From Ilumatobacter fluminis (GTDB lineage: Bacteria > Actinomycetota > Acidimicrobiia > Acidimicrobiales > Ilumatobacteraceae), in the NCBI RefSeq assembly GCF_004364865.1, contig NZ_SOAU01000001.1:3194001-3258000 (forward strand): a stretch of 64,000 bases of DNA. Direction: 5' to 3'. Shown here one piece after another: positions 1 to 64,000 of this stretch (position 1 is its first letter; each line of letters opens with the position of its first letter). The translations under genes and the position numbers were made by a program. The notes beneath the pieces are model-generated. The model worked only from the letters and a program-made list of their open reading frames with translations. It made no database searches and was not told where the DNA came from.

Positions 1-749
1 CGGAAGGTGCCGCCCATGATGGCCCACCGTTGCAGCGTGATGAACGAGTACATCGGGTTCGCCGTGAAGAGGTAGCGGTACGCGCTGTCGCTGGCCACAT
101 AGGCGTCCACACTGAAGAGCACACCCGAGGCGTACAGCAGGAGTCGGAAGAAGAACGGAAGGAGCTGAATCGTGTCGACGAAGTGGTTCGCCAGGCGGGC
201 CGCGATCATCGCTGCGCCGAGCGTGAAGAAGACCTGTACGGCGAACAAGGGGACGACCGCCAGCCACCGAATCGACGGTGGCTCGTTCGTCACCACCGCT
301 ACGAAGACGATGACCACGAAGTTCGGTACGAAGGCGAGCGACTCCGTCAGCGTCGTACTCATCGGCAGCATCGCTCGCGGGAACCGCACCGCCTTGATGA
401 CTCCCTTGTTCGTGACGATCGATTTCGCGCCGGACATCGTCCCCTTCTGCGTGAACTGAAACACGAACAGCCCGACGGTCAGAAACAAGATGAAGTTGTC
501 GACGCCGCGGTCGGACTTCAGGATGACACCGAAGATCAGATAGTAGACGCCGATGCTCAGAGCTGGGTTGAGAAGGTGCCAGACATTGCCCAACACGCTC
601 GTGATCTGTCGGTGGCGCAGCTCATTCGTAGCGACGTGCCACATATAGCTCCGCCGCTGAACGATCTCTCGGAGATACACGGGCAATCTGGCCGACGCGT
701 GTGCATCGTGCAGCTCCGGCAGCCCTTGGTCACTCACGGCGCCTTGCAT
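1..749 (-). CDS. ABC-2 type polysaccharide export permease (partial, C-terminus outside window)
   Basis: About 249 codons are visible, reading leftward off the window edge. The protein has a soluble N-terminus of about 45 residues and then hydrophobic segments. The stretch WHLLNPALSIGVYYLIFG is typical of the TagG/RfbD/Wzm family of ABC-2 permeases, which flip undecaprenyl-linked surface polysaccharides across the membrane. The ATG at 749 is used as start; an in-frame GTG at 737 is the alternative, and neither has a strong ribosome site. The partner ATPase is not in the window and would be expected to the left. The divergent neighbour is a glycosyltransferase, which fits a surface-glycan locus. 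The family is clear; the exported polymer is unknown. Confidence 0.85.
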   Translation of the reverse strand, partial: MQGAVSDQGLPELHDAHASARLPVYLREIVQRRSYMWHVATNELRHRQITSVLGNVWHLLNPALSIGVYYLIFGVILKSDRGVDNFILFLTVGLFVFQFTQKGTMSGAKSIVTNKGVIKAVRFPRAMLPMSTTLTESLAFVPNFVVIVFVAVVTNEPPSIRWLAVVPLFAVQVFFTLGAAMIAARLANHFVDTIQLLPFFFRLLLYASGVLFSVDAYVASDSAYRYLFTANPMYSFITLQRWAIMGGTF

Positions 750-813
750 CGAGGCGAGCCTACCGATTGAGGGTCAGGGCCGGTCGGAAAGCCGGACGGA
801 TAGCCTCACGCCG

Positions 814-1644
814 GTGTCGCCTCTTCATTGGATCATCCTGACGCGGGGTGACCGTCCGGCCGAACTCGCTGCGGCGGTTCGATCGGTCGATGCGCCCACG
901 ACCGTGTTGGTCAACGGCGACGCCGAGGTGAACGCTCCGGGAGCCGAGGTGATCAGCACGGGCCAGAACCTCGGCATCCCGGCCGGGCGCGACTGGGCCC
1001 TCCGGCAAACCAACAGCGATGCCGTGGGGTTTCTCGATGACGACGCTGTAGCCGGCGATGGGATCGGCGACCTGATCCGTCGGGCATTCGCAGCCGACCC
1101 GACGATCGGGGCCGTCGCGCTGCGAATTGTCGATGAGCACCAGGCAACGGCGCGCCGGCACGTTCCGCGTCTCGGCGGCCGGCGGGCCGAGATCGGCGGC
1201 CCGGTGACGCTGTTTCTCGGTGGTGCATGTGCGATCCGACGTGACGCATACCTCGATGCGGGCGGCTACTGGGGCGAACTGTTCTATGGTCATGAGGAGG
1301 TCGAGCTCGCCTGGCGATTGATCGATCGCGGGTGGCGGATCATGTATCTCCCCGATGCCTGTGTCTTCCACCCAAGGACCGACATCGGCCGACATCCGGA
1401 CGGCTGGCGACTGACCGGCCGAAACCGGGTGATGATTGCTCGTCGCACTCTGCCCTGGACCGTTGCCGTCGCTCACACGACCGCTTGGCTCCTGATCGGC
1501 CTCGCCCGTGCACCGGGGCGCTCCCAACGATCGGCGTACGTCTCCGGCTGGCGCCAGGGTTGGCGGCGGCCGGTCGATCGATCCCCGATCGCGTGGAGCA
1601 CCGTCTGGAGACTCAGTCGTCTTGGAAGGCCGCCCGTCGTCTGA
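814..1644 (+). CDS. Family 2 glycosyltransferase
   Basis: 276 residues with a GT-A Rossmann-type N-terminus (WIILTRGDRPAELAAAV) and an acidic DDD cluster at residues 75-77 in the place of the metal/nucleotide-sugar binding motif. A GHEEVELAWRLIDRGW stretch near residue 160 matches the acceptor-side ED-containing motif of rhamnosyl- and galactosyl-type GT2 enzymes. The start is a GTG. It is divergent from the polysaccharide export permease, so a role in building the exported glycan is likely. The sugar donor is not predictable. The C-terminal tail of about 60 residues is Arg-rich and may contact the membrane. Confidence 0.85.
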   Translation: MSPLHWIILTRGDRPAELAAAVRSVDAPTTVLVNGDAEVNAPGAEVISTGQNLGIPAGRDWALRQTNSDAVGFLDDDAVAGDGIGDLIRRAFAADPTIGAVALRIVDEHQATARRHVPRLGGRRAEIGGPVTLFLGGACAIRRDAYLDAGGYWGELFYGHEEVELAWRLIDRGWRIMYLPDACVFHPRTDIGRHPDGWRLTGRNRVMIARRTLPWTVAVAHTTAWLLIGLARAPGRSQRSAYVSGWRQGWRRPVDRSPIAWSTVWRLSRLGRPPVV

Positions 1645-1658
1645 GAATCGGGGCTCGG

Positions 1659-2420
1659 CTAGGCAGCCTTGACCCGCTCCAGCCACCCCAGCAGGATCGC
1701 AACGGCCCGGGGGTCGTGTCGCAAACGATGGCCCGCACCAGGAAGCAGACTGAGTTCGGCAGCACCGTGTGCTGCAGCCAGCTGCCTCGCATCGCTCGTC
1801 GGGACGCTCTCGTCATCGTCGCCGTGCATCACCATGAGCGGGCGCGGAGCGAAACGTTGGGCAGCCGCCACCGGTCGGAACCGCCTGAACGCTCGCGACC
1901 AATCGTCCATCGAGCGCGGGAAGCCGGGCGTTCGGACCGCTCCGATCTCGCGGGCGTGGTCGAGGAAACGGCGCGGATGGTCCGCCCAGTCGTCGAAATC
2001 GGCACGCGGCGAGAGCAGGGCGGCCGCGGACACACGTGGGTCGTCGGCCCCGACGCAGACGGCGATCGAGCCGCCGGTGTTCGTACCGACCAGGACGACC
2101 TTCGTGACCCCCGAGACCGAGCACAGGTGTCCGATCGCGGCGCGGAGGTCGTCGATCCATCCCTGGAGCGAGAAGTCGCCGGTGCTCTCTCCGGTGCCAC
2201 GGAAGTTGAACGTCATCGCCGGCATACCGACTTCGATCGCAACCCGGTCGACGAGCTGTGGGAAGGTCCCGGCACTCCTCCGGGCGTCGAGCGGACCGAT
2301 CGGGAAGCCGTGACACAGGATCATGCCGGCGATCTCGCCGTGGGCGTCGTCGTCGGCGTGAGGGGGCAGCTTGACGTGACAGGACAGCGTGTAGCCGGCG
2401 TTGTGGAACGTGCCGTCCAT
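1659..2420 (-). CDS. Alpha/beta hydrolase-fold protein with altered nucleophile
   Basis: 253 residues of alpha/beta-hydrolase fold. An oxyanion-type HGFP motif lies at residues 37-40, an FNFRGTGES stretch follows, an acid-loop HGDDDESVP sits near residue 200 and a C-terminal GAGH supplies the usual catalytic His. The nucleophile elbow, which is G-x-S-x-G in active serine hydrolases, reads GTNTGG at residues 112-117, with Asn114 in the Ser position. The protein may therefore be inactive as a classical esterase or use another chemistry. It lies 9 bp downstream of the small gene at 2430-2654 on the same strand, so the two are probably co-transcribed. The fold is certain; the function is not. Confidence 0.8.
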   Translation of the reverse strand: MDGTFHNAGYTLSCHVKLPPHADDDAHGEIAGMILCHGFPIGPLDARRSAGTFPQLVDRVAIEVGMPAMTFNFRGTGESTGDFSLQGWIDDLRAAIGHLCSVSGVTKVVLVGTNTGGSIAVCVGADDPRVSAAALLSPRADFDDWADHPRRFLDHAREIGAVRTPGFPRSMDDWSRAFRRFRPVAAAQRFAPRPLMVMHGDDDESVPTSDARQLAAAHGAAELSLLPGAGHRLRHDPRAVAILLGWLERVKAA

Positions 2421-2429
2421 GTGTGCCGA

Positions 2430-2654
2430 TCAGGCCCGGGGCTTGCGGTGCAGGCGGTGCTTGCCCGGCGTCGCGAGGGTGTAGCCGCGGTTGCGAGCCT
2501 CGACGAGGGTGTCGGGACCGAACTGGAGACCGACACCCTGCTCGACGATTTCGTCGATGATCGCCTCGTCCTCCCACTCGTCGAGGTCGTACACCAGCTG
2601 GGTGCGCTTGTCGCCGAGGAAACGGGCGTGCTCGAACCGGATGGGTCGCTCCAT
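2430..2654 (-). CDS. Small conserved-looking protein of unknown function
   Basis: 74 residues, acidic in the middle and basic at the C-terminus (GKHRLHRKPRA). It starts MERPIRFEHARFLGDKR, followed by an acidic DLDEWEDEAIIDEIVEQG helix-like stretch. I do not recognise the family. The ATG at 2654 was chosen; an in-frame GTG at 2663 or TTG at 2693 could extend it. Codon usage and the short gap to the downstream hydrolase-fold gene support a real gene. Upstream lies an unusual structured leader (2719-2940). Confidence 0.6.
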   Translation of the reverse strand: MERPIRFEHARFLGDKRTQLVYDLDEWEDEAIIDEIVEQGVGLQFGPDTLVEARNRGYTLATPGKHRLHRKPRA

Positions 2655-2718
2655 GCCGAACACGATATTCGCTGTGATGCCGTTCCGCCGCAACGATGGC
2701 CACTCAGTCCTGAACGCG

Positions 2719-2752
2719 GAACGAGGGAGCGCCCGGAGGCACTCCCTCGTTC
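2719..2752 (-). promoter_or_regulatory. Strong hairpin in the leader of the 2430-2654 gene
   Basis: Perfect 11-bp inverted repeat GAACGAGGGAG / CTCCCTCGTTC around a 12-nt loop. It lies about 65 bp before the small gene and in the divergent region before the lipoprotein gene. No T-tract follows on either strand, so it is more like a leader structure or operator than a simple terminator. Confidence 0.5.
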
Positions 2753-2822
2753 ACGTTGACTGTAGAGACCGAACGCTCCCTTGTAGGCCGGTGGGACGAG
2801 CTCCGGCAGAGCGCTCAGCGGG

Positions 2823-2874
2823 GGTTGGCGAAGATTCGCCAGGCAGTCCAGCCTGATTGACCTAGCGGCCAACC
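2823..2874 (-). promoter_or_regulatory. Possible multi-stem structured RNA leader
   Basis: On the minus strand an outer pairing GGTTGG/CCAACC (2869-2874 with 2823-2828) encloses hairpin CAGGC-tggact-GCCTG (2855-2840). A second hairpin, GGCGA-atct-TCGCC (2840-2827), partly competes with the outer stem. Together with the hairpin at 2719-2752 this makes a folded 5' leader candidate. No known riboswitch class is recognised. Confidence 0.3.
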
Positions 2875-2906
2875 ACCTCCAGGGTCCCGAAAAGACTGTC
2901 ATTCAT
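2862..2906 (-). CDS. Possible 14-codon leader peptide
   Basis: An AGGAGG ribosome site at about 2919-2924 (minus strand) precedes an ATG at 2906 by 12 nt. The ATG opens the mini-ORF MNDSLFGTLEVVGR followed by a TAG at 2862-2864. The stop lies inside the structured region described above. It could be a translated leader, but chance is possible and the spacing is long. Confidence 0.25.
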   Translation of the reverse strand: MNDSLFGTLEVVGR

Positions 2907-3051
2907 TGTGTTGGACCACCTCCTCTCTCTGGTATGCGAGATGTTAGCCCAACTCACGCTGCCCCGTGGTTCGGGTTTCCGCCGGACGACCGCCGGGGAT
3001 ATAACTGTGATCTAGGTCGGGGTCAGGGGGACGCCCGCCAGGGGGAACGAG

Positions 3052-4404
3052 TTGGCTCCAATGCCGAAACGACAGCACCGTCTCGGACCGATCCGGCGGC
3101 CCTTGATCGCAACAGTGGCCGGATGTGCCGTAACGGCGTGCGCGAGCGCCGACGCCAGCCCGCTGCGATCCGAGACATCAGCCACGGACGCTCGTGCATT
3201 CGCAGAGCCCACCGGGGCGGACGACCTCGTCACTGAAACGGCCGCTCCGATGATGTCAGCGCAGACGTCCATCCCGCCCACGACCGTCGCACTCCTCACC
3301 AACGGCCCCGGGCCGGTCCACCTCGACGGCGACGACCTGGTTCACAACCCGATCGGATGTCTCCCCGATCTCGAGCCGGAAACGCTCGACGATGCCTTTT
3401 CGGGACGCGTCGGGCCGTTGATCGGCTGGGACAATCCGCATGTGATCACGCTCGACGACGACCGGTGGATCTGGATCGGCCAGGACGCGTACTTCGACTA
3501 CACCGGGAATGCGAACGATCTCTACCACGACGGTCGGCAGATTCAGAACTTCGCCATCGACCAGCGCGGATCCTGCCTCGACCTGATCTACCGAGGTGCG
3601 CCCGACGCCCGACACAACTTCGAACTGGGCGACGTCTGGACGGACTGGACCCGCTTCTTCTGGCCACTGGGCGGAGAACGACACGGCGACTCGTTGTGGA
3701 TCTTCTGGTCCGAGATGGTGCTGTCCGATCCACCTCCGGGGCCATGGGAAGGCATCATTCGTCACCCGGTCGGGATCTGGCTCGCTGAGTACGACCCCGA
3801 GACACTCGCACGTCGATCGTTCGAGCCGGCTCCCGACCCCGGTGTCTTCCCCGGCTACGGTTTCGCGATCGCGTCGGACGAGCATCACACGTATCTGTTC
3901 GGCAACTCGAACCTGTTGAACCTGGCTCGGGAGGGTGGTCGGGATGCTTTCCACTCGGCGACGCAGATGTTTCTCGCTCGCGTCCCGCTCGGCGAGATCG
4001 ATGAGCGGCCGGAGTACAGAACCGCCGACGGCTGGTCGCGCCGTGCATACGAGGCCGCGCCGATCTCAGAGCGATTCTGGGCCGAGAACACCATGCAACC
4101 GAGGTACCTCGACGGCCGATGGATCGCCGTGACGAAGGAAGACGGCTTCTGGGGCGACGAGGTGTTGATCGACGTCGCCGAAGAACCGTGGGGCCCGTGG
4201 CGGACGGTCGACCGTTTCGTCTACGAACACCGTCCCGGATCGACGGGGAAACTGTCGTACCAACCGATCATCCTGCCGTGGAGCAACCCGACCGATGGCT
4301 TGGCAATCGCGATCTCGGAGAACGCCGAGTTCTGGGAGCACGCTGTCGCCGATCCACCGATGTATCGGCCGGCTGTCATACACCGACCGTGGCCGGAACC
4401 GTGA
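3052..4404 (+). CDS. Secreted lipoprotein, probable beta-propeller (DUF4185-like)
   Basis: 450 residues. A basic N-terminus and hydrophobic segment end in a lipobox-like VAGC, giving a lipid-anchored exported protein. A Ser/Thr/Ala-rich linker of about 50 residues leads into a Trp- and Gly-rich domain (DDRWIWIGQDAYFDYTG, WTRFFWPLGG, DSLWIFWSEM, YGFAIASDEHHTYLFGN). This pattern suggests a five-bladed propeller related to DUF4185/glycoside-hydrolase-like proteins. The TTG at 3052 has the better ribosome-site spacing (AGGGGG, 6 nt); the ATG at 3061 is the alternative. An extracellular role in glycan binding or cleavage is plausible but not shown. Confidence 0.65.
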   Translation: MAPMPKRQHRLGPIRRPLIATVAGCAVTACASADASPLRSETSATDARAFAEPTGADDLVTETAAPMMSAQTSIPPTTVALLTNGPGPVHLDGDDLVHNPIGCLPDLEPETLDDAFSGRVGPLIGWDNPHVITLDDDRWIWIGQDAYFDYTGNANDLYHDGRQIQNFAIDQRGSCLDLIYRGAPDARHNFELGDVWTDWTRFFWPLGGERHGDSLWIFWSEMVLSDPPPGPWEGIIRHPVGIWLAEYDPETLARRSFEPAPDPGVFPGYGFAIASDEHHTYLFGNSNLLNLAREGGRDAFHSATQMFLARVPLGEIDERPEYRTADGWSRRAYEAAPISERFWAENTMQPRYLDGRWIAVTKEDGFWGDEVLIDVAEEPWGPWRTVDRFVYEHRPGSTGKLSYQPIILPWSNPTDGLAIAISENAEFWEHAVADPPMYRPAVIHRPWPEP

Positions 4405-4431
4405 TGAGTCGCCTCGGTCAGGTCGCAGCGG

Positions 4432-5253
4432 TCAGATGGTGTAGGGCAGGTTCTCGAGAACTCGTCGGCCGAGTTCCTCGTCCCCCTCGATCTCGCAGTG
4501 CGTCATGTGCAGCTCTCGATCGAGTCGCCCTCCCGCGATGTGAGCGAACGAGATCACGGGCATCACGAGCCGCGCCGTCGCCAGCCCGTCGAGGTCGTCG
4601 ACGACCTGTGCCCGTTCCCCCACCTGCACATGGATCTGCCGCGACGTGGCTCCTCGCAGGTCGAACGTGACCGACGATCCCGCCGGGGCACCGGCCTTCT
4701 TGCCGACGACGTACCCCATGGCGTTCGACATCTCGTCGAGTGACACGTCGACGGGGGCGCCCTGCTCGTGACCGGGCATGCGGATCGCGTAGCGGATGTC
4801 CTGTTCGTGCATCCAGCAGTCGAACACACGGATCTGCATGAATCGTCCGTACGGTGCCTGGCCGGCGGGGGTGAACCCGACCGTGTTCCACTCGTCGTCC
4901 GACATCGCCTCGAGCGCCGCGAGTCGCTCGGTGGTCAGCGAGCGGAACTCCGCCAGCAGGTCGGACGGTGAAGCGTTCGAGTACGTCGCGATCCAGGCCT
5001 CGTTCGCCGCTCCGATCGGATTGGTGACGTGATCGGGCGAGTCGTCGGGATCGACCGACGGCGACCGGCCGAGGAGCATCGCCTCGGTGCCGAACATGTG
5101 CACGACGTTGGCCCGAACGTCCCACCCCGGGAGCGGCGAGGGCCACGACCACTGCTCGTCGTCGAGCCCCGAGACGAGGTCGTCGATCGATGCCCACTCG
5201 TCGCGCAACGCGCCGACGATCCGTTCCTTGCCGAGATCTGACATGTCCTCCAT
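4432..5253 (-). CDS. Maleylpyruvate isomerase-family, mycothiol-dependent-type protein
   Basis: 273 residues of the DinB/MDMPI four-helix type. The N-terminal domain has the family pattern SPLPGWDVRANVVHMFGTE, carrying a metal-binding His, and a later DCWMHEQDIR segment supplies further metal ligands. The C-terminal part matches the sterol-carrier-like MDMPI_C region. Family members use mycothiol or act as metal-dependent transferases in actinobacteria. The true substrate is unknown. ATG at 5253 is taken as start; ATG at 5244 is an equal alternative. It is divergent from UDP-glucose dehydrogenase. Confidence 0.8.
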   Translation of the reverse strand: MEDMSDLGKERIVGALRDEWASIDDLVSGLDDEQWSWPSPLPGWDVRANVVHMFGTEAMLLGRSPSVDPDDSPDHVTNPIGAANEAWIATYSNASPSDLLAEFRSLTTERLAALEAMSDDEWNTVGFTPAGQAPYGRFMQIRVFDCWMHEQDIRYAIRMPGHEQGAPVDVSLDEMSNAMGYVVGKKAGAPAGSSVTFDLRGATSRQIHVQVGERAQVVDDLDGLATARLVMPVISFAHIAGGRLDRELHMTHCEIEGDEELGRRVLENLPYTI

Positions 5254-5341
5254 GACACCAGACGGCGACCGGTCACGACGACACGGTCGGTGGCTCGGTT
5301 AGCCTCCGGGGCGAAGCGGGAGCGTCCCGCACGGAGGCACG

Positions 5342-6673
5342 ATGAGCACCCCCAGCACCGCCCCTCGCATCGCCGTCATCGGCACCGGCTACGTCGGACT
5401 GACCACCGGGGTCTGTCTCGCCCACCTCGGCCACGACGTGATCTGCTGCGACATCGACCAGCGCAAGGTCGACCTGCTGCGAGCCGGCACGGCACCGATC
5501 GTCGAGGCCGGCCTCGAAGACCTGATGGCCGACGCTGTCGCCGCCGGCAACCTCGAGTTCGCACTCGGGAACGACCCGGCGGTTCGGACCGCGGACGTCG
5601 TCTTTCTCTGCCTGCCCACCCCACAGGGTGATGACGGCTCCGCCGACCTCACCTATGTCACCAGCGCCGCCCGTGAGATCGGCCCGCTGCTCCCCTCTGA
5701 CGCGGTCGTCGTCAACAAGTCGACCGTCCCGGTCGGTTCGCACAAGGTCGTGAAGGCGGCGCTCGGTCGTGACGACATCGCCGTCGTCTCGAACCCGGAG
5801 TTCCTCCGGGAGGGCTCGGCCGTGCACGACTTCCTCCACCCGGACCGCGTCGTGGTCGGCGCCGACGTCCCCGACGCGCGTGAACGCGTCAGCGCGCTGT
5901 ACTCGTCACTCGACACCGAGATGATCGAAACCGACGCCGCCTCGGCCGAGGCGATCAAGTACGCCTCGAACGGCTTCCTCGCCATGAAGATCTCGTTCAT
6001 CAACAGCGTCGCAGCGCTGTGCGAGTCGGTCGGCGCCGACATCGAGGCGGTCGCCAGGGGCATCGGCACCGACGATCGGATCGGTCCGAAGTTCCTGAAG
6101 CCCGGACCGGGTTGGGGTGGCAGCTGCTTCCCGAAGGACTCGCGGGCCCTCGTCAGCATCGCACTCGACCACGGCTACGACTTCTCGCTGATGCGCTACG
6201 TGATCGAGGTGAACGAGCAGCAGCACCAGCGCATGGTGCACAAGATCACCGCTGCCGTCGGCCGCAACGACGGCGACCGCCTCGATGGCGTGACGGTCGC
6301 CGCGCTCGGGCTCACGTTCAAGGCAGGCACCGACGACCTCCGCGACTCGCCGGCGCTCCGCATCCTGAGGAAGGCGCAGCAGCGTGGTGCCGCGATCCGT
6401 GCGTACGACCCGACCGTGCAGGGCGACCTCGACCCGTATCGCGCCGGGCAAGTGCAGAACTTCGACCTGGCGACGACGGCGCTCGACGCGGTCGACGGTG
6501 CCGACGTCGTGGTGGTGCTCACCGAGTGGCCCGAGTTCTCCACCCTCGACTTGGCGAAGGTGAAGGAGTCACTCGCAGGCGACACCATCGTCGACTGCCG
6601 CAACACCCTCGACCCGGCCACGGTGCGCGCCGCCGGACTGCACTACTCGGGCATCGGCCGACCGAACCTCTGA
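5342..6673 (+). CDS. UDP-glucose/GDP-mannose 6-dehydrogenase family protein
   Basis: 443 residues of the three-domain UDP-glucose dehydrogenase family. An N-terminal NAD-binding Rossmann motif (IAVIGTGYVGL, residues 10-20) is followed by STVPVGS and NPEFLREGSA motifs. The central helical domain has GGSCFPKD, whose Cys is the thiohemiacetal nucleophile, and the C-terminal UDP-binding domain ends VDCRNTLDP. It oxidises a nucleotide hexose twice to the uronic acid, probably UDP-glucose to UDP-glucuronate for surface polysaccharide. The length is normal, and an AGGCACG sequence lies before the ATG. Confidence 0.93.
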   Translation: MSTPSTAPRIAVIGTGYVGLTTGVCLAHLGHDVICCDIDQRKVDLLRAGTAPIVEAGLEDLMADAVAAGNLEFALGNDPAVRTADVVFLCLPTPQGDDGSADLTYVTSAAREIGPLLPSDAVVVNKSTVPVGSHKVVKAALGRDDIAVVSNPEFLREGSAVHDFLHPDRVVVGADVPDARERVSALYSSLDTEMIETDAASAEAIKYASNGFLAMKISFINSVAALCESVGADIEAVARGIGTDDRIGPKFLKPGPGWGGSCFPKDSRALVSIALDHGYDFSLMRYVIEVNEQQHQRMVHKITAAVGRNDGDRLDGVTVAALGLTFKAGTDDLRDSPALRILRKAQQRGAAIRAYDPTVQGDLDPYRAGQVQNFDLATTALDAVDGADVVVVLTEWPEFSTLDLAKVKESLAGDTIVDCRNTLDPATVRAAGLHYSGIGRPNL

Positions 6674-6676
6674 CGG

Positions 6677-7129
6677 TCAGAGCAGGTCGTCGAGCGGGGC
6701 CTGTGGGCCGACTGCGCCGATCGCCTCGAAGTAGGCGAGGTGCGCCTCGACGACGTTGACAGCGTCGACGTCGTCGAGCAGGTCGACGTCGCCCGCTTCG
6801 GCCTCGGCGAGCAGATACGCCACCAAGGCATCCTCGGTCACCACGACGTCGTCGTCGATCACTTGCTTCGCGTCGACGGCCTTGTCGGGTTGGAGCCCGT
6901 TGTCGTGCATCCAGCGAAGGTGGGCCACCAACAGCGTCTGGACCTCGGCCGGGGTGAGCCGCGCCTGGCTGGCCTCGGGGAGCCGGTCCGCGACGAAGTC
7001 GACCGCCTCGTCGAGCTGATAGACGGCCCGAGGCGCGATCGCATCGAGTCGATGCGCCTCCCGCCCGATCGTGCCGGCCGCGATCGCAAAGACCAGCAGC
7101 GCCGCCACGACCATGAAAACCCAGATCAC
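6677..7129 (-). CDS. Membrane-anchored protein of unknown function
   Basis: 150 residues. An N-terminal hydrophobic anchor (residues 1-20) is followed by a soluble, acidic helical domain (AVDFVADRLPEASQARLTPAEVQTLL and an Asp-rich C-terminus). No family is recognised with confidence. The stop codon lies 4 bp from the convergent UDP-glucose dehydrogenase stop. Upstream is the palindrome-rich spacer at 7130-7336. Confidence 0.7.
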   Translation of the reverse strand: MIWVFMVVAALLVFAIAAGTIGREAHRLDAIAPRAVYQLDEAVDFVADRLPEASQARLTPAEVQTLLVAHLRWMHDNGLQPDKAVDAKQVIDDDVVVTEDALVAYLLAEAEAGDVDLLDDVDAVNVVEAHLAYFEAIGAVGPQAPLDDLL

Positions 7130-7151
7130 AGGGAGAGTCTACGAACCACCG

Positions 7152-7178
7152 GTCGGTTGAGGTCAGACCCCAACCGAC
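7152..7178. repeat. 27-bp palindromic repeat, copy 1
   Basis: Arms GTCGGTTGAGGTC and GACCCCAACCGAC around a central A, with one mismatch. It is the same family as the copies at 7210, 30568, 30618 and 30675 and the partial copy at 32119. Confidence 0.85.
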
Positions 7179-7209
7179 TGGTTGGCGACGGGTCCCAGTC
7201 GCCGGGACG

Positions 7210-7236
7210 GTCGGTTGGGGTCTGACCTCAACCGAC
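7210..7236. repeat. 27-bp palindromic repeat, copy 2
   Basis: Arms GTCGGTTGGGGTC and GACCTCAACCGAC around a central T. It is exactly the reverse complement of copy 1, which lies 31 bp upstream, so the two can also pair with each other. Confidence 0.85.
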
Positions 7237-7252
7237 ACCCCGACCGCGCAGA

Positions 7253-7290
7253 AGGTGGGCCCTCCACGACAAGTCGTGCAGAACCCACCT
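7253..7290 (-). terminator. Nested hairpin downstream of the acyl-CoA dehydrogenase gene
   Basis: Outer stem AGGTGGG/CCCACCT and inner stem CACGA/TCGTG, located after the 7337 stop on the minus strand. There is no U-tract, as is common in high-GC organisms. It may serve as a factor-independent or Rho-assisted terminator. Confidence 0.45.
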
Positions 7291-7315
7291 CCTGGTGTTC
7301 GTCCAGCGGATCAGA

Positions 7316-7332
7316 TCGGGCGATCGGCCCGA
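7316..7332 (-). terminator. Short hairpin just after the acyl-CoA dehydrogenase stop
   Basis: TCGGGC and GCCCGA arms with a 5-nt loop, 4 bp past the stop codon of the minus-strand gene. Confidence 0.4.
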
Positions 7333-7336
7333 CGGC

Positions 7337-8479
7337 TCAGATGCCGATGCGGGTGGCGAGTTGCTCGCGGTGGTAGGTCGGGTCGCCGAAGAGCAGTTCG
7401 CTCGACTTGGCACGCTTGAAGTACAGGTGCGCCGGGTGCTCCCAGGTGAAGCCGATGCCACCGTGGATCTGGATGTTCTCGGCGGTGGCGTGGAAGTACG
7501 CCTCCGAGCAGTACGCCTTGGCGAGCGAGGCGACCGACGGCAGTTCGTCGTTCATCTCGCTGGCGCACCACAGGCCGTAGTAGGCGGCCGACTTGGCCGA
7601 CTCGACCTCGAGCAGCATGTCGGCGCACTTGTGCTTGATGGCCTGGAACGAGCCGATCGGGCGGCCGAACTGGACGCGGTCCTTGGCGTACTGGACGGCC
7701 ATCTCGAGCACGAACTGTGCACCACCGACCTGCTCGGCAGCGAGGCCGACGGCGGCGAGGTCGAGCACGGTCGAGAGCGTGTCCCAGCCCTTGCCGTCCT
7801 CGCCGATCAGCGTGGCCGGCGTGTTGTCGAAGTCGAGCTTGGCCTGCTTGCGCGTCTGGTCCATGGTCGACAGGGCGGTCTTGGTGAGGCCGCTGGCATC
7901 GCCGTCGACGGCGAACAGGCTGACGCCGGCGCTCGTGCGGGCGGCGACGATGATGAGGTTGGCCACGTGGCCGTCGATCACGAAGCTCTTCGTGCCCGAC
8001 AGGGTGTAGCCGTCACCGGAGGCGGTGGCCTCCATGGTGATGCCGGCCTCGTCCCACTTGCCCGAGGGCTCGGTGAAGGCGAGGGTGGCGATCGTCTCGC
8101 CCGAGGCGATGCCGGGCAGGTGCGCCTGCTTGGCGGCGTCGTCGCCCGACTGCAGGAGCGTGTTGGCGGCGAGCACGACGGTCGAGAAGTACGGGGCGCA
8201 CAGGAGCGCGCGGCCCATCTCCTCGAGCACGATGCCGAGCTCGACGTAGCCGAAGCCCGAGCCGCCGTACTCCTCGGGGATGTGCAGGCCCTGGAGGCCC
8301 ATCTGCTCGGCCATCTGGCTCCAGACGGCGGAGTCGTACCCCTGCTCGGTCTCCATCTGCTCTCGGACGTCGCTCTCGGGGCTCTTGGCCTCCATGAACG
8401 CACGAATCGTCGAGCGGAGTTCTTCTTGTTCCTCGGTGAAGGCGAAGTTCATGTCGAGCATCGTCGTCGGCGTTGACAT
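7337..8479 (-). CDS. Acyl-CoA dehydrogenase family protein
   Basis: About 380 residues with the complete flavoprotein layout: an N-terminal helical domain (MNFAFTEEQEELRSTIRAF), a middle beta domain with AFTEPSGKWD, and a C-terminal helical domain with QFGRPIGSFQAIKHKCADM and IQIHGGIGFTWEHPAHLYFKRA, the Glu near the end fitting the usual catalytic base region. It catalyses alpha,beta-dehydrogenation of an acyl-CoA with electrons passed to ETF. The open frame extends upstream to 8650 through the antitoxin gene, which is not credible; ATG 8479 (GGCGAG before it) is chosen, with 8461 and 8452 as alternatives. The substrate is unknown. Confidence 0.9.
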   Translation of the reverse strand: MSTPTTMLDMNFAFTEEQEELRSTIRAFMEAKSPESDVREQMETEQGYDSAVWSQMAEQMGLQGLHIPEEYGGSGFGYVELGIVLEEMGRALLCAPYFSTVVLAANTLLQSGDDAAKQAHLPGIASGETIATLAFTEPSGKWDEAGITMEATASGDGYTLSGTKSFVIDGHVANLIIVAARTSAGVSLFAVDGDASGLTKTALSTMDQTRKQAKLDFDNTPATLIGEDGKGWDTLSTVLDLAAVGLAAEQVGGAQFVLEMAVQYAKDRVQFGRPIGSFQAIKHKCADMLLEVESAKSAAYYGLWCASEMNDELPSVASLAKAYCSEAYFHATAENIQIHGGIGFTWEHPAHLYFKRAKSSELLFGDPTYHREQLATRIGI

Positions 8480-8497
8480 CTCGCCGCAAATCGAGTT

Positions 8498-8515
8498 GTG
8501 TACACGTGTGCACAC
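8498..8515. promoter_or_regulatory. Tandem palindromes, probable toxin-antitoxin operator
   Basis: Two adjoining perfect palindromes, GTGTACAC (8498-8505) and GTGTGCACAC (8506-8515), lie at the antitoxin start. The first contains the TGTACA core known from Phd/YefM-type operators. A perfect TTGACA (-35-like) lies at 8473-8478. Confidence 0.6.
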
Positions 8516-8774
8516 ATCCGGAGTCCGCGATCTGCGTGCGTCGCTCCCCGACGCCATCCGCCGGGCCACGAGCGGCGAACGCACCGTCATCACGGCCCAC
8601 GGCCGCCCGGTCGCCCAGCTCGCACCACTCGACGAGGCGGCACCCGACATCGACCGGCTGATCGCGGCGGGCGCCTTGATCCCACCGCGCCGGACCGACT
8701 GGCGACCGCCCGAGGCGGTGCCGGTGTGGTCGGGTGTCCGAATCGACCGGGCGCTGCGGGAGCTGCGCGGATGA
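8508..8774 (+). CDS. Phd/YefM-family antitoxin
   Basis: 88 residues starting at GTG 8508 (TTG 8496 is an alternative). The N-terminal half, SGVRDLRASLPDAIRRATSG, and ERTVITAHGRPVAQLAPL are the classic Phd/YefM DNA-binding and dimerisation fold. The C-terminal tail, rich in Pro and Arg, would wrap the toxin. It overlaps the PIN-domain toxin by 4 bp (ATGA). If transcription starts near the operator, the message would be nearly leaderless. The pair should repress its own promoter. Confidence 0.85.
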   Translation: MHTSGVRDLRASLPDAIRRATSGERTVITAHGRPVAQLAPLDEAAPDIDRLIAAGALIPPRRTDWRPPEAVPVWSGVRIDRALRELRG

Positions 8775-9175
8775 CGCTCGCCCTCGACACCAGCGCACTG
8801 CTGGCGATCGTCGTCGACGGCGACCAGCGCTCGGTCGCGCTCGAAGCGCTCGACGACGACCCCACGTGGTGTGCGTCAGCGTTGGCGCTCACCGAGGCAC
8901 TGCCGACCATCGACCGGCTGTCGGACGAACGGATCATCCGTGCCGACCTCGAGGACGCGCTCCGGCTCACCTGGGACCGCGTGCACGTCGTGCCGGTCGA
9001 TCAGCGCTGCCTCGACCGGGCCGCCGCGCTCTCACGGGAACAACCGGTTCGACTCACGGACGCGATCCATCTCGCCGCCGCCGAACGCCTCCCCCGTCCG
9101 GTGCGCTTCCTCACGTTCGACCCGACCCAGATCACCGTCGCCCTCGGCCTCGGCTTCGACGTCGTGTCGGCCTGA
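8771..9175 (+). CDS. vapC: VapC-like PIN-domain ribonuclease toxin
   Basis: 134 residues of the PIN fold. The acidic metal-binding residues are visible: Asp6 in LALDTSALLAIV, Glu42 in ALTEALPT, Asp97 in TDAIHLAAA and Asp118 near the C-terminus. Such toxins are Mg2+-dependent RNases, often cutting tRNA or rRNA. It follows its antitoxin with an ATGA overlap, the standard arrangement. All catalytic positions are intact, so it should be active when free. Confidence 0.88.
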   Translation: MTLALDTSALLAIVVDGDQRSVALEALDDDPTWCASALALTEALPTIDRLSDERIIRADLEDALRLTWDRVHVVPVDQRCLDRAAALSREQPVRLTDAIHLAAAERLPRPVRFLTFDPTQITVALGLGFDVVSA

Positions 9176-9188
9176 CAAGCTGCGAGCC

Positions 9189-9557
9189 ATGGAACGGCCG
9201 CGACCCCAGTACTTCATCCACCTCGAGCAACAGGTGTGGCAGGCGCTCGTCGACGGCGACGCCGAGGCCGATCGGTCGCTGCTCGCCGACGACTTCCTCG
9301 GCGTCTACCCGGACGGCTTCGCCGGACTCGACGAACACGTCGACCAGTTCGCCAGCGAACCGACCGTGTCGACGTTCTCGGTCAACCGCCCGCGCTGGAT
9401 CGAACTCGGCGACGACGCCCACCTGCTGTGCTACGAAGCCCGGTTCCGACGGCCGGGCTCCGACGAGCTGCACCGGATGTACGTGTCGTCGCTGTGGCAG
9501 CGGATCGACGGGCGGTGGGTCAATACGTTCAGCCAGGACACCCCGGCTGCCACGTGA
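9189..9557 (+). CDS. NTF2-like (DUF4440-type) protein
   Basis: 122 residues with the compact cone-shaped NTF2-like pattern: an N-terminal helix (FIHLEQQVWQALVDGD), a DFLGVYPDGFAG turn and a closing beta strand, WQRIDGRWVNTFSQDTPAA. Members of this superfamily include steroid isomerases, dehydratases and toxin-immunity proteins. Nothing shows which applies here. It starts 13 bp after vapC and sits 12 bp before the next gene, so it may be in the same transcript. Confidence 0.7.
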   Translation: MERPRPQYFIHLEQQVWQALVDGDAEADRSLLADDFLGVYPDGFAGLDEHVDQFASEPTVSTFSVNRPRWIELGDDAHLLCYEARFRRPGSDELHRMYVSSLWQRIDGRWVNTFSQDTPAAT

Positions 9558-9569
9558 GAGCATGCAGGC

Positions 9570-10199
9570 ATGGCTGACATCCCGTCGACGACACTGCACT
9601 GGGCGAACGGCGACGTCGAGGTCCACCGCGTGGTCGTCGGATCGTTCGACAACAACGTGTTCATCGTCCGCTGTCGCCGAACCGGCGAGGCGGTGCTGAT
9701 CGACGCCGCCAACGAGCACGAGTTGCTGCTCGAACTGTGTCATCGCCTCGGCGTCCGACGCGTGCTCGAGACACACGGCCACTGGGACCACATCGGCGCC
9801 GTGTCTCAGATCCGCGAGGCCGGCTACGAGGTCGGCGTCACGTCGGCCGACGCCCCAATGCTGAAAGACTGCGGCTACGACGTCTTCTTGGACGACGCCG
9901 AGGTGATCGAGGTCGGCCGGCTCCGCCTCCACGCGATCCACAATCCCGGCCACACCCCCGGTTCGATCTCGTTCGATCTCGCCGGCACCCCCCTGTTGTT
10001 CACGGGCGACACCCTGTTCCCGGGCGGCCCCGGCAACACCTCGTTCGAGGGCGGCGACTTCACGACGATCATCGACTCGATCGACAACCGGCTCTTCACC
10101 TTCCCGCCCGACACGGTCGTGTTACCGGGCCACGGCGTCGACACCACGATCGGTGCCGAGCGCCCGCACCTGCAGGAGTGGGTCGACCGGGGCTGGTAG
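9570..10199 (+). CDS. Metallo-beta-lactamase-fold hydrolase (glyoxalase II-like)
   Basis: 209 residues. The metal motif HGHWDH spans residues 69-74, and later HNPGHTPGS, FTGDTLFPGG and VLPGHG supply the remaining dinuclear zinc ligands. This layout is that of hydroxyacylglutathione hydrolase-like enzymes, which in actinobacteria often act on mycothiol or other thioesters. The length fits the short class without a separate C-terminal substrate domain. It lies 12 bp after the NTF2-like gene. Confidence 0.87.
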   Translation: MADIPSTTLHWANGDVEVHRVVVGSFDNNVFIVRCRRTGEAVLIDAANEHELLLELCHRLGVRRVLETHGHWDHIGAVSQIREAGYEVGVTSADAPMLKDCGYDVFLDDAEVIEVGRLRLHAIHNPGHTPGSISFDLAGTPLLFTGDTLFPGGPGNTSFEGGDFTTIIDSIDNRLFTFPPDTVVLPGHGVDTTIGAERPHLQEWVDRGW

Positions 10200-10208
10200 G
10201 CGCAGCCG

Positions 10209-11192
10209 TCAGGCGTCGCCGTCGGTGATCCGACGTTCGTCGAACGCGCGACGGCGTTCGCGCACACGGGCTTCGGCGAGGAGTCGCCGGGTCGCAGCCT
10301 GGAGGTCGCCGAGGAAGCCGACGACCCAGAGCTGCACACCCACGATGGTGAGCACGGCACCCATGATCAGGCTCGGCAGCCGCGGCGAGTACACGTCCTC
10401 GACGAGGTACAGCGCGAGCCAGCGCACGAGCAACGCCATCCCGAGCAGGAACGGCACCAGGCCGACCACCAGGAAGAACCGGAACGGGTAGTAGATCGCG
10501 AAGCTGCGCACGATCGTCTGCGCCGAACGTCGCACGTACTGCATCGAACTCTTGACGAGCCGCGACGGCCGGGTCTGCGGATTGGTGCGGATCGGCACAC
10601 CCGTCACGCGCAGTCCTTCTGCGTTGGCCTGCACCAAGGTCTCCATCGTGTAGCTGTACCGGCCGTACACCTGCAGGCGCAGCGCGGCGTCTCGGCTGAA
10701 CGCCCGGAACCCGCTGGCGGCGTCACGGACCGACGTGCCGGAGAACTTGCGGACGACCCACGACCCGGTGCGCTGGAGTCGCTTCTTCGTACCCGAGAAC
10801 TCCGGGGTGTCCTCGATCGGACGTTCACCGATCACCATGTCGGCACCGGCGAGGATCGGCTGGATGAGATCGGGGATGCACGAGCCGTCGTACTGGTTGT
10901 CGGCGTCGGTGTTCACCACGATGTCGGCACCGGCTGCCAACGCTGCGTCGAGCCCGGTCAGGAACGCCGCAGCGAGACCTCGGTTGCCGCGGTGCGACAC
11001 GACGTGATCGACGCCGAGCTCGCGTGCGACCTCGACGGTGCGATCGGTGCTGCCGTCGTCGATCACCAGCCACTCGACCACGTCGACGCCCGGCACCTCC
11101 CGCGGCAGATCAGCCAGGGTCTCGGGCAGAGTCGCCTCCTCGTCGAGGCACGGGATCTGGATGACCAGCTTGACGCCCATGTCGGCGGTCAC
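10209..11192 (-). CDS. Polyprenyl-phosphate glycosyltransferase (GT2, two C-terminal membrane helices)
   Basis: 327 residues. The GT-A domain carries VIDDGSTD (residues 43-50) and NTDADNQYDG (94-103), the nucleotide and metal motifs of dolichyl/polyprenyl-phosphate mannose or glucose transferases. Two hydrophobic segments near residues 235-255 and 272-294 anchor it in the membrane. It would make a lipid-linked sugar donor. The start is a GTG at 11192, placed directly after the methyltransferase stop, with ATG 11180 as alternative. Confidence 0.88.
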   Translation of the reverse strand: MTADMGVKLVIQIPCLDEEATLPETLADLPREVPGVDVVEWLVIDDGSTDRTVEVARELGVDHVVSHRGNRGLAAAFLTGLDAALAAGADIVVNTDADNQYDGSCIPDLIQPILAGADMVIGERPIEDTPEFSGTKKRLQRTGSWVVRKFSGTSVRDAASGFRAFSRDAALRLQVYGRYSYTMETLVQANAEGLRVTGVPIRTNPQTRPSRLVKSSMQYVRRSAQTIVRSFAIYYPFRFFLVVGLVPFLLGMALLVRWLALYLVEDVYSPRLPSLIMGAVLTIVGVQLWVVGFLGDLQAATRRLLAEARVRERRRAFDERRITDGDA

Positions 11193-11193
11193 C

Positions 11194-11949
11194 CTACGCC
11201 TGCTGATCTCGCCCGCCGTACACCGGCAGGGTGATCAGTGACGTCTCGTCCGGGTACGGCAGCGTCGGCGTGAGTCCGCGGTACCGGTCGCTCGTGACCC
11301 CGGCCGCGTCGATCGCGTCGCGGTACCGGCGACGGTGGGTGTTGTCGAACACGACGATCCCGCCGTCGGCCAGATGCGGCAGGGCGGCGGTGAGGCACGC
11401 TTCGCGGGCGCGCCCGTCGATCACGATCAGGTCGAACGAGCCGCCGACGTCGTCGATGCGGCCGACGTAGTCGGAGAAGTCGAGACCCGACATCCCCTCT
11501 TTCTTCGAACCCACCTCCGGGGCGTCGGACTCGACGGGTTCGATCACCGTCAACTCGACGTGCGAGGCCCTGGCGACGTCGAGGTCGCCCAGTTCGGCCT
11601 GCATCATCTCGCCGAACCCTCGATGGTGCTCGACCGAGTCGACCGAGTCGACCCGCTTGGCGAGCCAGATCGTGCTCGCCCCCGATCCCCATTCGAACGA
11701 CCGGACGGGTGCATCACGTGCGTCGAGCCATTGTTCGACGGCGTCGATCGCTCCGTAGGTCCACCAGGGCACATCGAGCTGGGCGATCGCCAGCGAGTCG
11801 TGCGCGCAGAACAGGCTGTAGGCCCAGTGCCGTCGACGATGCTCGCGCGGTGGCGGCTCGTCACCCAGCACGCCGACGCGTCGCAGGCCGCGCCCGACGC
11901 CGCGTGCACCCGCCGCGTAGGCCGACTTCACCGTGCTGACCGCATTCAT
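11194..11949 (-). CDS. SAM-dependent methyltransferase
   Basis: 251 residues. Motif I is visible as SFEWGSGASTIWLAKRV, followed by FDLIVIDGRAREACLTAALPHLADGGIVVFDNT, typical of Rossmann-type class I methyltransferases found in surface-glycan loci. An N-terminal Arg-rich stretch precedes the catalytic core. The stop lies one base from the start of the downstream glycosyltransferase, so the two are translationally linked. The acceptor is unknown. Confidence 0.8.
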   Translation of the reverse strand: MNAVSTVKSAYAAGARGVGRGLRRVGVLGDEPPPREHRRRHWAYSLFCAHDSLAIAQLDVPWWTYGAIDAVEQWLDARDAPVRSFEWGSGASTIWLAKRVDSVDSVEHHRGFGEMMQAELGDLDVARASHVELTVIEPVESDAPEVGSKKEGMSGLDFSDYVGRIDDVGGSFDLIVIDGRAREACLTAALPHLADGGIVVFDNTHRRRYRDAIDAAGVTSDRYRGLTPTLPYPDETSLITLPVYGGRDQQA

Positions 11950-11980
11950 GGGTCCGGAGTATGCCTGGCGTCGAGCCCGC

Positions 11981-13435
11981 TCAGTACCCGCTCGCCGTTC
12001 CCTGGGCGATGGCCACGCGCACCTCGCCGACGATCTCGGCCATGCGCTGCACGTCGGGGCGCTTCACGTTGATCAGCGGCGGCACCAGACCGACCGATTC
12101 GACGATCGCCGTCTCACCGCCGATGAGGGCGACCGTGTCGGCGAGCTCGTCGGGGGTGAGCGAGGTGCGCAGCGTGCCGCCCACGGCGTCGAGCACCTGG
12201 TCGTACCGCGAGAGCACCTCGACGGCGGAGATCTGCTGCGCCATCGCGGCGAGGAGGTCTCGCTGGCGTCGGGTTCGCTGGTAGTCGGAGTCGGCGTACC
12301 GGCTGCGGACGTAGCCGAGCGCCAGCGTGCCGTCCATCTCGATCGTGCCGGGACCGATCGTCGGCGGATAGTCGTACTTCGCGCCGGGCACGTTGCCCGG
12401 CATCGGGATCTGCTTGGTCACGCGGACCGTGACACCACCGAGCGCATCGACCAGATCGAGGAAGCCCTGCATGTCGACGAGCACGTAGTCGTGGATCGGC
12501 ACGTCGAGGGAGTAGCCGATGGCCTGCGCCGTCGCCACGATGCCGGGTCGGATGTCGCCGTCGGTCTCGTACGCCGAGCGCAGGCTGCTGCTCGCCGACA
12601 CGATCGGGTACACGGCGTTCGCGAGTTCGGTGAACCCGTACGGGTAGCGGGCCTCGAGTGCCGAACCCGGTGGGAACAACAACCCCTCCATGTCGCGAGG
12701 CAGTGAGACGAGGCTGGCTCGACCCGACGGCGTGTGCACGCTGAGCAGCATCATCGTGTCGGTGCGCAACCCGCTGCGGCCGGGTCCGGCGTCGCCGCCG
12801 AGCAGCAAGATGTTGCGAACGTCCGCGACCACTGCCGGATCGACCCCCGAGCGGGGGCGGGCCGGCTTCACACGGGGCTGCGTGGTCGTGGTGCTGCCCA
12901 TCTCGATCGTCGGCAGCGGTCCACGTTCCCACGGCCGCTCGACGGCATCGACCGACGTGACGGGCTCGACGTCGACCGTCGGCAAGGTGGTTCCCGTTGG
13001 GTCATCATCGTCGCCATCGCCGTCGGGGTCGAACACCGCTCCCCCGTCGGCCGTGGGGGTGAAGACGGGCGCGATGTCGGAGCGGGCCTGGGCCACGTCG
13101 ACGATGCCGACACTCAACGGCACAACGGCGACGAGCGCTGCGAGTGCTCCGGCGACGGTCCGCTCCCGGGAACGCGACCCGGCGGCGAACCACATCGCGA
13201 GCGCGACCAGCCGCGCCGCAAGCGCGGCGACGAACGCCGCCAGGACCCAGGCGAGGAAGGTACGGTCGAGGCTGAGCGCCACCCAGTTCCGCCCCGAGAC
13301 GACCGCCCAGACGGCCACCACCAGCGGGAACGCGACGCCGACGACGAGCAGGGCGATCGCGAGCGGGAGGCGCGCGCGGCGTTGCGACCAACCGGGCAGC
13401 ACGAGCGCCGTCGCGAGTTCACGGACCAGTTCCAT
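11981..13435 (-). CDS. LytR-CpsA-Psr (LCP) family cell-wall glycopolymer ligase
   Basis: 484 residues. Several hydrophobic segments in the first 120 residues are followed by an acidic linker (DPDGDGDDDDPTG) and an extracytoplasmic LCP domain from about residue 205. That domain shows DTMMLLSVHTPSGRASLVSLPRDM and the Arg-rich YVRSRYADSDYQRTRRQRDLL signature, whose Arg residues hold the polyprenyl pyrophosphate. LCP enzymes attach teichoic acids, arabinogalactan or capsule to peptidoglycan. It is divergent from suf operon 1. A long N-terminal membrane part is more than the usual single helix. Confidence 0.9.
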   Translation of the reverse strand: MELVRELATALVLPGWSQRRARLPLAIALLVVGVAFPLVVAVWAVVSGRNWVALSLDRTFLAWVLAAFVAALAARLVALAMWFAAGSRSRERTVAGALAALVAVVPLSVGIVDVAQARSDIAPVFTPTADGGAVFDPDGDGDDDDPTGTTLPTVDVEPVTSVDAVERPWERGPLPTIEMGSTTTTQPRVKPARPRSGVDPAVVADVRNILLLGGDAGPGRSGLRTDTMMLLSVHTPSGRASLVSLPRDMEGLLFPPGSALEARYPYGFTELANAVYPIVSASSSLRSAYETDGDIRPGIVATAQAIGYSLDVPIHDYVLVDMQGFLDLVDALGGVTVRVTKQIPMPGNVPGAKYDYPPTIGPGTIEMDGTLALGYVRSRYADSDYQRTRRQRDLLAAMAQQISAVEVLSRYDQVLDAVGGTLRTSLTPDELADTVALIGGETAIVESVGLVPPLINVKRPDVQRMAEIVGEVRVAIAQGTASGY

Positions 13436-13439
13436 TTCT

Positions 13440-13459
13440 CCTATCCGCGTAGTGTTAAT
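13440..13459 (+). promoter_or_regulatory. Putative suf regulatory motif, site 1
   Basis: CCTATCCGCGTAGTGTTAAT lies 29 bp before the sufC start and matches the sites before sufD (34389) and sufB (36362) at CTAT-N5-TAGTG-NN-AAT. It is placed where a promoter or operator would be. Confidence 0.5.
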
Positions 13460-13488
13460 GCCGCAGCGGGCCTCGTAGACTCGAGCCT

Positions 13489-14259
<771 letters not shown>

Positions 14260-14280
14260 CGTTTCGATGAGGAGCGTTCG

Positions 14281-15537
14281 ATGAGCACCGACACGGCGAG
14301 CAACACCACGACGGACTGGAGCGCCGTCCGGGCCGACTTCCCGGTCCTCCAGCGCGAGATCGACGGCGCACCGATCGTCTACCTCGACTCGGGCAACACG
14401 TCGCAGAAGCCCCGTCAGGTGATCGACGCGATGGACGAGTTCCTGCGCAACGAGTACGCGCCGATCAACCGGAGTGCCTATCGACTCGCTGCGGCCGCCA
14501 CCGACCGGTACGAGGGCGGCCGCTCCGCCGTCGCCCGTCTGGTCAACGCGCCGCACGCCGACGAGGTCGTGTTCACCAAGAACGCGACGGAGGCACTCAA
14601 CCTGATCGCCTCGTCGTGGGGCGGCGCCAACCTGTCTGCCGGAGACGCCGTGGTACTCACACACATGGAGCACCACGCCAACATCGTCCCGTGGCAGATG
14701 CTCGCCGAGCGTGCCGGTGTCGAGATCCGCTGGGTACCGCTCACCGACGACGGCCAGCTCGACCTGACCGACCTCGACAACCTGCTCGACGGCGCGAAGG
14801 CGTTCTCGTTCACGGCGATGAGCAATGTACTCGGCACGATTACGCCGGTCGCCGAACTCTGCCGACGGGCGCACGACGCCGGCGCACTCGCGATCGTCGA
14901 CGCCTGCCAATACGTGCCCCACAACGTCACCGACATTCAGGCGTGGGACGCCGACTTCGTGGCGTTCTCCAGCCACAAGATGTGCGGCCCGTCCGGCATC
15001 GGAGCGCTCTGGGGCCGGATGGAACTGCTCGACGAAATGCCCCCGTACATCGGTGGCGGCAACATGATCGCCGACGTCAAGCTCGACGGATTCACCACCG
15101 CGCCGGTGCCGGCCAAGTTCGAGGCAGGCACCCCACCGATCGTCGAAGCCGTCGGGTTCGGCGCGGCGGTCGAGTACCTCGAGTCGATCGGCATGGCCGA
15201 GATCCGTCGCCACGAGATGGATCTCACCCGCTACGCCCTCGACACGCTGACCGAGCGCTACGGCGACGAGATCACCATCCACGGCCCCGACAACGTCGAG
15301 GTGCGCGGCGGCGTGCTCAGCTTCGCATTCCGCGGCATCCACCCCCACGACGTCAGCCAGGTGCTCGACGAACGCAACGTCTGCGTCCGCGCCGGCCACC
15401 ACTGCGCCAAGCCCCTCATGCGACTGCTCGGGGCCAACGCGACGGCACGTGCGAGCCTGTATCTGTACAACGACCGCTCCGACGTCGACGCGCTGGCCGA
15501 TGCGCTCGACGGCGCCACCGATATCTTCGGGTTCTGA
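14281..15537 (+). CDS. sufS: Cysteine desulfurase SufS
   Basis: 418 residues of the class II aminotransferase-type desulfurases. The PLP lysine is in SSHKMCGPSGIGALWG, and the persulfide-carrying Cys is in VCVRAGHHCAKPLM near residue 370. It takes sulfur from L-cysteine and hands it to SufU. The N-terminal IVYLDSGNTSQKP and INRSAYRLAA segments are typical. It follows sufC by 21 bp with a GAGGAGCG-type ribosome site. Confidence 0.95.
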   Translation: MSTDTASNTTTDWSAVRADFPVLQREIDGAPIVYLDSGNTSQKPRQVIDAMDEFLRNEYAPINRSAYRLAAAATDRYEGGRSAVARLVNAPHADEVVFTKNATEALNLIASSWGGANLSAGDAVVLTHMEHHANIVPWQMLAERAGVEIRWVPLTDDGQLDLTDLDNLLDGAKAFSFTAMSNVLGTITPVAELCRRAHDAGALAIVDACQYVPHNVTDIQAWDADFVAFSSHKMCGPSGIGALWGRMELLDEMPPYIGGGNMIADVKLDGFTTAPVPAKFEAGTPPIVEAVGFGAAVEYLESIGMAEIRRHEMDLTRYALDTLTERYGDEITIHGPDNVEVRGGVLSFAFRGIHPHDVSQVLDERNVCVRAGHHCAKPLMRLLGANATARASLYLYNDRSDVDALADALDGATDIFGF

Positions 15538-15564
15538 CGAGCCCAGCCCGCCGGGAGGACACCA

Positions 15565-16017
15565 ATGCCAGGCCTCGAAGACCTGTACCGAGAGATCATC
15601 CTCGACCACTACCGCACGCCCCGGAACCGCGGCGAGCTCCCGGTGCCCCCGGCACGCCACGCCGAGGGCCACAACCCGCTGTGCGGTGACGAGATGACCG
15701 TCTACCTCGACGTGACCGGCGACGGTGACGACGCCGTCGTGAACGACATCAAGATCGGTGGCCAGGGCTGCTCGATCTCGCAGTCGTCCGCCTCGATGAT
15801 GAGCGCCGCGGTGAAGGGCAAATCGGTCGGCGAGGTCAGGGCCCTCGTCCACAAGTTCAAGGGCATGATGTCGATCGACGTCGAGGGCGAGCCGTCCGTC
15901 GACGTGCCGCTCGGCGACCTCGAGGCACTGCAGGGCGTCGTCAAGTTCCCGGTCCGCATCAAGTGCGCGACCCTCGCCTGGAACACCCTGATCGAAGCGC
16001 TCGAAGCGAACGACTAG
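15565..16017 (+). CDS. sufU: Sulfur-transfer protein SufU
   Basis: 150 residues. The zinc site expected for SufU is complete: Cys40 and Asp42 in HNPLCGDE, Cys69 in GGQGCSISQSSASMM, and Cys134 in IKCATLAWNTL. SufU accepts sulfur from SufS by ligand exchange at zinc and passes it to SufBCD. Its TAG stop shares the CTAG at 16014-16017 with the stop of the convergent glycan gene, leaving no room for a terminator between them. Confidence 0.95.
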   Translation: MPGLEDLYREIILDHYRTPRNRGELPVPPARHAEGHNPLCGDEMTVYLDVTGDGDDAVVNDIKIGGQGCSISQSSASMMSAAVKGKSVGEVRALVHKFKGMMSIDVEGEPSVDVPLGDLEALQGVVKFPVRIKCATLAWNTLIEALEAND

Positions 16018-17048
16018 CGACCTGTCGACCCGACCGGCCGGAGCGCCGACTCGATGAACAGGTCGAACGTGGACGAACTGCTCGAAGCGATGCCATCGAC
16101 GAGACGCCTGACGGCAGGCGAAGCGCTCGGTGCCCACCAGTAGGCTGGAACATCCCAGCACTCGAGCCGGACGTCGGGTGCCACGAGCGGAACGGTCATC
16201 ACGGTCGTCGACGGCAGCGTGACCACACGGGTTCCGGGAGCCAGGTTGCGTGCGACCAACTCGACCGGCAGGCCGCCCGCCGACCCGACCGTGCCGCCCA
16301 GCCGACGGATCTGACGGCTCCGATGCGTCGCATCGCGTCGATGCGGCAGATACACCGCCCGCCCTCGCGAGCCGTCGAACTGTCTCCGCAGCCACTCGTC
16401 GTAGTGCTGTCGACCGATGAGTCCGTCAGCGGCCAGCGCGGTCCCGAGGACGACGAGATCGGTGTCGGGGAAACCCACGTCGACCCGTACCGAGCGCGAC
16501 CACTCGAAATCGTGGCCGTCGACGCGGACTGCGATCTGCGACCCCGGGAGGATGGGGAGACCGCTGACGGCTCGCATCCGTCCCCTCGACCGGGCGCGAA
16601 CGAGTCGGTGGGCGATCAGGCCGGCAGCCCAGCGTGCCGGCGCATCCGATGACCGTGGGCGGACCAGCGAGGCCGTGCGACGCCCGACCAACTCGAGCGC
16701 CCGGTGCGTCGACGAACCGTCGTCGAGGACGACGAGATCGAGGTCGCGGCATCGGGCGAGGATCGCTGCCGCCTGGCCGGAGAACAGGTCGCCGATCGCC
16801 AACTCCGTGGCCCATTGCCCGGCGTCTGCCGCAACCGACGGTTCCGACGCAGCCCAAATCCGCAGGCTCGGAACGGGATGACGGGCAACGAGGTCGAGCA
16901 GGGGTCGGTACGTCGATGTCGGTCCGCGCAGGTGGACCTCGACCGGCGGAACGAGCGCCCCGGCGAACGTCGCTTCGATCGCCGAGAGCAGCTGGAACGG
17001 CGACTCGACCCATGCGATCGTGCCGACGTCATGACGTGTTGACGACAT
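16014..17048 (-). CDS. GT52-like (sialyltransferase-type) putative glycosyltransferase
   Basis: 344 residues from ATG 17048, which has a GGGGAGG ribosome site 5 nt upstream (ATG 17075 is possible but weaker). The N-terminal WVESPFQLLSAIEA is the pattern seen at the start of GT52 sialyltransferase and polysialyltransferase-like proteins. The C-terminus has RVVTLPSTTVMTVPLV, reminiscent of the CMP-binding HP/SS region. As the last gene of a nonulosonate operon it is a good candidate for transferring the activated sugar. The assignment is by pattern and context only. Confidence 0.6.
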   Translation of the reverse strand: MSSTRHDVGTIAWVESPFQLLSAIEATFAGALVPPVEVHLRGPTSTYRPLLDLVARHPVPSLRIWAASEPSVAADAGQWATELAIGDLFSGQAAAILARCRDLDLVVLDDGSSTHRALELVGRRTASLVRPRSSDAPARWAAGLIAHRLVRARSRGRMRAVSGLPILPGSQIAVRVDGHDFEWSRSVRVDVGFPDTDLVVLGTALAADGLIGRQHYDEWLRRQFDGSRGRAVYLPHRRDATHRSRQIRRLGGTVGSAGGLPVELVARNLAPGTRVVTLPSTTVMTVPLVAPDVRLECWDVPAYWWAPSASPAVRRLVDGIASSSSSTFDLFIESALRPVGSTGR

Positions 17049-18171
17049 CCGAACCTCCCCGCTCGTCGAGAACATGTGCCGCCCGTGCCGAACGACGCAC
17101 CGCTGCCTTCGTCGCCGACCACCACGCTCGTCGTGACGGACCGGGACGGGCCGAACCGGGTGTCGGCGCGGTGTCTGCGATCACCGCTGCCCAGTCGTCC
17201 AGCTCGGCCGGATGGAAGTAGTTCGAGCGGCGCCACGCAGCATGGGGCATCTTCGGGTCGGAGAACGACCCGTCCGCCAGCCTCACGAGGCACCCCGACG
17301 ACTCGAACACCCGATTGAGGTGGGTGTCGTCAACGCCGAAGTCGGCAACGATGCCGATCGGGACATCGGCCGCGACGGCCTCGAGTGCCGCCGTCGAGCT
17401 GATCGTCACCAGGCCGGACGCCCGACGCAGCGAAGCCGACATCGGACCGTGCCGAAAGGACAGTCGGTCGGCATCGAAACGACCGGCCGAGACCAGGCCG
17501 TCCCACAGGGGGCGATACGGATGTTCCTCGGCGTGCGCGGTCGTTTCCGAGCCGATCGTCCGCTCGTGCACGACGATCTGTGGCGCGGACGAGGCGGCGA
17601 GCCGTTCGAGCAGCCAGGCCCGCTCCGCCGACGAGCGAGGCACGGCTGCCTGGGTCGCGAACACCAACTCGTCAGCATCTGCGTCGCGGGGTTGCGCCCG
17701 ACACGACGGCAGGTGTGCCAAGGCGACACGGGTGGCGGCTCCCCGTGTGTCGAACAGTGATCGATACGCGGCCTGCTCGGCCAGCGAGTGGACGATGAAC
17801 ACGTCGATACCCGCCCTCGCTTCCGCAGCGCGGGCACGGGCCGGGAGCGCGATACCCGGCGTCGCCGCCACCGTGACCGTCGGCGGCGCCTGCCGGATCG
17901 CCCCGTAGTGCAAGGCGACGAGCGTCGGGCCGTCGCAGGCGAGCACCACGACGTCGGGCGCCGTCATCTGGAGAACTGCGGCGAACGCTCGTATCCCGAC
18001 CGTGGTCGGGGCGTCGACGCCCGTTCCCTCGGTCGCAGCCACGATCTGACGTGCGGACACGGTGCCGCCGAGCACGTAGTTCTCGAACGACCATTCCGGA
18101 GGCGCGCCGGAGGCGAGATGACTCAGCCACTTGAGATGTGAGTCGGAGCTCGCGACCGCCACGACCCTCAT
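17029..18171 (-). CDS. DUF6716-type putative glycosyltransferase, copy 1
   Basis: 380 residues from ATG 18171 (ATGA overlap with the neuB stop). The start VVAVASSDSHLKWLSHLAS and the late SGLVTISSTAALEAVAADVPIGIVADFGVDD are the marks of the DUF6716 family, predicted to be GT-B-like glycosyltransferases found with nonulosonate genes. A second copy is at 20250-21554. The tail is Arg-rich, as for a peripheral membrane protein. Reaction and acceptor are not known. Confidence 0.7.
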   Translation of the reverse strand: MRVVAVASSDSHLKWLSHLASGAPPEWSFENYVLGGTVSARQIVAATEGTGVDAPTTVGIRAFAAVLQMTAPDVVVLACDGPTLVALHYGAIRQAPPTVTVAATPGIALPARARAAEARAGIDVFIVHSLAEQAAYRSLFDTRGAATRVALAHLPSCRAQPRDADADELVFATQAAVPRSSAERAWLLERLAASSAPQIVVHERTIGSETTAHAEEHPYRPLWDGLVSAGRFDADRLSFRHGPMSASLRRASGLVTISSTAALEAVAADVPIGIVADFGVDDTHLNRVFESSGCLVRLADGSFSDPKMPHAAWRRSNYFHPAELDDWAAVIADTAPTPGSARPGPSRRAWWSATKAAVRRSARAAHVLDERGGSDVVNTS

Positions 18172-19070
18172 GCGGACGTGAGCGTCTCCACATCGGGACG
18201 CAGGCGGCGACGAGGCTCTTCCTCGCCGGGATAGACGCGCATCACACCGTCCCCGAACGCCGTCTCGACGACGCGGATGTCGCGCACGAGCTGCCGAAGC
18301 CCCTGCGGCTCGAGCGACGCCGCGTGATCCGAACCCCACATGGTCCGGTCGAGGGTGATGTGCCGTTCGACGACGCAGGCTCCCATCGCAACCGCAGCGA
18401 CCGAAATCTGAAGACCCCGCTCATGGCCCGAGTACCCCACCGGTACGCCGTACCGCTCTCCGAGCGTGCGGATGCCGAGGAGGTTCGCCTCCTCCGGCGG
18501 ACACGGATAGGTGGACGTCGTGTGCAGCAGGATCAGTCGCTCGGAACCGACGACGTCGACGGCGCGATCGATCTCGTCGAGCGTCGACATGCCGGTCGAC
18601 AGGATGACCGGCCGACCAGTGTCGCGAATCGCTTCGAGCAACGGCACGTCGGTGATGGACGCGCTCGCCACCTTGTGGCACACCACATCGAACTGTTCGA
18701 GGAACTCGACCGACGGGATGTCCCAGGGCGACGCGAACCAGTCGAGCCCTCGCGCCGTCGCGTGCCGACCGATCGCCGCGTAGGCGTCGGCGTCGAACTC
18801 CATCCGTTCCTTGTACTCGAGATAGGTCATGTCGCCCCACGGTGTCGAGCGGATTCGTTCGCGCTGGTCGACCGGAACGCAGATACTCGGCGTCCGCTTC
18901 TGGAACTTGACCGCATCGCAGCCCGCCTCGGCAGCGACGTCGATCAAGGCTCGGGCGATCGCGACTTCGGCGTTGTGATTGATGCCGATCTCCCCGATGA
19001 CGTAAGCCGGGGTGTTCGGGCCGACCAGTCGGTCACCGATGGGGACGCGTCGTTCAGACGTTGACTGCAT
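18168..19070 (-). CDS. neuB: N-acetylneuraminate synthase-type protein (NeuB) lacking the SAF domain
   Basis: 300 residues from ATG 19070 (AAGGAGG upstream). The TIM-barrel NeuB domain shows VIGEIGINHN, DAVKFQKRTP, GLDWFASPWD, KVASASITD and VPVGYSGHERG. It condenses phosphoenolpyruvate with an acylated hexosamine to a nine-carbon nonulosonic acid (sialic, legionaminic or pseudaminic type). The usual C-terminal antifreeze-like SAF domain, about 55 residues, is absent: the protein ends shortly after the barrel. It overlaps the upstream synthetase gene by 17 bp. Confidence 0.88.
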   Translation of the reverse strand: MQSTSERRVPIGDRLVGPNTPAYVIGEIGINHNAEVAIARALIDVAAEAGCDAVKFQKRTPSICVPVDQRERIRSTPWGDMTYLEYKERMEFDADAYAAIGRHATARGLDWFASPWDIPSVEFLEQFDVVCHKVASASITDVPLLEAIRDTGRPVILSTGMSTLDEIDRAVDVVGSERLILLHTTSTYPCPPEEANLLGIRTLGERYGVPVGYSGHERGLQISVAAVAMGACVVERHITLDRTMWGSDHAASLEPQGLRQLVRDIRVVETAFGDGVMRVYPGEEEPRRRLRPDVETLTSA

Positions 19071-20253
19071 GGGGGGATTCCTCCTTGTTGGCGGCCGGAT
19101 CGGGTCCGGTCGCTCGAATCGATCGCAGGACGGCATCGGCAACCTCTCGCACAGCCCCGGCGCCGCCGACCGCGCTGGTCACCGCTCGAGCGAGGTGCCG
19201 GACACTCGGATGGGCGTCGGCGACGATCGTCGGCCATCCGACGATCTCGAGGCAGCCGGCGTCGTTCTCGTCGTTGCCGACGTAGACGGTGTCGGCTGGG
19301 TCGACGCCGTTTTCGCGTAGCCACTCGGTGAGCGCGGTCGGCTTGTCCTCGCAGCCCGAGACACAGTCGACTCCCAACTTCTCGGCCCGGCGCGCGACCA
19401 CCGGATTTCGTTCGGTCGAGAGCACGAGAACAGGCACCCCGGCGCGCCGCAGCGAGGCAATACCCCAGCCGTCTCCCCGGTGCACCGAGACCGCTTCGCG
19501 GCCGTCTTGATCGACCGTCGCGCGGTTGTCGGTGTGGACACCGTCGAAGTCGGTCACGACCGCTCTCACCGGCGACTCGTACTCGGCGCCGACCGGCTCG
19601 ACCAGGCGCCGAGCGACATCGAGGTCGAACTGCTCGTCGATCTCGATGGTCGGCGACTCGCAGATCGCCGGGACGATGTGGCCGAAGAAACGGTGGCCCA
19701 GCCGCCCGAAGCCCTCCCGACGCATTGCGTAGAAGGCCCCCGTCTCCACGAACTCCGCCGGCCGGTCCTGACGGCGCTGCCGCTCACTCGAGTCGTGGTT
19801 CACTCCGACTGCCCCCAGATCGGCGTCGAACTGCCAGACGAACCGATGGAACGGAGCGGCAGCGAACACGACGTCGACCGCACCGCCTCGCACTCGACCG
19901 ATCGAGTCGGCGAGCGCAGATGCGTCGATGAACGGGCTGGTGCACTGGACCAGTACGACGACATCGACGTCGTCGTCGTCGACCTCGCTCAGGGCGTGCA
20001 CGACGGCGGACTCGGAGGATGCGGTGTCGCCGGAAATCGACGCTGGACGGCGAATCGGCCGAGCGCCTGCCGACTCGGCCTCCGCGAGGATCGCCTCGTC
20101 GTCGGATGAGACAACGATCAGGTCGATCGCTCCACTCGCTCGGCATGCGTCGACGGCTCTGGCGACGAGCGTTCGACCACCCACGCGCTGGAGGTTCTTG
20201 CCGGGAAGACCCTTCGAACCGCCGCGAGCCGGAATGACGGCAACGGCTCTCAC
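19054..20253 (-). CDS. neuA: CMP-nonulosonate cytidylyltransferase fused to a KdsC-like HAD phosphatase
   Basis: 399 residues from GTG 20253 (GTGA overlap with the upstream stop). The N-terminal half has the CMP-sugar synthetase signature IPARGGSKGLPGKNLQ and VVLVQCTSPFIDASAL. The C-terminal half, from about residue 225, is a C0-type HAD phosphatase (VTDFDGVHTDN, VLSTERNPVV, GCEDKP, YVGNDENDAGCL). The first activates the nonulosonate with CTP; the second probably removes the phosphate left by a NeuB acting on a 6- or 9-phosphate precursor. The same domain order is known in animal CMAS proteins. Confidence 0.88.
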   Translation of the reverse strand: MRAVAVIPARGGSKGLPGKNLQRVGGRTLVARAVDACRASGAIDLIVVSSDDEAILAEAESAGARPIRRPASISGDTASSESAVVHALSEVDDDDVDVVVLVQCTSPFIDASALADSIGRVRGGAVDVVFAAAPFHRFVWQFDADLGAVGVNHDSSERQRRQDRPAEFVETGAFYAMRREGFGRLGHRFFGHIVPAICESPTIEIDEQFDLDVARRLVEPVGAEYESPVRAVVTDFDGVHTDNRATVDQDGREAVSVHRGDGWGIASLRRAGVPVLVLSTERNPVVARRAEKLGVDCVSGCEDKPTALTEWLRENGVDPADTVYVGNDENDAGCLEIVGWPTIVADAHPSVRHLARAVTSAVGGAGAVREVADAVLRSIRATGPDPAANKEESPHAVNV

Positions 20254-21554
20254 GACCGCGCCCACCGATCGACTCGTCGATACCAACGTCGCGCCGGACC
20301 GCGAAGAACGGACCGGAGCAGCGTCTTCCCACGGCCGACCCGGCGGTCCGACTCACCGGACGCGCCAGTCGGAGCGATCGACCGAGCGTGGAGTCTGGGG
20401 GTCGACCGCTCTGCGACGTACGGGGACGGCAGCGGCAACGACCCCTCGGATCGCTGCTCGAGCAGCTGACGAACTCGGACGGCGAGATTGGCCGGATCGT
20501 CATCGTCGTCGAGACCGTTCGTGGCCGCCCACCCGGGATCGAGATCAGGACGAACGTCCGCATCGACGTCGTTCATGCTCACCAACAACCCCGACCCGAT
20601 GAAGGCGTGATTGCCGAGCGACTCACCGAGACCGACGTCGGTCAAGACACCGGCCGGTACGCCCATGGCAGCCGCTTCCAACGCAGCGGTCGAGCTCACG
20701 GTGAGGAGGAGGTCGGCGACGGCGAGGTAGGTCGACATGTGGCCGTACTCGATCCGGAGATTCGGCGGCCGGTCGACGACGCTGCGCTCGTACAACTCGC
20801 CATAGTGGTGCCGCTCGCGGTGTGTCGTCGCCTCGTCGGGGTGCGATCGGAGCTTGACGATCACGTCACGATCGGGGAACGCCCGTGCGTAGCCGACCAA
20901 TCGTTCGAGCAGGTAGAGCCGGTCACTCCGGTGGCGCGGCACATCGGGCTGGACGGCGAAGACGACCGTATGCGGCGGCCACACCGGCCGATCGCGCTCG
21001 ACCTTCGCAGCGGCAGTGACGACACTCGCTCCGGTCCGGACGAGGCACGACGGGTCGGCACCGAGCTGCTCGGCGATTGCGCCGAACTGCTCACGATCGA
21101 GCGCCGAGTTGCAGCAGACGACGTCCGCGCCGAGACGCCAGACGAGCCCTTCGACGTGCTTCTCGTAGACCAGTCCGGCGTAGCCGGTCACGACGATCGG
21201 TCGGCGGCCGGTCCGCTGCTGACGATCGGCCACGAGCGAGAGCAGACGGGCGAGCCGCGATCCGACCGTGTTGACGACGAGGATCTCGACATCGAGCAAG
21301 TCGTCGAGCCCGTCTTCGTCGACGACCAGATGCGCGGTCGTCACTGCGTTCTCGGTCAGCTGCCGCTCGCTCGGAACGGCGCCGTCGGCGAGCGACACCA
21401 GTGTGATCGACACGGGCGTGTCGGCGACGAGCGAGTCGGACAGCGCTCGCGCCGTGGTCTGCGTCCATTTCAACCGGGTGTCGGAGTCCGAGATGCACAA
21501 CACCGTCGTCGTCGAGGTCCTGAGATCCGAACCCGACGTGGTGGTCAGCGTCAT
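20250..21554 (-). CDS. DUF6716-type putative glycosyltransferase, copy 2
   Basis: 434 residues. VLCISDSDTRLKWTQTTAR near the start and ADLLLTVSSTAALEAAAMGVPAGVLTDVGLGE near residue 290 match copy 1 at 17029. The C-terminal 60 residues are Arg-rich. Start ATG 21554 overlaps the stop of the methyltransferase by 4 bp. Two members in one operon suggest that each adds a sugar to a different acceptor, or that they form alternating polymerising activities; this is inference. Confidence 0.7.
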   Translation of the reverse strand: MTLTTTSGSDLRTSTTTVLCISDSDTRLKWTQTTARALSDSLVADTPVSITLVSLADGAVPSERQLTENAVTTAHLVVDEDGLDDLLDVEILVVNTVGSRLARLLSLVADRQQRTGRRPIVVTGYAGLVYEKHVEGLVWRLGADVVCCNSALDREQFGAIAEQLGADPSCLVRTGASVVTAAAKVERDRPVWPPHTVVFAVQPDVPRHRSDRLYLLERLVGYARAFPDRDVIVKLRSHPDEATTHRERHHYGELYERSVVDRPPNLRIEYGHMSTYLAVADLLLTVSSTAALEAAAMGVPAGVLTDVGLGESLGNHAFIGSGLLVSMNDVDADVRPDLDPGWAATNGLDDDDDPANLAVRVRQLLEQRSEGSLPLPSPYVAERSTPRLHARSIAPTGASGESDRRVGRGKTLLRSVLRGPARRWYRRVDRWARS

Positions 21555-22261
21555 GGCTTCCTCCCGACGTGGAAGACACGCCAGTTCTCGCGAAAGCCTC
21601 CGAGCCCGTCGATGGGTACCTGATCGCGACGGCCGCGGCCTCGGATGTCCCGCCGCCGCTCCGTCGTGTCGAACCCGGAGTCGACTCGATCGAGGTCGGC
21701 GAACAAGAAGTCCAGACAGTCAGGCGTGAAGCGCCAGAAGTCGATCGGCACCGGGTGATAGCGCCAAGCGAAGAGCGTCGACGTGTACGAGATGCCGCCG
21801 GGGCGGAGCAGACGGCTGATCTCCTCGGCCGCCAACCAGGGGCGATTCACGTGCTCGAAGACATCGACACTCACCGCGACGTCGAACGACTCGTCAGGGA
21901 GCTCAGGGCACGATGTGATGTCGCCGACCACGACGGGGACCGACGACGAACCGGCCTCGATGTCCATCACGGAGTAGTTCCAGGCCGACGCTGCGAACAC
22001 GTCGGTTCGTGGGTGCTCGCGAGCCCCGATCTCGAGCACATCGCCCGCCGAGAGTCCGGCCGCGGCCAGGACGGCGCGAATGTGGGCGTTGATGCGGTCG
22101 TTACGCCGCGGACCTCGCTTCCACTCCTGCTCGAGCAACTCGAGTTCTCGGATCCTGGCGGCGGGTTCGAGCGGTTGGGCGGCGGTTCGCGCAGCGTGCA
22201 CGGCCTCAGGTTGCGGCCGCCGTGCGATCGCCGCAAGGGATGTCGGCGACTGTTCCGCCAC
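21551..22261 (-). CDS. SAM-dependent methyltransferase of the nonulosonate operon
   Basis: 236 residues. Motif I is DVLEIGAREHPRTDVF, followed by SFDVAVSVDVFEHVNRPWLAAEEISRLLRPGG, a standard Methyltransf_11 pattern. It is the first gene of the six-gene minus-strand operon and overlaps the next by 4 bp. O-methylation or capping of the glycan is the likely role. The first 45 residues are helical and Arg/Glu-rich. Confidence 0.8.
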   Translation of the reverse strand: MAEQSPTSLAAIARRPQPEAVHAARTAAQPLEPAARIRELELLEQEWKRGPRRNDRINAHIRAVLAAAGLSAGDVLEIGAREHPRTDVFAASAWNYSVMDIEAGSSSVPVVVGDITSCPELPDESFDVAVSVDVFEHVNRPWLAAEEISRLLRPGGISYTSTLFAWRYHPVPIDFWRFTPDCLDFLFADLDRVDSGFDTTERRRDIRGRGRRDQVPIDGLGGFRENWRVFHVGRKP

Positions 22262-22383
22262 CGTTCAGATGTCGTCCGCCGAGTTGTCTTCGACGGCCAT
22301 GAGCGGTTCACCGAACGTCCATCTCCGCGACCCTTGCACGCACGATTCAGCGAACCGAGACCCGGCGTGAAACAGTCGGGTTC

Positions 22384-23085
22384 GTGACGGAGACTGCCGA
22401 CCCCCCGCCATCGTCCGACGACGTCCGCGAATCACGCCAACGCGCCGGACGCGCGATCCGCGACCTCAGCCACGCGTTCATCGGACGACACGCGTCCGTC
22501 GAACAGATCGACCGGTTGTCGGAGGTGCTCGAGGGAATCACCGCCGAACTCTGGCCGCAGGACCACCGCTCGCGCTTCGACGCGTTCGACCGGGAACGAG
22601 ACATCGACTACCCGCAGGGTCGGTTCACCCACGACTTCGACGACCGTCCCGTGTCGGGCACGGCCTCGCCGTACGGGCTCGATCTCGAGCTCCATCGGGT
22701 CGGCGACGAGATCGAGGCCCTCGTCACCCTCCGTTCCGCCCACGAGGGCGCACCCGGTCGGAGCCACGGCGGAGTCGTCGCGGCGTTGTTCGACGACGTG
22801 TTCGGATTCGTGCTCGGTGTGATCAAGCAATCGGCCTTCACCGGCGAGCTCACGATTCGCTACCACGCTGCGACCCCGCTGTTCAGCGAGTTGGCGTGCC
22901 GCGTCCGGTTCGACCACCAGGACGGGCGCAAGATCTATCTCGTCGGCGAGCTGACCGAGCGGTCGTCGGGCAACCTGATCGCCACTGCCAAGGCGACGTT
23001 CATCGCCGTCGATCCGGAGATGTTCGCCCGCCTCACCGCCGAGCGGCCGCCGCCGCCCGACGAATCGTCCTCGCCGACGGCGTGA
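22384..23085 (+). CDS. Hotdog-fold thioesterase (PaaI-like)
   Basis: 233 residues. The hotdog domain occupies the C-terminal two thirds, with APGRSHGGVVAALFDDVFGFVLGV carrying the GG-x2-A-x2-D type active-site region and LTIRYHAATPLFSELACRVRF forming the sheet. The N-terminal 60 residues are an extra helical region. It probably hydrolyses an acyl-CoA. The start is GTG. Its stop overlaps the DNA methylase start by 4 bp (GTGA), an odd pairing of functions. Confidence 0.8.
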   Translation: MTETADPPPSSDDVRESRQRAGRAIRDLSHAFIGRHASVEQIDRLSEVLEGITAELWPQDHRSRFDAFDRERDIDYPQGRFTHDFDDRPVSGTASPYGLDLELHRVGDEIEALVTLRSAHEGAPGRSHGGVVAALFDDVFGFVLGVIKQSAFTGELTIRYHAATPLFSELACRVRFDHQDGRKIYLVGELTERSSGNLIATAKATFIAVDPEMFARLTAERPPPPDESSSPTA

Positions 23086-24140
23086 TCAAGTACCTCGGCT
23101 CGAAGCGGCGGCTCGTCCCGGCGCTGACCGAGCTGTTCGAACGCTCGCAGGCACGCACGGCACTCGACCTGTTCACCGGCACGACCCGGGTCGCGCAGGC
23201 GTTCAAAGCGGCCGGCGGCGAGATCACGGCGGTCGACGCCGCCCGCTACAGCGAGGTGTTCGCCCGGACCTGGATCGAGACCGACGGCGAGTCGTTCGAT
23301 CTCGACGCACTGTCCGCCGAGATCGACCGGCTGAACGCCCTCCCGGGCCTCGACGGCTACGTGACCGACACGTTCTGCCGGTCGTCGCGCTTCTTCCAGC
23401 CGTTCAACGGTGAGCGGATCGACGCCATCCGACAGGCGATCGCCGACGAACACGCCGGCACGGTGCTCGAACCGATCCTGCTGACGAGCCTGTTGCTGGC
23501 CGCCGATCGCGTCGACTCCACGACCGGGCTCCAGATGGCGTACGTGAAGGAGTGGGCGCCACGCTCCTACAAGCCACTCGAGCTGCAGGTGCCGGCGCTG
23601 TTGCCCGGCACCGGCCGTGCGGTGCGAGGCGACGCCTCGACCATCGCCGCCGAACTCGGCCGGTTCGATCTGGCCTACCTCGACCCGCCGTACAACCAGC
23701 ACCGCTACTTCACGAACTACCACGTGTGGGAGACGCTCGTCGCGTGGGATCACCCGGAGCACTACGGCGTGGCGTGCAAGCGCGTCGACAGCCGTGACGA
23801 CGACACTAAGTCGGTGTTCAATCGCAAGCGAGAGATGCCCGACGCCCTGCGCCGAACGATCGCGTCGGTCGACGCCGACGTCGTCGTCGTGTCGTACAAC
23901 GACGAGTCGTGGGTATCGCTCGACGACCTGCGAGACATGTGCTCCGTCCACGGTGATGTCGTCGCCTTGGCGTTCGACTCGAAACGCTACGTCGGCGCCC
24001 AGATCGGCATCCACGGGCCGACCGGCGAACGGGTCGGCCAGGTCGGCAAACTGCGCAACCAGGAGTACGTCCTCGTCGCTGGTCCGACCGACCAGGTCGC
24101 CCACATGACCCACCCCTTCGCCGCCAATCGCGTGACCTGA
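23082..24140 (+). CDS. D12-class DNA adenine N6-methyltransferase (solo)
   Basis: 352 residues from GTG 23082. The start IKYLGSKRRLVPAL is the X region of Dam-like D12 enzymes; motif I is LDLFTGTTRVAQAF and motif IV is AYLDPPYNQHRYF. It should transfer methyl from SAM to adenine N6. No restriction endonuclease gene is adjacent, so it looks like an orphan methylase. Target recognition would lie around residues 60-190. The gene ends just before a strong hairpin. Confidence 0.85.
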   Translation: MIKYLGSKRRLVPALTELFERSQARTALDLFTGTTRVAQAFKAAGGEITAVDAARYSEVFARTWIETDGESFDLDALSAEIDRLNALPGLDGYVTDTFCRSSRFFQPFNGERIDAIRQAIADEHAGTVLEPILLTSLLLAADRVDSTTGLQMAYVKEWAPRSYKPLELQVPALLPGTGRAVRGDASTIAAELGRFDLAYLDPPYNQHRYFTNYHVWETLVAWDHPEHYGVACKRVDSRDDDTKSVFNRKREMPDALRRTIASVDADVVVVSYNDESWVSLDDLRDMCSVHGDVVALAFDSKRYVGAQIGIHGPTGERVGQVGKLRNQEYVLVAGPTDQVAHMTHPFAANRVT

Positions 24141-24146
24141 AGGGTC

Positions 24147-24180
24147 GGAGACGTTTCGTCGGTCGCGACGAAACGTCTCC
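24147..24180. terminator. Bidirectional terminator hairpin
   Basis: Perfect 14-bp stem GGAGACGTTTCGTC / GACGAAACGTCTCC with a 6-nt loop, 6 bp after the methylase stop and 5 bp before the convergent ilvA stop. Confidence 0.8.
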
Positions 24181-24185
24181 GCCCC

Positions 24186-25715
24186 CTAGGCGAGGAAGAG
24201 TTGGTAGGCGGGGTGGGCGGTCTCGTCCCAGTGGCGGTAGCCGAGATCGGCGAGGAAGGCGGTGAACGCGTCGTGGTCGTCGTCGGGCACCTGCATGCCG
24301 ACGAGGACGCGGCCGACGTCGGACCCGTGATTGCGGTAGTGGAACAACGAGATGTTCCAGTCGGGCGACATGCTCGTCAGGAACCGAGTGAGGGCACCCG
24401 GCCGCTCGGGGAACTCGAAGCGGTACAGCCGCTCGTCGTGCGCCAGCGGTGAATGGCCGCCGACGAGATGCCGGATGTGCAGCTTGGCGAGCTCGTCGTC
24501 GGTCAGGTCGAGCGTGTCGAGGCCGGCACGGCGGAACTCGGCGGCCAGAGCATCGGCCTCGCCACGGTCGGCGACCTGGATCCCGACGAAGACATGCGCC
24601 TCGGCGCTGTCGCCGATCCGGTAGTTGAACTCGGTCACCGATCGGTCGGGCCCGATGATCTCGATGAAGCGGCGGAAGCTCCCCCGCTCCTCGGGGATCG
24701 TCACGGCGAACACCGCCTCACGCTGCTCACCGATCTCGGCCCGCTCCGACACGAACCGCAAGCGGTCGAAGTTCATGTTCGCCCCGCATGCGACGGCGAC
24801 GAACGTCTGATCGTGTGCGCCGGTCCGAGCGACGTACTCCTTCAGGCCGGCGACGGCGAGCGCTCCGGCCGGCTCGAGGATCGCCCGGGTGTCGGTGAAG
24901 ACGTCCTTGATCGCTGCGCACACGGCGTCGGTGTCGACCCGGATGATCTCGTCGACGTAGCGCTGCACGATGGGGAACGTCTGCTCACCGACCAGCCGCA
25001 CAGCGGTGCCGTCGGAGAACAAGCCGACGTTGTCGAGCTCGACCCGCTCACCGGCCTCGACCGATCGGGCCATCGCATCGGAGTCTTCGGTCTGGACACC
25101 GATCACCCGGACCTCGGGGCGGAGCGCCTTCACATAGGAGGCGACACCCGAGATCAGTCCGCCTCCGCCGATCGCGACGAACACCGCATCGAGCGCGCCC
25201 GTGTGCTGTCGCAGGATCTCCATGGCGATCGTGCCCTGACCGGCGATGACGTCGGGGTCGTCGAACGGGTGGACGAACGTGAGGCCACGCTCCTCCATCA
25301 GCTCCGAGGCACGGGCCTGGCTGTCGGTGTACGACTCACCGGCCAGCACCACCTCGGCGCCGGCGGCTCGCACGGCGTCGATCTTCACCTCGGGCGTCGT
25401 GGTCGGCATGACGATCACGGCTCGGCAGCCCAGCTCGTTCGCCGCCAACGCGACGCCCTGCGCGTGGTTGCCGGCCGACGCGGCGATCACGCCGCGGCTC
25501 CGCTGCTCCTCGGTGAGGTTCGCCATCTTGTTGTAGGCGCCTCGGATCTTGAACGAGAAGACCGGTTGGAGATCTTCGCGCTTCAACAGCACCCGGTTCC
25601 CGATCCGTTCCGACAACGTCGGTGCGGGTTCGAGTGGGGTCTCGTCGACGACGTCGTATACACGAGAGGTCAGAATGCGCTTGAGGTAGTCGGTGGCGTC
25701 GTGGCCGTCGGACAT
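24186..25715 (-). CDS. ilvA: Threonine ammonia-lyase, biosynthetic type
   Basis: 509 residues from ATG 25715 (the frame runs on to 25802). The PLP domain has the Schiff-base Lys in VFSFKIRGAYNK, ASAGNHAQGVALAA and the phosphate-binding GGGGLISG. Two C-terminal ACT-like regulatory domains follow (EERGSFRRFIEIIG and PERPGALTRFLTSM), the form inhibited by isoleucine and activated by valine. It converts threonine to 2-oxobutanoate, the first step of isoleucine synthesis. The length matches the long enterobacterial type. Confidence 0.93.
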   Translation of the reverse strand: MSDGHDATDYLKRILTSRVYDVVDETPLEPAPTLSERIGNRVLLKREDLQPVFSFKIRGAYNKMANLTEEQRSRGVIAASAGNHAQGVALAANELGCRAVIVMPTTTPEVKIDAVRAAGAEVVLAGESYTDSQARASELMEERGLTFVHPFDDPDVIAGQGTIAMEILRQHTGALDAVFVAIGGGGLISGVASYVKALRPEVRVIGVQTEDSDAMARSVEAGERVELDNVGLFSDGTAVRLVGEQTFPIVQRYVDEIIRVDTDAVCAAIKDVFTDTRAILEPAGALAVAGLKEYVARTGAHDQTFVAVACGANMNFDRLRFVSERAEIGEQREAVFAVTIPEERGSFRRFIEIIGPDRSVTEFNYRIGDSAEAHVFVGIQVADRGEADALAAEFRRAGLDTLDLTDDELAKLHIRHLVGGHSPLAHDERLYRFEFPERPGALTRFLTSMSPDWNISLFHYRNHGSDVGRVLVGMQVPDDDHDAFTAFLADLGYRHWDETAHPAYQLFLA

Positions 25716-25770
25716 GTCTGCATGCTGGCAGATCAGCACCGCTGACACCTCGCCCCGTACAGTGACGATC

Positions 25771-26454
25771 GTGGGTTGGGTCGACGACGTGATCGAGCGC
25801 ACCGAGGCCGCGCTCGACGGGCAGGGCGATCCTGAACGGGCGGCGGGTGCCGAGCACTACATGAAGGGCGTCGCTCCGTTCCTGGGTCTGACGGCCGGCG
25901 AGCGACGCTCGCTGCTCCGAGCAGCGTGGGCCGGCCTCGGCACGCCGACGAGCGACGAGCTCGGTGATGCGTCGACGCAGCTGATGACGTTCGACGAACG
26001 CGAGTTCCACTATGCGGCGACCGACCTGACGGCACGATTTCGACGCGCTGCCGACGCCGACTTCCTCGATCGATGGGCCGAGCGCCTGCTGACCACGAAG
26101 CCGTGGTGGGACACCGTCGACGGGTTCGGCAGTTCGATCGTGTGCCCGTTCGGACGCGACCACGACGTGACGGCGACGATCGATCGGTGGTCGGAGTCGG
26201 GCGACATCTGGCTGGTGCGCTCGGCGATCCAACACCAACGGGGTTGGAAGGACGACACCGACATCGTTCGGGCCCTCGAACTGTGCGATCGACACTGGTC
26301 GAACCGCGAGTTCTTCGTCGCGAAGGCGATCGGCTGGGCCCTGCGTGACCTGACTCGCCTCGACCCACCGGCGGTCCGCCGGTTCCTCGACACGCATCCG
26401 GAACCCAACCGAGTCGCGGTCAGAGAAGCCGAACGAGGCCTGGCCCGAACCTGA
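25771..26454 (+). CDS. AlkD-like DNA alkylation repair protein
   Basis: 227 residues of helical repeats. The pattern KPWWDTVDGFGSSIV, SGDIWLVRSAIQHQRGW and NREFFVAKAIGWALRDL is that of the DNA_alkylation (AlkC/AlkD) family, HEAT-like proteins that flip out positively charged alkylated bases. GTG 25771 is chosen; GTG 25762 is equally possible. It is divergent from ilvA with about 55 bp between. Confidence 0.85.
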   Translation: MGWVDDVIERTEAALDGQGDPERAAGAEHYMKGVAPFLGLTAGERRSLLRAAWAGLGTPTSDELGDASTQLMTFDEREFHYAATDLTARFRRAADADFLDRWAERLLTTKPWWDTVDGFGSSIVCPFGRDHDVTATIDRWSESGDIWLVRSAIQHQRGWKDDTDIVRALELCDRHWSNREFFVAKAIGWALRDLTRLDPPAVRRFLDTHPEPNRVAVREAERGLART

Positions 26455-26482
26455 CCCGCTGGCTCGACCTGGGTCGGATTCT

Positions 26483-26959
26483 TTACTTCTTGAGGTCGGT
26501 GACGGTGCCGTTGCTGACGCGGACCAGGTCGTCGGGTGTCAGGGGGAACACGTCGTGCCAGGTGCCGGCGGCTGCCCACACCTCCTCGTACTGGAGCAGG
26601 TCGGGATCGACGAACACGGGCAGCTCGCTGGTGTGACCGAACGGCGGCACACCACCGATCGGATAGCCGGTGGCGGCCCGCACCGCGTCGGCGTCGACAC
26701 GCCCGCACTTCGCCCCGCCGGCGGCAGCGGCGAGCTTCTTCTCGTCGAGCTGGTTCGAGCCGCTCACGTACGCCAGCACGATCTCACCGTCGACACCGAA
26801 GATCAGGCTCTTCACGATCTGGCCGACATCGCAGCCGATCGCCGCCGCAGCATCGGCGGCGGTCTTGGCACCGTCTGGCTGATGATGCGGGACGACCTCG
26901 ATCCCGAGCTGTTCGCCCGCTTCGACGACCCGCTGGACGTTCTTGTGCCACTCGCTCAT
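26483..26959 (-). CDS. YbaK/EbsC-type aminoacyl-tRNA deacylase
   Basis: 158 residues. DVGQIVKSLIFGVDGEIVLAYVSGSNQLDEKKLA and YPIGGVPPFGH are the signatures of the YbaK/ProX editing domain, which clears Cys or Ala from mischarged tRNA-Pro. Start ATG 26959 overlaps the amidase stop by 4 bp, so it is the third gene of an MFS/amidase/YbaK operon. Confidence 0.9.
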   Translation of the reverse strand: MSEWHKNVQRVVEAGEQLGIEVVPHHQPDGAKTAADAAAAIGCDVGQIVKSLIFGVDGEIVLAYVSGSNQLDEKKLAAAAGGAKCGRVDADAVRAATGYPIGGVPPFGHTSELPVFVDPDLLQYEEVWAAAGTWHDVFPLTPDDLVRVSNGTVTDLKK

Positions 26960-28377
26960 ATCGCGCCGAACGTAGCCCGCCGCTCGCCCGCCGGGACAGC
27001 CAGTTCCCAGGCCTTGGCGAAACGCATCAACTCGACGTCGCTCCGGGGTGGCCCCACGAACTGGACGCCCACCGGCAGCCCGTCCGGTGTGAAGGCGGCC
27101 GGCATCGACATCGCCGGACAGCCCGTGAGCGTGATGTCGGAGCACGAGCGCATCCAGTCGACGTAGGTCGGCATGGTCGTGCCGTCGATCTCGGTGGGCC
27201 ACTCGGTCTCGACCGGGAACGGCACGACCTGGACGGCGGGCAACGCCAGCACGTCGTAGCACCCGAAGAACCGGCGAGCTCGTTCGACGAGGTCGGCGTG
27301 GCCGGCGGCGGCACGGGCGTGATCGGTGAGGGTGAACGAGCGACCGAGTTCGACGTTCCAGCGAACCGTCTCCTTCAGCTGCTCGGACACCCGGTCGTAC
27401 AGCTCGCCGGCCGCCAGTTCGAAGTGCCAGGCCCGAAGCACCTGGAAGATCTCGCCGGCGTCGCCGAGGTCGGGTGCGTCGTCCACGACGTCGCACCCCA
27501 GTTCGCCCAGTCGGTCGGGCACGAATGCGAGCGCGTCGCGAACGGCACGATCGACCGGCAGGCCGAGGTCGGGCGTCCAAGCGACGCGGAGCCCGGTCAG
27601 GTCGGCGGGCTGCTGCGTGAGCACCTCGGCGAACGAGTCGCCCGACTGCGGCAGCGAGATCGGGATGCGATGGTCGGGCCCGGCGAGCGCCTGCATCTGC
27701 AACGCCAGGTCGTCGACCGAACGAGCCATCGCCCCGGCCGTGGCGAGCGGCGACCAGGGCGCACGGTTCGGCCACGACGGCACCCGTCCGGCCGACGGCC
27801 GGAGGCCCACGACGTTGCAGAACGACGCCGGGTTGCGCAACGAACCGCCCATGTCGGACCCATCGGCGATCGGCACCATGCCGGTCGCGAGCGCGACCGC
27901 CGCTCCTCCGCTCGAGCCGCCGCACGTGAGAGACGGGTCGTACGGGTTGCGGGTGGCGCCGAAGACCGGGTTGAACGTGTTCGATCCGGCGCCGAACTCG
28001 GGCGTGTTCGTCTTGCCGATCGTGACCGCGCCGGCGGCTCGCAGCCGCTCGACGACCAGCCCGTCGATGTCGGGAACCCAGTCGGCGAAGATCGGCGACC
28101 CCATCGTGGTCCGGATCCCGGCGGTCGGCTCGAGGTCTTTGTGGGCGATCGGCAGGCCGTGCAGCGGACCGAGCTCGTCGCCGCGTGCGACCGCTTCGTC
28201 GGCCTCGTCGGCCCGCTCGGCGGCCCGGTCGGGGACGAGGGTGACGACGGCGTTGAGCCGAGGGTTCACGGCGTCGATGCGTGCCAGACATGCGTCGAGC
28301 AGCTCGCGTGCCGATACCTCCCGCTGCCGGATCATCGAAGCCAGCTCGACGGCCGAGTGATCGCAGAGGTCGCTCAT
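26956..28377 (-). CDS. Amidase-signature family hydrolase
   Basis: 473 residues with the complete Ser-cisSer-Lys triad of the amidase signature family: Lys80 in GLPIAHKD, cis-Ser155 in CGGSSGGAA and nucleophile Ser179 in DGSDMGGSLR. These enzymes hydrolyse carboxylic amides. No GatB or GatC is near, so it is not read as part of the tRNA amidotransferase. It overlaps both the upstream transporter and the downstream YbaK gene by 4 bp, suggesting uptake and hydrolysis of an amide. Confidence 0.9.
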   Translation of the reverse strand: MSDLCDHSAVELASMIRQREVSARELLDACLARIDAVNPRLNAVVTLVPDRAAERADEADEAVARGDELGPLHGLPIAHKDLEPTAGIRTTMGSPIFADWVPDIDGLVVERLRAAGAVTIGKTNTPEFGAGSNTFNPVFGATRNPYDPSLTCGGSSGGAAVALATGMVPIADGSDMGGSLRNPASFCNVVGLRPSAGRVPSWPNRAPWSPLATAGAMARSVDDLALQMQALAGPDHRIPISLPQSGDSFAEVLTQQPADLTGLRVAWTPDLGLPVDRAVRDALAFVPDRLGELGCDVVDDAPDLGDAGEIFQVLRAWHFELAAGELYDRVSEQLKETVRWNVELGRSFTLTDHARAAAGHADLVERARRFFGCYDVLALPAVQVVPFPVETEWPTEIDGTTMPTYVDWMRSCSDITLTGCPAMSMPAAFTPDGLPVGVQFVGPPRSDVELMRFAKAWELAVPAGERRATFGAI

Positions 28378-29642
28378 GCGTACTCGGGTTCGGCGGGAGC
28401 CGGCTCGGGCTCGTTCGCCGGTCCGGCCATCAGGAAGACGAACAGTGCAAGGGCGGAGCAGAGTCCGGCGATCATGTACGACAGCTCGTAGTCGCCGGAC
28501 AGGTCGTGGAGCCAGCCGAGCAGCAACGGCCCACCGGCCGTACCGATCAAGACGTAGAGCTGGGCACGGCTGTAGATGCGGGGATAGTCGCGGACCCCGA
28601 AGCGTTCGGCGATCAGCAGCGGCTGCAGCATCAAGATGTTGCCCACCGTTGCGCCGAACAGGATGATCGCCATGAAGATGGCGGTCGTCGTGTCGGCGAA
28701 CGCGAGGAAGAACATAGCGACGCCCTGCAGCCCGGCGAGTACGGCAGTGAAGCCGGTCATGGGCACCGAGGTGACCACGCGCCCACCGACCAGACGGGCG
28801 ACGACCGACGTGGCCGCCAGCACCAGCGTCGCCAATGCTGCCGTGTCGGCGGTGGTGCGTTCTTCCACCAGCTTCACGAGCTGCTGGATGCCGCCGACCT
28901 GCGAACCCAGGGCGAGGACGTAGGCGGCGGTGACGGCGATGAAGAAGCGCGATCGCACCGCTTCGTGGAACGGGGTGCCGGCCGGCGCAGCTGCGGCGAC
29001 GCCGGGCGTCGCTCGAAGCCCGTCGGGCAGCCAGCCGAGTGCTGCGGGGTCGGGCTTGATGAGCCAGTACGCGACCGGGATGATCCCGACGGCCCACACG
29101 ATCGCGAGCCATGGCGTGCCGGCTTCGAGGCCCTCCCGATCGAGGAGCCACTTGGCGGCCGGTGTGATGACGATGCCGCCGGCCGACAACCCGGTCGAGG
29201 CCACCGACAGGGCGACACCGCGGCGTTGGTGGAACCAGCGGGTCACCACGGTCGTGACCGGGACGAGCCCGGCGAAGGCGAACCCGAACGCAAAGACGCC
29301 GTAGACGACGAACAGTTGCCAGGGGGCCGTGACCCGTCCGAGGCCGAACAACGCCACGCTGCCGATGACACCGCCGGCCGCGATGACGTGGCGGACGTCG
29401 TAGCGACCGATCAGGCGTGCGGCCAGCACCCCGACCATGCCGCCGACGAAGAAGAAGAACGTCGTCGCGAGCGAGATCGACGAGACCTCCCAGCCTCGTT
29501 CCTTGCTGAGTGCGTTGAGGTAGACGGCCAATCCGTAGAAGCCCAGGCCCGAGGACGTCATCAGGACGAGGAAGGCGCCGGTGACCACCCACCAGCCGGG
29601 GAAGCGCTCGCTTCTCAGTTCTGGTTCAGCAGTCCCGCCCAC
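28374..29642 (-). CDS. Major facilitator superfamily transporter
   Basis: 422 residues with about 12 hydrophobic segments. The first, FPGWWVVTGAFLVLMTSSGLG, and the loop after it resemble the monocarboxylate/oxalate-formate (OFA) branch of MFS. It is first in an operon with an amidase, so the substrate may be an amide or the acid released from it. ATG 28377 of the amidase overlaps its stop. Confidence 0.85.
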   Translation of the reverse strand: MGGTAEPELRSERFPGWWVVTGAFLVLMTSSGLGFYGLAVYLNALSKERGWEVSSISLATTFFFFVGGMVGVLAARLIGRYDVRHVIAAGGVIGSVALFGLGRVTAPWQLFVVYGVFAFGFAFAGLVPVTTVVTRWFHQRRGVALSVASTGLSAGGIVITPAAKWLLDREGLEAGTPWLAIVWAVGIIPVAYWLIKPDPAALGWLPDGLRATPGVAAAAPAGTPFHEAVRSRFFIAVTAAYVLALGSQVGGIQQLVKLVEERTTADTAALATLVLAATSVVARLVGGRVVTSVPMTGFTAVLAGLQGVAMFFLAFADTTTAIFMAIILFGATVGNILMLQPLLIAERFGVRDYPRIYSRAQLYVLIGTAGGPLLLGWLHDLSGDYELSYMIAGLCSALALFVFLMAGPANEPEPAPAEPEYA

Positions 29643-29674
29643 GCCCGAACGGTACCGATCGGGGCGTCGATATC

Positions 29675-30565
29675 GTGAGTCGTACGATGTTCACCAACAC
29701 GCTCAAGACCGGAGTCCTCCTCGCTGGCATGGGCGGTCTGATCGTGGCCGTCGCCGGCATCCTCGGCGGCGGGAGCAGTGCCTCGCTCACCATCGGCGTC
29801 GTTCTGGCGCTCGTGATGGTCGGCGGGTCGTACTGGTTCAGCGACAAGCTCGCCCTCAAGGCGGGCGGTGCGCGCCCGATCACCCGCGAACAAGCCCCCG
29901 AGTTCTACGACATGATCGCCCGCCTCGCCGAGCGGGCCGACCTCCCGATGCCGACCGTCGCCATCGCCGACAACCCGCAACCCAACGCCTTCGCCACGGG
30001 CCGCAACCCGAATCACGCCGTCGTGTGCGCCACCCAGGGCCTGCTGTCGTCGCTCAGCCGCGACGAGGTCGAGGGTGTCATGGCGCACGAGCTGATGCAC
30101 GTCAAGCACCGCGACATCCTGATCGGATCCGTCGCCGCTGCGATCGCGACGGCGATCTCGTACATGGCGCAGATGGCGATGTTCTCGCAGATGTTCGGCG
30201 GCCGAGACCGTCGAGACAGCAACCCGGTCGCGATGCTCGCCGTGGCGATCCTCGCCCCGGTTGCTGCGACGCTGATCCAGATGGCGGTCTCGCGTTCTCG
30301 CGAGTACGAGGCCGACCGTGGCGCCGCCGAGTTGATCGGCACGGGCGAGCCGCTCGCGAGTGCGCTCGAGAAGATCGAGGTGCTGGCCAAGCAGCGACCG
30401 ATGGCCGTGCAGCCCGCTCAGGCGTCGATGTACATCCACAACCCGCTCGCCGAGGCCCGGTCGAGCCAGGGCGGTCCGAACATGTCGAAGATGTTCAGCA
30501 CCCACCCCCCGACCGCCGAACGCATCCGCCGCCTGAGAGAGATGAACCCGAGCCCCATCGTGTAG
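29675..30565 (+). CDS. htpX: HtpX-family membrane zinc metalloprotease
   Basis: 296 residues. Two N-terminal membrane helices (residues 12-31, 37-55) precede the protease domain, with the zinc motif HELMH at 138-142 and the third ligand in SREYEADRGAAELI. Another membrane pair lies around residues 150-210. HtpX degrades misfolded membrane proteins. GTG 29675 or ATG 29687 could be the start. The gene ends directly before a palindromic repeat cluster. Confidence 0.92.
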   Translation: MSRTMFTNTLKTGVLLAGMGGLIVAVAGILGGGSSASLTIGVVLALVMVGGSYWFSDKLALKAGGARPITREQAPEFYDMIARLAERADLPMPTVAIADNPQPNAFATGRNPNHAVVCATQGLLSSLSRDEVEGVMAHELMHVKHRDILIGSVAAAIATAISYMAQMAMFSQMFGGRDRRDSNPVAMLAVAILAPVAATLIQMAVSRSREYEADRGAAELIGTGEPLASALEKIEVLAKQRPMAVQPAQASMYIHNPLAEARSSQGGPNMSKMFSTHPPTAERIRRLREMNPSPIV

Positions 30566-30567
30566 CC

Positions 30568-30594
30568 GTCGGTTGGGGTCAGACCCCAACCGAC
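30568..30594. repeat. 27-bp palindromic repeat, copy 3
   Basis: Perfect palindrome with arms GTCGGTTGGGGTC and GACCCCAACCGAC, 3 bp after the htpX stop. Confidence 0.85.
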
Positions 30595-30617
30595 GAGCAT
30601 GCTCGAAGCCTCCAGAG

Positions 30618-30644
30618 GTCGGTTGATGTCAGACATCAACCGAC
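30618..30644. repeat. 27-bp palindromic repeat, copy 4
   Basis: Perfect palindrome with arms GTCGGTTGATGTC and GACATCAACCGAC. The two substitutions relative to copy 3 are compensatory (GG/CC to AT/AT). Confidence 0.85.
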
Positions 30645-30674
30645 AGCTCGGCTCGACGCTTCAGGATCCGGTCG

Positions 30675-30701
30675 GTCGGTTGATGTCTGACATCAACCGA
30701 C
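30675..30701. repeat. 27-bp palindromic repeat, copy 5
   Basis: Same arms as copy 4 but the central base is T instead of A. It ends one base before the acyl-CoA dehydrogenase stop codon, so it may work as a terminator for one or both convergent genes. Confidence 0.85.
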
Positions 30702-31985
30702 TCAGCCGTTTTTGGGGAGGTCTTTGAAGGGGGTGTTCTTCTCCGGCCCGGGTTCCTTCGGGAGGCCGAGGACCCGTTCGCCGATGATGTTGCGTTGGAC
30801 CTGGTCGGTGCCCCCGTAGATCGGCGGGGCCTGCGCGAACAGGGCCAGTTCGGTGACGAACCCGTTCATCGGCTTGCCGACGGCTTCGTCGAGCACGGCC
30901 TTCGCGTCGCTCTCGTAGGCGTGCAGCATGCCCTCCGGTCCGAGGATGCGCAGACCCAGGTCGCGCTGGAGCCGCATCATGTCCGACATCGACAGCTTGC
31001 CGATGTTGCCGAAGCCGGGGATGTCGCCACCCGACGCCTTGAGCGCCTTGAGCCGGAGGGTCTGCATCCGACCGATCTCGGCGAGGGTGTGCAGCCGCAT
31101 CAGGTCTTGGCGGATGGTCGGGTCGTCGATCGCACCGGTCTGCTTGGCGAGTTCGATCAGCATCTTGCCGGCGCCGCGGAACTGAGCACCGCCACCGCCC
31201 GAGCGGCGGCTCTGGACGAAGTCGCCGGCTCGCTTGTCGAGGTGCCCCGCGACCGTGCCCCGGATCGCCGCGCTCGAGGCGGCGCTGCCACCGCCCGCCC
31301 CGAGACCGGCGCGTTCGAAGGCCAGGGTCGTGTTGGTGACGGCCCACCCGTTGTTCTGGCCGCCGATCATGGCATCGGTCGTGGTGACGGCGTCGGACAT
31401 GAACACCTCGTTGAAGAGTGCTCGGCCGGTCATCTCCTTGAGCGGTCGGATGTCGACGCCGTCCTGGTGCATGTCGAGCGCGAAGTAGGTGATGCCCTGA
31501 TGCTTGGGCACGTCTGAGTTGGTGCGGGCGATCAACATGCCGAGGTCGGCGTAGTGGCCACCGGAGGTCCACACCTTCTGGCCGTTGACGATCCACTCGT
31601 CGCCGTCCTGGACGGCGCGGGTCTGGAGGCCGGCGAGGTCGGAACCGGCGACCGGCTCGGAGAACAGCTGGCACCAGGCCTTCTGCCCGGTGACGATGTC
31701 GCGGACGTACCGATCGATCTGTTCCTGGGTGCCGTGCATCGCGATCGTCGGTGCCGCGAGCAGCAGGCCAAGGCCACCGGGTGCACCGAGCGCACCGTGT
31801 TCGCCGATCGTCTCGGCGACCTTGACGGCGTCGTTGCGGGAGAGGTCGCGCCCGTAGGCGTTGGTCGGCAGGGCCGGTGCGGCCCAGCCGGCGAGACCCA
31901 GGCGTTCCCACCACTCCGCGACCGTCAGGTCGGGATCCCAGTTCTCGTCGAGCCAGCTCTTCAGTTCGTCGATGACGTCAGCCAT
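30702..31985 (-). CDS. Acyl-CoA dehydrogenase family protein
   Basis: 427 residues from ATG 31985. The flavin-binding middle domain has CQLFSEPVAGSDLAGLQTRA and DEWIVNGQKVWTSGGHYAD; the C-terminal domain ends APPIYGGTDQVQRNIIGERVLGLPKEPG. This branch is common among actinobacterial steroid, terpenoid and branched-acyl dehydrogenases (FadE type). It is unrelated in detail to the shorter dehydrogenase at 7337. The substrate is not predictable. Confidence 0.9.
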   Translation of the reverse strand: MADVIDELKSWLDENWDPDLTVAEWWERLGLAGWAAPALPTNAYGRDLSRNDAVKVAETIGEHGALGAPGGLGLLLAAPTIAMHGTQEQIDRYVRDIVTGQKAWCQLFSEPVAGSDLAGLQTRAVQDGDEWIVNGQKVWTSGGHYADLGMLIARTNSDVPKHQGITYFALDMHQDGVDIRPLKEMTGRALFNEVFMSDAVTTTDAMIGGQNNGWAVTNTTLAFERAGLGAGGGSAASSAAIRGTVAGHLDKRAGDFVQSRRSGGGGAQFRGAGKMLIELAKQTGAIDDPTIRQDLMRLHTLAEIGRMQTLRLKALKASGGDIPGFGNIGKLSMSDMMRLQRDLGLRILGPEGMLHAYESDAKAVLDEAVGKPMNGFVTELALFAQAPPIYGGTDQVQRNIIGERVLGLPKEPGPEKNTPFKDLPKNG

Positions 31986-32038
31986 GCGACGCATCGTGCC
32001 AGACCTGACCCGCCGGTCAAGAGTCGAAGGGTTGCGGG

Positions 32039-32063
32039 CCAGAAGGGGTCAGGCACCTTCTGG
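32039..32063. repeat. 25-bp inverted repeat, left arm
   Basis: Begins CCAGAAGGGG and ends CACCTTCTGG. It is an exact reverse complement of 32096-32120 and is itself nearly palindromic. Confidence 0.85.
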
Positions 32064-32095
32064 CCGACGGGTCACGGCGACCATGCACTGCATCG

Positions 32096-32120
32096 CCAGA
32101 AGGTGCCTGACCCCTTCTGG
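32096..32120. repeat. 25-bp inverted repeat, right arm
   Basis: Exact reverse complement of 32039-32063, with 32 bp between. The pair can form one long 25-bp hairpin or two small ones. It lies after the stop of the sufC2 operon and before the acyl-CoA dehydrogenase start, so termination is one possible role. Confidence 0.85.
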
Positions 32121-32136
32121 TCTGACCCCAACCGAC
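32119..32136. repeat. Partial copy of the 27-bp palindromic repeat
   Basis: GGTCTGACCCCAACCGAC, the right half plus core of the family, fused to the end of the 25-bp inverted repeat and 3 bp from the sufC2 stop. Confidence 0.75.
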
Positions 32137-32139
32137 GGG

Positions 32140-32955
32140 TTACATCGAGAAGAGGTCGTCGAGGGAGCCGGGTTGGGCTCGGGGGCCGGCGGGTTCGTCG
32201 GCGTCGTCGGCGAGATCGGCTTCGGGGGCGAAGGCTGCGTAGCCGTCGCGTTCGAGGACCTCGGCCAGTTCGGGGCCACCCGACTCGACGATGCGGCCCT
32301 TGACCAGGATGTGCACGTGGTCGGGCTTCAGCTCTTCGAGCAGGCGGTTGTAGTGGGTGATGGCGATCACGCCGAGCGGCGACTCGGCGTCGTTCGACAT
32401 CTCCTCGACGCGGCGCGAGCAGTCGCGGAGCGCGTCGATGTCGAGGCCGGAGTCGAGTTCGTCGAGGATCGCGAACGTCGGTCGGAGCACCGCGAGCTGC
32501 AACGTCTCGTTGCGCTTCTTCTCGCCGCCCGACAGGTCGACGTTGAGCGGACGGTGCAGGAATCGCTCCTCGAAACCGATCTTCGCGGCCTCGGCCGCCA
32601 GTGCATCGCGGAGGCCGTCGGTGGTGCGGCCACGCGTGGTGAGCGCTTCGCCGAGCATGTCGTCGAGCATGACGCCCGGGACCTCGGTCGGGTACTGCAT
32701 CACGAGGTGGAGTCCGGCAGCGGCACGCCGCCATGCCGGCAGCGAGAGCACGTCGGTGCCGTCGAGGTCGACCGAGCCACCGGTGACCTCATAACCCGGC
32801 TTGCCCATGAGCACGGCCGACAAGGTGCTCTTGCCGGCGCCGTTCGGGCCCATGATGGCGTGCACCTCGCCGGAGGAAACGGTGAGGTCGATGCCGTTCA
32901 GGATCTGCTTGCCGGCGACGGTGGCCGACAGGCCGGAGATGGTCAGGGTGCTCAC
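32140..32955 (-). CDS. sufC: Fe-S assembly ATPase SufC (copy 2)
   Basis: 271 residues. Walker A is GPNGAGKST, the signature is LSGGEKKRNET and Walker B is FAILDELDSGLDIDALRD. The usual SufC DETDSGLD is here DELDSGLD. The C-terminus has an acidic extension of about 25 residues ending LDDLFSM that copy 1 lacks. It is last in the sufB-x-sufD-Rieske-sufC operon and overlaps the Rieske gene by 4 bp. This copy is the natural partner of SufB and SufD. Confidence 0.92.
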   Translation of the reverse strand: MSTLTISGLSATVAGKQILNGIDLTVSSGEVHAIMGPNGAGKSTLSAVLMGKPGYEVTGGSVDLDGTDVLSLPAWRRAAAGLHLVMQYPTEVPGVMLDDMLGEALTTRGRTTDGLRDALAAEAAKIGFEERFLHRPLNVDLSGGEKKRNETLQLAVLRPTFAILDELDSGLDIDALRDCSRRVEEMSNDAESPLGVIAITHYNRLLEELKPDHVHILVKGRIVESGGPELAEVLERDGYAAFAPEADLADDADEPAGPRAQPGSLDDLFSM

Positions 32956-33284
32956 TGTACGGCCTCCTGGGTGATCGTCACGTGGACGTGACCGTCGATC
33001 ACGGTCGCGTCGTACACGGGCACGGGTTGGGTCGCCGGCAACGTCTGCGGCTCACCGGTGGTGAGGCTGAACGCGCTGCTGTGCTTCGGGCATTCGATCT
33101 CGAGCTCGTCGCACCAGACCTCACCCTCCGACAGCGAGACGTCGGCATGGGTGCACGTGTCGCCGATGGCGTAGACGTCGTCGCCGATGCGGACGATGGC
33201 GACCTTGACGCCGCCGATGTCGGCCTTGCGGGCGGTGCCGGGCTCGAGGTCGTCGAGTTCGAACAGGGCGTGGCTGGTCGTCAT
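32952..33284 (-). CDS. Rieske [2Fe-2S] protein of the suf operon
   Basis: 110 residues. The two cluster motifs are CTH at 44-46 and CPKH at 65-68. The protein is of the small NirD/biphenyl-ferredoxin type. Similar Rieske proteins stand between sufD and sufC or sufS in other actinobacteria, where they may be electron donors or cluster-related factors. Its ATG overlaps the sufD stop. Confidence 0.9.
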   Translation of the reverse strand: MTTSHALFELDDLEPGTARKADIGGVKVAIVRIGDDVYAIGDTCTHADVSLSEGEVWCDELEIECPKHSSAFSLTTGEPQTLPATQPVPVYDATVIDGHVHVTITQEAVQ

Positions 33285-34375
33285 GAGTCGTCTCCGATCT
33301 TGAGCTTGGCGGCGACACGGGCCCGCAGGTCGGCGGCCAGTTCGGCCGACGGCAGCTGCGAGATGACCTCGTCGAAGAAGCCGAGCACGACGAGGCGCTC
33401 GGCGATCTCGGGCTGCACGCCACGGCTCTCGAGGTAGAAGCGCTGGTCCTCGTCGATCGGGCCGACGGCGGACGCGTGGGCGCACTTGACGTCGTTGGTG
33501 CGGATGTCGAGGTTGGGCACGCTCTCGGCCCACGCACCCTCGCTCAGGGTCAGCGTCCGGTTGGTCTGGTAGGCGGCGGTGCCGCGCGCCTCCTCGCCGA
33601 TCGCGATCAGGCCGGTGTACACGCTTGCCGACCGGTCCTGCACGGCGCCCTTGAACAGCAGATCGCTGTTCGTGTGCGGTGCGACGTGATCCTGGATCAC
33701 GCGGAAGTCGTGCATCTGGGTGCCGTCGGCGAAGTAGAGCGCAACCTGCTTGGTGGAGGCGCCGCGTCCGATCGAGCGGGCTTCGGTGCGAACGCGTGCG
33801 TAGTCGCCGCCGAGCGACACCGTCGACAGCAGCAGCGTGGAGTCGCGGTCGCTCTCCGCACGCTGGTGTCCGATCGACCAGGCTTCGTCGTTCAACTCGT
33901 TGACGGTCAGGTACTTCACCCGCGCGGCGGCGCCGACCCGGGTGTGGAGCACCGGCAGGGTGAGCGCCGCTCCGCCGCTCGCCGACCGGAAGATCTCGAT
34001 GACGGTGACCTCGCTGTCGGCGCCTGCGTCGATCAGGAGACGGGGCGTCGTCAGGGCGCCGCCGCCCGGGATCGAGTGGGTGACGACGATCGGCTCGGGC
34101 ACGACGGTGCCTGCCGGGATGACGAGGTGAACGGCCTGACCGCGAGCGGCGCTGATCTCGGCGAACACGTCAGGCGGACCGTCGAACAGGGACACGACGC
34201 CGTCGTCGGCGACGTAACCGTCGCCGTTGCGGATCGACACCTCGTGATCACCCGGCGTGAAGCGGGCGAGGTCGAGGTCGCCGATCCGGCTGTAGCGCCA
34301 GATCTCCTGGTCGGTCGTCGGCAGCTCGATCTGGTCGAGCCGGCTCAGGTCGAGGGACGGAGCAGCAACAGACAT
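33281..34375 (-). CDS. sufD: Fe-S scaffold protein SufD
   Basis: 364 residues from ATG 34375. The C-terminal beta-helix and helical end show DLLFKGAVQDRSASVYTGLI, NLDIRTNDVKCAHASAVGPID and FYLESRGVQPEIAERLVVLGFFDEV, as in SufD. It forms the SufB-SufD heterodimer on which clusters are built. A separate upstream motif (34389-34408) suggests its own promoter besides read-through from sufB. Confidence 0.93.
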   Translation of the reverse strand: MSVAAPSLDLSRLDQIELPTTDQEIWRYSRIGDLDLARFTPGDHEVSIRNGDGYVADDGVVSLFDGPPDVFAEISAARGQAVHLVIPAGTVVPEPIVVTHSIPGGGALTTPRLLIDAGADSEVTVIEIFRSASGGAALTLPVLHTRVGAAARVKYLTVNELNDEAWSIGHQRAESDRDSTLLLSTVSLGGDYARVRTEARSIGRGASTKQVALYFADGTQMHDFRVIQDHVAPHTNSDLLFKGAVQDRSASVYTGLIAIGEEARGTAAYQTNRTLTLSEGAWAESVPNLDIRTNDVKCAHASAVGPIDEDQRFYLESRGVQPEIAERLVVLGFFDEVISQLPSAELAADLRARVAAKLKIGDDS

Positions 34376-34388
34376 CGGACCCAATTCT

Positions 34389-34408
34389 ACTATCGGGATA
34401 GTGGAAAT
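34389..34408. promoter_or_regulatory. Putative suf regulatory motif, site 2
   Basis: ACTATCGGGATAGTGGAAAT, with a perfect ACTATC/GATAGT dyad, lies 14 bp before the sufD start. On the opposite strand to that of site 3 the last ten bases, TAGTGGAAAT, are identical. Confidence 0.55.
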
Positions 34409-34442
34409 AGGTCGGTCGAATCGGGCGCCGGATCGACCCGCG

Positions 34443-34802
34443 TCAGGAGCCGCGGCGACGGAAGAAGCGCTTCAGTCCCTTGCGCTTCTTGGACGCCGCT
34501 TCGCGCTCGGCGTCGACCTCGGCCTTGATGCGGTCGCCGGCCTGGTTGAGGATGTCCTCCGCCTCGTCGAGCAAGGCGGCGGCGGTGCCGTCGTCGAGGC
34601 TGCTCGGCTCGGGCGGGGTCGGCGGCACGACGAGCGATCCGTGGGTCCAGGCGACGTCGGCGAGACGCCGTTCGTACTTGGGACAGTTCTCGGGGCACCG
34701 CCACGGCGCGTCGGGCGCCAGGTCGAGGTTGCACTTCCGGACCGTGTCGCCGTTGGGGTACGTCCGTGATTCGAAGTTCTTGCACTCCGTCCGCATCGGC
34801 AT
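34443..34802 (-). CDS. Four-cysteine protein inside the suf operon
   Basis: 119 residues. Cysteines at 7, 24, 36 and 40 (CKNFESR, VRKCNLD, WRCPENCPKYE) give a C-x16-C-x11-C-x3-C arrangement in the first 40 residues. The rest is a Pro-rich linker, an acidic helix (DGTAAALLDEAEDILNQAGD) and a basic end KKRKGLKRFFRRRGS. I do not recognise the family. The Cys set could bind a zinc ion or an Fe-S cluster, and its place between sufB and sufD suggests a part in cluster assembly or sensing. Confidence 0.75.
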   Translation of the reverse strand: MPMRTECKNFESRTYPNGDTVRKCNLDLAPDAPWRCPENCPKYERRLADVAWTHGSLVVPPTPPEPSSLDDGTAAALLDEAEDILNQAGDRIKAEVDAEREAASKKRKGLKRFFRRRGS

Positions 34803-34912
34803 GCGGGTCAGGCTAGCGACGCGTGAGGCGACGCGGTGAGCACCGCATCCGGGGTCGGAAGATCTCCCTGAACGTCGACTCCGTCGCCGTCCGCTACGAC
34901 ACCCGACCCGAT

Positions 34913-36313
<1,401 letters not shown>

Positions 36314-36361
36314 CGGTCACTCCGTTCCGTGTCGTCCGTGGCGGACGAGGGGGTCTGGTGG

Positions 36362-36381
36362 ATTTCCACTACGGCCATAGT
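36362..36381 (-). promoter_or_regulatory. Putative suf regulatory motif, site 3
   Basis: Read on the minus strand the site is ACTATGGCCGTAGTGGAAAT, 48 bp before the sufB start. It overlaps a TACTAT sequence that would make a good -10 hexamer, so a regulator bound here would control sufB. Confidence 0.55.
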
Positions 36382-36392
36382 AACAATCCGGC

Positions 36393-36408
36393 GGCCCGTT
36401 TGACGACG
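36393..36408 (-). terminator. Possible terminator of the ferredoxin gene
   Basis: CCCGT and ACGGG arms around a 6-nt loop, about 40 bp past the ferredoxin stop. Confidence 0.35.
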
Positions 36409-36445
36409 GGCGACGCAGGGTTTCGGGACGTCCTCGACGCTGCGA

Positions 36446-36766
36446 TCACGCAGCGGCTTCGTCGTCGCGCACGTCGATGCGCCCGGCCATGCGCACGTCG
36501 ACGTCGTAGTCGATGTCGGCATCGACCGGTGCGTCGATCTCGATGAAGATGCACTCGCCGGGGCACACCTCGGCGGCCTTGATCACCGACTCGACGTGCT
36601 TGGGTGCGACGGCGGCCAGACTGCCCGACCCGCCCGGGTCGTTCTGGGCCTCGCCGTCCTCGACGACGTACGCAATGCCGTCTTCGAGCAGGGTGAACAC
36701 GTCGTGACAGTGGTCGACGCAGAGACCGTCGCCGGTGCAGAGGTCTTGGTCGATCCAGACACGCAT
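36446..36766 (-). CDS. Ferredoxin with a C-x2-D-x2-C cluster motif
   Basis: 106 residues of the single-cluster P450-type ferredoxin family. Ligands Cys10, Cys16, Cys20 and Cys68 (followed by Pro) are present, and the second ligand position of a [4Fe-4S] motif is Asp13 (CTGDGLC). Such proteins hold [3Fe-4S], or [4Fe-4S] with Asp as fourth ligand. An acidic C-terminal tail of about 30 residues follows. It lies between suf operon 2 and the catabolic island; it could feed electrons to either the Rieske oxygenase or other enzymes. Confidence 0.9.
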   Translation of the reverse strand: MRVWIDQDLCTGDGLCVDHCHDVFTLLEDGIAYVVEDGEAQNDPGGSGSLAAVAPKHVESVIKAAEVCPGECIFIEIDAPVDADIDYDVDVRMAGRIDVRDDEAAA

Positions 36767-36781
36767 GTTCGAGCCAACCTA

Positions 36782-36817
36782 ACCGGGCGCCGTTCCGTTC
36801 CCACGTCGGCGCCCGGT
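36782..36817 (-). terminator. Strong hairpin between VOC operon and ferredoxin
   Basis: Perfect 11-bp stem ACCGGGCGCCG / CGGCGCCCGGT with a 14-nt loop, about 35 bp past the stop of the VOC gene and before the ferredoxin start. Confidence 0.6.
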
Positions 36818-36852
36818 GTCGGTGGCGTTCTCAGAGTGCGTTCAGGAGGAAC

Positions 36853-37323
36853 TCAGCTCCACTTGTCGCGAGCGGTCTCGTAGACGCCCTGGTCGTACGA
36901 GAACTCGATCATGTTGCCGTCGGGGTCGGTCAGCATGCAGATGTAGCCGATCGGGTCGGGCATCTGACGGGCCGGCATGCCGAGGCAGCCGGCGGCTTCG
37001 CCCTTGGCGGCGACGGCGTCGACGTCTTCCTTCGTCGGCAGCTCGATGCCGAGGTGGCTGAACGGGGTCAGCGTGGCCGTGGTGGCACCGGCGAAGGGAT
37101 CCTTGTCGGGCAGGAACTGGGCCAACACGAGGATGAACGGGTTGTCGGGGTCGGGGTGGCCGAGCCACGCACCGAACCCGTCCTCGTCCTCACGCCGCTC
37201 GAGCACCTCGAGCGGCGTGAACGTGGTGTACCAGTCGACCGTGGCGTCCATGTCGGTGACACGGAGCGCGACGTGGGTCCAGCGCGCCGTCTTCGGCCGC
37301 AGGTCGTGGAGCGCCTCACTCAT
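36853..37323 (-). CDS. VOC-family metalloenzyme (glyoxalase/dioxygenase fold)
   Basis: 156 residues. The paired beta-alpha-beta-beta-beta units carry His in WTHVALRVTD, His in FSHLGIELP and Glu in GNMIEFSYD, the facial triad of extradiol-type VOC enzymes. It resembles the VOC protein at 55627 (both have SHLG, GYIC and TDPDGN). It overlaps the upstream VOC gene by 8 bp and ends the minus-strand arm of the island. Confidence 0.85.
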   Translation of the reverse strand: MSEALHDLRPKTARWTHVALRVTDMDATVDWYTTFTPLEVLERREDEDGFGAWLGHPDPDNPFILVLAQFLPDKDPFAGATTATLTPFSHLGIELPTKEDVDAVAAKGEAAGCLGMPARQMPDPIGYICMLTDPDGNMIEFSYDQGVYETARDKWS

Positions 37324-37807
37324 TGGTCCATCCTTCCGGGATCTGGGGGTCGTCGCCACCCTTGACCCAGAGCACGAAGGTGTTGCCCCACGGGTCTTCG
37401 AAGGCGGCGTTGAAGCCATTGAACTCGGCCCAGTAGTGGTCGCGCCAGAGTTCTTTGGCCCCACGCTTGACGGCCTCGCCGAGGATGCGGTCGATCGAGT
37501 CGTCGTCGGAGACCAGGATCCACACTCGGGTCGTGCGGCCGTTCGTCGCCGGCTCGCGGGGCTCGGCGCCCTCCGGGTCGGGGTACGGGCGGGCATTCGC
37601 CGTGTTGTGGATGCCCATGTGCAGGTTGCCCGTCGGGCCCTGTGAGCCGTCGTCGAGCTGGAAGTTCTGGCCGGGCACGATGCGGTGGAACACACCGGCG
37701 GGGCGGCCCTCGACTTCCCAGCCGAAGACGGCCTCGTAGAACTCGGCGGTGGCTTCGGGGTCGGCCGACGGGAAGTCGACGAAGATCAAGGTGTTCGGAT
37801 ACGACAT
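37316..37807 (-). CDS. VOC-family protein without a complete metal triad
   Basis: 163 residues. VOC pattern with FVDFPSADPEATAEFYEAVFGW and a closing DPWGNTFVLWV, but the first His and the last Glu of the metal triad are missing. It may bind rather than convert its ligand, like resistance or carrier members of the fold. A GntR-type operator lies 28-45 bp before its start. First gene of a two-gene unit. Confidence 0.8.
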   Translation of the reverse strand: MSYPNTLIFVDFPSADPEATAEFYEAVFGWEVEGRPAGVFHRIVPGQNFQLDDGSQGPTGNLHMGIHNTANARPYPDPEGAEPREPATNGRTTRVWILVSDDDSIDRILGEAVKRGAKELWRDHYWAEFNGFNAAFEDPWGNTFVLWVKGGDDPQIPEGWTNE

Positions 37808-37827
37808 GACCGAGACCCTAGCCCATA

Positions 37828-37845
37828 GGTCCGATGGTCAGACCA
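37828..37845. promoter_or_regulatory. GntR operator candidate, site 1
   Basis: The core TGGTCAGACCA occupies 37835-37845 and continues TTCGACC to 37852, matching TGGTCNGACCATNNGACC; to the left GGTCCGA completes a wider dyad. It lies between the MDR gene stop and the VOC gene start. Confidence 0.7.
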
Positions 37846-38938
37846 TTCGACCGTTCGAGCTGGCCACCGCACCGTGCGACTCGAACGTCACCACGATCTT
37901 CCCGAAGAACCGACCGGCCTCCATCCGGGCCTGGGCGTCACCGATCCGGTCGAACGGCCACACCGAGTCGATCACGGGTTCGAGCGCATGGTGTTCGACG
38001 AATGCGAGCATCTCGGTGAACTCGTCGTCGGAGTACCCACCAGACCCGATCAGGGATTTCCCCCAGTGGTACACCGAGGGCAACGACATCTCGATGTCCG
38101 TGCCGGTCGTCGTCCCGCAGAACACCATCCGGCCCTCGGGCCGGAGCGCAGCGATCGACGCCTCGAACAGAGCCGGACCGACGTGGTCGACCACCAGGTC
38201 GACGCCGCGTCCCCCGGTCCATTCCATGACCCGAGCGACGACGTCGTCGTCGTAGTGGTCCACGACGAACTCGCACCCGAGTCCCAGCGCGTGATCGATC
38301 TTGGCGGCGCCGCCCGCCGTGCCGATCACGCGAGCCCCGTGGGCGATCGCGAGTTGCACCAGCGCCGTGGACACACCGGAGGTCGCTGCGTTGACGAGCA
38401 CCCACTCCCCCGGCGCGACGCCGCCAGCGGTCACGAGGGCCCGCCACGCCGTCGCATACGCGACGGGCAGACAAGCGGCCTGGATCTCGTCGAGACCGGC
38501 CGGCACCGCGTGGCAGCTCGCCGCCGGGACGGCCACGAACTCGGCGAATCCGCCGTCGCGCGTCGAGCCGATCGACCGGACGTCGCTGCAGTACGGGTCG
38601 AAGCCGGCTCGACAGTTCGCGCACTGGCCGCACGAGCTGACCGGGTTGACGATGACGGTGTCACCGATCGCCGGGCCACCGGCACCGACGTCCGCCCCGT
38701 GGCGGACGACGGTGCCGGCGACGTCGAGTCCGGCGATGTGGGGCACCGAGAAGCCCCGCACGAGCGGCGCCTCCTGCTGCAACAGGTCGAGGCGATTGAG
38801 GGAACAGGCCTGCACCTCGATCACCACCTCTCCGGTGCCGGGCACGGGCACCGGGACGTCGACGATCCGCACGTCGGCGCCCGACGCGAACCCGTGTTGA
38901 ACCTGTGCTCGCATCGATGAACGTCCGAGCAGGCTCAT
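37838..38938 (-). CDS. Zinc-type alcohol dehydrogenase/MDR family oxidoreductase
   Basis: 366 residues. The structural zinc cysteines are Cys103, 106, 109 and 117 (SSCGQCANCRAGFDPYC). The NAD(P)-binding domain has GVAPGEWVLVNAATSGVSTALVQLA. ACSLNRLDLLQ and VPHIAGLDVAGTV mark the catalytic domain, without the usual catalytic zinc Cys, so quinone-reductase-like chemistry is possible. It follows the transporter lipoprotein gene by 3 bp. A related MDR gene without the zinc loop is at 60429. Confidence 0.87.
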   Translation of the reverse strand: MSLLGRSSMRAQVQHGFASGADVRIVDVPVPVPGTGEVVIEVQACSLNRLDLLQQEAPLVRGFSVPHIAGLDVAGTVVRHGADVGAGGPAIGDTVIVNPVSSCGQCANCRAGFDPYCSDVRSIGSTRDGGFAEFVAVPAASCHAVPAGLDEIQAACLPVAYATAWRALVTAGGVAPGEWVLVNAATSGVSTALVQLAIAHGARVIGTAGGAAKIDHALGLGCEFVVDHYDDDVVARVMEWTGGRGVDLVVDHVGPALFEASIAALRPEGRMVFCGTTTGTDIEMSLPSVYHWGKSLIGSGGYSDDEFTEMLAFVEHHALEPVIDSVWPFDRIGDAQARMEAGRFFGKIVVTFESHGAVASSNGRMV

Positions 38939-38941
38939 CGA

Positions 38942-40189
38942 TCAGCCCGGGAAGATGACGGTCTCGCCGTCGTACACGCCGGCAGCGATCGAGGCGTCGT
39001 ACGCCTCGAGGAACGGCGGCGCACCGTCGGGCCAGACGCCGGATTCGACGTACGAGTCGTACTCGGCCCGGAACAGTTCGGGATCGACGATGCCGACGCC
39101 CTCGCCGTCGGGCGTTGCGCCGACGACCTCGGCGATCTCCTGCTGCCAGCGGTAGAGCTCACCTTCGTACGTGAGGTAGTAGCTGTTGCCGGCGGCTTCG
39201 ATGCGGGCAGTCGCCATCTCGACGGCGGCTTCGGGGTCGGCGATCGCGTCGGCCATTCCCATCAAGGCCGCGCGGGTGAAGTCCTCGACCACTGTCGGGT
39301 TCTCCTCGGCGAACGACGCCGAGGTGTAGAGGAGTCCGAACGAGCCGGGAATGCCCGCTTCGGCGGGGTCGAACAGGGTGTACGGCACGCCGGCGGTGTC
39401 GAGCTGGCCGGGTTCGTTCGACTTGTACACCGGCAGCGCTGCGATCCCGGTCGCCAGGTGCGCCTGCGGGTCGAAACCGTCGAGCAGGATCTCTTCGTAA
39501 TCGGCGCCACGTTCGAGACCGGCCTCGGCGAGCATCGCGACCAGGGACGGACCGAGGTCCCCCTTGATACCGATCTGCTGCCCCTCGAGTTCGGCGAGGT
39601 CGGTCGCTCCGCCTTCCGGCGTGATCAGCGCGTTGATCGGCGTCTTGCCGTAGTCGGCGATGACGACGAACTCGGCGCCTTCACCCGAGAAGTTCAGGAC
39701 CTCGGTGAAGCTGCCCGCCGACGAGAACTGGGCCTGGTTACTGGCCACCAGCGGGTAGTTCGCCGTCGAGAAGCTGGGCTTGAGGTCGACGTCGAGGCAC
39801 AGGGCGTCGAAGTACCCCGAATCCTCGGCGACGATCACGTCGATGATCGACGCCGCTGCAGCGAAGTCGAAGCTCGACAGGTAGGTGAGTGTGCCGATCT
39901 CCTCATTGGCGGCGCAGCGCTCCGGATCGATCTCGCCGTCGCTCGCGACCTCGGTCGTCTCGGTCGTTTCGGGCGCCTCGGTGGTGTCGGGCGCCTCGGT
40001 GGTGTCGGCGGCCTCCGTCGTCTCGGTCGTGGTCTCGACGGCCTCGGCCGACGCCGTGTCGTCGCCGCTGTCGGCGTCCTCGTCGTCGTCGCCGCACGCC
40101 GTGACGACGAGCGCCAGCGCGGCGAGTGCGCCGACGGCCCGACGCGTTCGACGCCGGGGGTGGACCGGTCGGTGGTTCGAGGGGGTCAT
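38942..40189 (-). CDS. NMT1/THI5-type ABC substrate-binding lipoprotein
   Basis: 415 residues. A signal segment ends in lipobox VTAC, followed by an Asp/Glu/Thr linker of about 50 residues. The binding domain (TLTYLSSFDFAAAASIIDVIVAEDSGYFDALCLDVDLKP is split here only for description) has the pattern of NMT1/TauA-like receptors for sulfonates, nitrate, aromatic acids or pyrimidine precursors. It is the third gene of an ATPase/permease/receptor operon that is divergent from gntR, and probably imports the inducer or substrate of the island. Confidence 0.88.
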   Translation of the reverse strand: MTPSNHRPVHPRRRTRRAVGALAALALVVTACGDDDEDADSGDDTASAEAVETTTETTEAADTTEAPDTTEAPETTETTEVASDGEIDPERCAANEEIGTLTYLSSFDFAAAASIIDVIVAEDSGYFDALCLDVDLKPSFSTANYPLVASNQAQFSSAGSFTEVLNFSGEGAEFVVIADYGKTPINALITPEGGATDLAELEGQQIGIKGDLGPSLVAMLAEAGLERGADYEEILLDGFDPQAHLATGIAALPVYKSNEPGQLDTAGVPYTLFDPAEAGIPGSFGLLYTSASFAEENPTVVEDFTRAALMGMADAIADPEAAVEMATARIEAAGNSYYLTYEGELYRWQQEIAEVVGATPDGEGVGIVDPELFRAEYDSYVESGVWPDGAPPFLEAYDASIAAGVYDGETVIFPG

Positions 40190-40223
40190 GGGGGTTCTCC
40201 TTGCGGGTATGGGGAATGGGAGA

Positions 40224-41090
40224 TCAGTGGCGGGTCGACTGGTGCCAATGGAGCGTGATCCGCTCGAGCCCGGCGATCAGGAGGGTGGCGGTGGCACCGA
40301 TGAAGCCGAGGACGAAGATGCTCGCCCACAGCTGGTCGAGGAGCTGGATGGGGCGGGCCTGCGCCGTCTTGACGGCGTAGCCGAGTCCTGACGTCGTCCC
40401 GGCGAAGAACTCGCCGAGCACCGCGCCGATGAGCGCCAGCCCCACGGCGATGCGAGCGGCGGAGAACAGGAACGGCATCGACGAGGGCAACCGCAGCCGC
40501 CAGAAGATGACACGACGCGGCGCATCGACGGACCGGGCGAGTTCCAGCAGGTTGGGGTCGACCGAGCGCAGCCCGGCGATGGCGTTGATCAGGAACGGCA
40601 CGAAACACACCAACGTGGTGATCACGATGATCGGCTTCAGCCCGAATCCCAGCCAGACGACCACGGCGGGCGCGTAGGCGATGATCGGGGTCACCTGGAT
40701 GAGGACCGCCAGCGGGAGGCCGGCCCGCTCGGCGAATCGGGAGTGCGCCATCACCGTCGCAGCGACCAACGCGAGGACCATGGCGATGGCGAAGCCGAGA
40801 AACGCCTCCCACATCGTGGTCTTGGCGTTGTCGACGTAGAACCCGGGGTCACCCGCGAGGTGCCGGAAGATGTCGATCGGGGCGGGCAACACGAAGCGCT
40901 CGACGTCGAACAGATCGACGAGGAGCTGCCACGCGGCCAAGAAGCCGACGACCCCGACCACCGGCGCGACGAAGGCCATGATCCGATCACGCCTCGCACC
41001 CTTGGCGTCGGCGAGCAACAGCGACTCGACATCGACCCCGTCGGCGATCGCGCCGATCTCGTGGGTGGGGTGCACCGCTCGGTCGGTCAT
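40224..41090 (-). CDS. ABC transporter permease (TauC/SsuC type)
   Basis: 288 residues. About six membrane segments; the BPD_transp_1 EAA loop is LLELARSVDAPRRVIFWRLRLPSSMPFL. LGEFFAGTTSGLGYAV near the end is typical of nitrate/sulfonate/pyrimidine-type importers. Its ATG overlaps the ATPase stop by 4 bp; the receptor gene follows 34 bp later. Confidence 0.9.
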   Translation of the reverse strand: MTDRAVHPTHEIGAIADGVDVESLLLADAKGARRDRIMAFVAPVVGVVGFLAAWQLLVDLFDVERFVLPAPIDIFRHLAGDPGFYVDNAKTTMWEAFLGFAIAMVLALVAATVMAHSRFAERAGLPLAVLIQVTPIIAYAPAVVVWLGFGLKPIIVITTLVCFVPFLINAIAGLRSVDPNLLELARSVDAPRRVIFWRLRLPSSMPFLFSAARIAVGLALIGAVLGEFFAGTTSGLGYAVKTAQARPIQLLDQLWASIFVLGFIGATATLLIAGLERITLHWHQSTRH

Positions 41091-41920
41091 GCGTGCTGGT
41101 CCAGCAAGTGGGTCCGCAGGATGCGGACGTGATCGTGGAACACGTCGGTGTCCTCCATCTCTGGGGTGCGGGGCCGGTCGAGCCCGATCGTGTCGAGCGC
41201 AGCGATGCGACCCGGGTGCGCCGCCATGACGGCGACCCGATCGGACAGGATCACCGCTTCGGTGATCGAGTGGGTCACGAAGATCACCGTGGTGCCCGTT
41301 CGCTGCCACAACTCGAGCAGGAGGTACCGCATGTCGGCACGCGTGATCTCGTCGAGCGCAGCGAATGGTTCGTCCATCAACAACACCGGTGCGCCGAGTG
41401 CGAAGCCGCGCACGAGCGAGACCCGCTGCTGCATGCCACCCGACAACTCGTGGGGGTAGGCACCGCGGAAGTCGCGGAGTCCGACCGTGTCGAGCAGGTC
41501 GTCGATCTGATCGTCGTCGAGGGGGTCGTGACCACCCGACCTGCGGGGTTCGAGCTGCGACAGGAACCTCACGTTGCGGTCGACGGTGGCCCAGGGCACG
41601 AGCGACGACGCCTGCGGCACGAGCCCGAACGACTTGGCCGCCCGAGCGTCGAGCGGCGACAGCCCGTCGACGGTCACGGTGCCGGCGTCTGGTTCGACGA
41701 GACCGCCGATGATCCGCAACAGCGTCGACTTGCCGCACCCCGATGGCCCGAGCAGGCTCACGAACTCGCCGGCCTGGATGTCGAGATCGACACCACGAAG
41801 CGCGGGGACGGCCCGCCCCTTTCGACGGAAGATCTTGTGGACCCCGTCGACGCTGATGAACGAGGCGACCGAGGTTCCGGACGCAGCGTCGTCCGGAGCG
41901 ATCCGACAACTCGATGACAT
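41087..41920 (-). CDS. ABC transporter ATP-binding protein (TauB/SsuB type)
   Basis: 277 residues from ATG 41920. Walker A GPSGCGKST, Q-loop GLVPQASSLVPW, signature LSGGMQQRVSL, Walker B VLLMDEPFAALDE, H-loop VTHSITEA. It powers the NMT1-type importer. The frame continues upstream to 42055 but that would cover the divergent operator region. First gene of the minus-strand operon facing gntR. Confidence 0.92.
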   Translation of the reverse strand: MSSSCRIAPDDAASGTSVASFISVDGVHKIFRRKGRAVPALRGVDLDIQAGEFVSLLGPSGCGKSTLLRIIGGLVEPDAGTVTVDGLSPLDARAAKSFGLVPQASSLVPWATVDRNVRFLSQLEPRRSGGHDPLDDDQIDDLLDTVGLRDFRGAYPHELSGGMQQRVSLVRGFALGAPVLLMDEPFAALDEITRADMRYLLLELWQRTGTTVIFVTHSITEAVILSDRVAVMAAHPGRIAALDTIGLDRPRTPEMEDTDVFHDHVRILRTHLLDQHA

Positions 41921-41986
41921 GGCGGCGAAACCTAAGACCACTCTGTTTCCGGGACGTTTCGTCTCCGGGTCGATCCGATACGAAGA

Positions 41987-42004
41987 TGGTCCGACCATTG
42001 GACC
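41987..42004. promoter_or_regulatory. GntR operator candidate, site 2
   Basis: TGGTCCGACCATTGGACC, 67 bp before the ABC ATPase start in the divergent region with gntR. Confidence 0.75.
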
Positions 42005-42073
42005 GAAGCCTCCGACGGACGTCGACGACCAGGGGAAACCCCGGCGATCGGCCACGCCGACGCTGCGTCGCGT

Positions 42074-42091
42074 TGGTCAGACCATCCGACC
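42074..42091. promoter_or_regulatory. GntR operator candidate, site 3
   Basis: TGGTCAGACCATCCGACC, 97 bp before the gntR start and 20 bp upstream of a TATGCT (-10-like) sequence at 42111, so autoregulation is likely. Confidence 0.75.
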
Positions 42092-42187
42092 TCGTACCGC
42101 CGTTTCCGCCTATGCTGTGGAAGCGCAACCACGGCGCACGGTCGGCCCATCGCCGACACGGGAGCGGGAAGTCACAGCACCACACGA

Positions 42188-42913
42188 ATGAGCACCACCG
42201 ACACGACCTTCGGGTTCGCACCGGTCACCCGGGAGACCCTCAGTTCGCAGATCCGCGAGCAGCTGCTCCAACGGATCACCGACGGCACCCTCGCGCCGGG
42301 CGCGCGCGTCCCGTCCGAACGTGACCTGTCCGACCAGTTCGGCGTGGCGCGCACCTCGGTGCGCGAAGCGATGCAGGGCCTCATCTCGATGGGCGTCGTC
42401 GAACGTCGCGGCAACCGGTCGTACGTCGTCGAGCACCTCCCCGACGTCAGCTTCGACCGGATCGACGGCCGCAAGGAGTTCGTCCGCCAGCTGTTCGAGA
42501 CCCGTCGCCTGCTGGAGTTGCCGATGATCGGCCTCGCCGCCGAGCGGGCCACCGACGAACAGCGCGCCGAGATCCGCGAGCTCGCGGCCGAGTTCCGAGC
42601 CGACATGGAGCTCGAGCGGTTCCGCCCGCTCGACCATCACTTCCACTCGGTGATCGCGCGTGCCTGCGGCAATCCGCTCTTGGTCGAGGTTCACGGCAAG
42701 GTGATGACCCGACTGTTCCACTCCGACGAGATCGGCCAGATGCTGTCGAGCGATCTGAACCGCGACGCCGTCGACACGATCGTCGCCGACGCCACGGCGC
42801 AGCACGCCGAACTGGCCAGGGCGATCGCCGACGGCGACGCCGACGCCGCAATGGCTCGGGGTACCGAGCACCTGGCTGCCGTCGAGCGCAGCATGATCGA
42901 CCGCCTCGTCTGA
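42188..42913 (+). CDS. FadR-subfamily GntR transcriptional regulator
   Basis: 241 residues. The N-terminal winged helix has LLQRITDGTLAPGARVPSERDLSDQFGVARTSVREAM, the GntR DNA-binding signature. The C-terminal FCD domain is all-helical with metal-ligand His residues (FRPLDHHFHSVIARA). FadR-type regulators bind TGGT-N3-ACCA palindromes, and five such sites lie around this island. It is the obvious local regulator, probably a repressor released by a pathway acid. Confidence 0.93.
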   Translation: MSTTDTTFGFAPVTRETLSSQIREQLLQRITDGTLAPGARVPSERDLSDQFGVARTSVREAMQGLISMGVVERRGNRSYVVEHLPDVSFDRIDGRKEFVRQLFETRRLLELPMIGLAAERATDEQRAEIRELAAEFRADMELERFRPLDHHFHSVIARACGNPLLVEVHGKVMTRLFHSDEIGQMLSSDLNRDAVDTIVADATAQHAELARAIADGDADAAMARGTEHLAAVERSMIDRLV

Positions 42914-42928
42914 GATCACCTCGATCAC

Positions 42929-42945
42929 GTCGCGCCCGGCGCGAC
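42929..42945 (+). terminator. Terminator candidate after gntR
   Basis: GTCGCGCC and GGCGCGAC arms separated by a single C, 15 bp past the gntR stop. Compact GC-rich hairpin. Confidence 0.5.
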
Positions 42946-43003
42946 ACCATCCGGTAACCCGGGATTCACAACTTCGACTGGCGCGGTTCGACGCCCTGCG
43001 TTA

Positions 43004-43021
43004 TGGTCTGACCATCAGACC
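43004..43021. promoter_or_regulatory. GntR operator candidate, site 4
   Basis: TGGTCTGACCATCAGACC, 37 bp before the VOC-cupin gene. It overlaps a TATGGT (-10-like) sequence, so bound regulator would block the promoter. Identical to site 5. Confidence 0.8.
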
Positions 43022-43058
43022 GAGCGCCCAAGGTGGCGCCGACCCCTCGAAGGAACCG

Positions 43059-44000
43059 ATGATCACCGGAATGAACCACGCCGTGCTCTATGTGCGAGAC
43101 GCACGGCGCCACCAGAAGTTCTACGAAGACGTGCTCGGCTTCTCGACCGTCATCGACCACCCGGAAGGCGCCTTCGTCTTCCTGCGTGCCCCGGCGTCGA
43201 CGAACCATCACGATCTCGCCTGCTTCACGATCGGCGAAGGCGCCCAGCCCTCCACGGCGGGCCGCCAACAGGTCGGGCTCTACCACGTGGCGTGGGAAGT
43301 ACCGACGCTCGCCGACCTCGAGGCGTACCGTCAGAAGCTGAGCGAGGCGGGCTCGCTCATCGGCGCCTCCGACCACGGCGCCAACAAGAGCCTGTACGCA
43401 AAGGACCCCGACGGCATCGAGTTCGAGGTCATGTGGCTCGTCCCGGCCGACGAGTGGGGCGACGAGCAGCACGAAGCGATCGTGCGCCCGCTCGACATCG
43501 GCGCCGAGGTCGCACGCTTCGGATCCCATCTCGCATCGACCTCGCACAAGGTCGCGCCGACAGCGGGAGCGATGCGTGAGATCGCCGACAACCAGTACTG
43601 CCACTTCTTCGAGGACGACGAGTTCGTCGAGACGAGCCGACCCGGCTTCCGTCACCGCATCATCACCGGCGAGCAGCTCCAGCTGTGCTTCTGGCGCATC
43701 AAGGGCGGAGCCGAGGGATCGTTCCTCCACCGCCACGACGAACACGAACAGCTCGGCATCATCATGCGCGGGGCGCTCGACTTCCGCATCGGTGACCCCG
43801 ACGACCCGACCCGCACGGTGCTCGGCGCCGGCGACGTCTACCTGGCGCCCAAGACCGTCGACCACGGCGACTCCGTCTTCATCGGCGACGACGAATACGA
43901 CGAGTGCTGGATCCTCGACGTCTTCGCTCCCCCGCGCGCCGATCTGCAGGCCACGAACTCGTACAACCAGTCCTCGAACAACAAGGAGGTGACGGCATGA
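43059..44000 (+). CDS. VOC dioxygenase-type domain fused to a cupin domain
   Basis: 313 residues. Residues 1-130 are a VOC domain with the His7 (MNHAVLYV), His76 (YHVAWEV), Glu121 (GIEFEV) triad of extradiol enzymes. Residues about 190-290 are a cupin with His224, His226 and Glu230 (LHRHDEHEQLG) and His269 (KTVDHGDS). Both metal sites are intact, so it may be a bifunctional iron enzyme. It is the first gene after a GntR operator and overlaps hyuA by 4 bp. Confidence 0.88.
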   Translation: MITGMNHAVLYVRDARRHQKFYEDVLGFSTVIDHPEGAFVFLRAPASTNHHDLACFTIGEGAQPSTAGRQQVGLYHVAWEVPTLADLEAYRQKLSEAGSLIGASDHGANKSLYAKDPDGIEFEVMWLVPADEWGDEQHEAIVRPLDIGAEVARFGSHLASTSHKVAPTAGAMREIADNQYCHFFEDDEFVETSRPGFRHRIITGEQLQLCFWRIKGGAEGSFLHRHDEHEQLGIIMRGALDFRIGDPDDPTRTVLGAGDVYLAPKTVDHGDSVFIGDDEYDECWILDVFAPPRADLQATNSYNQSSNNKEVTA

Positions 44001-46102
44001 CCGCCGACTGGCGCATCGCTGTCGACATCGGAGGGACCTTCACCGACGTGGTGCTGCTCGATGCAGCGTCCGGCAACGTCGTGGTCGACAAGACCCTCAC
44101 CACCCCGCAGAACCCACTCGACGGGGTTCGGACCGGCATCGCGTCACTGCTGGCGCGAGCCGACATCAAGCCCGGCGACGTGACGGCGCCGATCGTGCAC
44201 GCCACGACGCTGATCACCAATGCGCTGATCGAGGGCAAGACCGGCCGAGCCGGCCTCGTCACGACCCAGGGCTTCGGCGACACGCTCCTCATCCGTGACG
44301 AGCACCGCTACGACATGTACGACCTCCAGATCGAGTTCCCGGCGCCGCCGATCCCCCGCGACCGCACGTTCGAACTCGACGAGCGCGTCAGCGCGACCGG
44401 CGAGCTCGTCCACGCACCGACCCCCGAGGCACTCGCGGCGCTCACCGAGCAGCTGCGCGCCGCCGAGGTCGAGTCGGTCGGACTCTGCTTCCTGAACTCG
44501 TACGTGAACGGCGAGAACGAGCGCGTCGTCGCCGAACACCTCGCCGCCGAACTCGGCGTGCCGGTGTGCATCTCGTCCGACGTGTCGCCCCAGATCCGCG
44601 AGTACCCGCGCATGATCACGACGGCGTGCAACGCCGCCACGATGCCCGTCATCGGCCCGTACCTCGAGGAGCTGCAGAAGTGGCTCTCCAGTGAGGGCTT
44701 CGGCGGCTCCGTGCTGATGATGCTCTCGAACGGCGGCGTCGTGTCCGCCGACGACGCCGCACGCATCCCGATCCGCCTGGTCGAGAGCGGCCCGGCTGCC
44801 GGTGCACTCGCGGGCAGCTGGTTCGCCCGCCGACTCGACGCCGACCGCCTGATGTGCTTCGACATGGGCGGCACCACCGCCAAGGCCTGCCTGATCGACG
44901 GGGGCGAACCCGAACTCACCAACGTGTTCGAGGTCGCCCGTGCCTACCGCTTCAAGAAGGGCTCCGGCTTCCCCTGCTCCGTCCCGTCGGTCGACCTCGT
45001 CGAGATCGGCGCCGGTGGCGGTTCGCTCGCCCGCGTCGACCAGTTCGGCCTGCTCAAGGTCGGCCCCGAGTCGGCCGGCTCCGAGCCCGGCCCGGCCGCC
45101 TACGGGCGTGGCGGCACCGAGCCCGCCGTCACCGACGCCGACGTCGTGCTCGGCATGCTCGACCCCGACTCGTTCCTCGGCGGCGACATGCCCCTCGACC
45201 AGGCCGCCGCCGCTGCGGCAGCCGCTCGCGTCGGCGAGTCGCTCGACCTCGACGATGTCCAAGTCGCCGCCGGCATCCACGAGATCGTCAACCAGAACAT
45301 GGCGGCCGCCGCTCGCATGCACGCCGTCGAGATGGGTGTCGACCTCCGCGGCATCGGCCTACTCGCCTTCGGCGGTGCCGGCCCGGTCCACGCCTGCGGC
45401 GTCGCCGAACTGCTCGAGTCGCACCACGTGGTCTTCCCCGTCAACGCCTCGGTGCTGTCGGCGTTCGGCACGCTCGTGTCGCCCGTCCGCATCGACCTCG
45501 CCCGCTCCATGCCGCGCCGGATCGACCAGCTCGACCCGGCCGAGCGCGACGGCCTCCTCGACGAGCTGCGCGCCGAGGGCCGTCGCGTGCTCGCCGCCGC
45601 CGGCACCGACGCCGACAAGGTGCGGTTCCGTTACGGCGTCGACGCCCGCTACGCCGGCCAGGGCAACGAGGTCACCGTGTGGGTCGACGAGGGCGACGAA
45701 TGGACCCTCGAGACCAGCGATGTGCTCGACGCGTTCGAGTCGGAGTACCGTCGCATCTACGGGCTCGCGATCCCCGACGTGCCCGTCGAAGTCGTCACCT
45801 GGCGCCTGTCGGTGGCGAGCGAAACCCAGCCGATCGATCCCGATCCCGTCGCCCCCGGTACCGGCGCCCAGCCGGTTCGTACCCGTCCCGTCGTGTTCGG
45901 ACGGGCCCAGGACCCGATCGACACCCCCGTGTACAAGCGCGTCGACCTCGGCGCCGGCGACCGTTTCGACGGTCCGGCGATCGTCGAGGAGCGTGAAACC
46001 ACCAGCGTGATCCGCCCGGGTTGGCAGGTCGAGGTCGCCGCCGACGGCAGCCTCGTCGCCACCCGAATGATCAGCGCCGACCAGAACGGAGCCTCCCGAT
46101 GA
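43997..46102 (+). CDS. hyuA: Hydantoinase/oxoprolinase subunit A
   Basis: 701 residues from ATG 43997 (AAGGAGG 7 nt upstream). The N-terminal phosphate-binding WRIAVDIGGTFTDVVLLD and the internal LMCFDMGGTTAKACLID are the actin-like ATPase motifs of the HyuA family (N-methylhydantoinase, 5-oxoprolinase, acetone/acetophenone carboxylase). It acts with HyuB, whose start overlaps its stop. ATP-driven opening of a cyclic amide or a carboxylation is expected. Confidence 0.92.
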   Translation: MTADWRIAVDIGGTFTDVVLLDAASGNVVVDKTLTTPQNPLDGVRTGIASLLARADIKPGDVTAPIVHATTLITNALIEGKTGRAGLVTTQGFGDTLLIRDEHRYDMYDLQIEFPAPPIPRDRTFELDERVSATGELVHAPTPEALAALTEQLRAAEVESVGLCFLNSYVNGENERVVAEHLAAELGVPVCISSDVSPQIREYPRMITTACNAATMPVIGPYLEELQKWLSSEGFGGSVLMMLSNGGVVSADDAARIPIRLVESGPAAGALAGSWFARRLDADRLMCFDMGGTTAKACLIDGGEPELTNVFEVARAYRFKKGSGFPCSVPSVDLVEIGAGGGSLARVDQFGLLKVGPESAGSEPGPAAYGRGGTEPAVTDADVVLGMLDPDSFLGGDMPLDQAAAAAAAARVGESLDLDDVQVAAGIHEIVNQNMAAAARMHAVEMGVDLRGIGLLAFGGAGPVHACGVAELLESHHVVFPVNASVLSAFGTLVSPVRIDLARSMPRRIDQLDPAERDGLLDELRAEGRRVLAAAGTDADKVRFRYGVDARYAGQGNEVTVWVDEGDEWTLETSDVLDAFESEYRRIYGLAIPDVPVEVVTWRLSVASETQPIDPDPVAPGTGAQPVRTRPVVFGRAQDPIDTPVYKRVDLGAGDRFDGPAIVEERETTSVIRPGWQVEVAADGSLVATRMISADQNGASR

Positions 46103-47682
46103 CCCGCACGTTCGACCCGATCGAACTGGAGATCTGCTGGCAGAGCCTGATCGCCACCGTCAACGAGCAGGCTCGCGCCCTCCAGCGTTCGGCGTTCAGC
46201 CCGATCGTTCGCGAGGCGGGCGACCTCGCGAACGCCGTGTTCGACCGTCGCGGCCGCATGGTCGCCCAGGCCGTCACCGGTACGCCCGGTCACATCAACA
46301 GCTTGGCGATGGCCGTCTCCAACATCTTGGAGGAGTACCCGATCGACAGCCTCGAGCCGGGCGACGTGCTCATCACGAACGACCCGTACAAGACCGCGGG
46401 CCAGCTGCTCGACGTCACCGTGCTGGTGCCGGCGTGGCGCAACGGTGAGCTGATCGCCCTGTTCGGCTCGACCATCCACCACACCGACGTCGGCGGCTAC
46501 GGCATCGGTGCCGGCGGCCGCGACGTGTTCGAAGAGGGTCTCTGGATCCCGATCGTCAAGCTCATGAAGAACGGCGAGCGCAACGAGGACGTCTGGAAGT
46601 TCATCCTCTCGAACGTGCGCCAGCCCGATCACATGGCCGGCGACCTGCACGCCCAGATCGCCTCCGGCGAAGTGGGCGCCCAGCGCCTGTCGACCCTGTG
46701 CGACCGTCACGACCTCGACGACATCGAGGATCTGTCCGACGAGATCGTCACTCGCTCCGAAGCGGCGACCCGAGCCGGCATCAAGGAACTGACGAGCGGC
46801 CGCTACGAGGCATCGGCCCTGCTCGACCTCGCCGACGGCAGCGAGATCACGATCCAGTGCGCGCTGATCGTCGACGCCGACACCGGCACGATCACCGTCG
46901 ACTACACCGGCACCTCCCCGGCCAGCCGGTGGGGCATCAACGTGGTGAAGAACTACACCCACGCCTACACGACGTTCGCGATCCGTTCGGTGCTCAGCCC
47001 CGACATCCCGAACAACTACGGCAGCCTCGCCCCGATCGAGCTGATCGCTCCCGAGGGCTCGATCGTCAACGCTCAGCCCCCGCAGCCGGGTACGGCCCGC
47101 CACGTGGTCGGCATGTTCCTGCCGAACGCGCTGCTGAAGGCGCTCGCCCAGGTCCGTCCCGACGGCGCCATGGCCGAAGGCTCGGGCGCCGTGTGGACGA
47201 TGCAGGTCAGTGGCAACCACGACGACGGCAGCCCGTTCATCACCGCGATGTTCACCTATGCCGGCGGCGTCGGCGCCCGTGCGACCAAGCCCGGCCTGAA
47301 CGCCTGCTCGTACCCGACCGGCGTCGCCGCCGTGCCGATCGAGGTGGTCGAGGCATCGGCCCCGATCCGCTTCTCCACCAAGGCGCTGCGCGAGGGCTCC
47401 GGCGGAGCGGGCGCCCAGACGGGCGGCCTCGGCCAGACGATCGAGTTCTCGGTCGACACGACGCGCGAGTGGGAACTCAACGCGGTCACCAGCCGCCTCG
47501 CACACGCACCCAAGGGCATCTTCGGTGGTGAGGCGGGCGAGACCGGTTCGTTCCTCGTGAACGGCGAACCGGTCCGCACCCAGGCCCGCATCACCCTGCA
47601 ACCCGACGACGTCGTCACCTTGCGCCTCCCCGGCGGCGGCGGCTACGGCGAGCCCGTCGCTGCCGGCGGAGCGAACGGCTGA
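46099..47682 (+). CDS. hyuB: Hydantoinase/oxoprolinase subunit B
   Basis: 527 residues. EICWQSLIATVNEQARALQRSAFSPIVRE, GDVLITNDPYKTAGQLLDVTV and the TIHHTDVGGYGIGAGGRDVFEEGL region are standard HyuB landmarks; the end LRLPGGGGYGEP is the conserved closing motif. It forms the catalytic partner of HyuA. No third acetone-carboxylase-type gamma subunit is present, which favours a hydantoinase-like role. Confidence 0.93.
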   Translation: MTRTFDPIELEICWQSLIATVNEQARALQRSAFSPIVREAGDLANAVFDRRGRMVAQAVTGTPGHINSLAMAVSNILEEYPIDSLEPGDVLITNDPYKTAGQLLDVTVLVPAWRNGELIALFGSTIHHTDVGGYGIGAGGRDVFEEGLWIPIVKLMKNGERNEDVWKFILSNVRQPDHMAGDLHAQIASGEVGAQRLSTLCDRHDLDDIEDLSDEIVTRSEAATRAGIKELTSGRYEASALLDLADGSEITIQCALIVDADTGTITVDYTGTSPASRWGINVVKNYTHAYTTFAIRSVLSPDIPNNYGSLAPIELIAPEGSIVNAQPPQPGTARHVVGMFLPNALLKALAQVRPDGAMAEGSGAVWTMQVSGNHDDGSPFITAMFTYAGGVGARATKPGLNACSYPTGVAAVPIEVVEASAPIRFSTKALREGSGGAGAQTGGLGQTIEFSVDTTREWELNAVTSRLAHAPKGIFGGEAGETGSFLVNGEPVRTQARITLQPDDVVTLRLPGGGGYGEPVAAGGANG

Positions 47683-47684
47683 TC

Positions 47685-49268
47685 ATGACCGCGACGACCA
47701 CCCACACGTTCGTGGACCTGTGGTCGTCCGCGGTCGCGCACCGTGGCGGCGCCCCGTTCCTCACGTTCGAGGGGCCGTCCGGCGACGTGACCGACTGGAC
47801 GTACGACGAGTTCGACCAGGTCGTGGCGCGCACCGCTGCGGCCCTGGCCGAACGCGGCGTCGAGTCCGGCTCGTCGGTCCATCTCGCGCTCACCAACTCC
47901 CCCACGTTCATCGCGGTCTGGGTCGCGACCCTCCGCCTCGGCGGCTGGATCGTCCCGTCCGACCCGATGGGCCGGACGCCCGAGTTCGCCGAACACATCG
48001 ACCGCACCTCCCCCGCGGTCGGTGTGTGCGCGGCGAGTCGGGCCGACACCTATCTCCCCGCGGCCGGTGGCCGCCCCGTGATCCAGATCGACGAGGCCGA
48101 CGCCTCGTTCGAGTGGCTGCCGGCCGACGGTGTCGGCGAATGGCCCGACGTGCAGGCGACCGATCGTGCGGCGGTGATGTTCACCAGCGGCACGACCGGT
48201 CGACCGAAGGGCGTCGAGATCACTCAGGCGAATTACGCCTTCGCCGGCACGACGATGGCATCGGCTGCCGACCTCGGCGCCGACGACCGCCAGATCGTCG
48301 TGCTCCCCCTGTTCCACGCGAACGCCCAGTACTACTCGTTCGCCAGTGCGATCGCGGTCGGCGCCTCGGTGGCGTTGATGCACACGTTCTCGGCGAGCGG
48401 CTTCATCCCGCAGGCGGCGCGCCACCGAGCGACCCACGCCAGCCTGTTCGCCGGCCCGATCCGGATGATCCTGGCCCGCGGCGGCCCGCTCGACCCGTCC
48501 GACGGCGAGTTGCAGCTGCGTCACTGCTGGTTCGCCCAGAACCTCGGCGACGACCAGTTCGAGACGTTCGGCGAGTGGATCGGTTGTCGCCCCCGCCAGC
48601 TCTACGGCATGACCGAGACGATTCCGGCGGTCCTCACCGACACGACCGACGACCCGAGGCCCGACTCGATGGGCACCGTCACCGACGGCTGCATCCTCGA
48701 GATCCACGACGAGCACGGCAACCGGTGCCCGGTCGACACGGTGGGTGAGATCGTCGTCGGCGGTCGGCCCGGCCACGAGCTGTTCGCGGGCTACCTCGAC
48801 GACCCGGCGACGACCGAGGCGTCGTTCCGTGGTGCCTGGTTCCGCACCGGCGACCGGGCGTCGTTCGATGCCGAGGGGCGCCACCACTTCGACGGCCGAC
48901 GCGCCGACGTCCTGAAGGTCTCGGGCGAGAATGTGTCCGTGGTCGAGGTCGAAGCGGTCGTCGGCAGCCACGCCGAAGTTCACGAGGTCGTGGTCGTCGG
49001 CGCACCCGACCCGATCCGCGACGAGGTGCCCGTGGCGTTCGTCGTCCCGACCGAGTCGGCCGACCGCAACGGTCTCGAGTCGCGACTCGACGCCTGGGCC
49101 GCCGAACGGCTCGGCAAGGCCAAACAGCCACGCCACTACGAGATCGTCGACGACCTGCCCCGCACCAGCGTCGGCAAGATCCGAAAATTCCTCCTCGCCG
49201 ACGCCGCGGCAACGGTCGCCGCGTCGACGTCCCCGACCCCCAACCAGAACCCGGAGCAGAAGTCATGA
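47685..49268 (+). CDS. AMP-dependent acyl-CoA synthetase (ligase)
   Basis: 527 residues. P-loop FTSGTTGRPKGVE, adenylate motif LYGMTET, hinge FRTGDRASFDAEGRHHFDGR and C-terminal Lys in TSVGKIRKF are complete. The pattern is closest to CaiC-type crotonobetaine/carnitine-CoA ligases. It would activate a carboxylic acid made by the upstream enzymes. Starts 2 bp after hyuB; the stop overlaps the Rieske oxygenase start. Confidence 0.9.
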   Translation: MTATTTHTFVDLWSSAVAHRGGAPFLTFEGPSGDVTDWTYDEFDQVVARTAAALAERGVESGSSVHLALTNSPTFIAVWVATLRLGGWIVPSDPMGRTPEFAEHIDRTSPAVGVCAASRADTYLPAAGGRPVIQIDEADASFEWLPADGVGEWPDVQATDRAAVMFTSGTTGRPKGVEITQANYAFAGTTMASAADLGADDRQIVVLPLFHANAQYYSFASAIAVGASVALMHTFSASGFIPQAARHRATHASLFAGPIRMILARGGPLDPSDGELQLRHCWFAQNLGDDQFETFGEWIGCRPRQLYGMTETIPAVLTDTTDDPRPDSMGTVTDGCILEIHDEHGNRCPVDTVGEIVVGGRPGHELFAGYLDDPATTEASFRGAWFRTGDRASFDAEGRHHFDGRRADVLKVSGENVSVVEVEAVVGSHAEVHEVVVVGAPDPIRDEVPVAFVVPTESADRNGLESRLDAWAAERLGKAKQPRHYEIVDDLPRTSVGKIRKFLLADAAATVAASTSPTPNQNPEQKS

Positions 49269-50461
49269 CGATCGAACACACCACCGCCCCGGCACTGCCC
49301 GAGGGCATCGACGCTGCGTTCCTCGACGAGATGCAGCGCTCGACCACCGACGTGGCGACGGCGATCACGTTGCCGCCCCAGCTCTACACCTCCGCCGAGG
49401 CGCTCGCGTTCGAGCGCGAGGCGATCTACGCCAAGGAATGGCTGTGCGTCGGTCGCGTCGAGCGGATCCCGAACCCGGGCGACTGGTTCACCGTCACCAT
49501 CTGTGACGAGCCGATCATCGTCGCCCGCGACAAGCAGGGCGAGATCAACGCCATGTCGGCCGTGTGCCAGCACCGTGCGATGCAGGTGTGCGACGGCGAG
49601 GGGAACGGCACGACCTTCAAGTGCCCCTACCACCACTGGAACTACGCCCTCGACGGCCGTCTGCTGGGTGCGCCGGCGATGGAGCGGACCGAGGGTTTCG
49701 ACAAGTCGGAGTGGGGACTCCCCCGCCTGGCCGTCGAGCTCTGGCAGGGCTTCGTGTTCGTCAACATGGACGTCGACGCCGCCCCGCTCGCCCCGACCCT
49801 CACCTCGTACACCCCGTACCTCGACAACTATCACCTCGAGGACGCCGTGTGCCCCGGCACCTTCACGCTCGAGGACATGCCGTGGAACTGGAAGGTGATG
49901 TTCGAGAACTTCAACGACGGCTACCACGCCAACCGTCTCCACCAGTACGTCCAGGACTTCTGCCCGAGCAACATGAGCGAGTTCCCCGTGGAGTGGAGTG
50001 ACGACAACAACGTCATCTTCCGCGAGGGTGGGTACACCCACATGGACGGCGGTTTCAACGCCACCCACCACTCGATCATGCCGGTCTTCCCCGACCTGAC
50101 CGAGGAGGAGCGCACCCGCTCCACGTTCGCCCTGGTGCCGCCGACGCTGTGCCTCGGCACGGCTCCCGATCAGGCGTTCTTCTTCCTCGTGCGGCCGAAG
50201 GGGCCCGAGACGATCGACGTCGAGATCGGCTACATCTTCCATCCGTCGGCACTCGACGATCCGCTGTTCGAGCACAAACTCAAGCTCGCCGACGTGGGTG
50301 TGCAGGTGTTCGTCGAACAGGACCAGGACGCCACCACCAAGGTGCAGCGTGGGCTTCGCTCCCGCTTCGCCCCGCGTGGCCGCTACTCGTGGCAGGAAGA
50401 GAGCCACGTCAACTTCAACCGCTGGCTGGTCAAGCGCTACCGCGAACAGATCAACGGCTGA
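49265..50461 (+). CDS. Rieske non-heme iron oxygenase, alpha subunit
   Basis: 398 residues. Rieske ligands Cys101, His103, Cys120, His123; mononuclear iron site His221 and His226 in ENFNDGYHANRLH with Asp218 as the inter-subunit bridge. It belongs to the aromatic-ring-hydroxylating or N-/O-demethylating class. The reductase is not adjacent; the ferredoxin at 36446 is a possible donor. Last gene of the operon starting at 43059. Confidence 0.92.
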   Translation: MTIEHTTAPALPEGIDAAFLDEMQRSTTDVATAITLPPQLYTSAEALAFEREAIYAKEWLCVGRVERIPNPGDWFTVTICDEPIIVARDKQGEINAMSAVCQHRAMQVCDGEGNGTTFKCPYHHWNYALDGRLLGAPAMERTEGFDKSEWGLPRLAVELWQGFVFVNMDVDAAPLAPTLTSYTPYLDNYHLEDAVCPGTFTLEDMPWNWKVMFENFNDGYHANRLHQYVQDFCPSNMSEFPVEWSDDNNVIFREGGYTHMDGGFNATHHSIMPVFPDLTEEERTRSTFALVPPTLCLGTAPDQAFFFLVRPKGPETIDVEIGYIFHPSALDDPLFEHKLKLADVGVQVFVEQDQDATTKVQRGLRSRFAPRGRYSWQEESHVNFNRWLVKRYREQING

Positions 50462-50513
50462 CCGACGGCGAGCCGGGGCCCGCTCCGACACCGCCGACCC
50501 ACAATCTGACTCG

Positions 50514-50532
50514 TTCCGGCAACACGCCGGAA
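50514..50532 (+). terminator. Terminator candidate after the Rieske oxygenase
   Basis: TTCCGGC and GCCGGAA arms with loop AACAC, 52 bp past the stop. It separates this operon from the next, which has its own operator. Confidence 0.55.
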
Positions 50533-50555
50533 ACGTGCGCAGGCTACGTTACAAC

Positions 50556-50573
50556 TGGTCTGACCATCAGACC
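50556..50573. promoter_or_regulatory. GntR operator candidate, site 5
   Basis: TGGTCTGACCATCAGACC, 26 bp before the BMP lipoprotein start and 5 bp after a TACGTT (-10-like) sequence. Identical to site 4. Confidence 0.8.
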
Positions 50574-50599
50574 GATTCCAGGAGGAGGAACCCGCAGCG

Positions 50600-51827
50600 A
50601 TGACCATCACCAACCCACCCACCAGCCGTTCCCGCTGGCGACGAGCCGCACTCTCCGTGGTGGCCCTGTCGTTGGTGGCCGCGGCATGCGGTGGCGACGA
50701 CGACGATTCGTCGGACGACACCGAGGCCGCCGAGACCACGGATGCGCCCGACGACACCGAGACGACCGACGCACCGGACGACACCGAGACCACGGATGCG
50801 CCCGACGACACGGAAACGACCGACGCACCCGAGGCCACCGACGCACCGTCGGGCGAGACGACCGACCTCGACGCCAACGGCGACGGTGAGGTGCGCATCG
50901 GTATCGCCGCTGCGGGCCCCCGTGACGACGGCGCCTACTACCAGGCCGTCGTCGACGCCGCCGAGACCTTCTCCGCCGAGAACGGCTGGGGCGAGGTCAT
51001 CGTCGTCGACAACATCCAGGCGGCCGACGCGGCCACCGAGCTCGCCAACCTCGCCCAGCAGCCGATCGACATCATGATCGTCGGCGCCAGCGAGATCGCC
51101 GAGCCGATGCCCGACCTGGCCGAGGAGTACAGCGACATCTTCTGGTACTGCAACTGCGGCGCCGGCTTCCCCGAGAGCGAGTTCTACTTGCAGAGCCAGG
51201 ACAACGGTGCGGGCATCGCCTACACGGCCGGCGTCGCGACGGGCATCGCCCTGCGTGACAGCGGCGGCGATTCGGTCGCATTCCTGGGCTGCTGCGATCT
51301 CGGCTTCGAGATCCAGCACTACCTGGCGTATCAGCTCGGCCTCGAGTCCGTCGACGAGTCGCTCACCTTCACCTACGTGCCGACCGGTGACTTCCCGTTC
51401 GACTTCGACAACATCCAGAACGCGTCGGCTGCCTACGAGAACGCCGTCGCCGAGGGTGCCGATGCCATCTACCCGTACCTCGGTGGCGCCCACGAGCCCA
51501 TCGTGCAGCTCGCCAACGAGGGCGGCCAGATCGTGCTGAGCGCCGGTGCCTCCGACGTCTGCACCCGTGAGGGCGACCTCTCGTGGGACATCGCGGTCCG
51601 CTTCGACGGTGGCGACTACGTGCGTGAGATCTTCCCGCAGATCCTCGACGGCAGCGCCCAGGAAGGCGACATCATCGTCTACTCGCCGGGCGAGGAGCCC
51701 GACGTGGCCGGCGCCGTCATCTGCGACGCCACCCCCGAGCAGCAGGCCGAGATGGACGAGGCCTACGCCCTCGTCGCCAGTGGCGACCTCGACGCCAACT
51801 TCGGCGAGATCGCCGCTGAGGCGTTCG

Positions 51828-51835
<8 letters not shown>
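50600..51835 (+). CDS. BMP-family (nucleoside-type) ABC substrate-binding lipoprotein
   Basis: 411 residues. Signal segment ending in lipobox VAAAC, a Thr/Asp/Glu linker of about 60 residues with tandem DAPDDTETT units, then a periplasmic-type binding domain (EVRIGIAAAGPRDDGAYYQAVVDAAE). The downstream ATPase and permeases are of the BmpA/NupABC/RnsBACD purine-nucleoside class. An AGGAGGAGG ribosome site precedes the ATG. First gene of the long operon. Confidence 0.88.
50741..50821 (+). repeat. 27-bp tandem repeat in the lipoprotein linker
   Basis: Three full units, each coding DAPDDTETT, at 50741, 50768 and 50795, followed by a diverged fourth. The third-position changes show the units are under coding constraint. 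Confidence 0.85.
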
Positions 51836-53428
<1,593 letters not shown>

Positions 53429-53432
<4 letters not shown>

Positions 53433-54679
53433 CGGTCGAACCAGGCAACATGACCGCTCAGCAGGTCGCCGGCGGCGAGTCGCACCCGACCGAACACCAC
53501 CACGGTGTCGGCTCCGACGACTTCAAGCCCGAGATGGGCACCGACGGCACCCTCACCGAGGAGCCGCATCACCCCAACCCGGCGACACCGACGGCCGACC
53601 GCTTCAAGGCGATCGGCGAGGTCGTCTTCCTCTATGCCATCTGCATCGCTGCTGCGCTCGGCCTCTCGGCACTGCTCGTCGAGGTCACCGGCGGCTCGTC
53701 GTCGGAGGTGTTCAACGCGCTGCTCGACGGCAGCATCCGCGGGCCGGGCCGCATCGGTGCCACCATCGGCGTGGCGGTGCCGTTGCTGCTCGTCGCGATC
53801 GGCACGATCGTCTCGAACCGGGCCGGCCTGGTGAACATCGGCCAGGAGGGTCAGCTGTACATCGGCGCAGCGTTCGGCGCCTACTTCGGCACCAAGCTCG
53901 GTTTTTCCGGACCGTGGGTGATCGTGCTGCTGCTGGCCGCCAGCGTGGTGGGCGGCGCTCTCTGGGCCGGCATCGCCGGCGTGTTGCGGTACACCCGCAA
54001 CGTCCCCGAAGTGCTCACCACCCTGCTGCTGGTCACGATCGCCGCACAGCTGGTCGGATACGGCCTCAAGAACCAGTGGCTGTTGCTCGCTCCGGCCGAG
54101 GGCCGAGCGAATCGACAGCAGATCAGCCAGCAGCTCCCCGACAACACCCGCATCCCACGCATCGAGTTGTTCGGCAACGAGTTCCCGATCTCGGCATTCA
54201 TCGCGATCGCGCTCGCGTTCCTGATCGCCGCCGCCATGGCCCGCACGGTGTGGGGTCTCCGGCTCCGGATGCTCGGTCACAACCCCCGCACCGCGCAACG
54301 GGCCGGTGTCGCCGCATCCCGGTACGGCGGCGGCGCCCTGCTCGTCTCCGGTGCGTTCGCCGGCCTGGCCGGCGGCATGATGCTCGCAGGCGGCGACTTC
54401 GGCAACTACACCCTCGTGCCCGGCTTTCCCGCCAACATCGGCTGGACCGGACTCCTCGTCGCACTGGTGTCGCGTCAGCGCGCATCGGTCGCGATCGTCA
54501 TCGCCTTCGTCTTCGCCTGCCTGCGCACCGGATCGGGCTTCCTTGCTGCAACCGGCGTCGAGCGACGCATCACCGACGTGGTGCAGGGCCTGCTCGTCCT
54601 GGCCCTCCTCATCCCCCCGGCGCTGTTGTTCTTGCGACAACGACGACGCCAGATGAACAGCGGAGGTGACCGGACGTGA
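53429..54679 (+). CDS. ABC transporter permease, nucleoside-importer type (1)
   Basis: 416 residues. An extended hydrophilic N-terminus of about 60 residues, including TEHHHGVGSDD, precedes about eight to ten membrane segments (BPD_transp_2 type). RAGLVNIGQEGQLYIGAAFGAY is the family signature. It overlaps the ATPase by 4 bp. The long N-terminal extension is unusual for this family. Confidence 0.88.
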
Positions 54680-55611
54680 TCGACTTCCTCAGCGCCATCG
54701 GCGACGTCCTGACGTCGGAGGCGGCCTACATCAACGCCCTCACGTTCGCGGTCTTCCTCGCCTTCGGTGCCACCGGTGAATGGGTGGCCGAACGGTCGGG
54801 CACCCTCAACATCTCGCTCGAGGGCATGTTCCTCGCCGGCGCCTTCTCGGCCGCCATGGGCATGCACCAGACGGGCAACGAGGTGGTCGCCGTGTTGTCC
54901 GGCATCGTCGGCGGCGTGGCCGTCGCCGCCGTACAGGCGAACATGAGCCACCGGCTCGTCGCCAACCAGTTCGTGGTCGGCCTGACCCTCAACATCCTCG
55001 TGCTCGGACTCACCAGCTTCCTGGCGTCCGAACTCGACCCCGTGACGAGCCAGGCCGATTCGCAGCGCATCCCGCTCCTGGCGGACATCCCGCTCGTCGG
55101 CGCCGCGCTGTTCGACCGAACGTGGATCTTCTACCTGATCTACGCCGTCGTCCCGATCTGCTGGTGGATCGTCTTCCGGACCCGTTGGGGGCTCGAACTG
55201 CGAGCCACCGGCGAGAACCCTCAGTCGGCCGACGTGAGCGGCATCGACGTCAACAAGCGACGTCGGGAGAGCATCTACGTCACGGGCGTCACCGCCGGCA
55301 TCGGCGGTGCGTACCTCGTACTCGGCGCGGTCGGCCAGTTCGAGGACTCGATCGTCGGCGGACGTGGCTTCATCGCCCTGATCGCAGTCATCTTCGGTGG
55401 GTGGACGCTGCGCGGCACGATCGCCGGCTGTCTGCTGTTCGGTGCCGTGCTGTCGTTCCGCTTGTCGCTCCCGGCACTCGGCTACGAGCTCAACGGTGAC
55501 CTGCTGACCTCGTTGCCGTTCGTGGTGACGATCGTCGCCATGTCGATCTTCGCCAGCCGGGTCCGCCCGCCGGCGTCGCTCGCCCAACCATTCATCCGCG
55601 GTCTCAAGTAG
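54676..55611 (+). CDS. ABC transporter permease, nucleoside-importer type (2)
   Basis: 311 residues, BPD_transp_2 type. GEWVAERSGTLNISLEGMFLAGAF and LRATGENPQSADVSGIDV are landmarks. It pairs with the preceding permease as in RnsC/RnsD or NupP/NupQ systems. 4-bp overlap with the previous gene. Confidence 0.9.
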   Translation: MIDFLSAIGDVLTSEAAYINALTFAVFLAFGATGEWVAERSGTLNISLEGMFLAGAFSAAMGMHQTGNEVVAVLSGIVGGVAVAAVQANMSHRLVANQFVVGLTLNILVLGLTSFLASELDPVTSQADSQRIPLLADIPLVGAALFDRTWIFYLIYAVVPICWWIVFRTRWGLELRATGENPQSADVSGIDVNKRRRESIYVTGVTAGIGGAYLVLGAVGQFEDSIVGGRGFIALIAVIFGGWTLRGTIAGCLLFGAVLSFRLSLPALGYELNGDLLTSLPFVVTIVAMSIFASRVRPPASLAQPFIRGLK

Positions 55612-55626
55612 CAGAGGGGCTCCTCC

Positions 55627-56115
55627 ATGACCGAAACCCAGACCGGCACCGCCGCCGAACAGACGTCGAAGATCCCGACGCTGCTCACCCACATCGCACT
55701 GCCGGTGCGAGACCTCGGCGCCACGCTGGCGTTCTACGAGCGGTACACGAACCTGGCCGTCATCCACGAGCGTCACGACCCGGAGACCGACCTGCGCACT
55801 GCGTGGCTCGCCAACGAGCGTGACCGCACGACCGACGGAGCGGCCCGCTTCGTGATCGTGCTGATCGAGGGCAAGCTCCCGACCAAGATCACCGGCGACA
55901 TCCAGGAGCAGTACGGCTTCCTCACCTCGATCAGCCACCTCGGACTGTCGCTCGACAGCCGCGAGGAGGTCGATCGGATCGCCGAGATGGCGAAGGAAGA
56001 GGGCTGTCTCCTGCTCGGCCCGATGTACCGCAACGAGGTCGTCGGCTACATCTGCATCGTCACCGACCCCGACGGCAACAACCTCGAGTTCTCCGTCGAG
56101 CAGGTGCTCGGGTGA
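55627..56115 (+). CDS. VOC-family metalloenzyme
   Basis: 162 residues. The triad His in LTHIALPVRD, His in ISHLGLSLD and Glu in GNNLEFSVE is complete. It is similar to the protein at 36853, also under a GntR operator, so the two may act on related intermediates. It lies 15 bp after the permease gene. Confidence 0.87.
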   Translation: MTETQTGTAAEQTSKIPTLLTHIALPVRDLGATLAFYERYTNLAVIHERHDPETDLRTAWLANERDRTTDGAARFVIVLIEGKLPTKITGDIQEQYGFLTSISHLGLSLDSREEVDRIAEMAKEEGCLLLGPMYRNEVVGYICIVTDPDGNNLEFSVEQVLG

Positions 56116-56122
56116 TGGCGTC

Positions 56123-57301
56123 GTGAAGACCGCACCGTCGATCGCTCGGATCGACACGTTCCCGTGCACGTACGGCACCGACCGTGAGCGCATGTCGTTC
56201 CTCTACGTGCGCGTCACCGCCGACGACGGCAGCGTCGGGTGGGGCGAGGTGTGCGACAGCTACGGCTGCTCCTACGCCGGCGTCCTCGCCCACCTGATCG
56301 ACGAGGTCTTCGCCCCGCTGATCGTCGGCCAACCGCTCGTGTCGGTCGACCTGCTCGCGGACCGCATGCGCCTGTTCACCCGACGGCGACTCGGCGACGC
56401 CTGGATCGCACCCCAAGCCCGTTCCGGCATCGAGATCGCACTGTGGGACCTCGCCGGCCAGGCCGCCGGACGATCGATCTCCGAACTGCTCGGCCGCACC
56501 GCCGACCACGTCGAGGTGTACGGATCGTGTGGCTTCCTCGAGGAAGGCCCGGCCGAACACCACTACGAGGTGATCCGCCCCCTGCTCGATCGCGGCGTGC
56601 GCAAGATCAAGGTCCGCACCGGCCCCGAATGGCACTCCGACCTCGACACCCTGCGCAAACTCCGTCCGATGCTGGGCGCCGACGTCGAGTTGATGGTCGA
56701 CGCCAGCGAGACGTACACGCTGCCGACCGCTCGCGCCCTCGCCGAAGCGCTCACCGAGTTCGACGTGCGATGGATCGAGGAGCCGCTGCCGCAGTCGGAA
56801 CGGGCGGGCATCGAAGCACTCGTCGCCCACTCCCCCGTTCCCGTCGCCTACGGGGAGCACATGTTCGGCCTCGACGACGCACTCGACGCGCTTCGCCGAC
56901 GCCAACTCGACGTGCTCCAGCCCGACGCCGCCACCGCCGGCGGCATCAGCGAGGCTCGCAAGATGGCGACGGCTGCGCCGGCCTACGGCGTGCGGGTCGT
57001 CCCCCACGTCTGTTCCGGTCCGGCGGCGCTCGCCGCCAACCTGCATCTCGCTGCCAGCGTCCCGGCGATCCGACTCGTCGAGTACCCGCCGACGCTGCTG
57101 CCCGTGTGGGAGACGTTCGGCGACGGAGCCCCGCTCGGTCTCGACTCGATCGTCGACGGCACGCTCCCCGTCCCGACCGCCCCCGGCCTCGGCGTCTCCA
57201 TCAGCGAGACCGCCTGCGCTGACCATCCGTACGAAGCACCCGGCGCCCGCGTCGCCGGCACCACGACCGGCCTGCCCGACCGATTCGTCGGCGACCGCTG
57301 A
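56123..57301 (+). CDS. Enolase-superfamily enzyme (mandelate racemase subgroup)
   Basis: 392 residues. The catalytic set of the mandelate racemase subgroup is present: Lys161-x-Lys163 (KIKVRTG), metal ligands Asp193, Glu219 and Glu245, and the His295/Asp268 dyad. It would abstract a proton alpha to a carboxylate for racemisation, dehydration or cycloisomerisation. GTG start, 7 bp after the VOC gene. Substrate unknown; sugar-acid dehydration or lactone formation are options. Confidence 0.9.
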   Translation: MKTAPSIARIDTFPCTYGTDRERMSFLYVRVTADDGSVGWGEVCDSYGCSYAGVLAHLIDEVFAPLIVGQPLVSVDLLADRMRLFTRRRLGDAWIAPQARSGIEIALWDLAGQAAGRSISELLGRTADHVEVYGSCGFLEEGPAEHHYEVIRPLLDRGVRKIKVRTGPEWHSDLDTLRKLRPMLGADVELMVDASETYTLPTARALAEALTEFDVRWIEEPLPQSERAGIEALVAHSPVPVAYGEHMFGLDDALDALRRRQLDVLQPDAATAGGISEARKMATAAPAYGVRVVPHVCSGPAALAANLHLAASVPAIRLVEYPPTLLPVWETFGDGAPLGLDSIVDGTLPVPTAPGLGVSISETACADHPYEAPGARVAGTTTGLPDRFVGDR

Positions 57302-57320
57302 CTCACCACCAGGAGGAACC

Positions 57321-57953
57321 ATGACCGACGACACCATCGTGTCAACCGACGAGATCGCTGCGGCGCGCGAGCGCGTGTCCGTGCCCGGCTCCCCCGGCTT
57401 CGAGGGCGAGATCGGCGGCAGCATGGCGGAGTTCTCCGCCGAGTACATGACCTACATCGAGGACTATCTCGACGACGACCTCAAGGTCGTCGGCGACCGC
57501 ATGATGGCCATGCTCCGGTCGATGGACCAGCTCCACCAGGGGTTCGCCGTGAGCCAGCTCGACCACGCGCTCCAGACCGCCACCCGCGCCGAGCGCGACG
57601 GCGCCAGCGACGACATGATCGTCGCGTCGCTGTGCCACGACGTCGGCAAGACCTTCTCGAACATGAACCACCCGGCGATCGCAGCGGAGATGTTGCGCCC
57701 GTGGGTGAGCGACGAGGCGTACTGGGTCGTGAAGTACCACCAGGACTTCCAGGGCCGCCACTACTACGGCCGGATCGGCATGGACCCCGAGATGCGCCGC
57801 AAGCATCTCGGTCACGAGCACTACGCGATGGCAGAGCGGTTCGCCGACGACTGGGACCAGACCGCCTTCGACCCCGACTACGAAGCCGAGACGCTCGACC
57901 ACTTCGAACCGCTCGTGCGCAAGGTGTTCTCGCGCACGCCCCGTCGCGGCTGA
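57321..57953 (+). CDS. HD-domain protein with PhnZ/MIOX-like diiron ligand pattern
   Basis: 210 residues. The ordered ligands His82 (LDHALQTATRA), His106-Asp107 (LCHDVGK), His117 (MNHPAIAAEML), His140 (VKYHQDF) and Asp179 (DDWDQTAF) match the pattern of HD-type mixed-valent diiron oxygenases such as PhnZ, TmpB and myo-inositol oxygenase rather than nucleotide phosphohydrolases. It may cleave a C-C or C-heteroatom bond. No phosphonate gene is nearby. AGGAGG ribosome site. Confidence 0.8.
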   Translation: MTDDTIVSTDEIAAARERVSVPGSPGFEGEIGGSMAEFSAEYMTYIEDYLDDDLKVVGDRMMAMLRSMDQLHQGFAVSQLDHALQTATRAERDGASDDMIVASLCHDVGKTFSNMNHPAIAAEMLRPWVSDEAYWVVKYHQDFQGRHYYGRIGMDPEMRRKHLGHEHYAMAERFADDWDQTAFDPDYEAETLDHFEPLVRKVFSRTPRRG

Positions 57954-57955
57954 TC

Positions 57956-59371
57956 GTGTCACCGGCAACCACGGCGCCCGGCGCCGCACCGAGCGCCGAC
58001 GTCACGTTGCTCGTCAACGGTGACGTCGTCACGATGAACCCCAACCGCGACGTGCTCGTCGGCGGTGCGATCGCGATCGCCGACGACCGCATCGTCGCCG
58101 TCGGCCCGACGTCGGAGTTGCGCGCCGCTCACCCCGGCGCCACCGAGGTCGACCTGTCGTCGTGCGTCGTCACGCCTGGCATGATCGACGCCCACCAGCA
58201 CCTGACCGGCGATCCGCTGATCCGGAGCTGCATCCCCGACCTCCTGCCGCCCGGCGCATCGATCTTCGAGTGGTCGGTGCCCGTCCACGCCGCCCACGAG
58301 CCCGACGACGACGAGGCGTCGGCGATCTTGTCGGCGGTCGAGGCCCTCACCGCCGGCGTCACCACGGTCGTCGAGGCCGGCACCGTCGCCCACGCCGATC
58401 GCGTGGCAGCAGGTCTCCAGCGCCTCGGTCAGCGCGCCACGCTCGGCGTGTGGGGTTGGGACATCGAAGAGGGCCCGTTCACCGCCCCGGCCGACGAGGT
58501 CCTCGATCGGCAGGCCGCGGTGATCGACTCGTTCCCGGCCGGCGGGCTCGTCGAGGGCTGGGTCACCCTCGTCGGCCACGACCTGGCGTCGGACGCACTC
58601 CTGGCCGGCGGCGCCGACCTCGCACGTGCCAAGTCGACCAACATGACGATGCACCTCTCGCCCACGTCGTCCGATCCGGAGCGCTATCTCGAGAAGACGG
58701 GCAAGCGCCCGGCCGTCCACCTGAACGACCTCGGTGTGCTCGGCGAACACCTGCTGCTCGGCCACGGCGTGTGGCTCGACGACGCCGAGGTCGAACTCGT
58801 CATCGACACCGAAACCGCCATCGCCTATTGCCCGTGGGCGTACCTGCGGCTCGGCCAGGGCGTCTGTGCCCACGGGCGCCACGCCGAGATCGTCGAACGC
58901 GGCGGCCGGGTGGCGTTCGGCTGCGATGCGACCAACGCCGGCGACTCGATCGACATCCTGCGCACCGCTGCGGTCGCCGCCGGCATCGCCCGCGACGCGG
59001 CCGTCGATCCGACCCGATTCGGGGCGCACCAGGCGTTCGAGCTCGCGACCATCGCCGGCGCCGAGGCGATCGGCATGGCCGACCGGATCGGATCGATCGA
59101 GGTCGGCAAGCAGGCCGACATCGTCGTCCACCGCACCGACACCCCCGGCTGGACGCCGCGCGGCGACGTCGGCCTGCAGCTCGTGTGGGGTACCGATGGT
59201 CGCAGCGTCCGCGACGTCTGGGTCGCCGGCCGCCAGGTCGTGTCCGACGGCCGCCCGACGGCGATCACCCAGGACGAACTGGCCGAGATGGCGACCCACC
59301 GCCAGACGAAGCTGCTCGAGCGTGCCGGCATCGAGGTGCCGCACCTCTGGCCGCATCACGACGCACGCTGA
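57956..59371 (+). CDS. TRZ/ATZ-type amidohydrolase (1)
   Basis: 471 residues from GTG 57956. Metal ligands: His80-x-His82 (IDAHQHLTG), His in NMTMHLSPTS, His in LLGHGVW, Asp in FGCDATNAGD. This is the family of guanine deaminase, SAH/MTA deaminase and atrazine chlorohydrolase, which remove an amino or other leaving group from a nitrogen heterocycle. A paralogue is at 62557. Starts 2 bp after the HD gene. Confidence 0.88.
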   Translation: MSPATTAPGAAPSADVTLLVNGDVVTMNPNRDVLVGGAIAIADDRIVAVGPTSELRAAHPGATEVDLSSCVVTPGMIDAHQHLTGDPLIRSCIPDLLPPGASIFEWSVPVHAAHEPDDDEASAILSAVEALTAGVTTVVEAGTVAHADRVAAGLQRLGQRATLGVWGWDIEEGPFTAPADEVLDRQAAVIDSFPAGGLVEGWVTLVGHDLASDALLAGGADLARAKSTNMTMHLSPTSSDPERYLEKTGKRPAVHLNDLGVLGEHLLLGHGVWLDDAEVELVIDTETAIAYCPWAYLRLGQGVCAHGRHAEIVERGGRVAFGCDATNAGDSIDILRTAAVAAGIARDAAVDPTRFGAHQAFELATIAGAEAIGMADRIGSIEVGKQADIVVHRTDTPGWTPRGDVGLQLVWGTDGRSVRDVWVAGRQVVSDGRPTAITQDELAEMATHRQTKLLERAGIEVPHLWPHHDAR

Positions 59372-59394
59372 TCGCACGCAAGGAGAGAACCAGC

Positions 59395-60432
59395 ATGGAA
59401 CTGCGCGTCTTGGGACGAACCGGCATCCAGGTGGCCCCACTCGGTTTGGGCACGATGGTGCTCGGCGCATGGGGCAACACCGATCACGACGAGTGCTCAC
59501 GCATCGTCAACCGAGCGCTCGACGCGGGTCTGAACTTCGTCGACACCGCGGACGTCTACGCGTTCGGTGAGAGCGAGGAGATCGTCGGCAAGGCGATCGC
59601 CGGACGACGAGACGAGGTCGTACTCGCCACCAAGTTCCACAACGGCATGCCTGGCCCCGACGGCGAGTTCGACCCAAATCGGCGCGGCAACTCACGACGC
59701 TGGATCCGGCGCGCGGTCGAGGACAGCCTGCGACGCCTCGACACCGATCACATCGACCTGTACCAGGTCCATCGTCCCGACCCGATGACCGACGTCAGCG
59801 AGACGATCGACGCGCTCACCGATCTGGTGCGCGAGGGCAAGCTCCTCGCGTGGGGCACCTCGACCTTCCCGGCCGAGGAGTTGGTGGAGACCTGCTGGGC
59901 AGCCGACCGGCGAGGCGTCGCCGCACCGCACACCGAGCAGCCGCCGTACTCGATCTTCTGTCGGGCGATCGAACGCGACGTGCTGCCGACGTGCCGTCGC
60001 CACGGCATCGGCGTCATCGTGTGGAGCCCGCTCTCGGGTGGGTGGTTGACCGGCAAGTACTCACGCACCACTCCCCCGCCCAGCGACTCGCGAGCGGCCA
60101 CCAACCCCGACCACTTCGACGGTGACAACGACGACAAGTTCGACGCCGTCGAGCGACTCGGGGTGATCGCCGACGATGCCGGCCTCACGCTCACCCAGCT
60201 CGCACTCGGCTTCACGCTCGCCCATCCCGATGTCGACGTCGCCCTGATCGGGCCACGCACCGAGGCGCAGCTCGACGACCTGCTGACCGCGCGCGACGTC
60301 GTGCTGTCCGACGACGTGCTCGACGCGATCGACGAGGTCGTGGCCCCGGGTACCGATCTGAACCCTGCCGACCGTGGGTGGACCCCGCCGTCGCTCGACC
60401 GAACGTTCCGCCGCCGAGGAGGTGCCCGATGA
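59395..60432 (+). CDS. Aldo/keto reductase
   Basis: 345 residues. (beta/alpha)8 NADPH-dependent family; the catalytic tetrad is visible as Asp and Tyr in FVDTADVYAFGES, Lys in VLATKFHNG and His in LYQVHRPDP. AAGGAGAG ribosome site before ATG 59395. It overlaps the MDR gene by 4 bp. It likely reduces or oxidises an aldehyde/ketone intermediate. Confidence 0.9.
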   Translation: MELRVLGRTGIQVAPLGLGTMVLGAWGNTDHDECSRIVNRALDAGLNFVDTADVYAFGESEEIVGKAIAGRRDEVVLATKFHNGMPGPDGEFDPNRRGNSRRWIRRAVEDSLRRLDTDHIDLYQVHRPDPMTDVSETIDALTDLVREGKLLAWGTSTFPAEELVETCWAADRRGVAAPHTEQPPYSIFCRAIERDVLPTCRRHGIGVIVWSPLSGGWLTGKYSRTTPPPSDSRAATNPDHFDGDNDDKFDAVERLGVIADDAGLTLTQLALGFTLAHPDVDVALIGPRTEAQLDDLLTARDVVLSDDVLDAIDEVVAPGTDLNPADRGWTPPSLDRTFRRRGGAR

Positions 60433-61469
60433 AAGCCATGCAGTACGACCATCACGGCACCAGCGAGGTGCTGCAGTACACCGACGTCGCCGACCCCGAA
60501 CCGGGGCCCGCCGACGTCGTCGTCGACGTCGCTGCGTGCGCACTCAACCGACTCGACCTCGTCCAGCGCAACGGCTGGTACACGCTGCCCGGCTACACGC
60601 TCCCCCACATCGCCGGCATGGACGTCGCCGGTGTCGTGTCGGCTGTCGGCGACGAGGCCGCCGCGGCGGGCTGGTCGGAAGGTGACCGAGTCGTCGTCGA
60701 CCCGTCGCTGGCGGGCGTCACCGACTCGTCGAAGCTGGCCGGCATGGGCGACCTGTACGGCGATCTCGGCGTGATCGGTGGCACGGTCGCCGGCGGCTAC
60801 GCCGAGCGGTGCCTCGCACCGGCGTCCCACCTCTACCGGGTGCCCGACGACATGGAACTCGCACACGCGGCAACGTTCCCGACGACCTTCCTCACCGCCG
60901 GCCACGCCCTCTTCGCGGTCGCCGATCTCCAGCCAGGCGAGACCGTGATGATCCATGCAGCGGGCAGCGGCGTGTCGGTTGCTGCGATCCAGATGGCGGT
61001 CGACCGCGGGTGCACCGTACTCGCGACCGCGGGCAGCGAGTCCAAGCTCGAACGTGCCCGCGACCTCGGCGCAGCGCACGTCTGCTACAACCGCACCGGC
61101 GACGTCGCCACGTGGGCTCGCGAGGTCACCGACGGCCGCGGCGTCGACGTCGTGTTCGACCACGTCGGCACGGCCCTGTTCCCGCCGTCGATCTTCTCGC
61201 TGGCGATCGGCGGCCGCCTTGTGTGCTGCGGCAACACCTCGGGCGACGAGGCCGTCATCCCGAGCCTCGGTTTCCTGTTCCACTCCGGGATCAAGATCAT
61301 GGGGTCCGATCCCTATGCCCCCGAGGAGTTCGGGCCGCTCTGGGAGCAGTTCTGCGACCGGCGCTACCCGCAGGTCATCGACGCCCAGTTCGCCCTCGCG
61401 GATGCGGCTGAAGCCCAGGACCGCCTCGAGAACAACGACGTGTTCGGCAAGGTCGTGCTCCGGCCGTGA
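60429..61469 (+). CDS. MDR-family oxidoreductase (quinone reductase-like)
   Basis: 346 residues. Catalytic-domain CALNRLDLVQRNGWY and PHIAGMDVAGVV resemble the MDR protein at 37838, but the structural zinc Cys loop is missing. NAD(P) binding by GETVMIHAAGSGVSVAAIQMA. Enoyl or quinone reduction is likely. Overlaps both neighbours by 4 bp. Confidence 0.88.
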   Translation: MKAMQYDHHGTSEVLQYTDVADPEPGPADVVVDVAACALNRLDLVQRNGWYTLPGYTLPHIAGMDVAGVVSAVGDEAAAAGWSEGDRVVVDPSLAGVTDSSKLAGMGDLYGDLGVIGGTVAGGYAERCLAPASHLYRVPDDMELAHAATFPTTFLTAGHALFAVADLQPGETVMIHAAGSGVSVAAIQMAVDRGCTVLATAGSESKLERARDLGAAHVCYNRTGDVATWAREVTDGRGVDVVFDHVGTALFPPSIFSLAIGGRLVCCGNTSGDEAVIPSLGFLFHSGIKIMGSDPYAPEEFGPLWEQFCDRRYPQVIDAQFALADAAEAQDRLENNDVFGKVVLRP

Positions 61470-62560
61470 CCGCATCGGGTGACTCCCCCTTCCCCGAACT
61501 GAAGAAGACCCACACGATGGCCCGCACGGGCCGTCCGTACACCGACTACAAGCCACCCGCCGCAGCCCCGGTCTGGGCGGCGATCGAGGGGTACGGGCGC
61601 TTCCACGTGCTCGTCGCCGCGCTCGAGCTCGGCGCGTTCGAGGCGCTCGCCCGGGCCGACCGTCGAACCGGCGAGGAACTCGCGAGCGAACTCGACGTGT
61701 CGGCCCCGCACCTCACGACACTGCTGGAAGGCGTGGTCGCGCTCGGCTTCCTCGAGCACCATCACGGGCACTTCTCGCTCAACGACACCGCCAAGCGGTA
61801 CCTCCTCGTCGACGGCCCGGCTTCGATGGTCGATCTGGTCCCCGTTTCACCGGGCCCGCTCGCGAACTGGAGCGACCTCACCGAAACGGTGCGCACCGGC
61901 GCGCCGCCGTCACCGATCGACGACGACCCGGCCGCGTTCTACCGACCGCTCGTGGCCGGCACGTTCACGACCATCTTCCGCTGCGCGAGCCGAGCCGACC
62001 TCAAGTTGCGCTACTCGGCGCTCCCTGCACCTTTGGTGCTCGACCTCGGCGCCGGCGCGGCGCCGTGGTCGTGCGCGATCCTCGGCGCCAACCCGGGCGC
62101 CACGGCGGTCGTGAACGACCTCGATGGGGTCGTCGACCTCGCCGAGGCCAAGCTGACCGAGCACGGGCTGACCGATCGCTGCGAGATCCGAGCGGGCGAC
62201 TACCTCGAGATCGACGTCGAGGACGACTCGTACGACCTCGTCGTGCTCGGCCACATCCTGCGCGCCGAGAGCGGCGACCGTGCCCGCGCCTTGATCGATC
62301 GCGCCGCACGCGCGTTGAAGCCCGGTGGACGCGTGCTGATCGGCGACTACTTCGCCGACCGCCAGCGCGCGCTCGAACCACACGCCCTGATGATGGGCGT
62401 CACGATGATGGCCAGCACTCGCCACGGCCGCGTGTTCCGATACGCCGACCTCGCCACCGAGTTGCGCGACGCCGGCTTCGAGGCACTCCGCCTCATCGAG
62501 CCGATCGGTTTCCAGATGGTCGCCGTCGGCACGCTCGCACCTGGAGGTACGACACCATGA
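61466..62560 (+). CDS. O-methyltransferase-type SAM-dependent enzyme
   Basis: 364 residues from GTG 61466 (ATG 61517 is also possible). A winged-helix dimerisation region (residues about 35-100, LELGAFEALARADRRTGEELASELDVS split only by its loop) is followed by SAM motif I VLDLGAGAAPW and VLGHILRAESGDRARALIDRAARALKPGG. The design is that of plant/actinobacterial small-molecule O-methyltransferases. In a catabolic context it might act in reverse order or modify an intermediate. Confidence 0.85.
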   Translation: MTASGDSPFPELKKTHTMARTGRPYTDYKPPAAAPVWAAIEGYGRFHVLVAALELGAFEALARADRRTGEELASELDVSAPHLTTLLEGVVALGFLEHHHGHFSLNDTAKRYLLVDGPASMVDLVPVSPGPLANWSDLTETVRTGAPPSPIDDDPAAFYRPLVAGTFTTIFRCASRADLKLRYSALPAPLVLDLGAGAAPWSCAILGANPGATAVVNDLDGVVDLAEAKLTEHGLTDRCEIRAGDYLEIDVEDDSYDLVVLGHILRAESGDRARALIDRAARALKPGGRVLIGDYFADRQRALEPHALMMGVTMMASTRHGRVFRYADLATELRDAGFEALRLIEPIGFQMVAVGTLAPGGTTP

Positions 62561-63972
62561 CCGACTCGAACGCGCACCCCGACGCTCCCCAGCCGATCGA
62601 CACCCTCGTCGACGCCTGGTACGTCGTGACCATGAACGAGACCCGCGACATCATCCATCGCGGCTCGATCGCCATCCACGACGGAGTGATCGTCGAGGTC
62701 GGCAAGACGGCCGACCTCGAGCGGCGCTACGCCCCGGCCCAGCGCCTCGGCGGCGACCGATTCGTCGCCGCGCCGGGCATGGTCAACACCCACATCCACA
62801 TCACCGGCGAACCGTTGACCCGTGGCTACGTGCCCGACGACACCCCGTTCGAGGAGAACGTGTTCGTGTGGCTCACCAACCTGTACGCCGCCTACGCCGA
62901 GGGTGACGAGCGGTGCTCCGCCCAGTTGGCAGCCACCGAGATGCTGCGGTCGGGAACCACCACCTTCCTCGAAGCCGGCACCGTCCGCCTCCTCGACGAG
63001 GTGTTCGACGGTCTCGCCGAGACGGGCATCCGGGGACGCCTCGGCGCCTGGGTGTGGGATCTTCCCCCTGAACCCGACGTGTACCGGCAAACGACAGACG
63101 AGGCGATCGCCCGGCTCGACGACCAGCTGACCCGCTACCGCTCGTTCGCCGAGGGTCGGTTGGGTGCCTGGTCGACGGTGGTCGGCCACACCACCTGCTC
63201 CGACCCACTCTGGAAGGCGGCGCGCGAGCTCGCCGACACCCACGACGTCGGACTCAGCTTCCACATGTCGCCCGCCAAGTCCGACCCCGACGGCTTCATC
63301 GCGGAGTTCGGGCAGCGCCCGTTCGAGCACCTCGACGAGATCGGCGTGCTCGGTGACGACGCCTGTGCGACGCACTGCGTCCACGTGGACGATCGCGAGA
63401 TCGACACGATGGCTCGCACCGGCACCAGTGTCGCCCACTGCCCGACCACCGCGCTCAAGGTCAGCTACGGCGTGACCCAGATCGGCAAGATGCCCGAGAT
63501 GGTGCAGCGAGGCGTGAACGTCTCGATCGGCACCGACGGCAACAACGCCTCGAACTACTCCGACCTCATGCGGGCCACCTACCTCGTCGCCGGGCTCTTC
63601 AAGGACGGCCGGATCGACCCCCAGATGTTCCCAGCCGAGAAGGCGCTCGAGATGGCGACCCTCGGTGGCGCTCGCTCGATGACGATGGACGACCAGATCG
63701 GCTCGCTCGAAGTCGGCAAGCGTGCCGACGTGGTGCTGCACGACACCGACCGGCCCGAGTGGCGACCGTTGTTCAACGTCGTCAACCAGCTGGTCTGGTC
63801 GGCCGACGGTCGTGGTGTCCACACCGTCTTGGTCGACGGCCGCGTCGTCGTGGAGGATGGCCACATGACGACGATCGACGAAGCGGCGCTGTGGGCCGAG
63901 GCCCAGCAGCGCGGCGGAGACATCGTCGCCCGTTCCGGACTGCCCGACCGGGCGAAGTTCCCCGTTCTGTGA
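62557..63972 (+). CDS. TRZ/ATZ-type amidohydrolase (2)
   Basis: 471 residues. Metal ligands His79-x-His81 (VNTHIHITGE), His in GLSFHMSPAKSD, His in ATHCVHVDD and Asp in IGTDGNNASN. Same family as the gene at 57956, with which it shares the MSP-x3-SDP-x11-HL block; the two may hydrolyse successive or related ring intermediates. 4-bp overlap with the methyltransferase gene. Confidence 0.9.
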   Translation: MTDSNAHPDAPQPIDTLVDAWYVVTMNETRDIIHRGSIAIHDGVIVEVGKTADLERRYAPAQRLGGDRFVAAPGMVNTHIHITGEPLTRGYVPDDTPFEENVFVWLTNLYAAYAEGDERCSAQLAATEMLRSGTTTFLEAGTVRLLDEVFDGLAETGIRGRLGAWVWDLPPEPDVYRQTTDEAIARLDDQLTRYRSFAEGRLGAWSTVVGHTTCSDPLWKAARELADTHDVGLSFHMSPAKSDPDGFIAEFGQRPFEHLDEIGVLGDDACATHCVHVDDREIDTMARTGTSVAHCPTTALKVSYGVTQIGKMPEMVQRGVNVSIGTDGNNASNYSDLMRATYLVAGLFKDGRIDPQMFPAEKALEMATLGGARSMTMDDQIGSLEVGKRADVVLHDTDRPEWRPLFNVVNQLVWSADGRGVHTVLVDGRVVVEDGHMTTIDEAALWAEAQQRGGDIVARSGLPDRAKFPVL

Positions 63973-64000
63973 TGCCCGACGCGATGGAGCGTGACTCATG
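63972..64000 (+). CDS. Start of a further gene (partial)
   Basis: ATG 63972 overlaps the amidohydrolase stop (TGATG) and stays open to the window end (MPDAMERDS). ATG 63998, with GGAG 9 nt upstream, is the alternative start. Too short to identify; it suggests the operon goes on. Confidence 0.35.

Follow-up and report, generated by a model that had tools for sequence, protein, structure and literature searches.

The HD-domain protein encoded at 57321..57953 (+ strand) of the window, as we call the whole 64,000-nucleotide stretch of Ilumatobacter fluminis DNA analysed here, is probably a mixed-valent, non-haem diiron oxygenase with an HD fold, a reading to which sequence comparison and structure modelling together lend a probability of roughly two in three. 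Its nearest solved proteins are the 2-amino-1-hydroxyethylphosphonate oxygenase PhnZ and the 1-hydroxy-2-trimethylaminoethylphosphonate oxygenase TmpB, its gene belongs to a conserved operon, and its substrate is probably neither a phosphonate nor inositol.

The reading frame extends from an ATG at 57321 to a TGA at 57953 (210 codons), with AGGAGG directly 5′ of the start; the preceding enolase-superfamily (MR_MLE) gene stops 19 bases upstream, and the gene of the amidohydrolase AH1 starts 2 bases past the HD stop codon. GC content by codon position is 0.65/0.41/0.95, and a simple count puts dN/dS at ~0.07, 0.10, 0.15 and 0.23 in comparisons with four near relatives and at 0.46 with a fifth relative that is more distant. 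An earlier, sequence-only reading had named this frame and six residues characteristic of metal sites, His82, His106, Asp107, His117, His140 and Asp179, and all were found where it placed them. Each of the six is invariant in 40/40 rows of a family alignment (38 distinct rows, with two duplicates, the query among them), and again in 46/46 rows of a second set overlapping the first. Further positions invariant across the 40 rows include Q85, N116, F143, Q144, G145, R159, Q180, F183, D184 and P185. Given the ligand conservation, the codon-position GC and the low dN/dS, the gene is a real coding sequence under purifying selection; a chance motif is ruled out by the 40/40 conservation and that selection.

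Searched by sequence against solved structures, the protein matched PhnZ (1.8e-6) and TmpB (3.3e-4), with the next match at E = 1. A profile of 21 family sequences gave 1.5e-11 and 4.9e-9 for the same two proteins and 0.4 for the next match, with unrelated or hydrolase chains at 0.4–1.1 and the myo-inositol oxygenase MIOX at 0.85 and 1.2. NCBIfam models for PhnZ, TmpB and hydroxymethylphosphonate dioxygenase matched all 21 of these family members (E ≤ 0.01), and the MIOX Pfam model matched 16. Measured against curated equivalog cut-offs, the protein scores far lower (TIGR03276, 45.9 of 214.6 bits; NF052439, 33.2 of 300; NF049941, 31.2 of 300), and weak matches to TIGR03276, the PhnZ model, are not specific, since three of the 14 control genomes (Synechococcus, Thermotoga and Methanocaldococcus) gave matches below cut-off as well. 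An AlphaFold model (10 sequences; mean pLDDT 76.6, pTM 0.75; sole stretch below 50, residues 1–33) yielded ten Foldseek matches at E ≤ 0.001, seven of them PhnZ and three TmpB chains. PhnZ also headed the VIA-align ranking (Z = 17.7 over 155 residues), followed by TmpB (16.8), MIOX (11.8) and then matches at or below 8.6. Z values under about 13 can reflect merely a common helical arrangement, so that the MIOX fold match counts for little by itself.

At the level of residues, the sequence alignment with PhnZ lies mainly within residues 64–112 and pairs H82, H106, D107, K110 and D179 with PhnZ positions 34, 58, 59, 62 and 161; in the second half D179 alone is paired, in a sub-threshold segment. 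At 20–23% identity, PhnZ has in common with this protein the six ligands and a QxxHxxQ pattern around the first His (Q79 and Q85 here), while TmpB (~20–22%) shares the six ligands and HxxQ. The Gln three residues after the first His is present in PhnZ, TmpB and 46/46 family rows, and among the 11 HD-domain proteins of the organism's own genome it is confined to the two that belong to this family, 10 of the 11 being readable at that position (L082 is not). Two features set the protein apart. The YxxE substrate/gating loop, which precedes the first His (Y24xxE27 in PhnZ), is H72xxF75 here and absent from 46/46 family rows, and H62 of PhnZ is replaced by K110, giving HDxGK instead of the HDxGH of PhnZ and TmpB. 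A PhnZ or TmpB orthologue was rejected on the equivalog scores and the absent YxxE.

Most known members of the HD group are phosphate-cutting enzymes, and the general HD domain is the only Pfam model that the protein matches above cut-off. The strongest alternative, although an unlikely one, is a dinuclear, YqeK-like HD phosphohydrolase acting on a phosphate ester or nucleotide, with a role in salvage or detoxification; the importer and the deaminase-type enzymes encoded nearby would suit purine-like compounds. According to the review PMC8177086, the dinuclear phosphatase YqeK also has two extra histidines, HD hydrolases with iron cofactors are known, and the nuclearity, metal and substrate of HD proteins are not to be inferred from sequence alone. 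Since YqeK shares the extra histidines, the earlier claim that the six-ligand set defines the PhnZ/TmpB/MIOX oxygenases was overstated; the set is necessary, not sufficient, for the oxygenase class. The same review gives as hallmarks an Arg three residues before the first His for HD phosphatases, His-His at the last His position for HD phosphodiesterases, with a GYP triad in HD-GYP proteins, and Thr in place of the last Asp for the HD hydratase Ddi2. In the present protein these positions read Q79, Y139-H140-Q141, with no GYP in the sequence, and D179, the last conserved in 46/46 rows; an HD phosphodiesterase or HD-GYP protein was rejected on the missing His-His and GYP. YqeK-type diphosphatases, for all their common HD fold, differ in their conserved Arg and give a much weaker fold match (YqeK 8wmy, Z = 6.3), and HD hydrolases as a group come far behind PhnZ, TmpB and MIOX in the fold ranking and also trail PhnZ and TmpB in the profile search. 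Better evidence for an oxygenase than the ligands is thus the lack of the phosphatase Arg and of His-His and GYP, the HxxQ common to PhnZ and TmpB, and the fold ranking. The proposal of a diiron oxygenase in the sequence-only reading holds insofar as sequence, profile and fold all place PhnZ and TmpB nearest and the fold ranking puts MIOX third; it does not hold by virtue of the six ligands as a definition. Because the ligands are indecisive and the second half of the protein aligns weakly to PhnZ, we set the oxygenase reading no higher than the odds given at the outset.

The Arg of HD phosphatases does occur in some members of the family. A tree of the 46 rows resolves into two subfamilies, one of 38 rows that holds the query and is characterized by Q three residues before the first His and HDxGK, and a separate one of 8 rows with R at that position and HDxGD. 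The smaller subfamily consists of the paralogue in the organism's own genome, five plasmid copies, L012 and the HD protein of L088. The paralogue (G000:C1:3662702-3663157; L002, L061) has the Arg and HDxGD rather than HDxGK, and the neighbours scanned around it are unrelated to the window operon. Taking both subfamilies, a search of 296 genomes from this class (own genome counted) matched relatives in 115 of them at E ≤ 1e-15; nine loci with relatives lie on named contigs, Ilumatobacter MAGs (79 and 95% identity) included. Six plasmid copies are variously annotated as HD domain protein (three), phosphohydrolase, hypothetical protein and inositol oxygenase family protein. On plasmid pF045_1 (L063 8037-8633), an HDxGD-type gene lies directly 3′ of a TauD/TfdA dioxygenase gene and is followed by choline binding-protein, choline dehydrogenase and aldehyde dehydrogenase genes, a layout that resembles TmpA-TmpB; on a small mobilizable Sphingobium plasmid (L066 5882-6481), a relative is located between class II aldolase and alpha/beta hydrolase genes. 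Relatives of 50–60% identity at four loci (L009 10046-10612, L050, L051 and L058) are close to ispH (LytB) and have der, aroA, cytidylate kinase or prephenate dehydrogenase genes in the vicinity, which makes for a housekeeping-like setting. In rough gene calls, the flanks of five such relatives (these four and L011) showed shared housekeeping neighbours and no pathway.

In the window, the HD gene is part of a cluster of genes on the + strand. An upstream part (42188..47682) encodes a GntR/FCD regulator, a VOC-cupin protein and hydantoinase A and B, and is followed by genes for an acyl-CoA ligase (AMP-binding; 47685..49268), a carnitine/glycine-betaine monooxygenase-like Rieske oxygenase large subunit (49265..50461), a BMP/PnrA-type ABC importer comprising a binding protein (50600-51835), an ATPase and two permeases (50600..55611 in all), a VOC (glyoxalase/dioxygenase fold) protein (55627..56115) and the MR_MLE enzyme, which is sugar-acid dehydratase/cycloisomerase-like (56123..57301). 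Beyond the HD gene lie AH1, a TRZ/ATZ-type, deaminase-like amidohydrolase (57956..59371), an aldo/keto reductase (59395..60432), a zinc-type quinone oxidoreductase/alcohol dehydrogenase (60378..61469), an O-methyltransferase-like SAM methyltransferase (61466..62560) and AH2, a second TRZ/ATZ-type amidohydrolase (62557..63972). Both amidohydrolases match structures of 5-methylthioadenosine/SAH deaminase, atrazine chlorohydrolase and 8-oxoguanine deaminase, and the structure matches of the enolase-superfamily protein are mandelate-racemase and sugar-acid type enzymes; the BMP-type binding protein had no match among solved structures at E ≤ 0.001. About 4 kb past the window end is a formamidase/acetamidase-type gene (L093 5301-6341; G000 3262300-3263340), which fits nitrogen-compound catabolism, and upstream of the catabolic cluster, on the opposite strand, are SUF iron–sulphur assembly genes for two SufBD-type proteins and an ABC ATPase (32140-36313, −).

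The operon is kept wholly or partly at six other loci. Two of these contain it entire, within the ends of the locus (L005 and L042), and two short contigs (L004 and L006) cover the stretch between permease or ATPase at one end and reductase or AH1 at the other. At L043 extra sequence separates the two reductases, and the VOC gene is inverted there and in L006. The sixth, L044, retains AH2, the methyltransferase, AH1, HD, the enolase-superfamily gene and a binding protein; the alcohol dehydrogenase and permeases are not there, and its homologues of the Rieske, ligase and hydantoinase genes are set apart by some 10 kb or more (L095, L097). The hydantoinase A/B, acyl-CoA ligase and GntR genes occupy the far side of the cluster in the window and in two relatives, and homologues of the upstream part also adjoin the cluster in L094 from one genome and in L095 with L097 from another. 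At the regulator end of the cluster, two relatives carry a vanillate-demethylase-type Rieske gene (L094 7330-8337 and L044 1729-2751), for which the window genes scanned gave no match. Matches to the enolase-superfamily gene at E ≤ 1e-100 were confined to 4 of the 296 genomes (own included), and these are exactly the four that carry an HD protein at least 67% identical.

In the 296 genomes, the own genome included, AH1 has homologues (E ≤ 1e-100) at 23 places, spread over 18 genomes. Comparing these places by eye with the HD matches from the 296-genome search, an HD gene lies within 2 kb at 6 of the 23, where random placement would give 0.05, and within 20 kb at 9, where it would give 0.43. 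Four of the six close pairs represent one orthologous cluster, and the remaining pairs (L086 with L096, and L087) represent a second, related cluster with a 49% identical HD protein, two Rieske genes and a VOC gene, to which L087 adds DUF1989. With L088 there are at most three such arrangements; here an HDxGD-type HD gene is ~12 kb from AH1, and between them are a Rieske gene, a BMP-type importer, an aldo/keto reductase and formamidase-type and isochorismatase-type hydrolases. Rieske genes thus also occur in the more distant clusters. Two observations argue against a fixed pathway: at 14 of the 23 AH1 places there is no HD gene within 20 kb, and the majority of the HD genes from the 296-genome search lack a nearby AH1 homologue. 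The partner genes that keep recurring suggest that a nitrogenous compound is broken down through Rieske hydroxylation, deamination and cleavage by the HD enzyme, possibly in that order.

Two further alternatives concern the substrate. A myo-inositol-type oxygenase, cleaving an inositol or cyclitol ring and feeding the sugar-acid-dehydratase-like neighbour, is quite improbable. Such an enzyme would be in keeping with the HDxGK motif, since MIOX presumably also has Lys after HDxG, with the sugar-acid type of the enolase-superfamily enzyme and with the MIOX matches of 16 of the 21 family members; the protein's own match to the MIOX model (PF05153, residues 69–113) reaches 21.5 bits, below the gathering score of 25. 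The lack of YxxE is likewise a feature of MIOX, as stated in PMC8177086. However, MIOX ranks third in fold and is longer (241–258 residues in the chains compared), and the presence of two deaminase-type amidohydrolases together with hydantoinase genes speaks for a nitrogenous compound.

As to phosphonates, the genome gave no match to PhnJ (an E. coli control was positive), and the window contains no TauD/PhnY-type gene, and with it no adjacent 2-oxoglutarate hydroxylase of the PhnY/TmpA kind; four TauD-type genes lie elsewhere in the genome. PhnA gave no match and PhnX matches only below cut-off, absences that weigh less because no control genome passed the cut-off for either. These searches support the absence of phosphonate genes noted by the sequence-only reading, more firmly for PhnJ and the hydroxylase than for PhnA and PhnX, and its step from there to a new substrate for the family is a reasonable supposition to which the lack of YxxE adds weight. 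Although the searches cover only some of the possible phosphonate pathways, their outcome together with the missing YxxE makes a phosphonate substrate unlikely. An oxygenase of the PhnZ or TmpB kind that cleaves a 1-hydroxyphosphonate, for which the nearest solved proteins and the distant TauD-type genes would speak, is very improbable in view of HxxF and HDxGK, the equivalog scores and these searches.

For a diiron oxygenase outside both families, a mechanism can be outlined by analogy with PhnZ, in which we take H82, H106, D107 and D179 to bind one iron, H117 and H140 to bind the second, and D107 to bridge the two. In the Fe(II)/Fe(III) pair, one iron would coordinate a hydroxylated intermediate through its hydroxyl and the other would bind O2; the enzyme would then abstract the hydrogen adjacent to that hydroxyl and break the neighbouring C–C (or C–N) bond to form a carboxylate, with no need for an external reductant. 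The enzyme would serve a catabolic operon whose BMP-type ABC transporter would bring in a nitrogen-containing compound. In place of the 2-oxoglutarate hydroxylase that serves PhnZ and TmpB, the carnitine/betaine-type Rieske oxygenase probably supplies the hydroxyl, and the amidohydrolases and the enolase-superfamily enzyme may act before and after the HD step. We tentatively propose, as one possibility that we rate well short of even, a new branch of HD diiron oxygenases in which the Rieske enzyme hydroxylates an imported nitrogenous compound, the HD enzyme cleaves the adjacent C–C or C–N bond and the two amidohydrolases attack the ring; the substrate could be, for example, the side chain of a pterin, a modified nucleoside or another N-heterocycle.

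The protein would then be PhnZ- and MIOX-like in mechanism while lying outside PhnZ/TmpB and MIOX proper. A search of open-access PMC literature returned no title or abstract start naming this HD subfamily, and the literature found reports only phosphonates and inositol as substrates of HD-domain oxygenases. If the proposal is true, the substrate of this HD oxygenase would be neither of these; the enzyme class is already known, and the substrate and the pairing with a Rieske oxygenase would be new. A marker set of absent YxxE, HDxGK and HQDFQG could help to set these proteins apart, and, if the relatives are oxygenases too, they would constitute a common group of iron enzymes that are now misnamed or unnamed.
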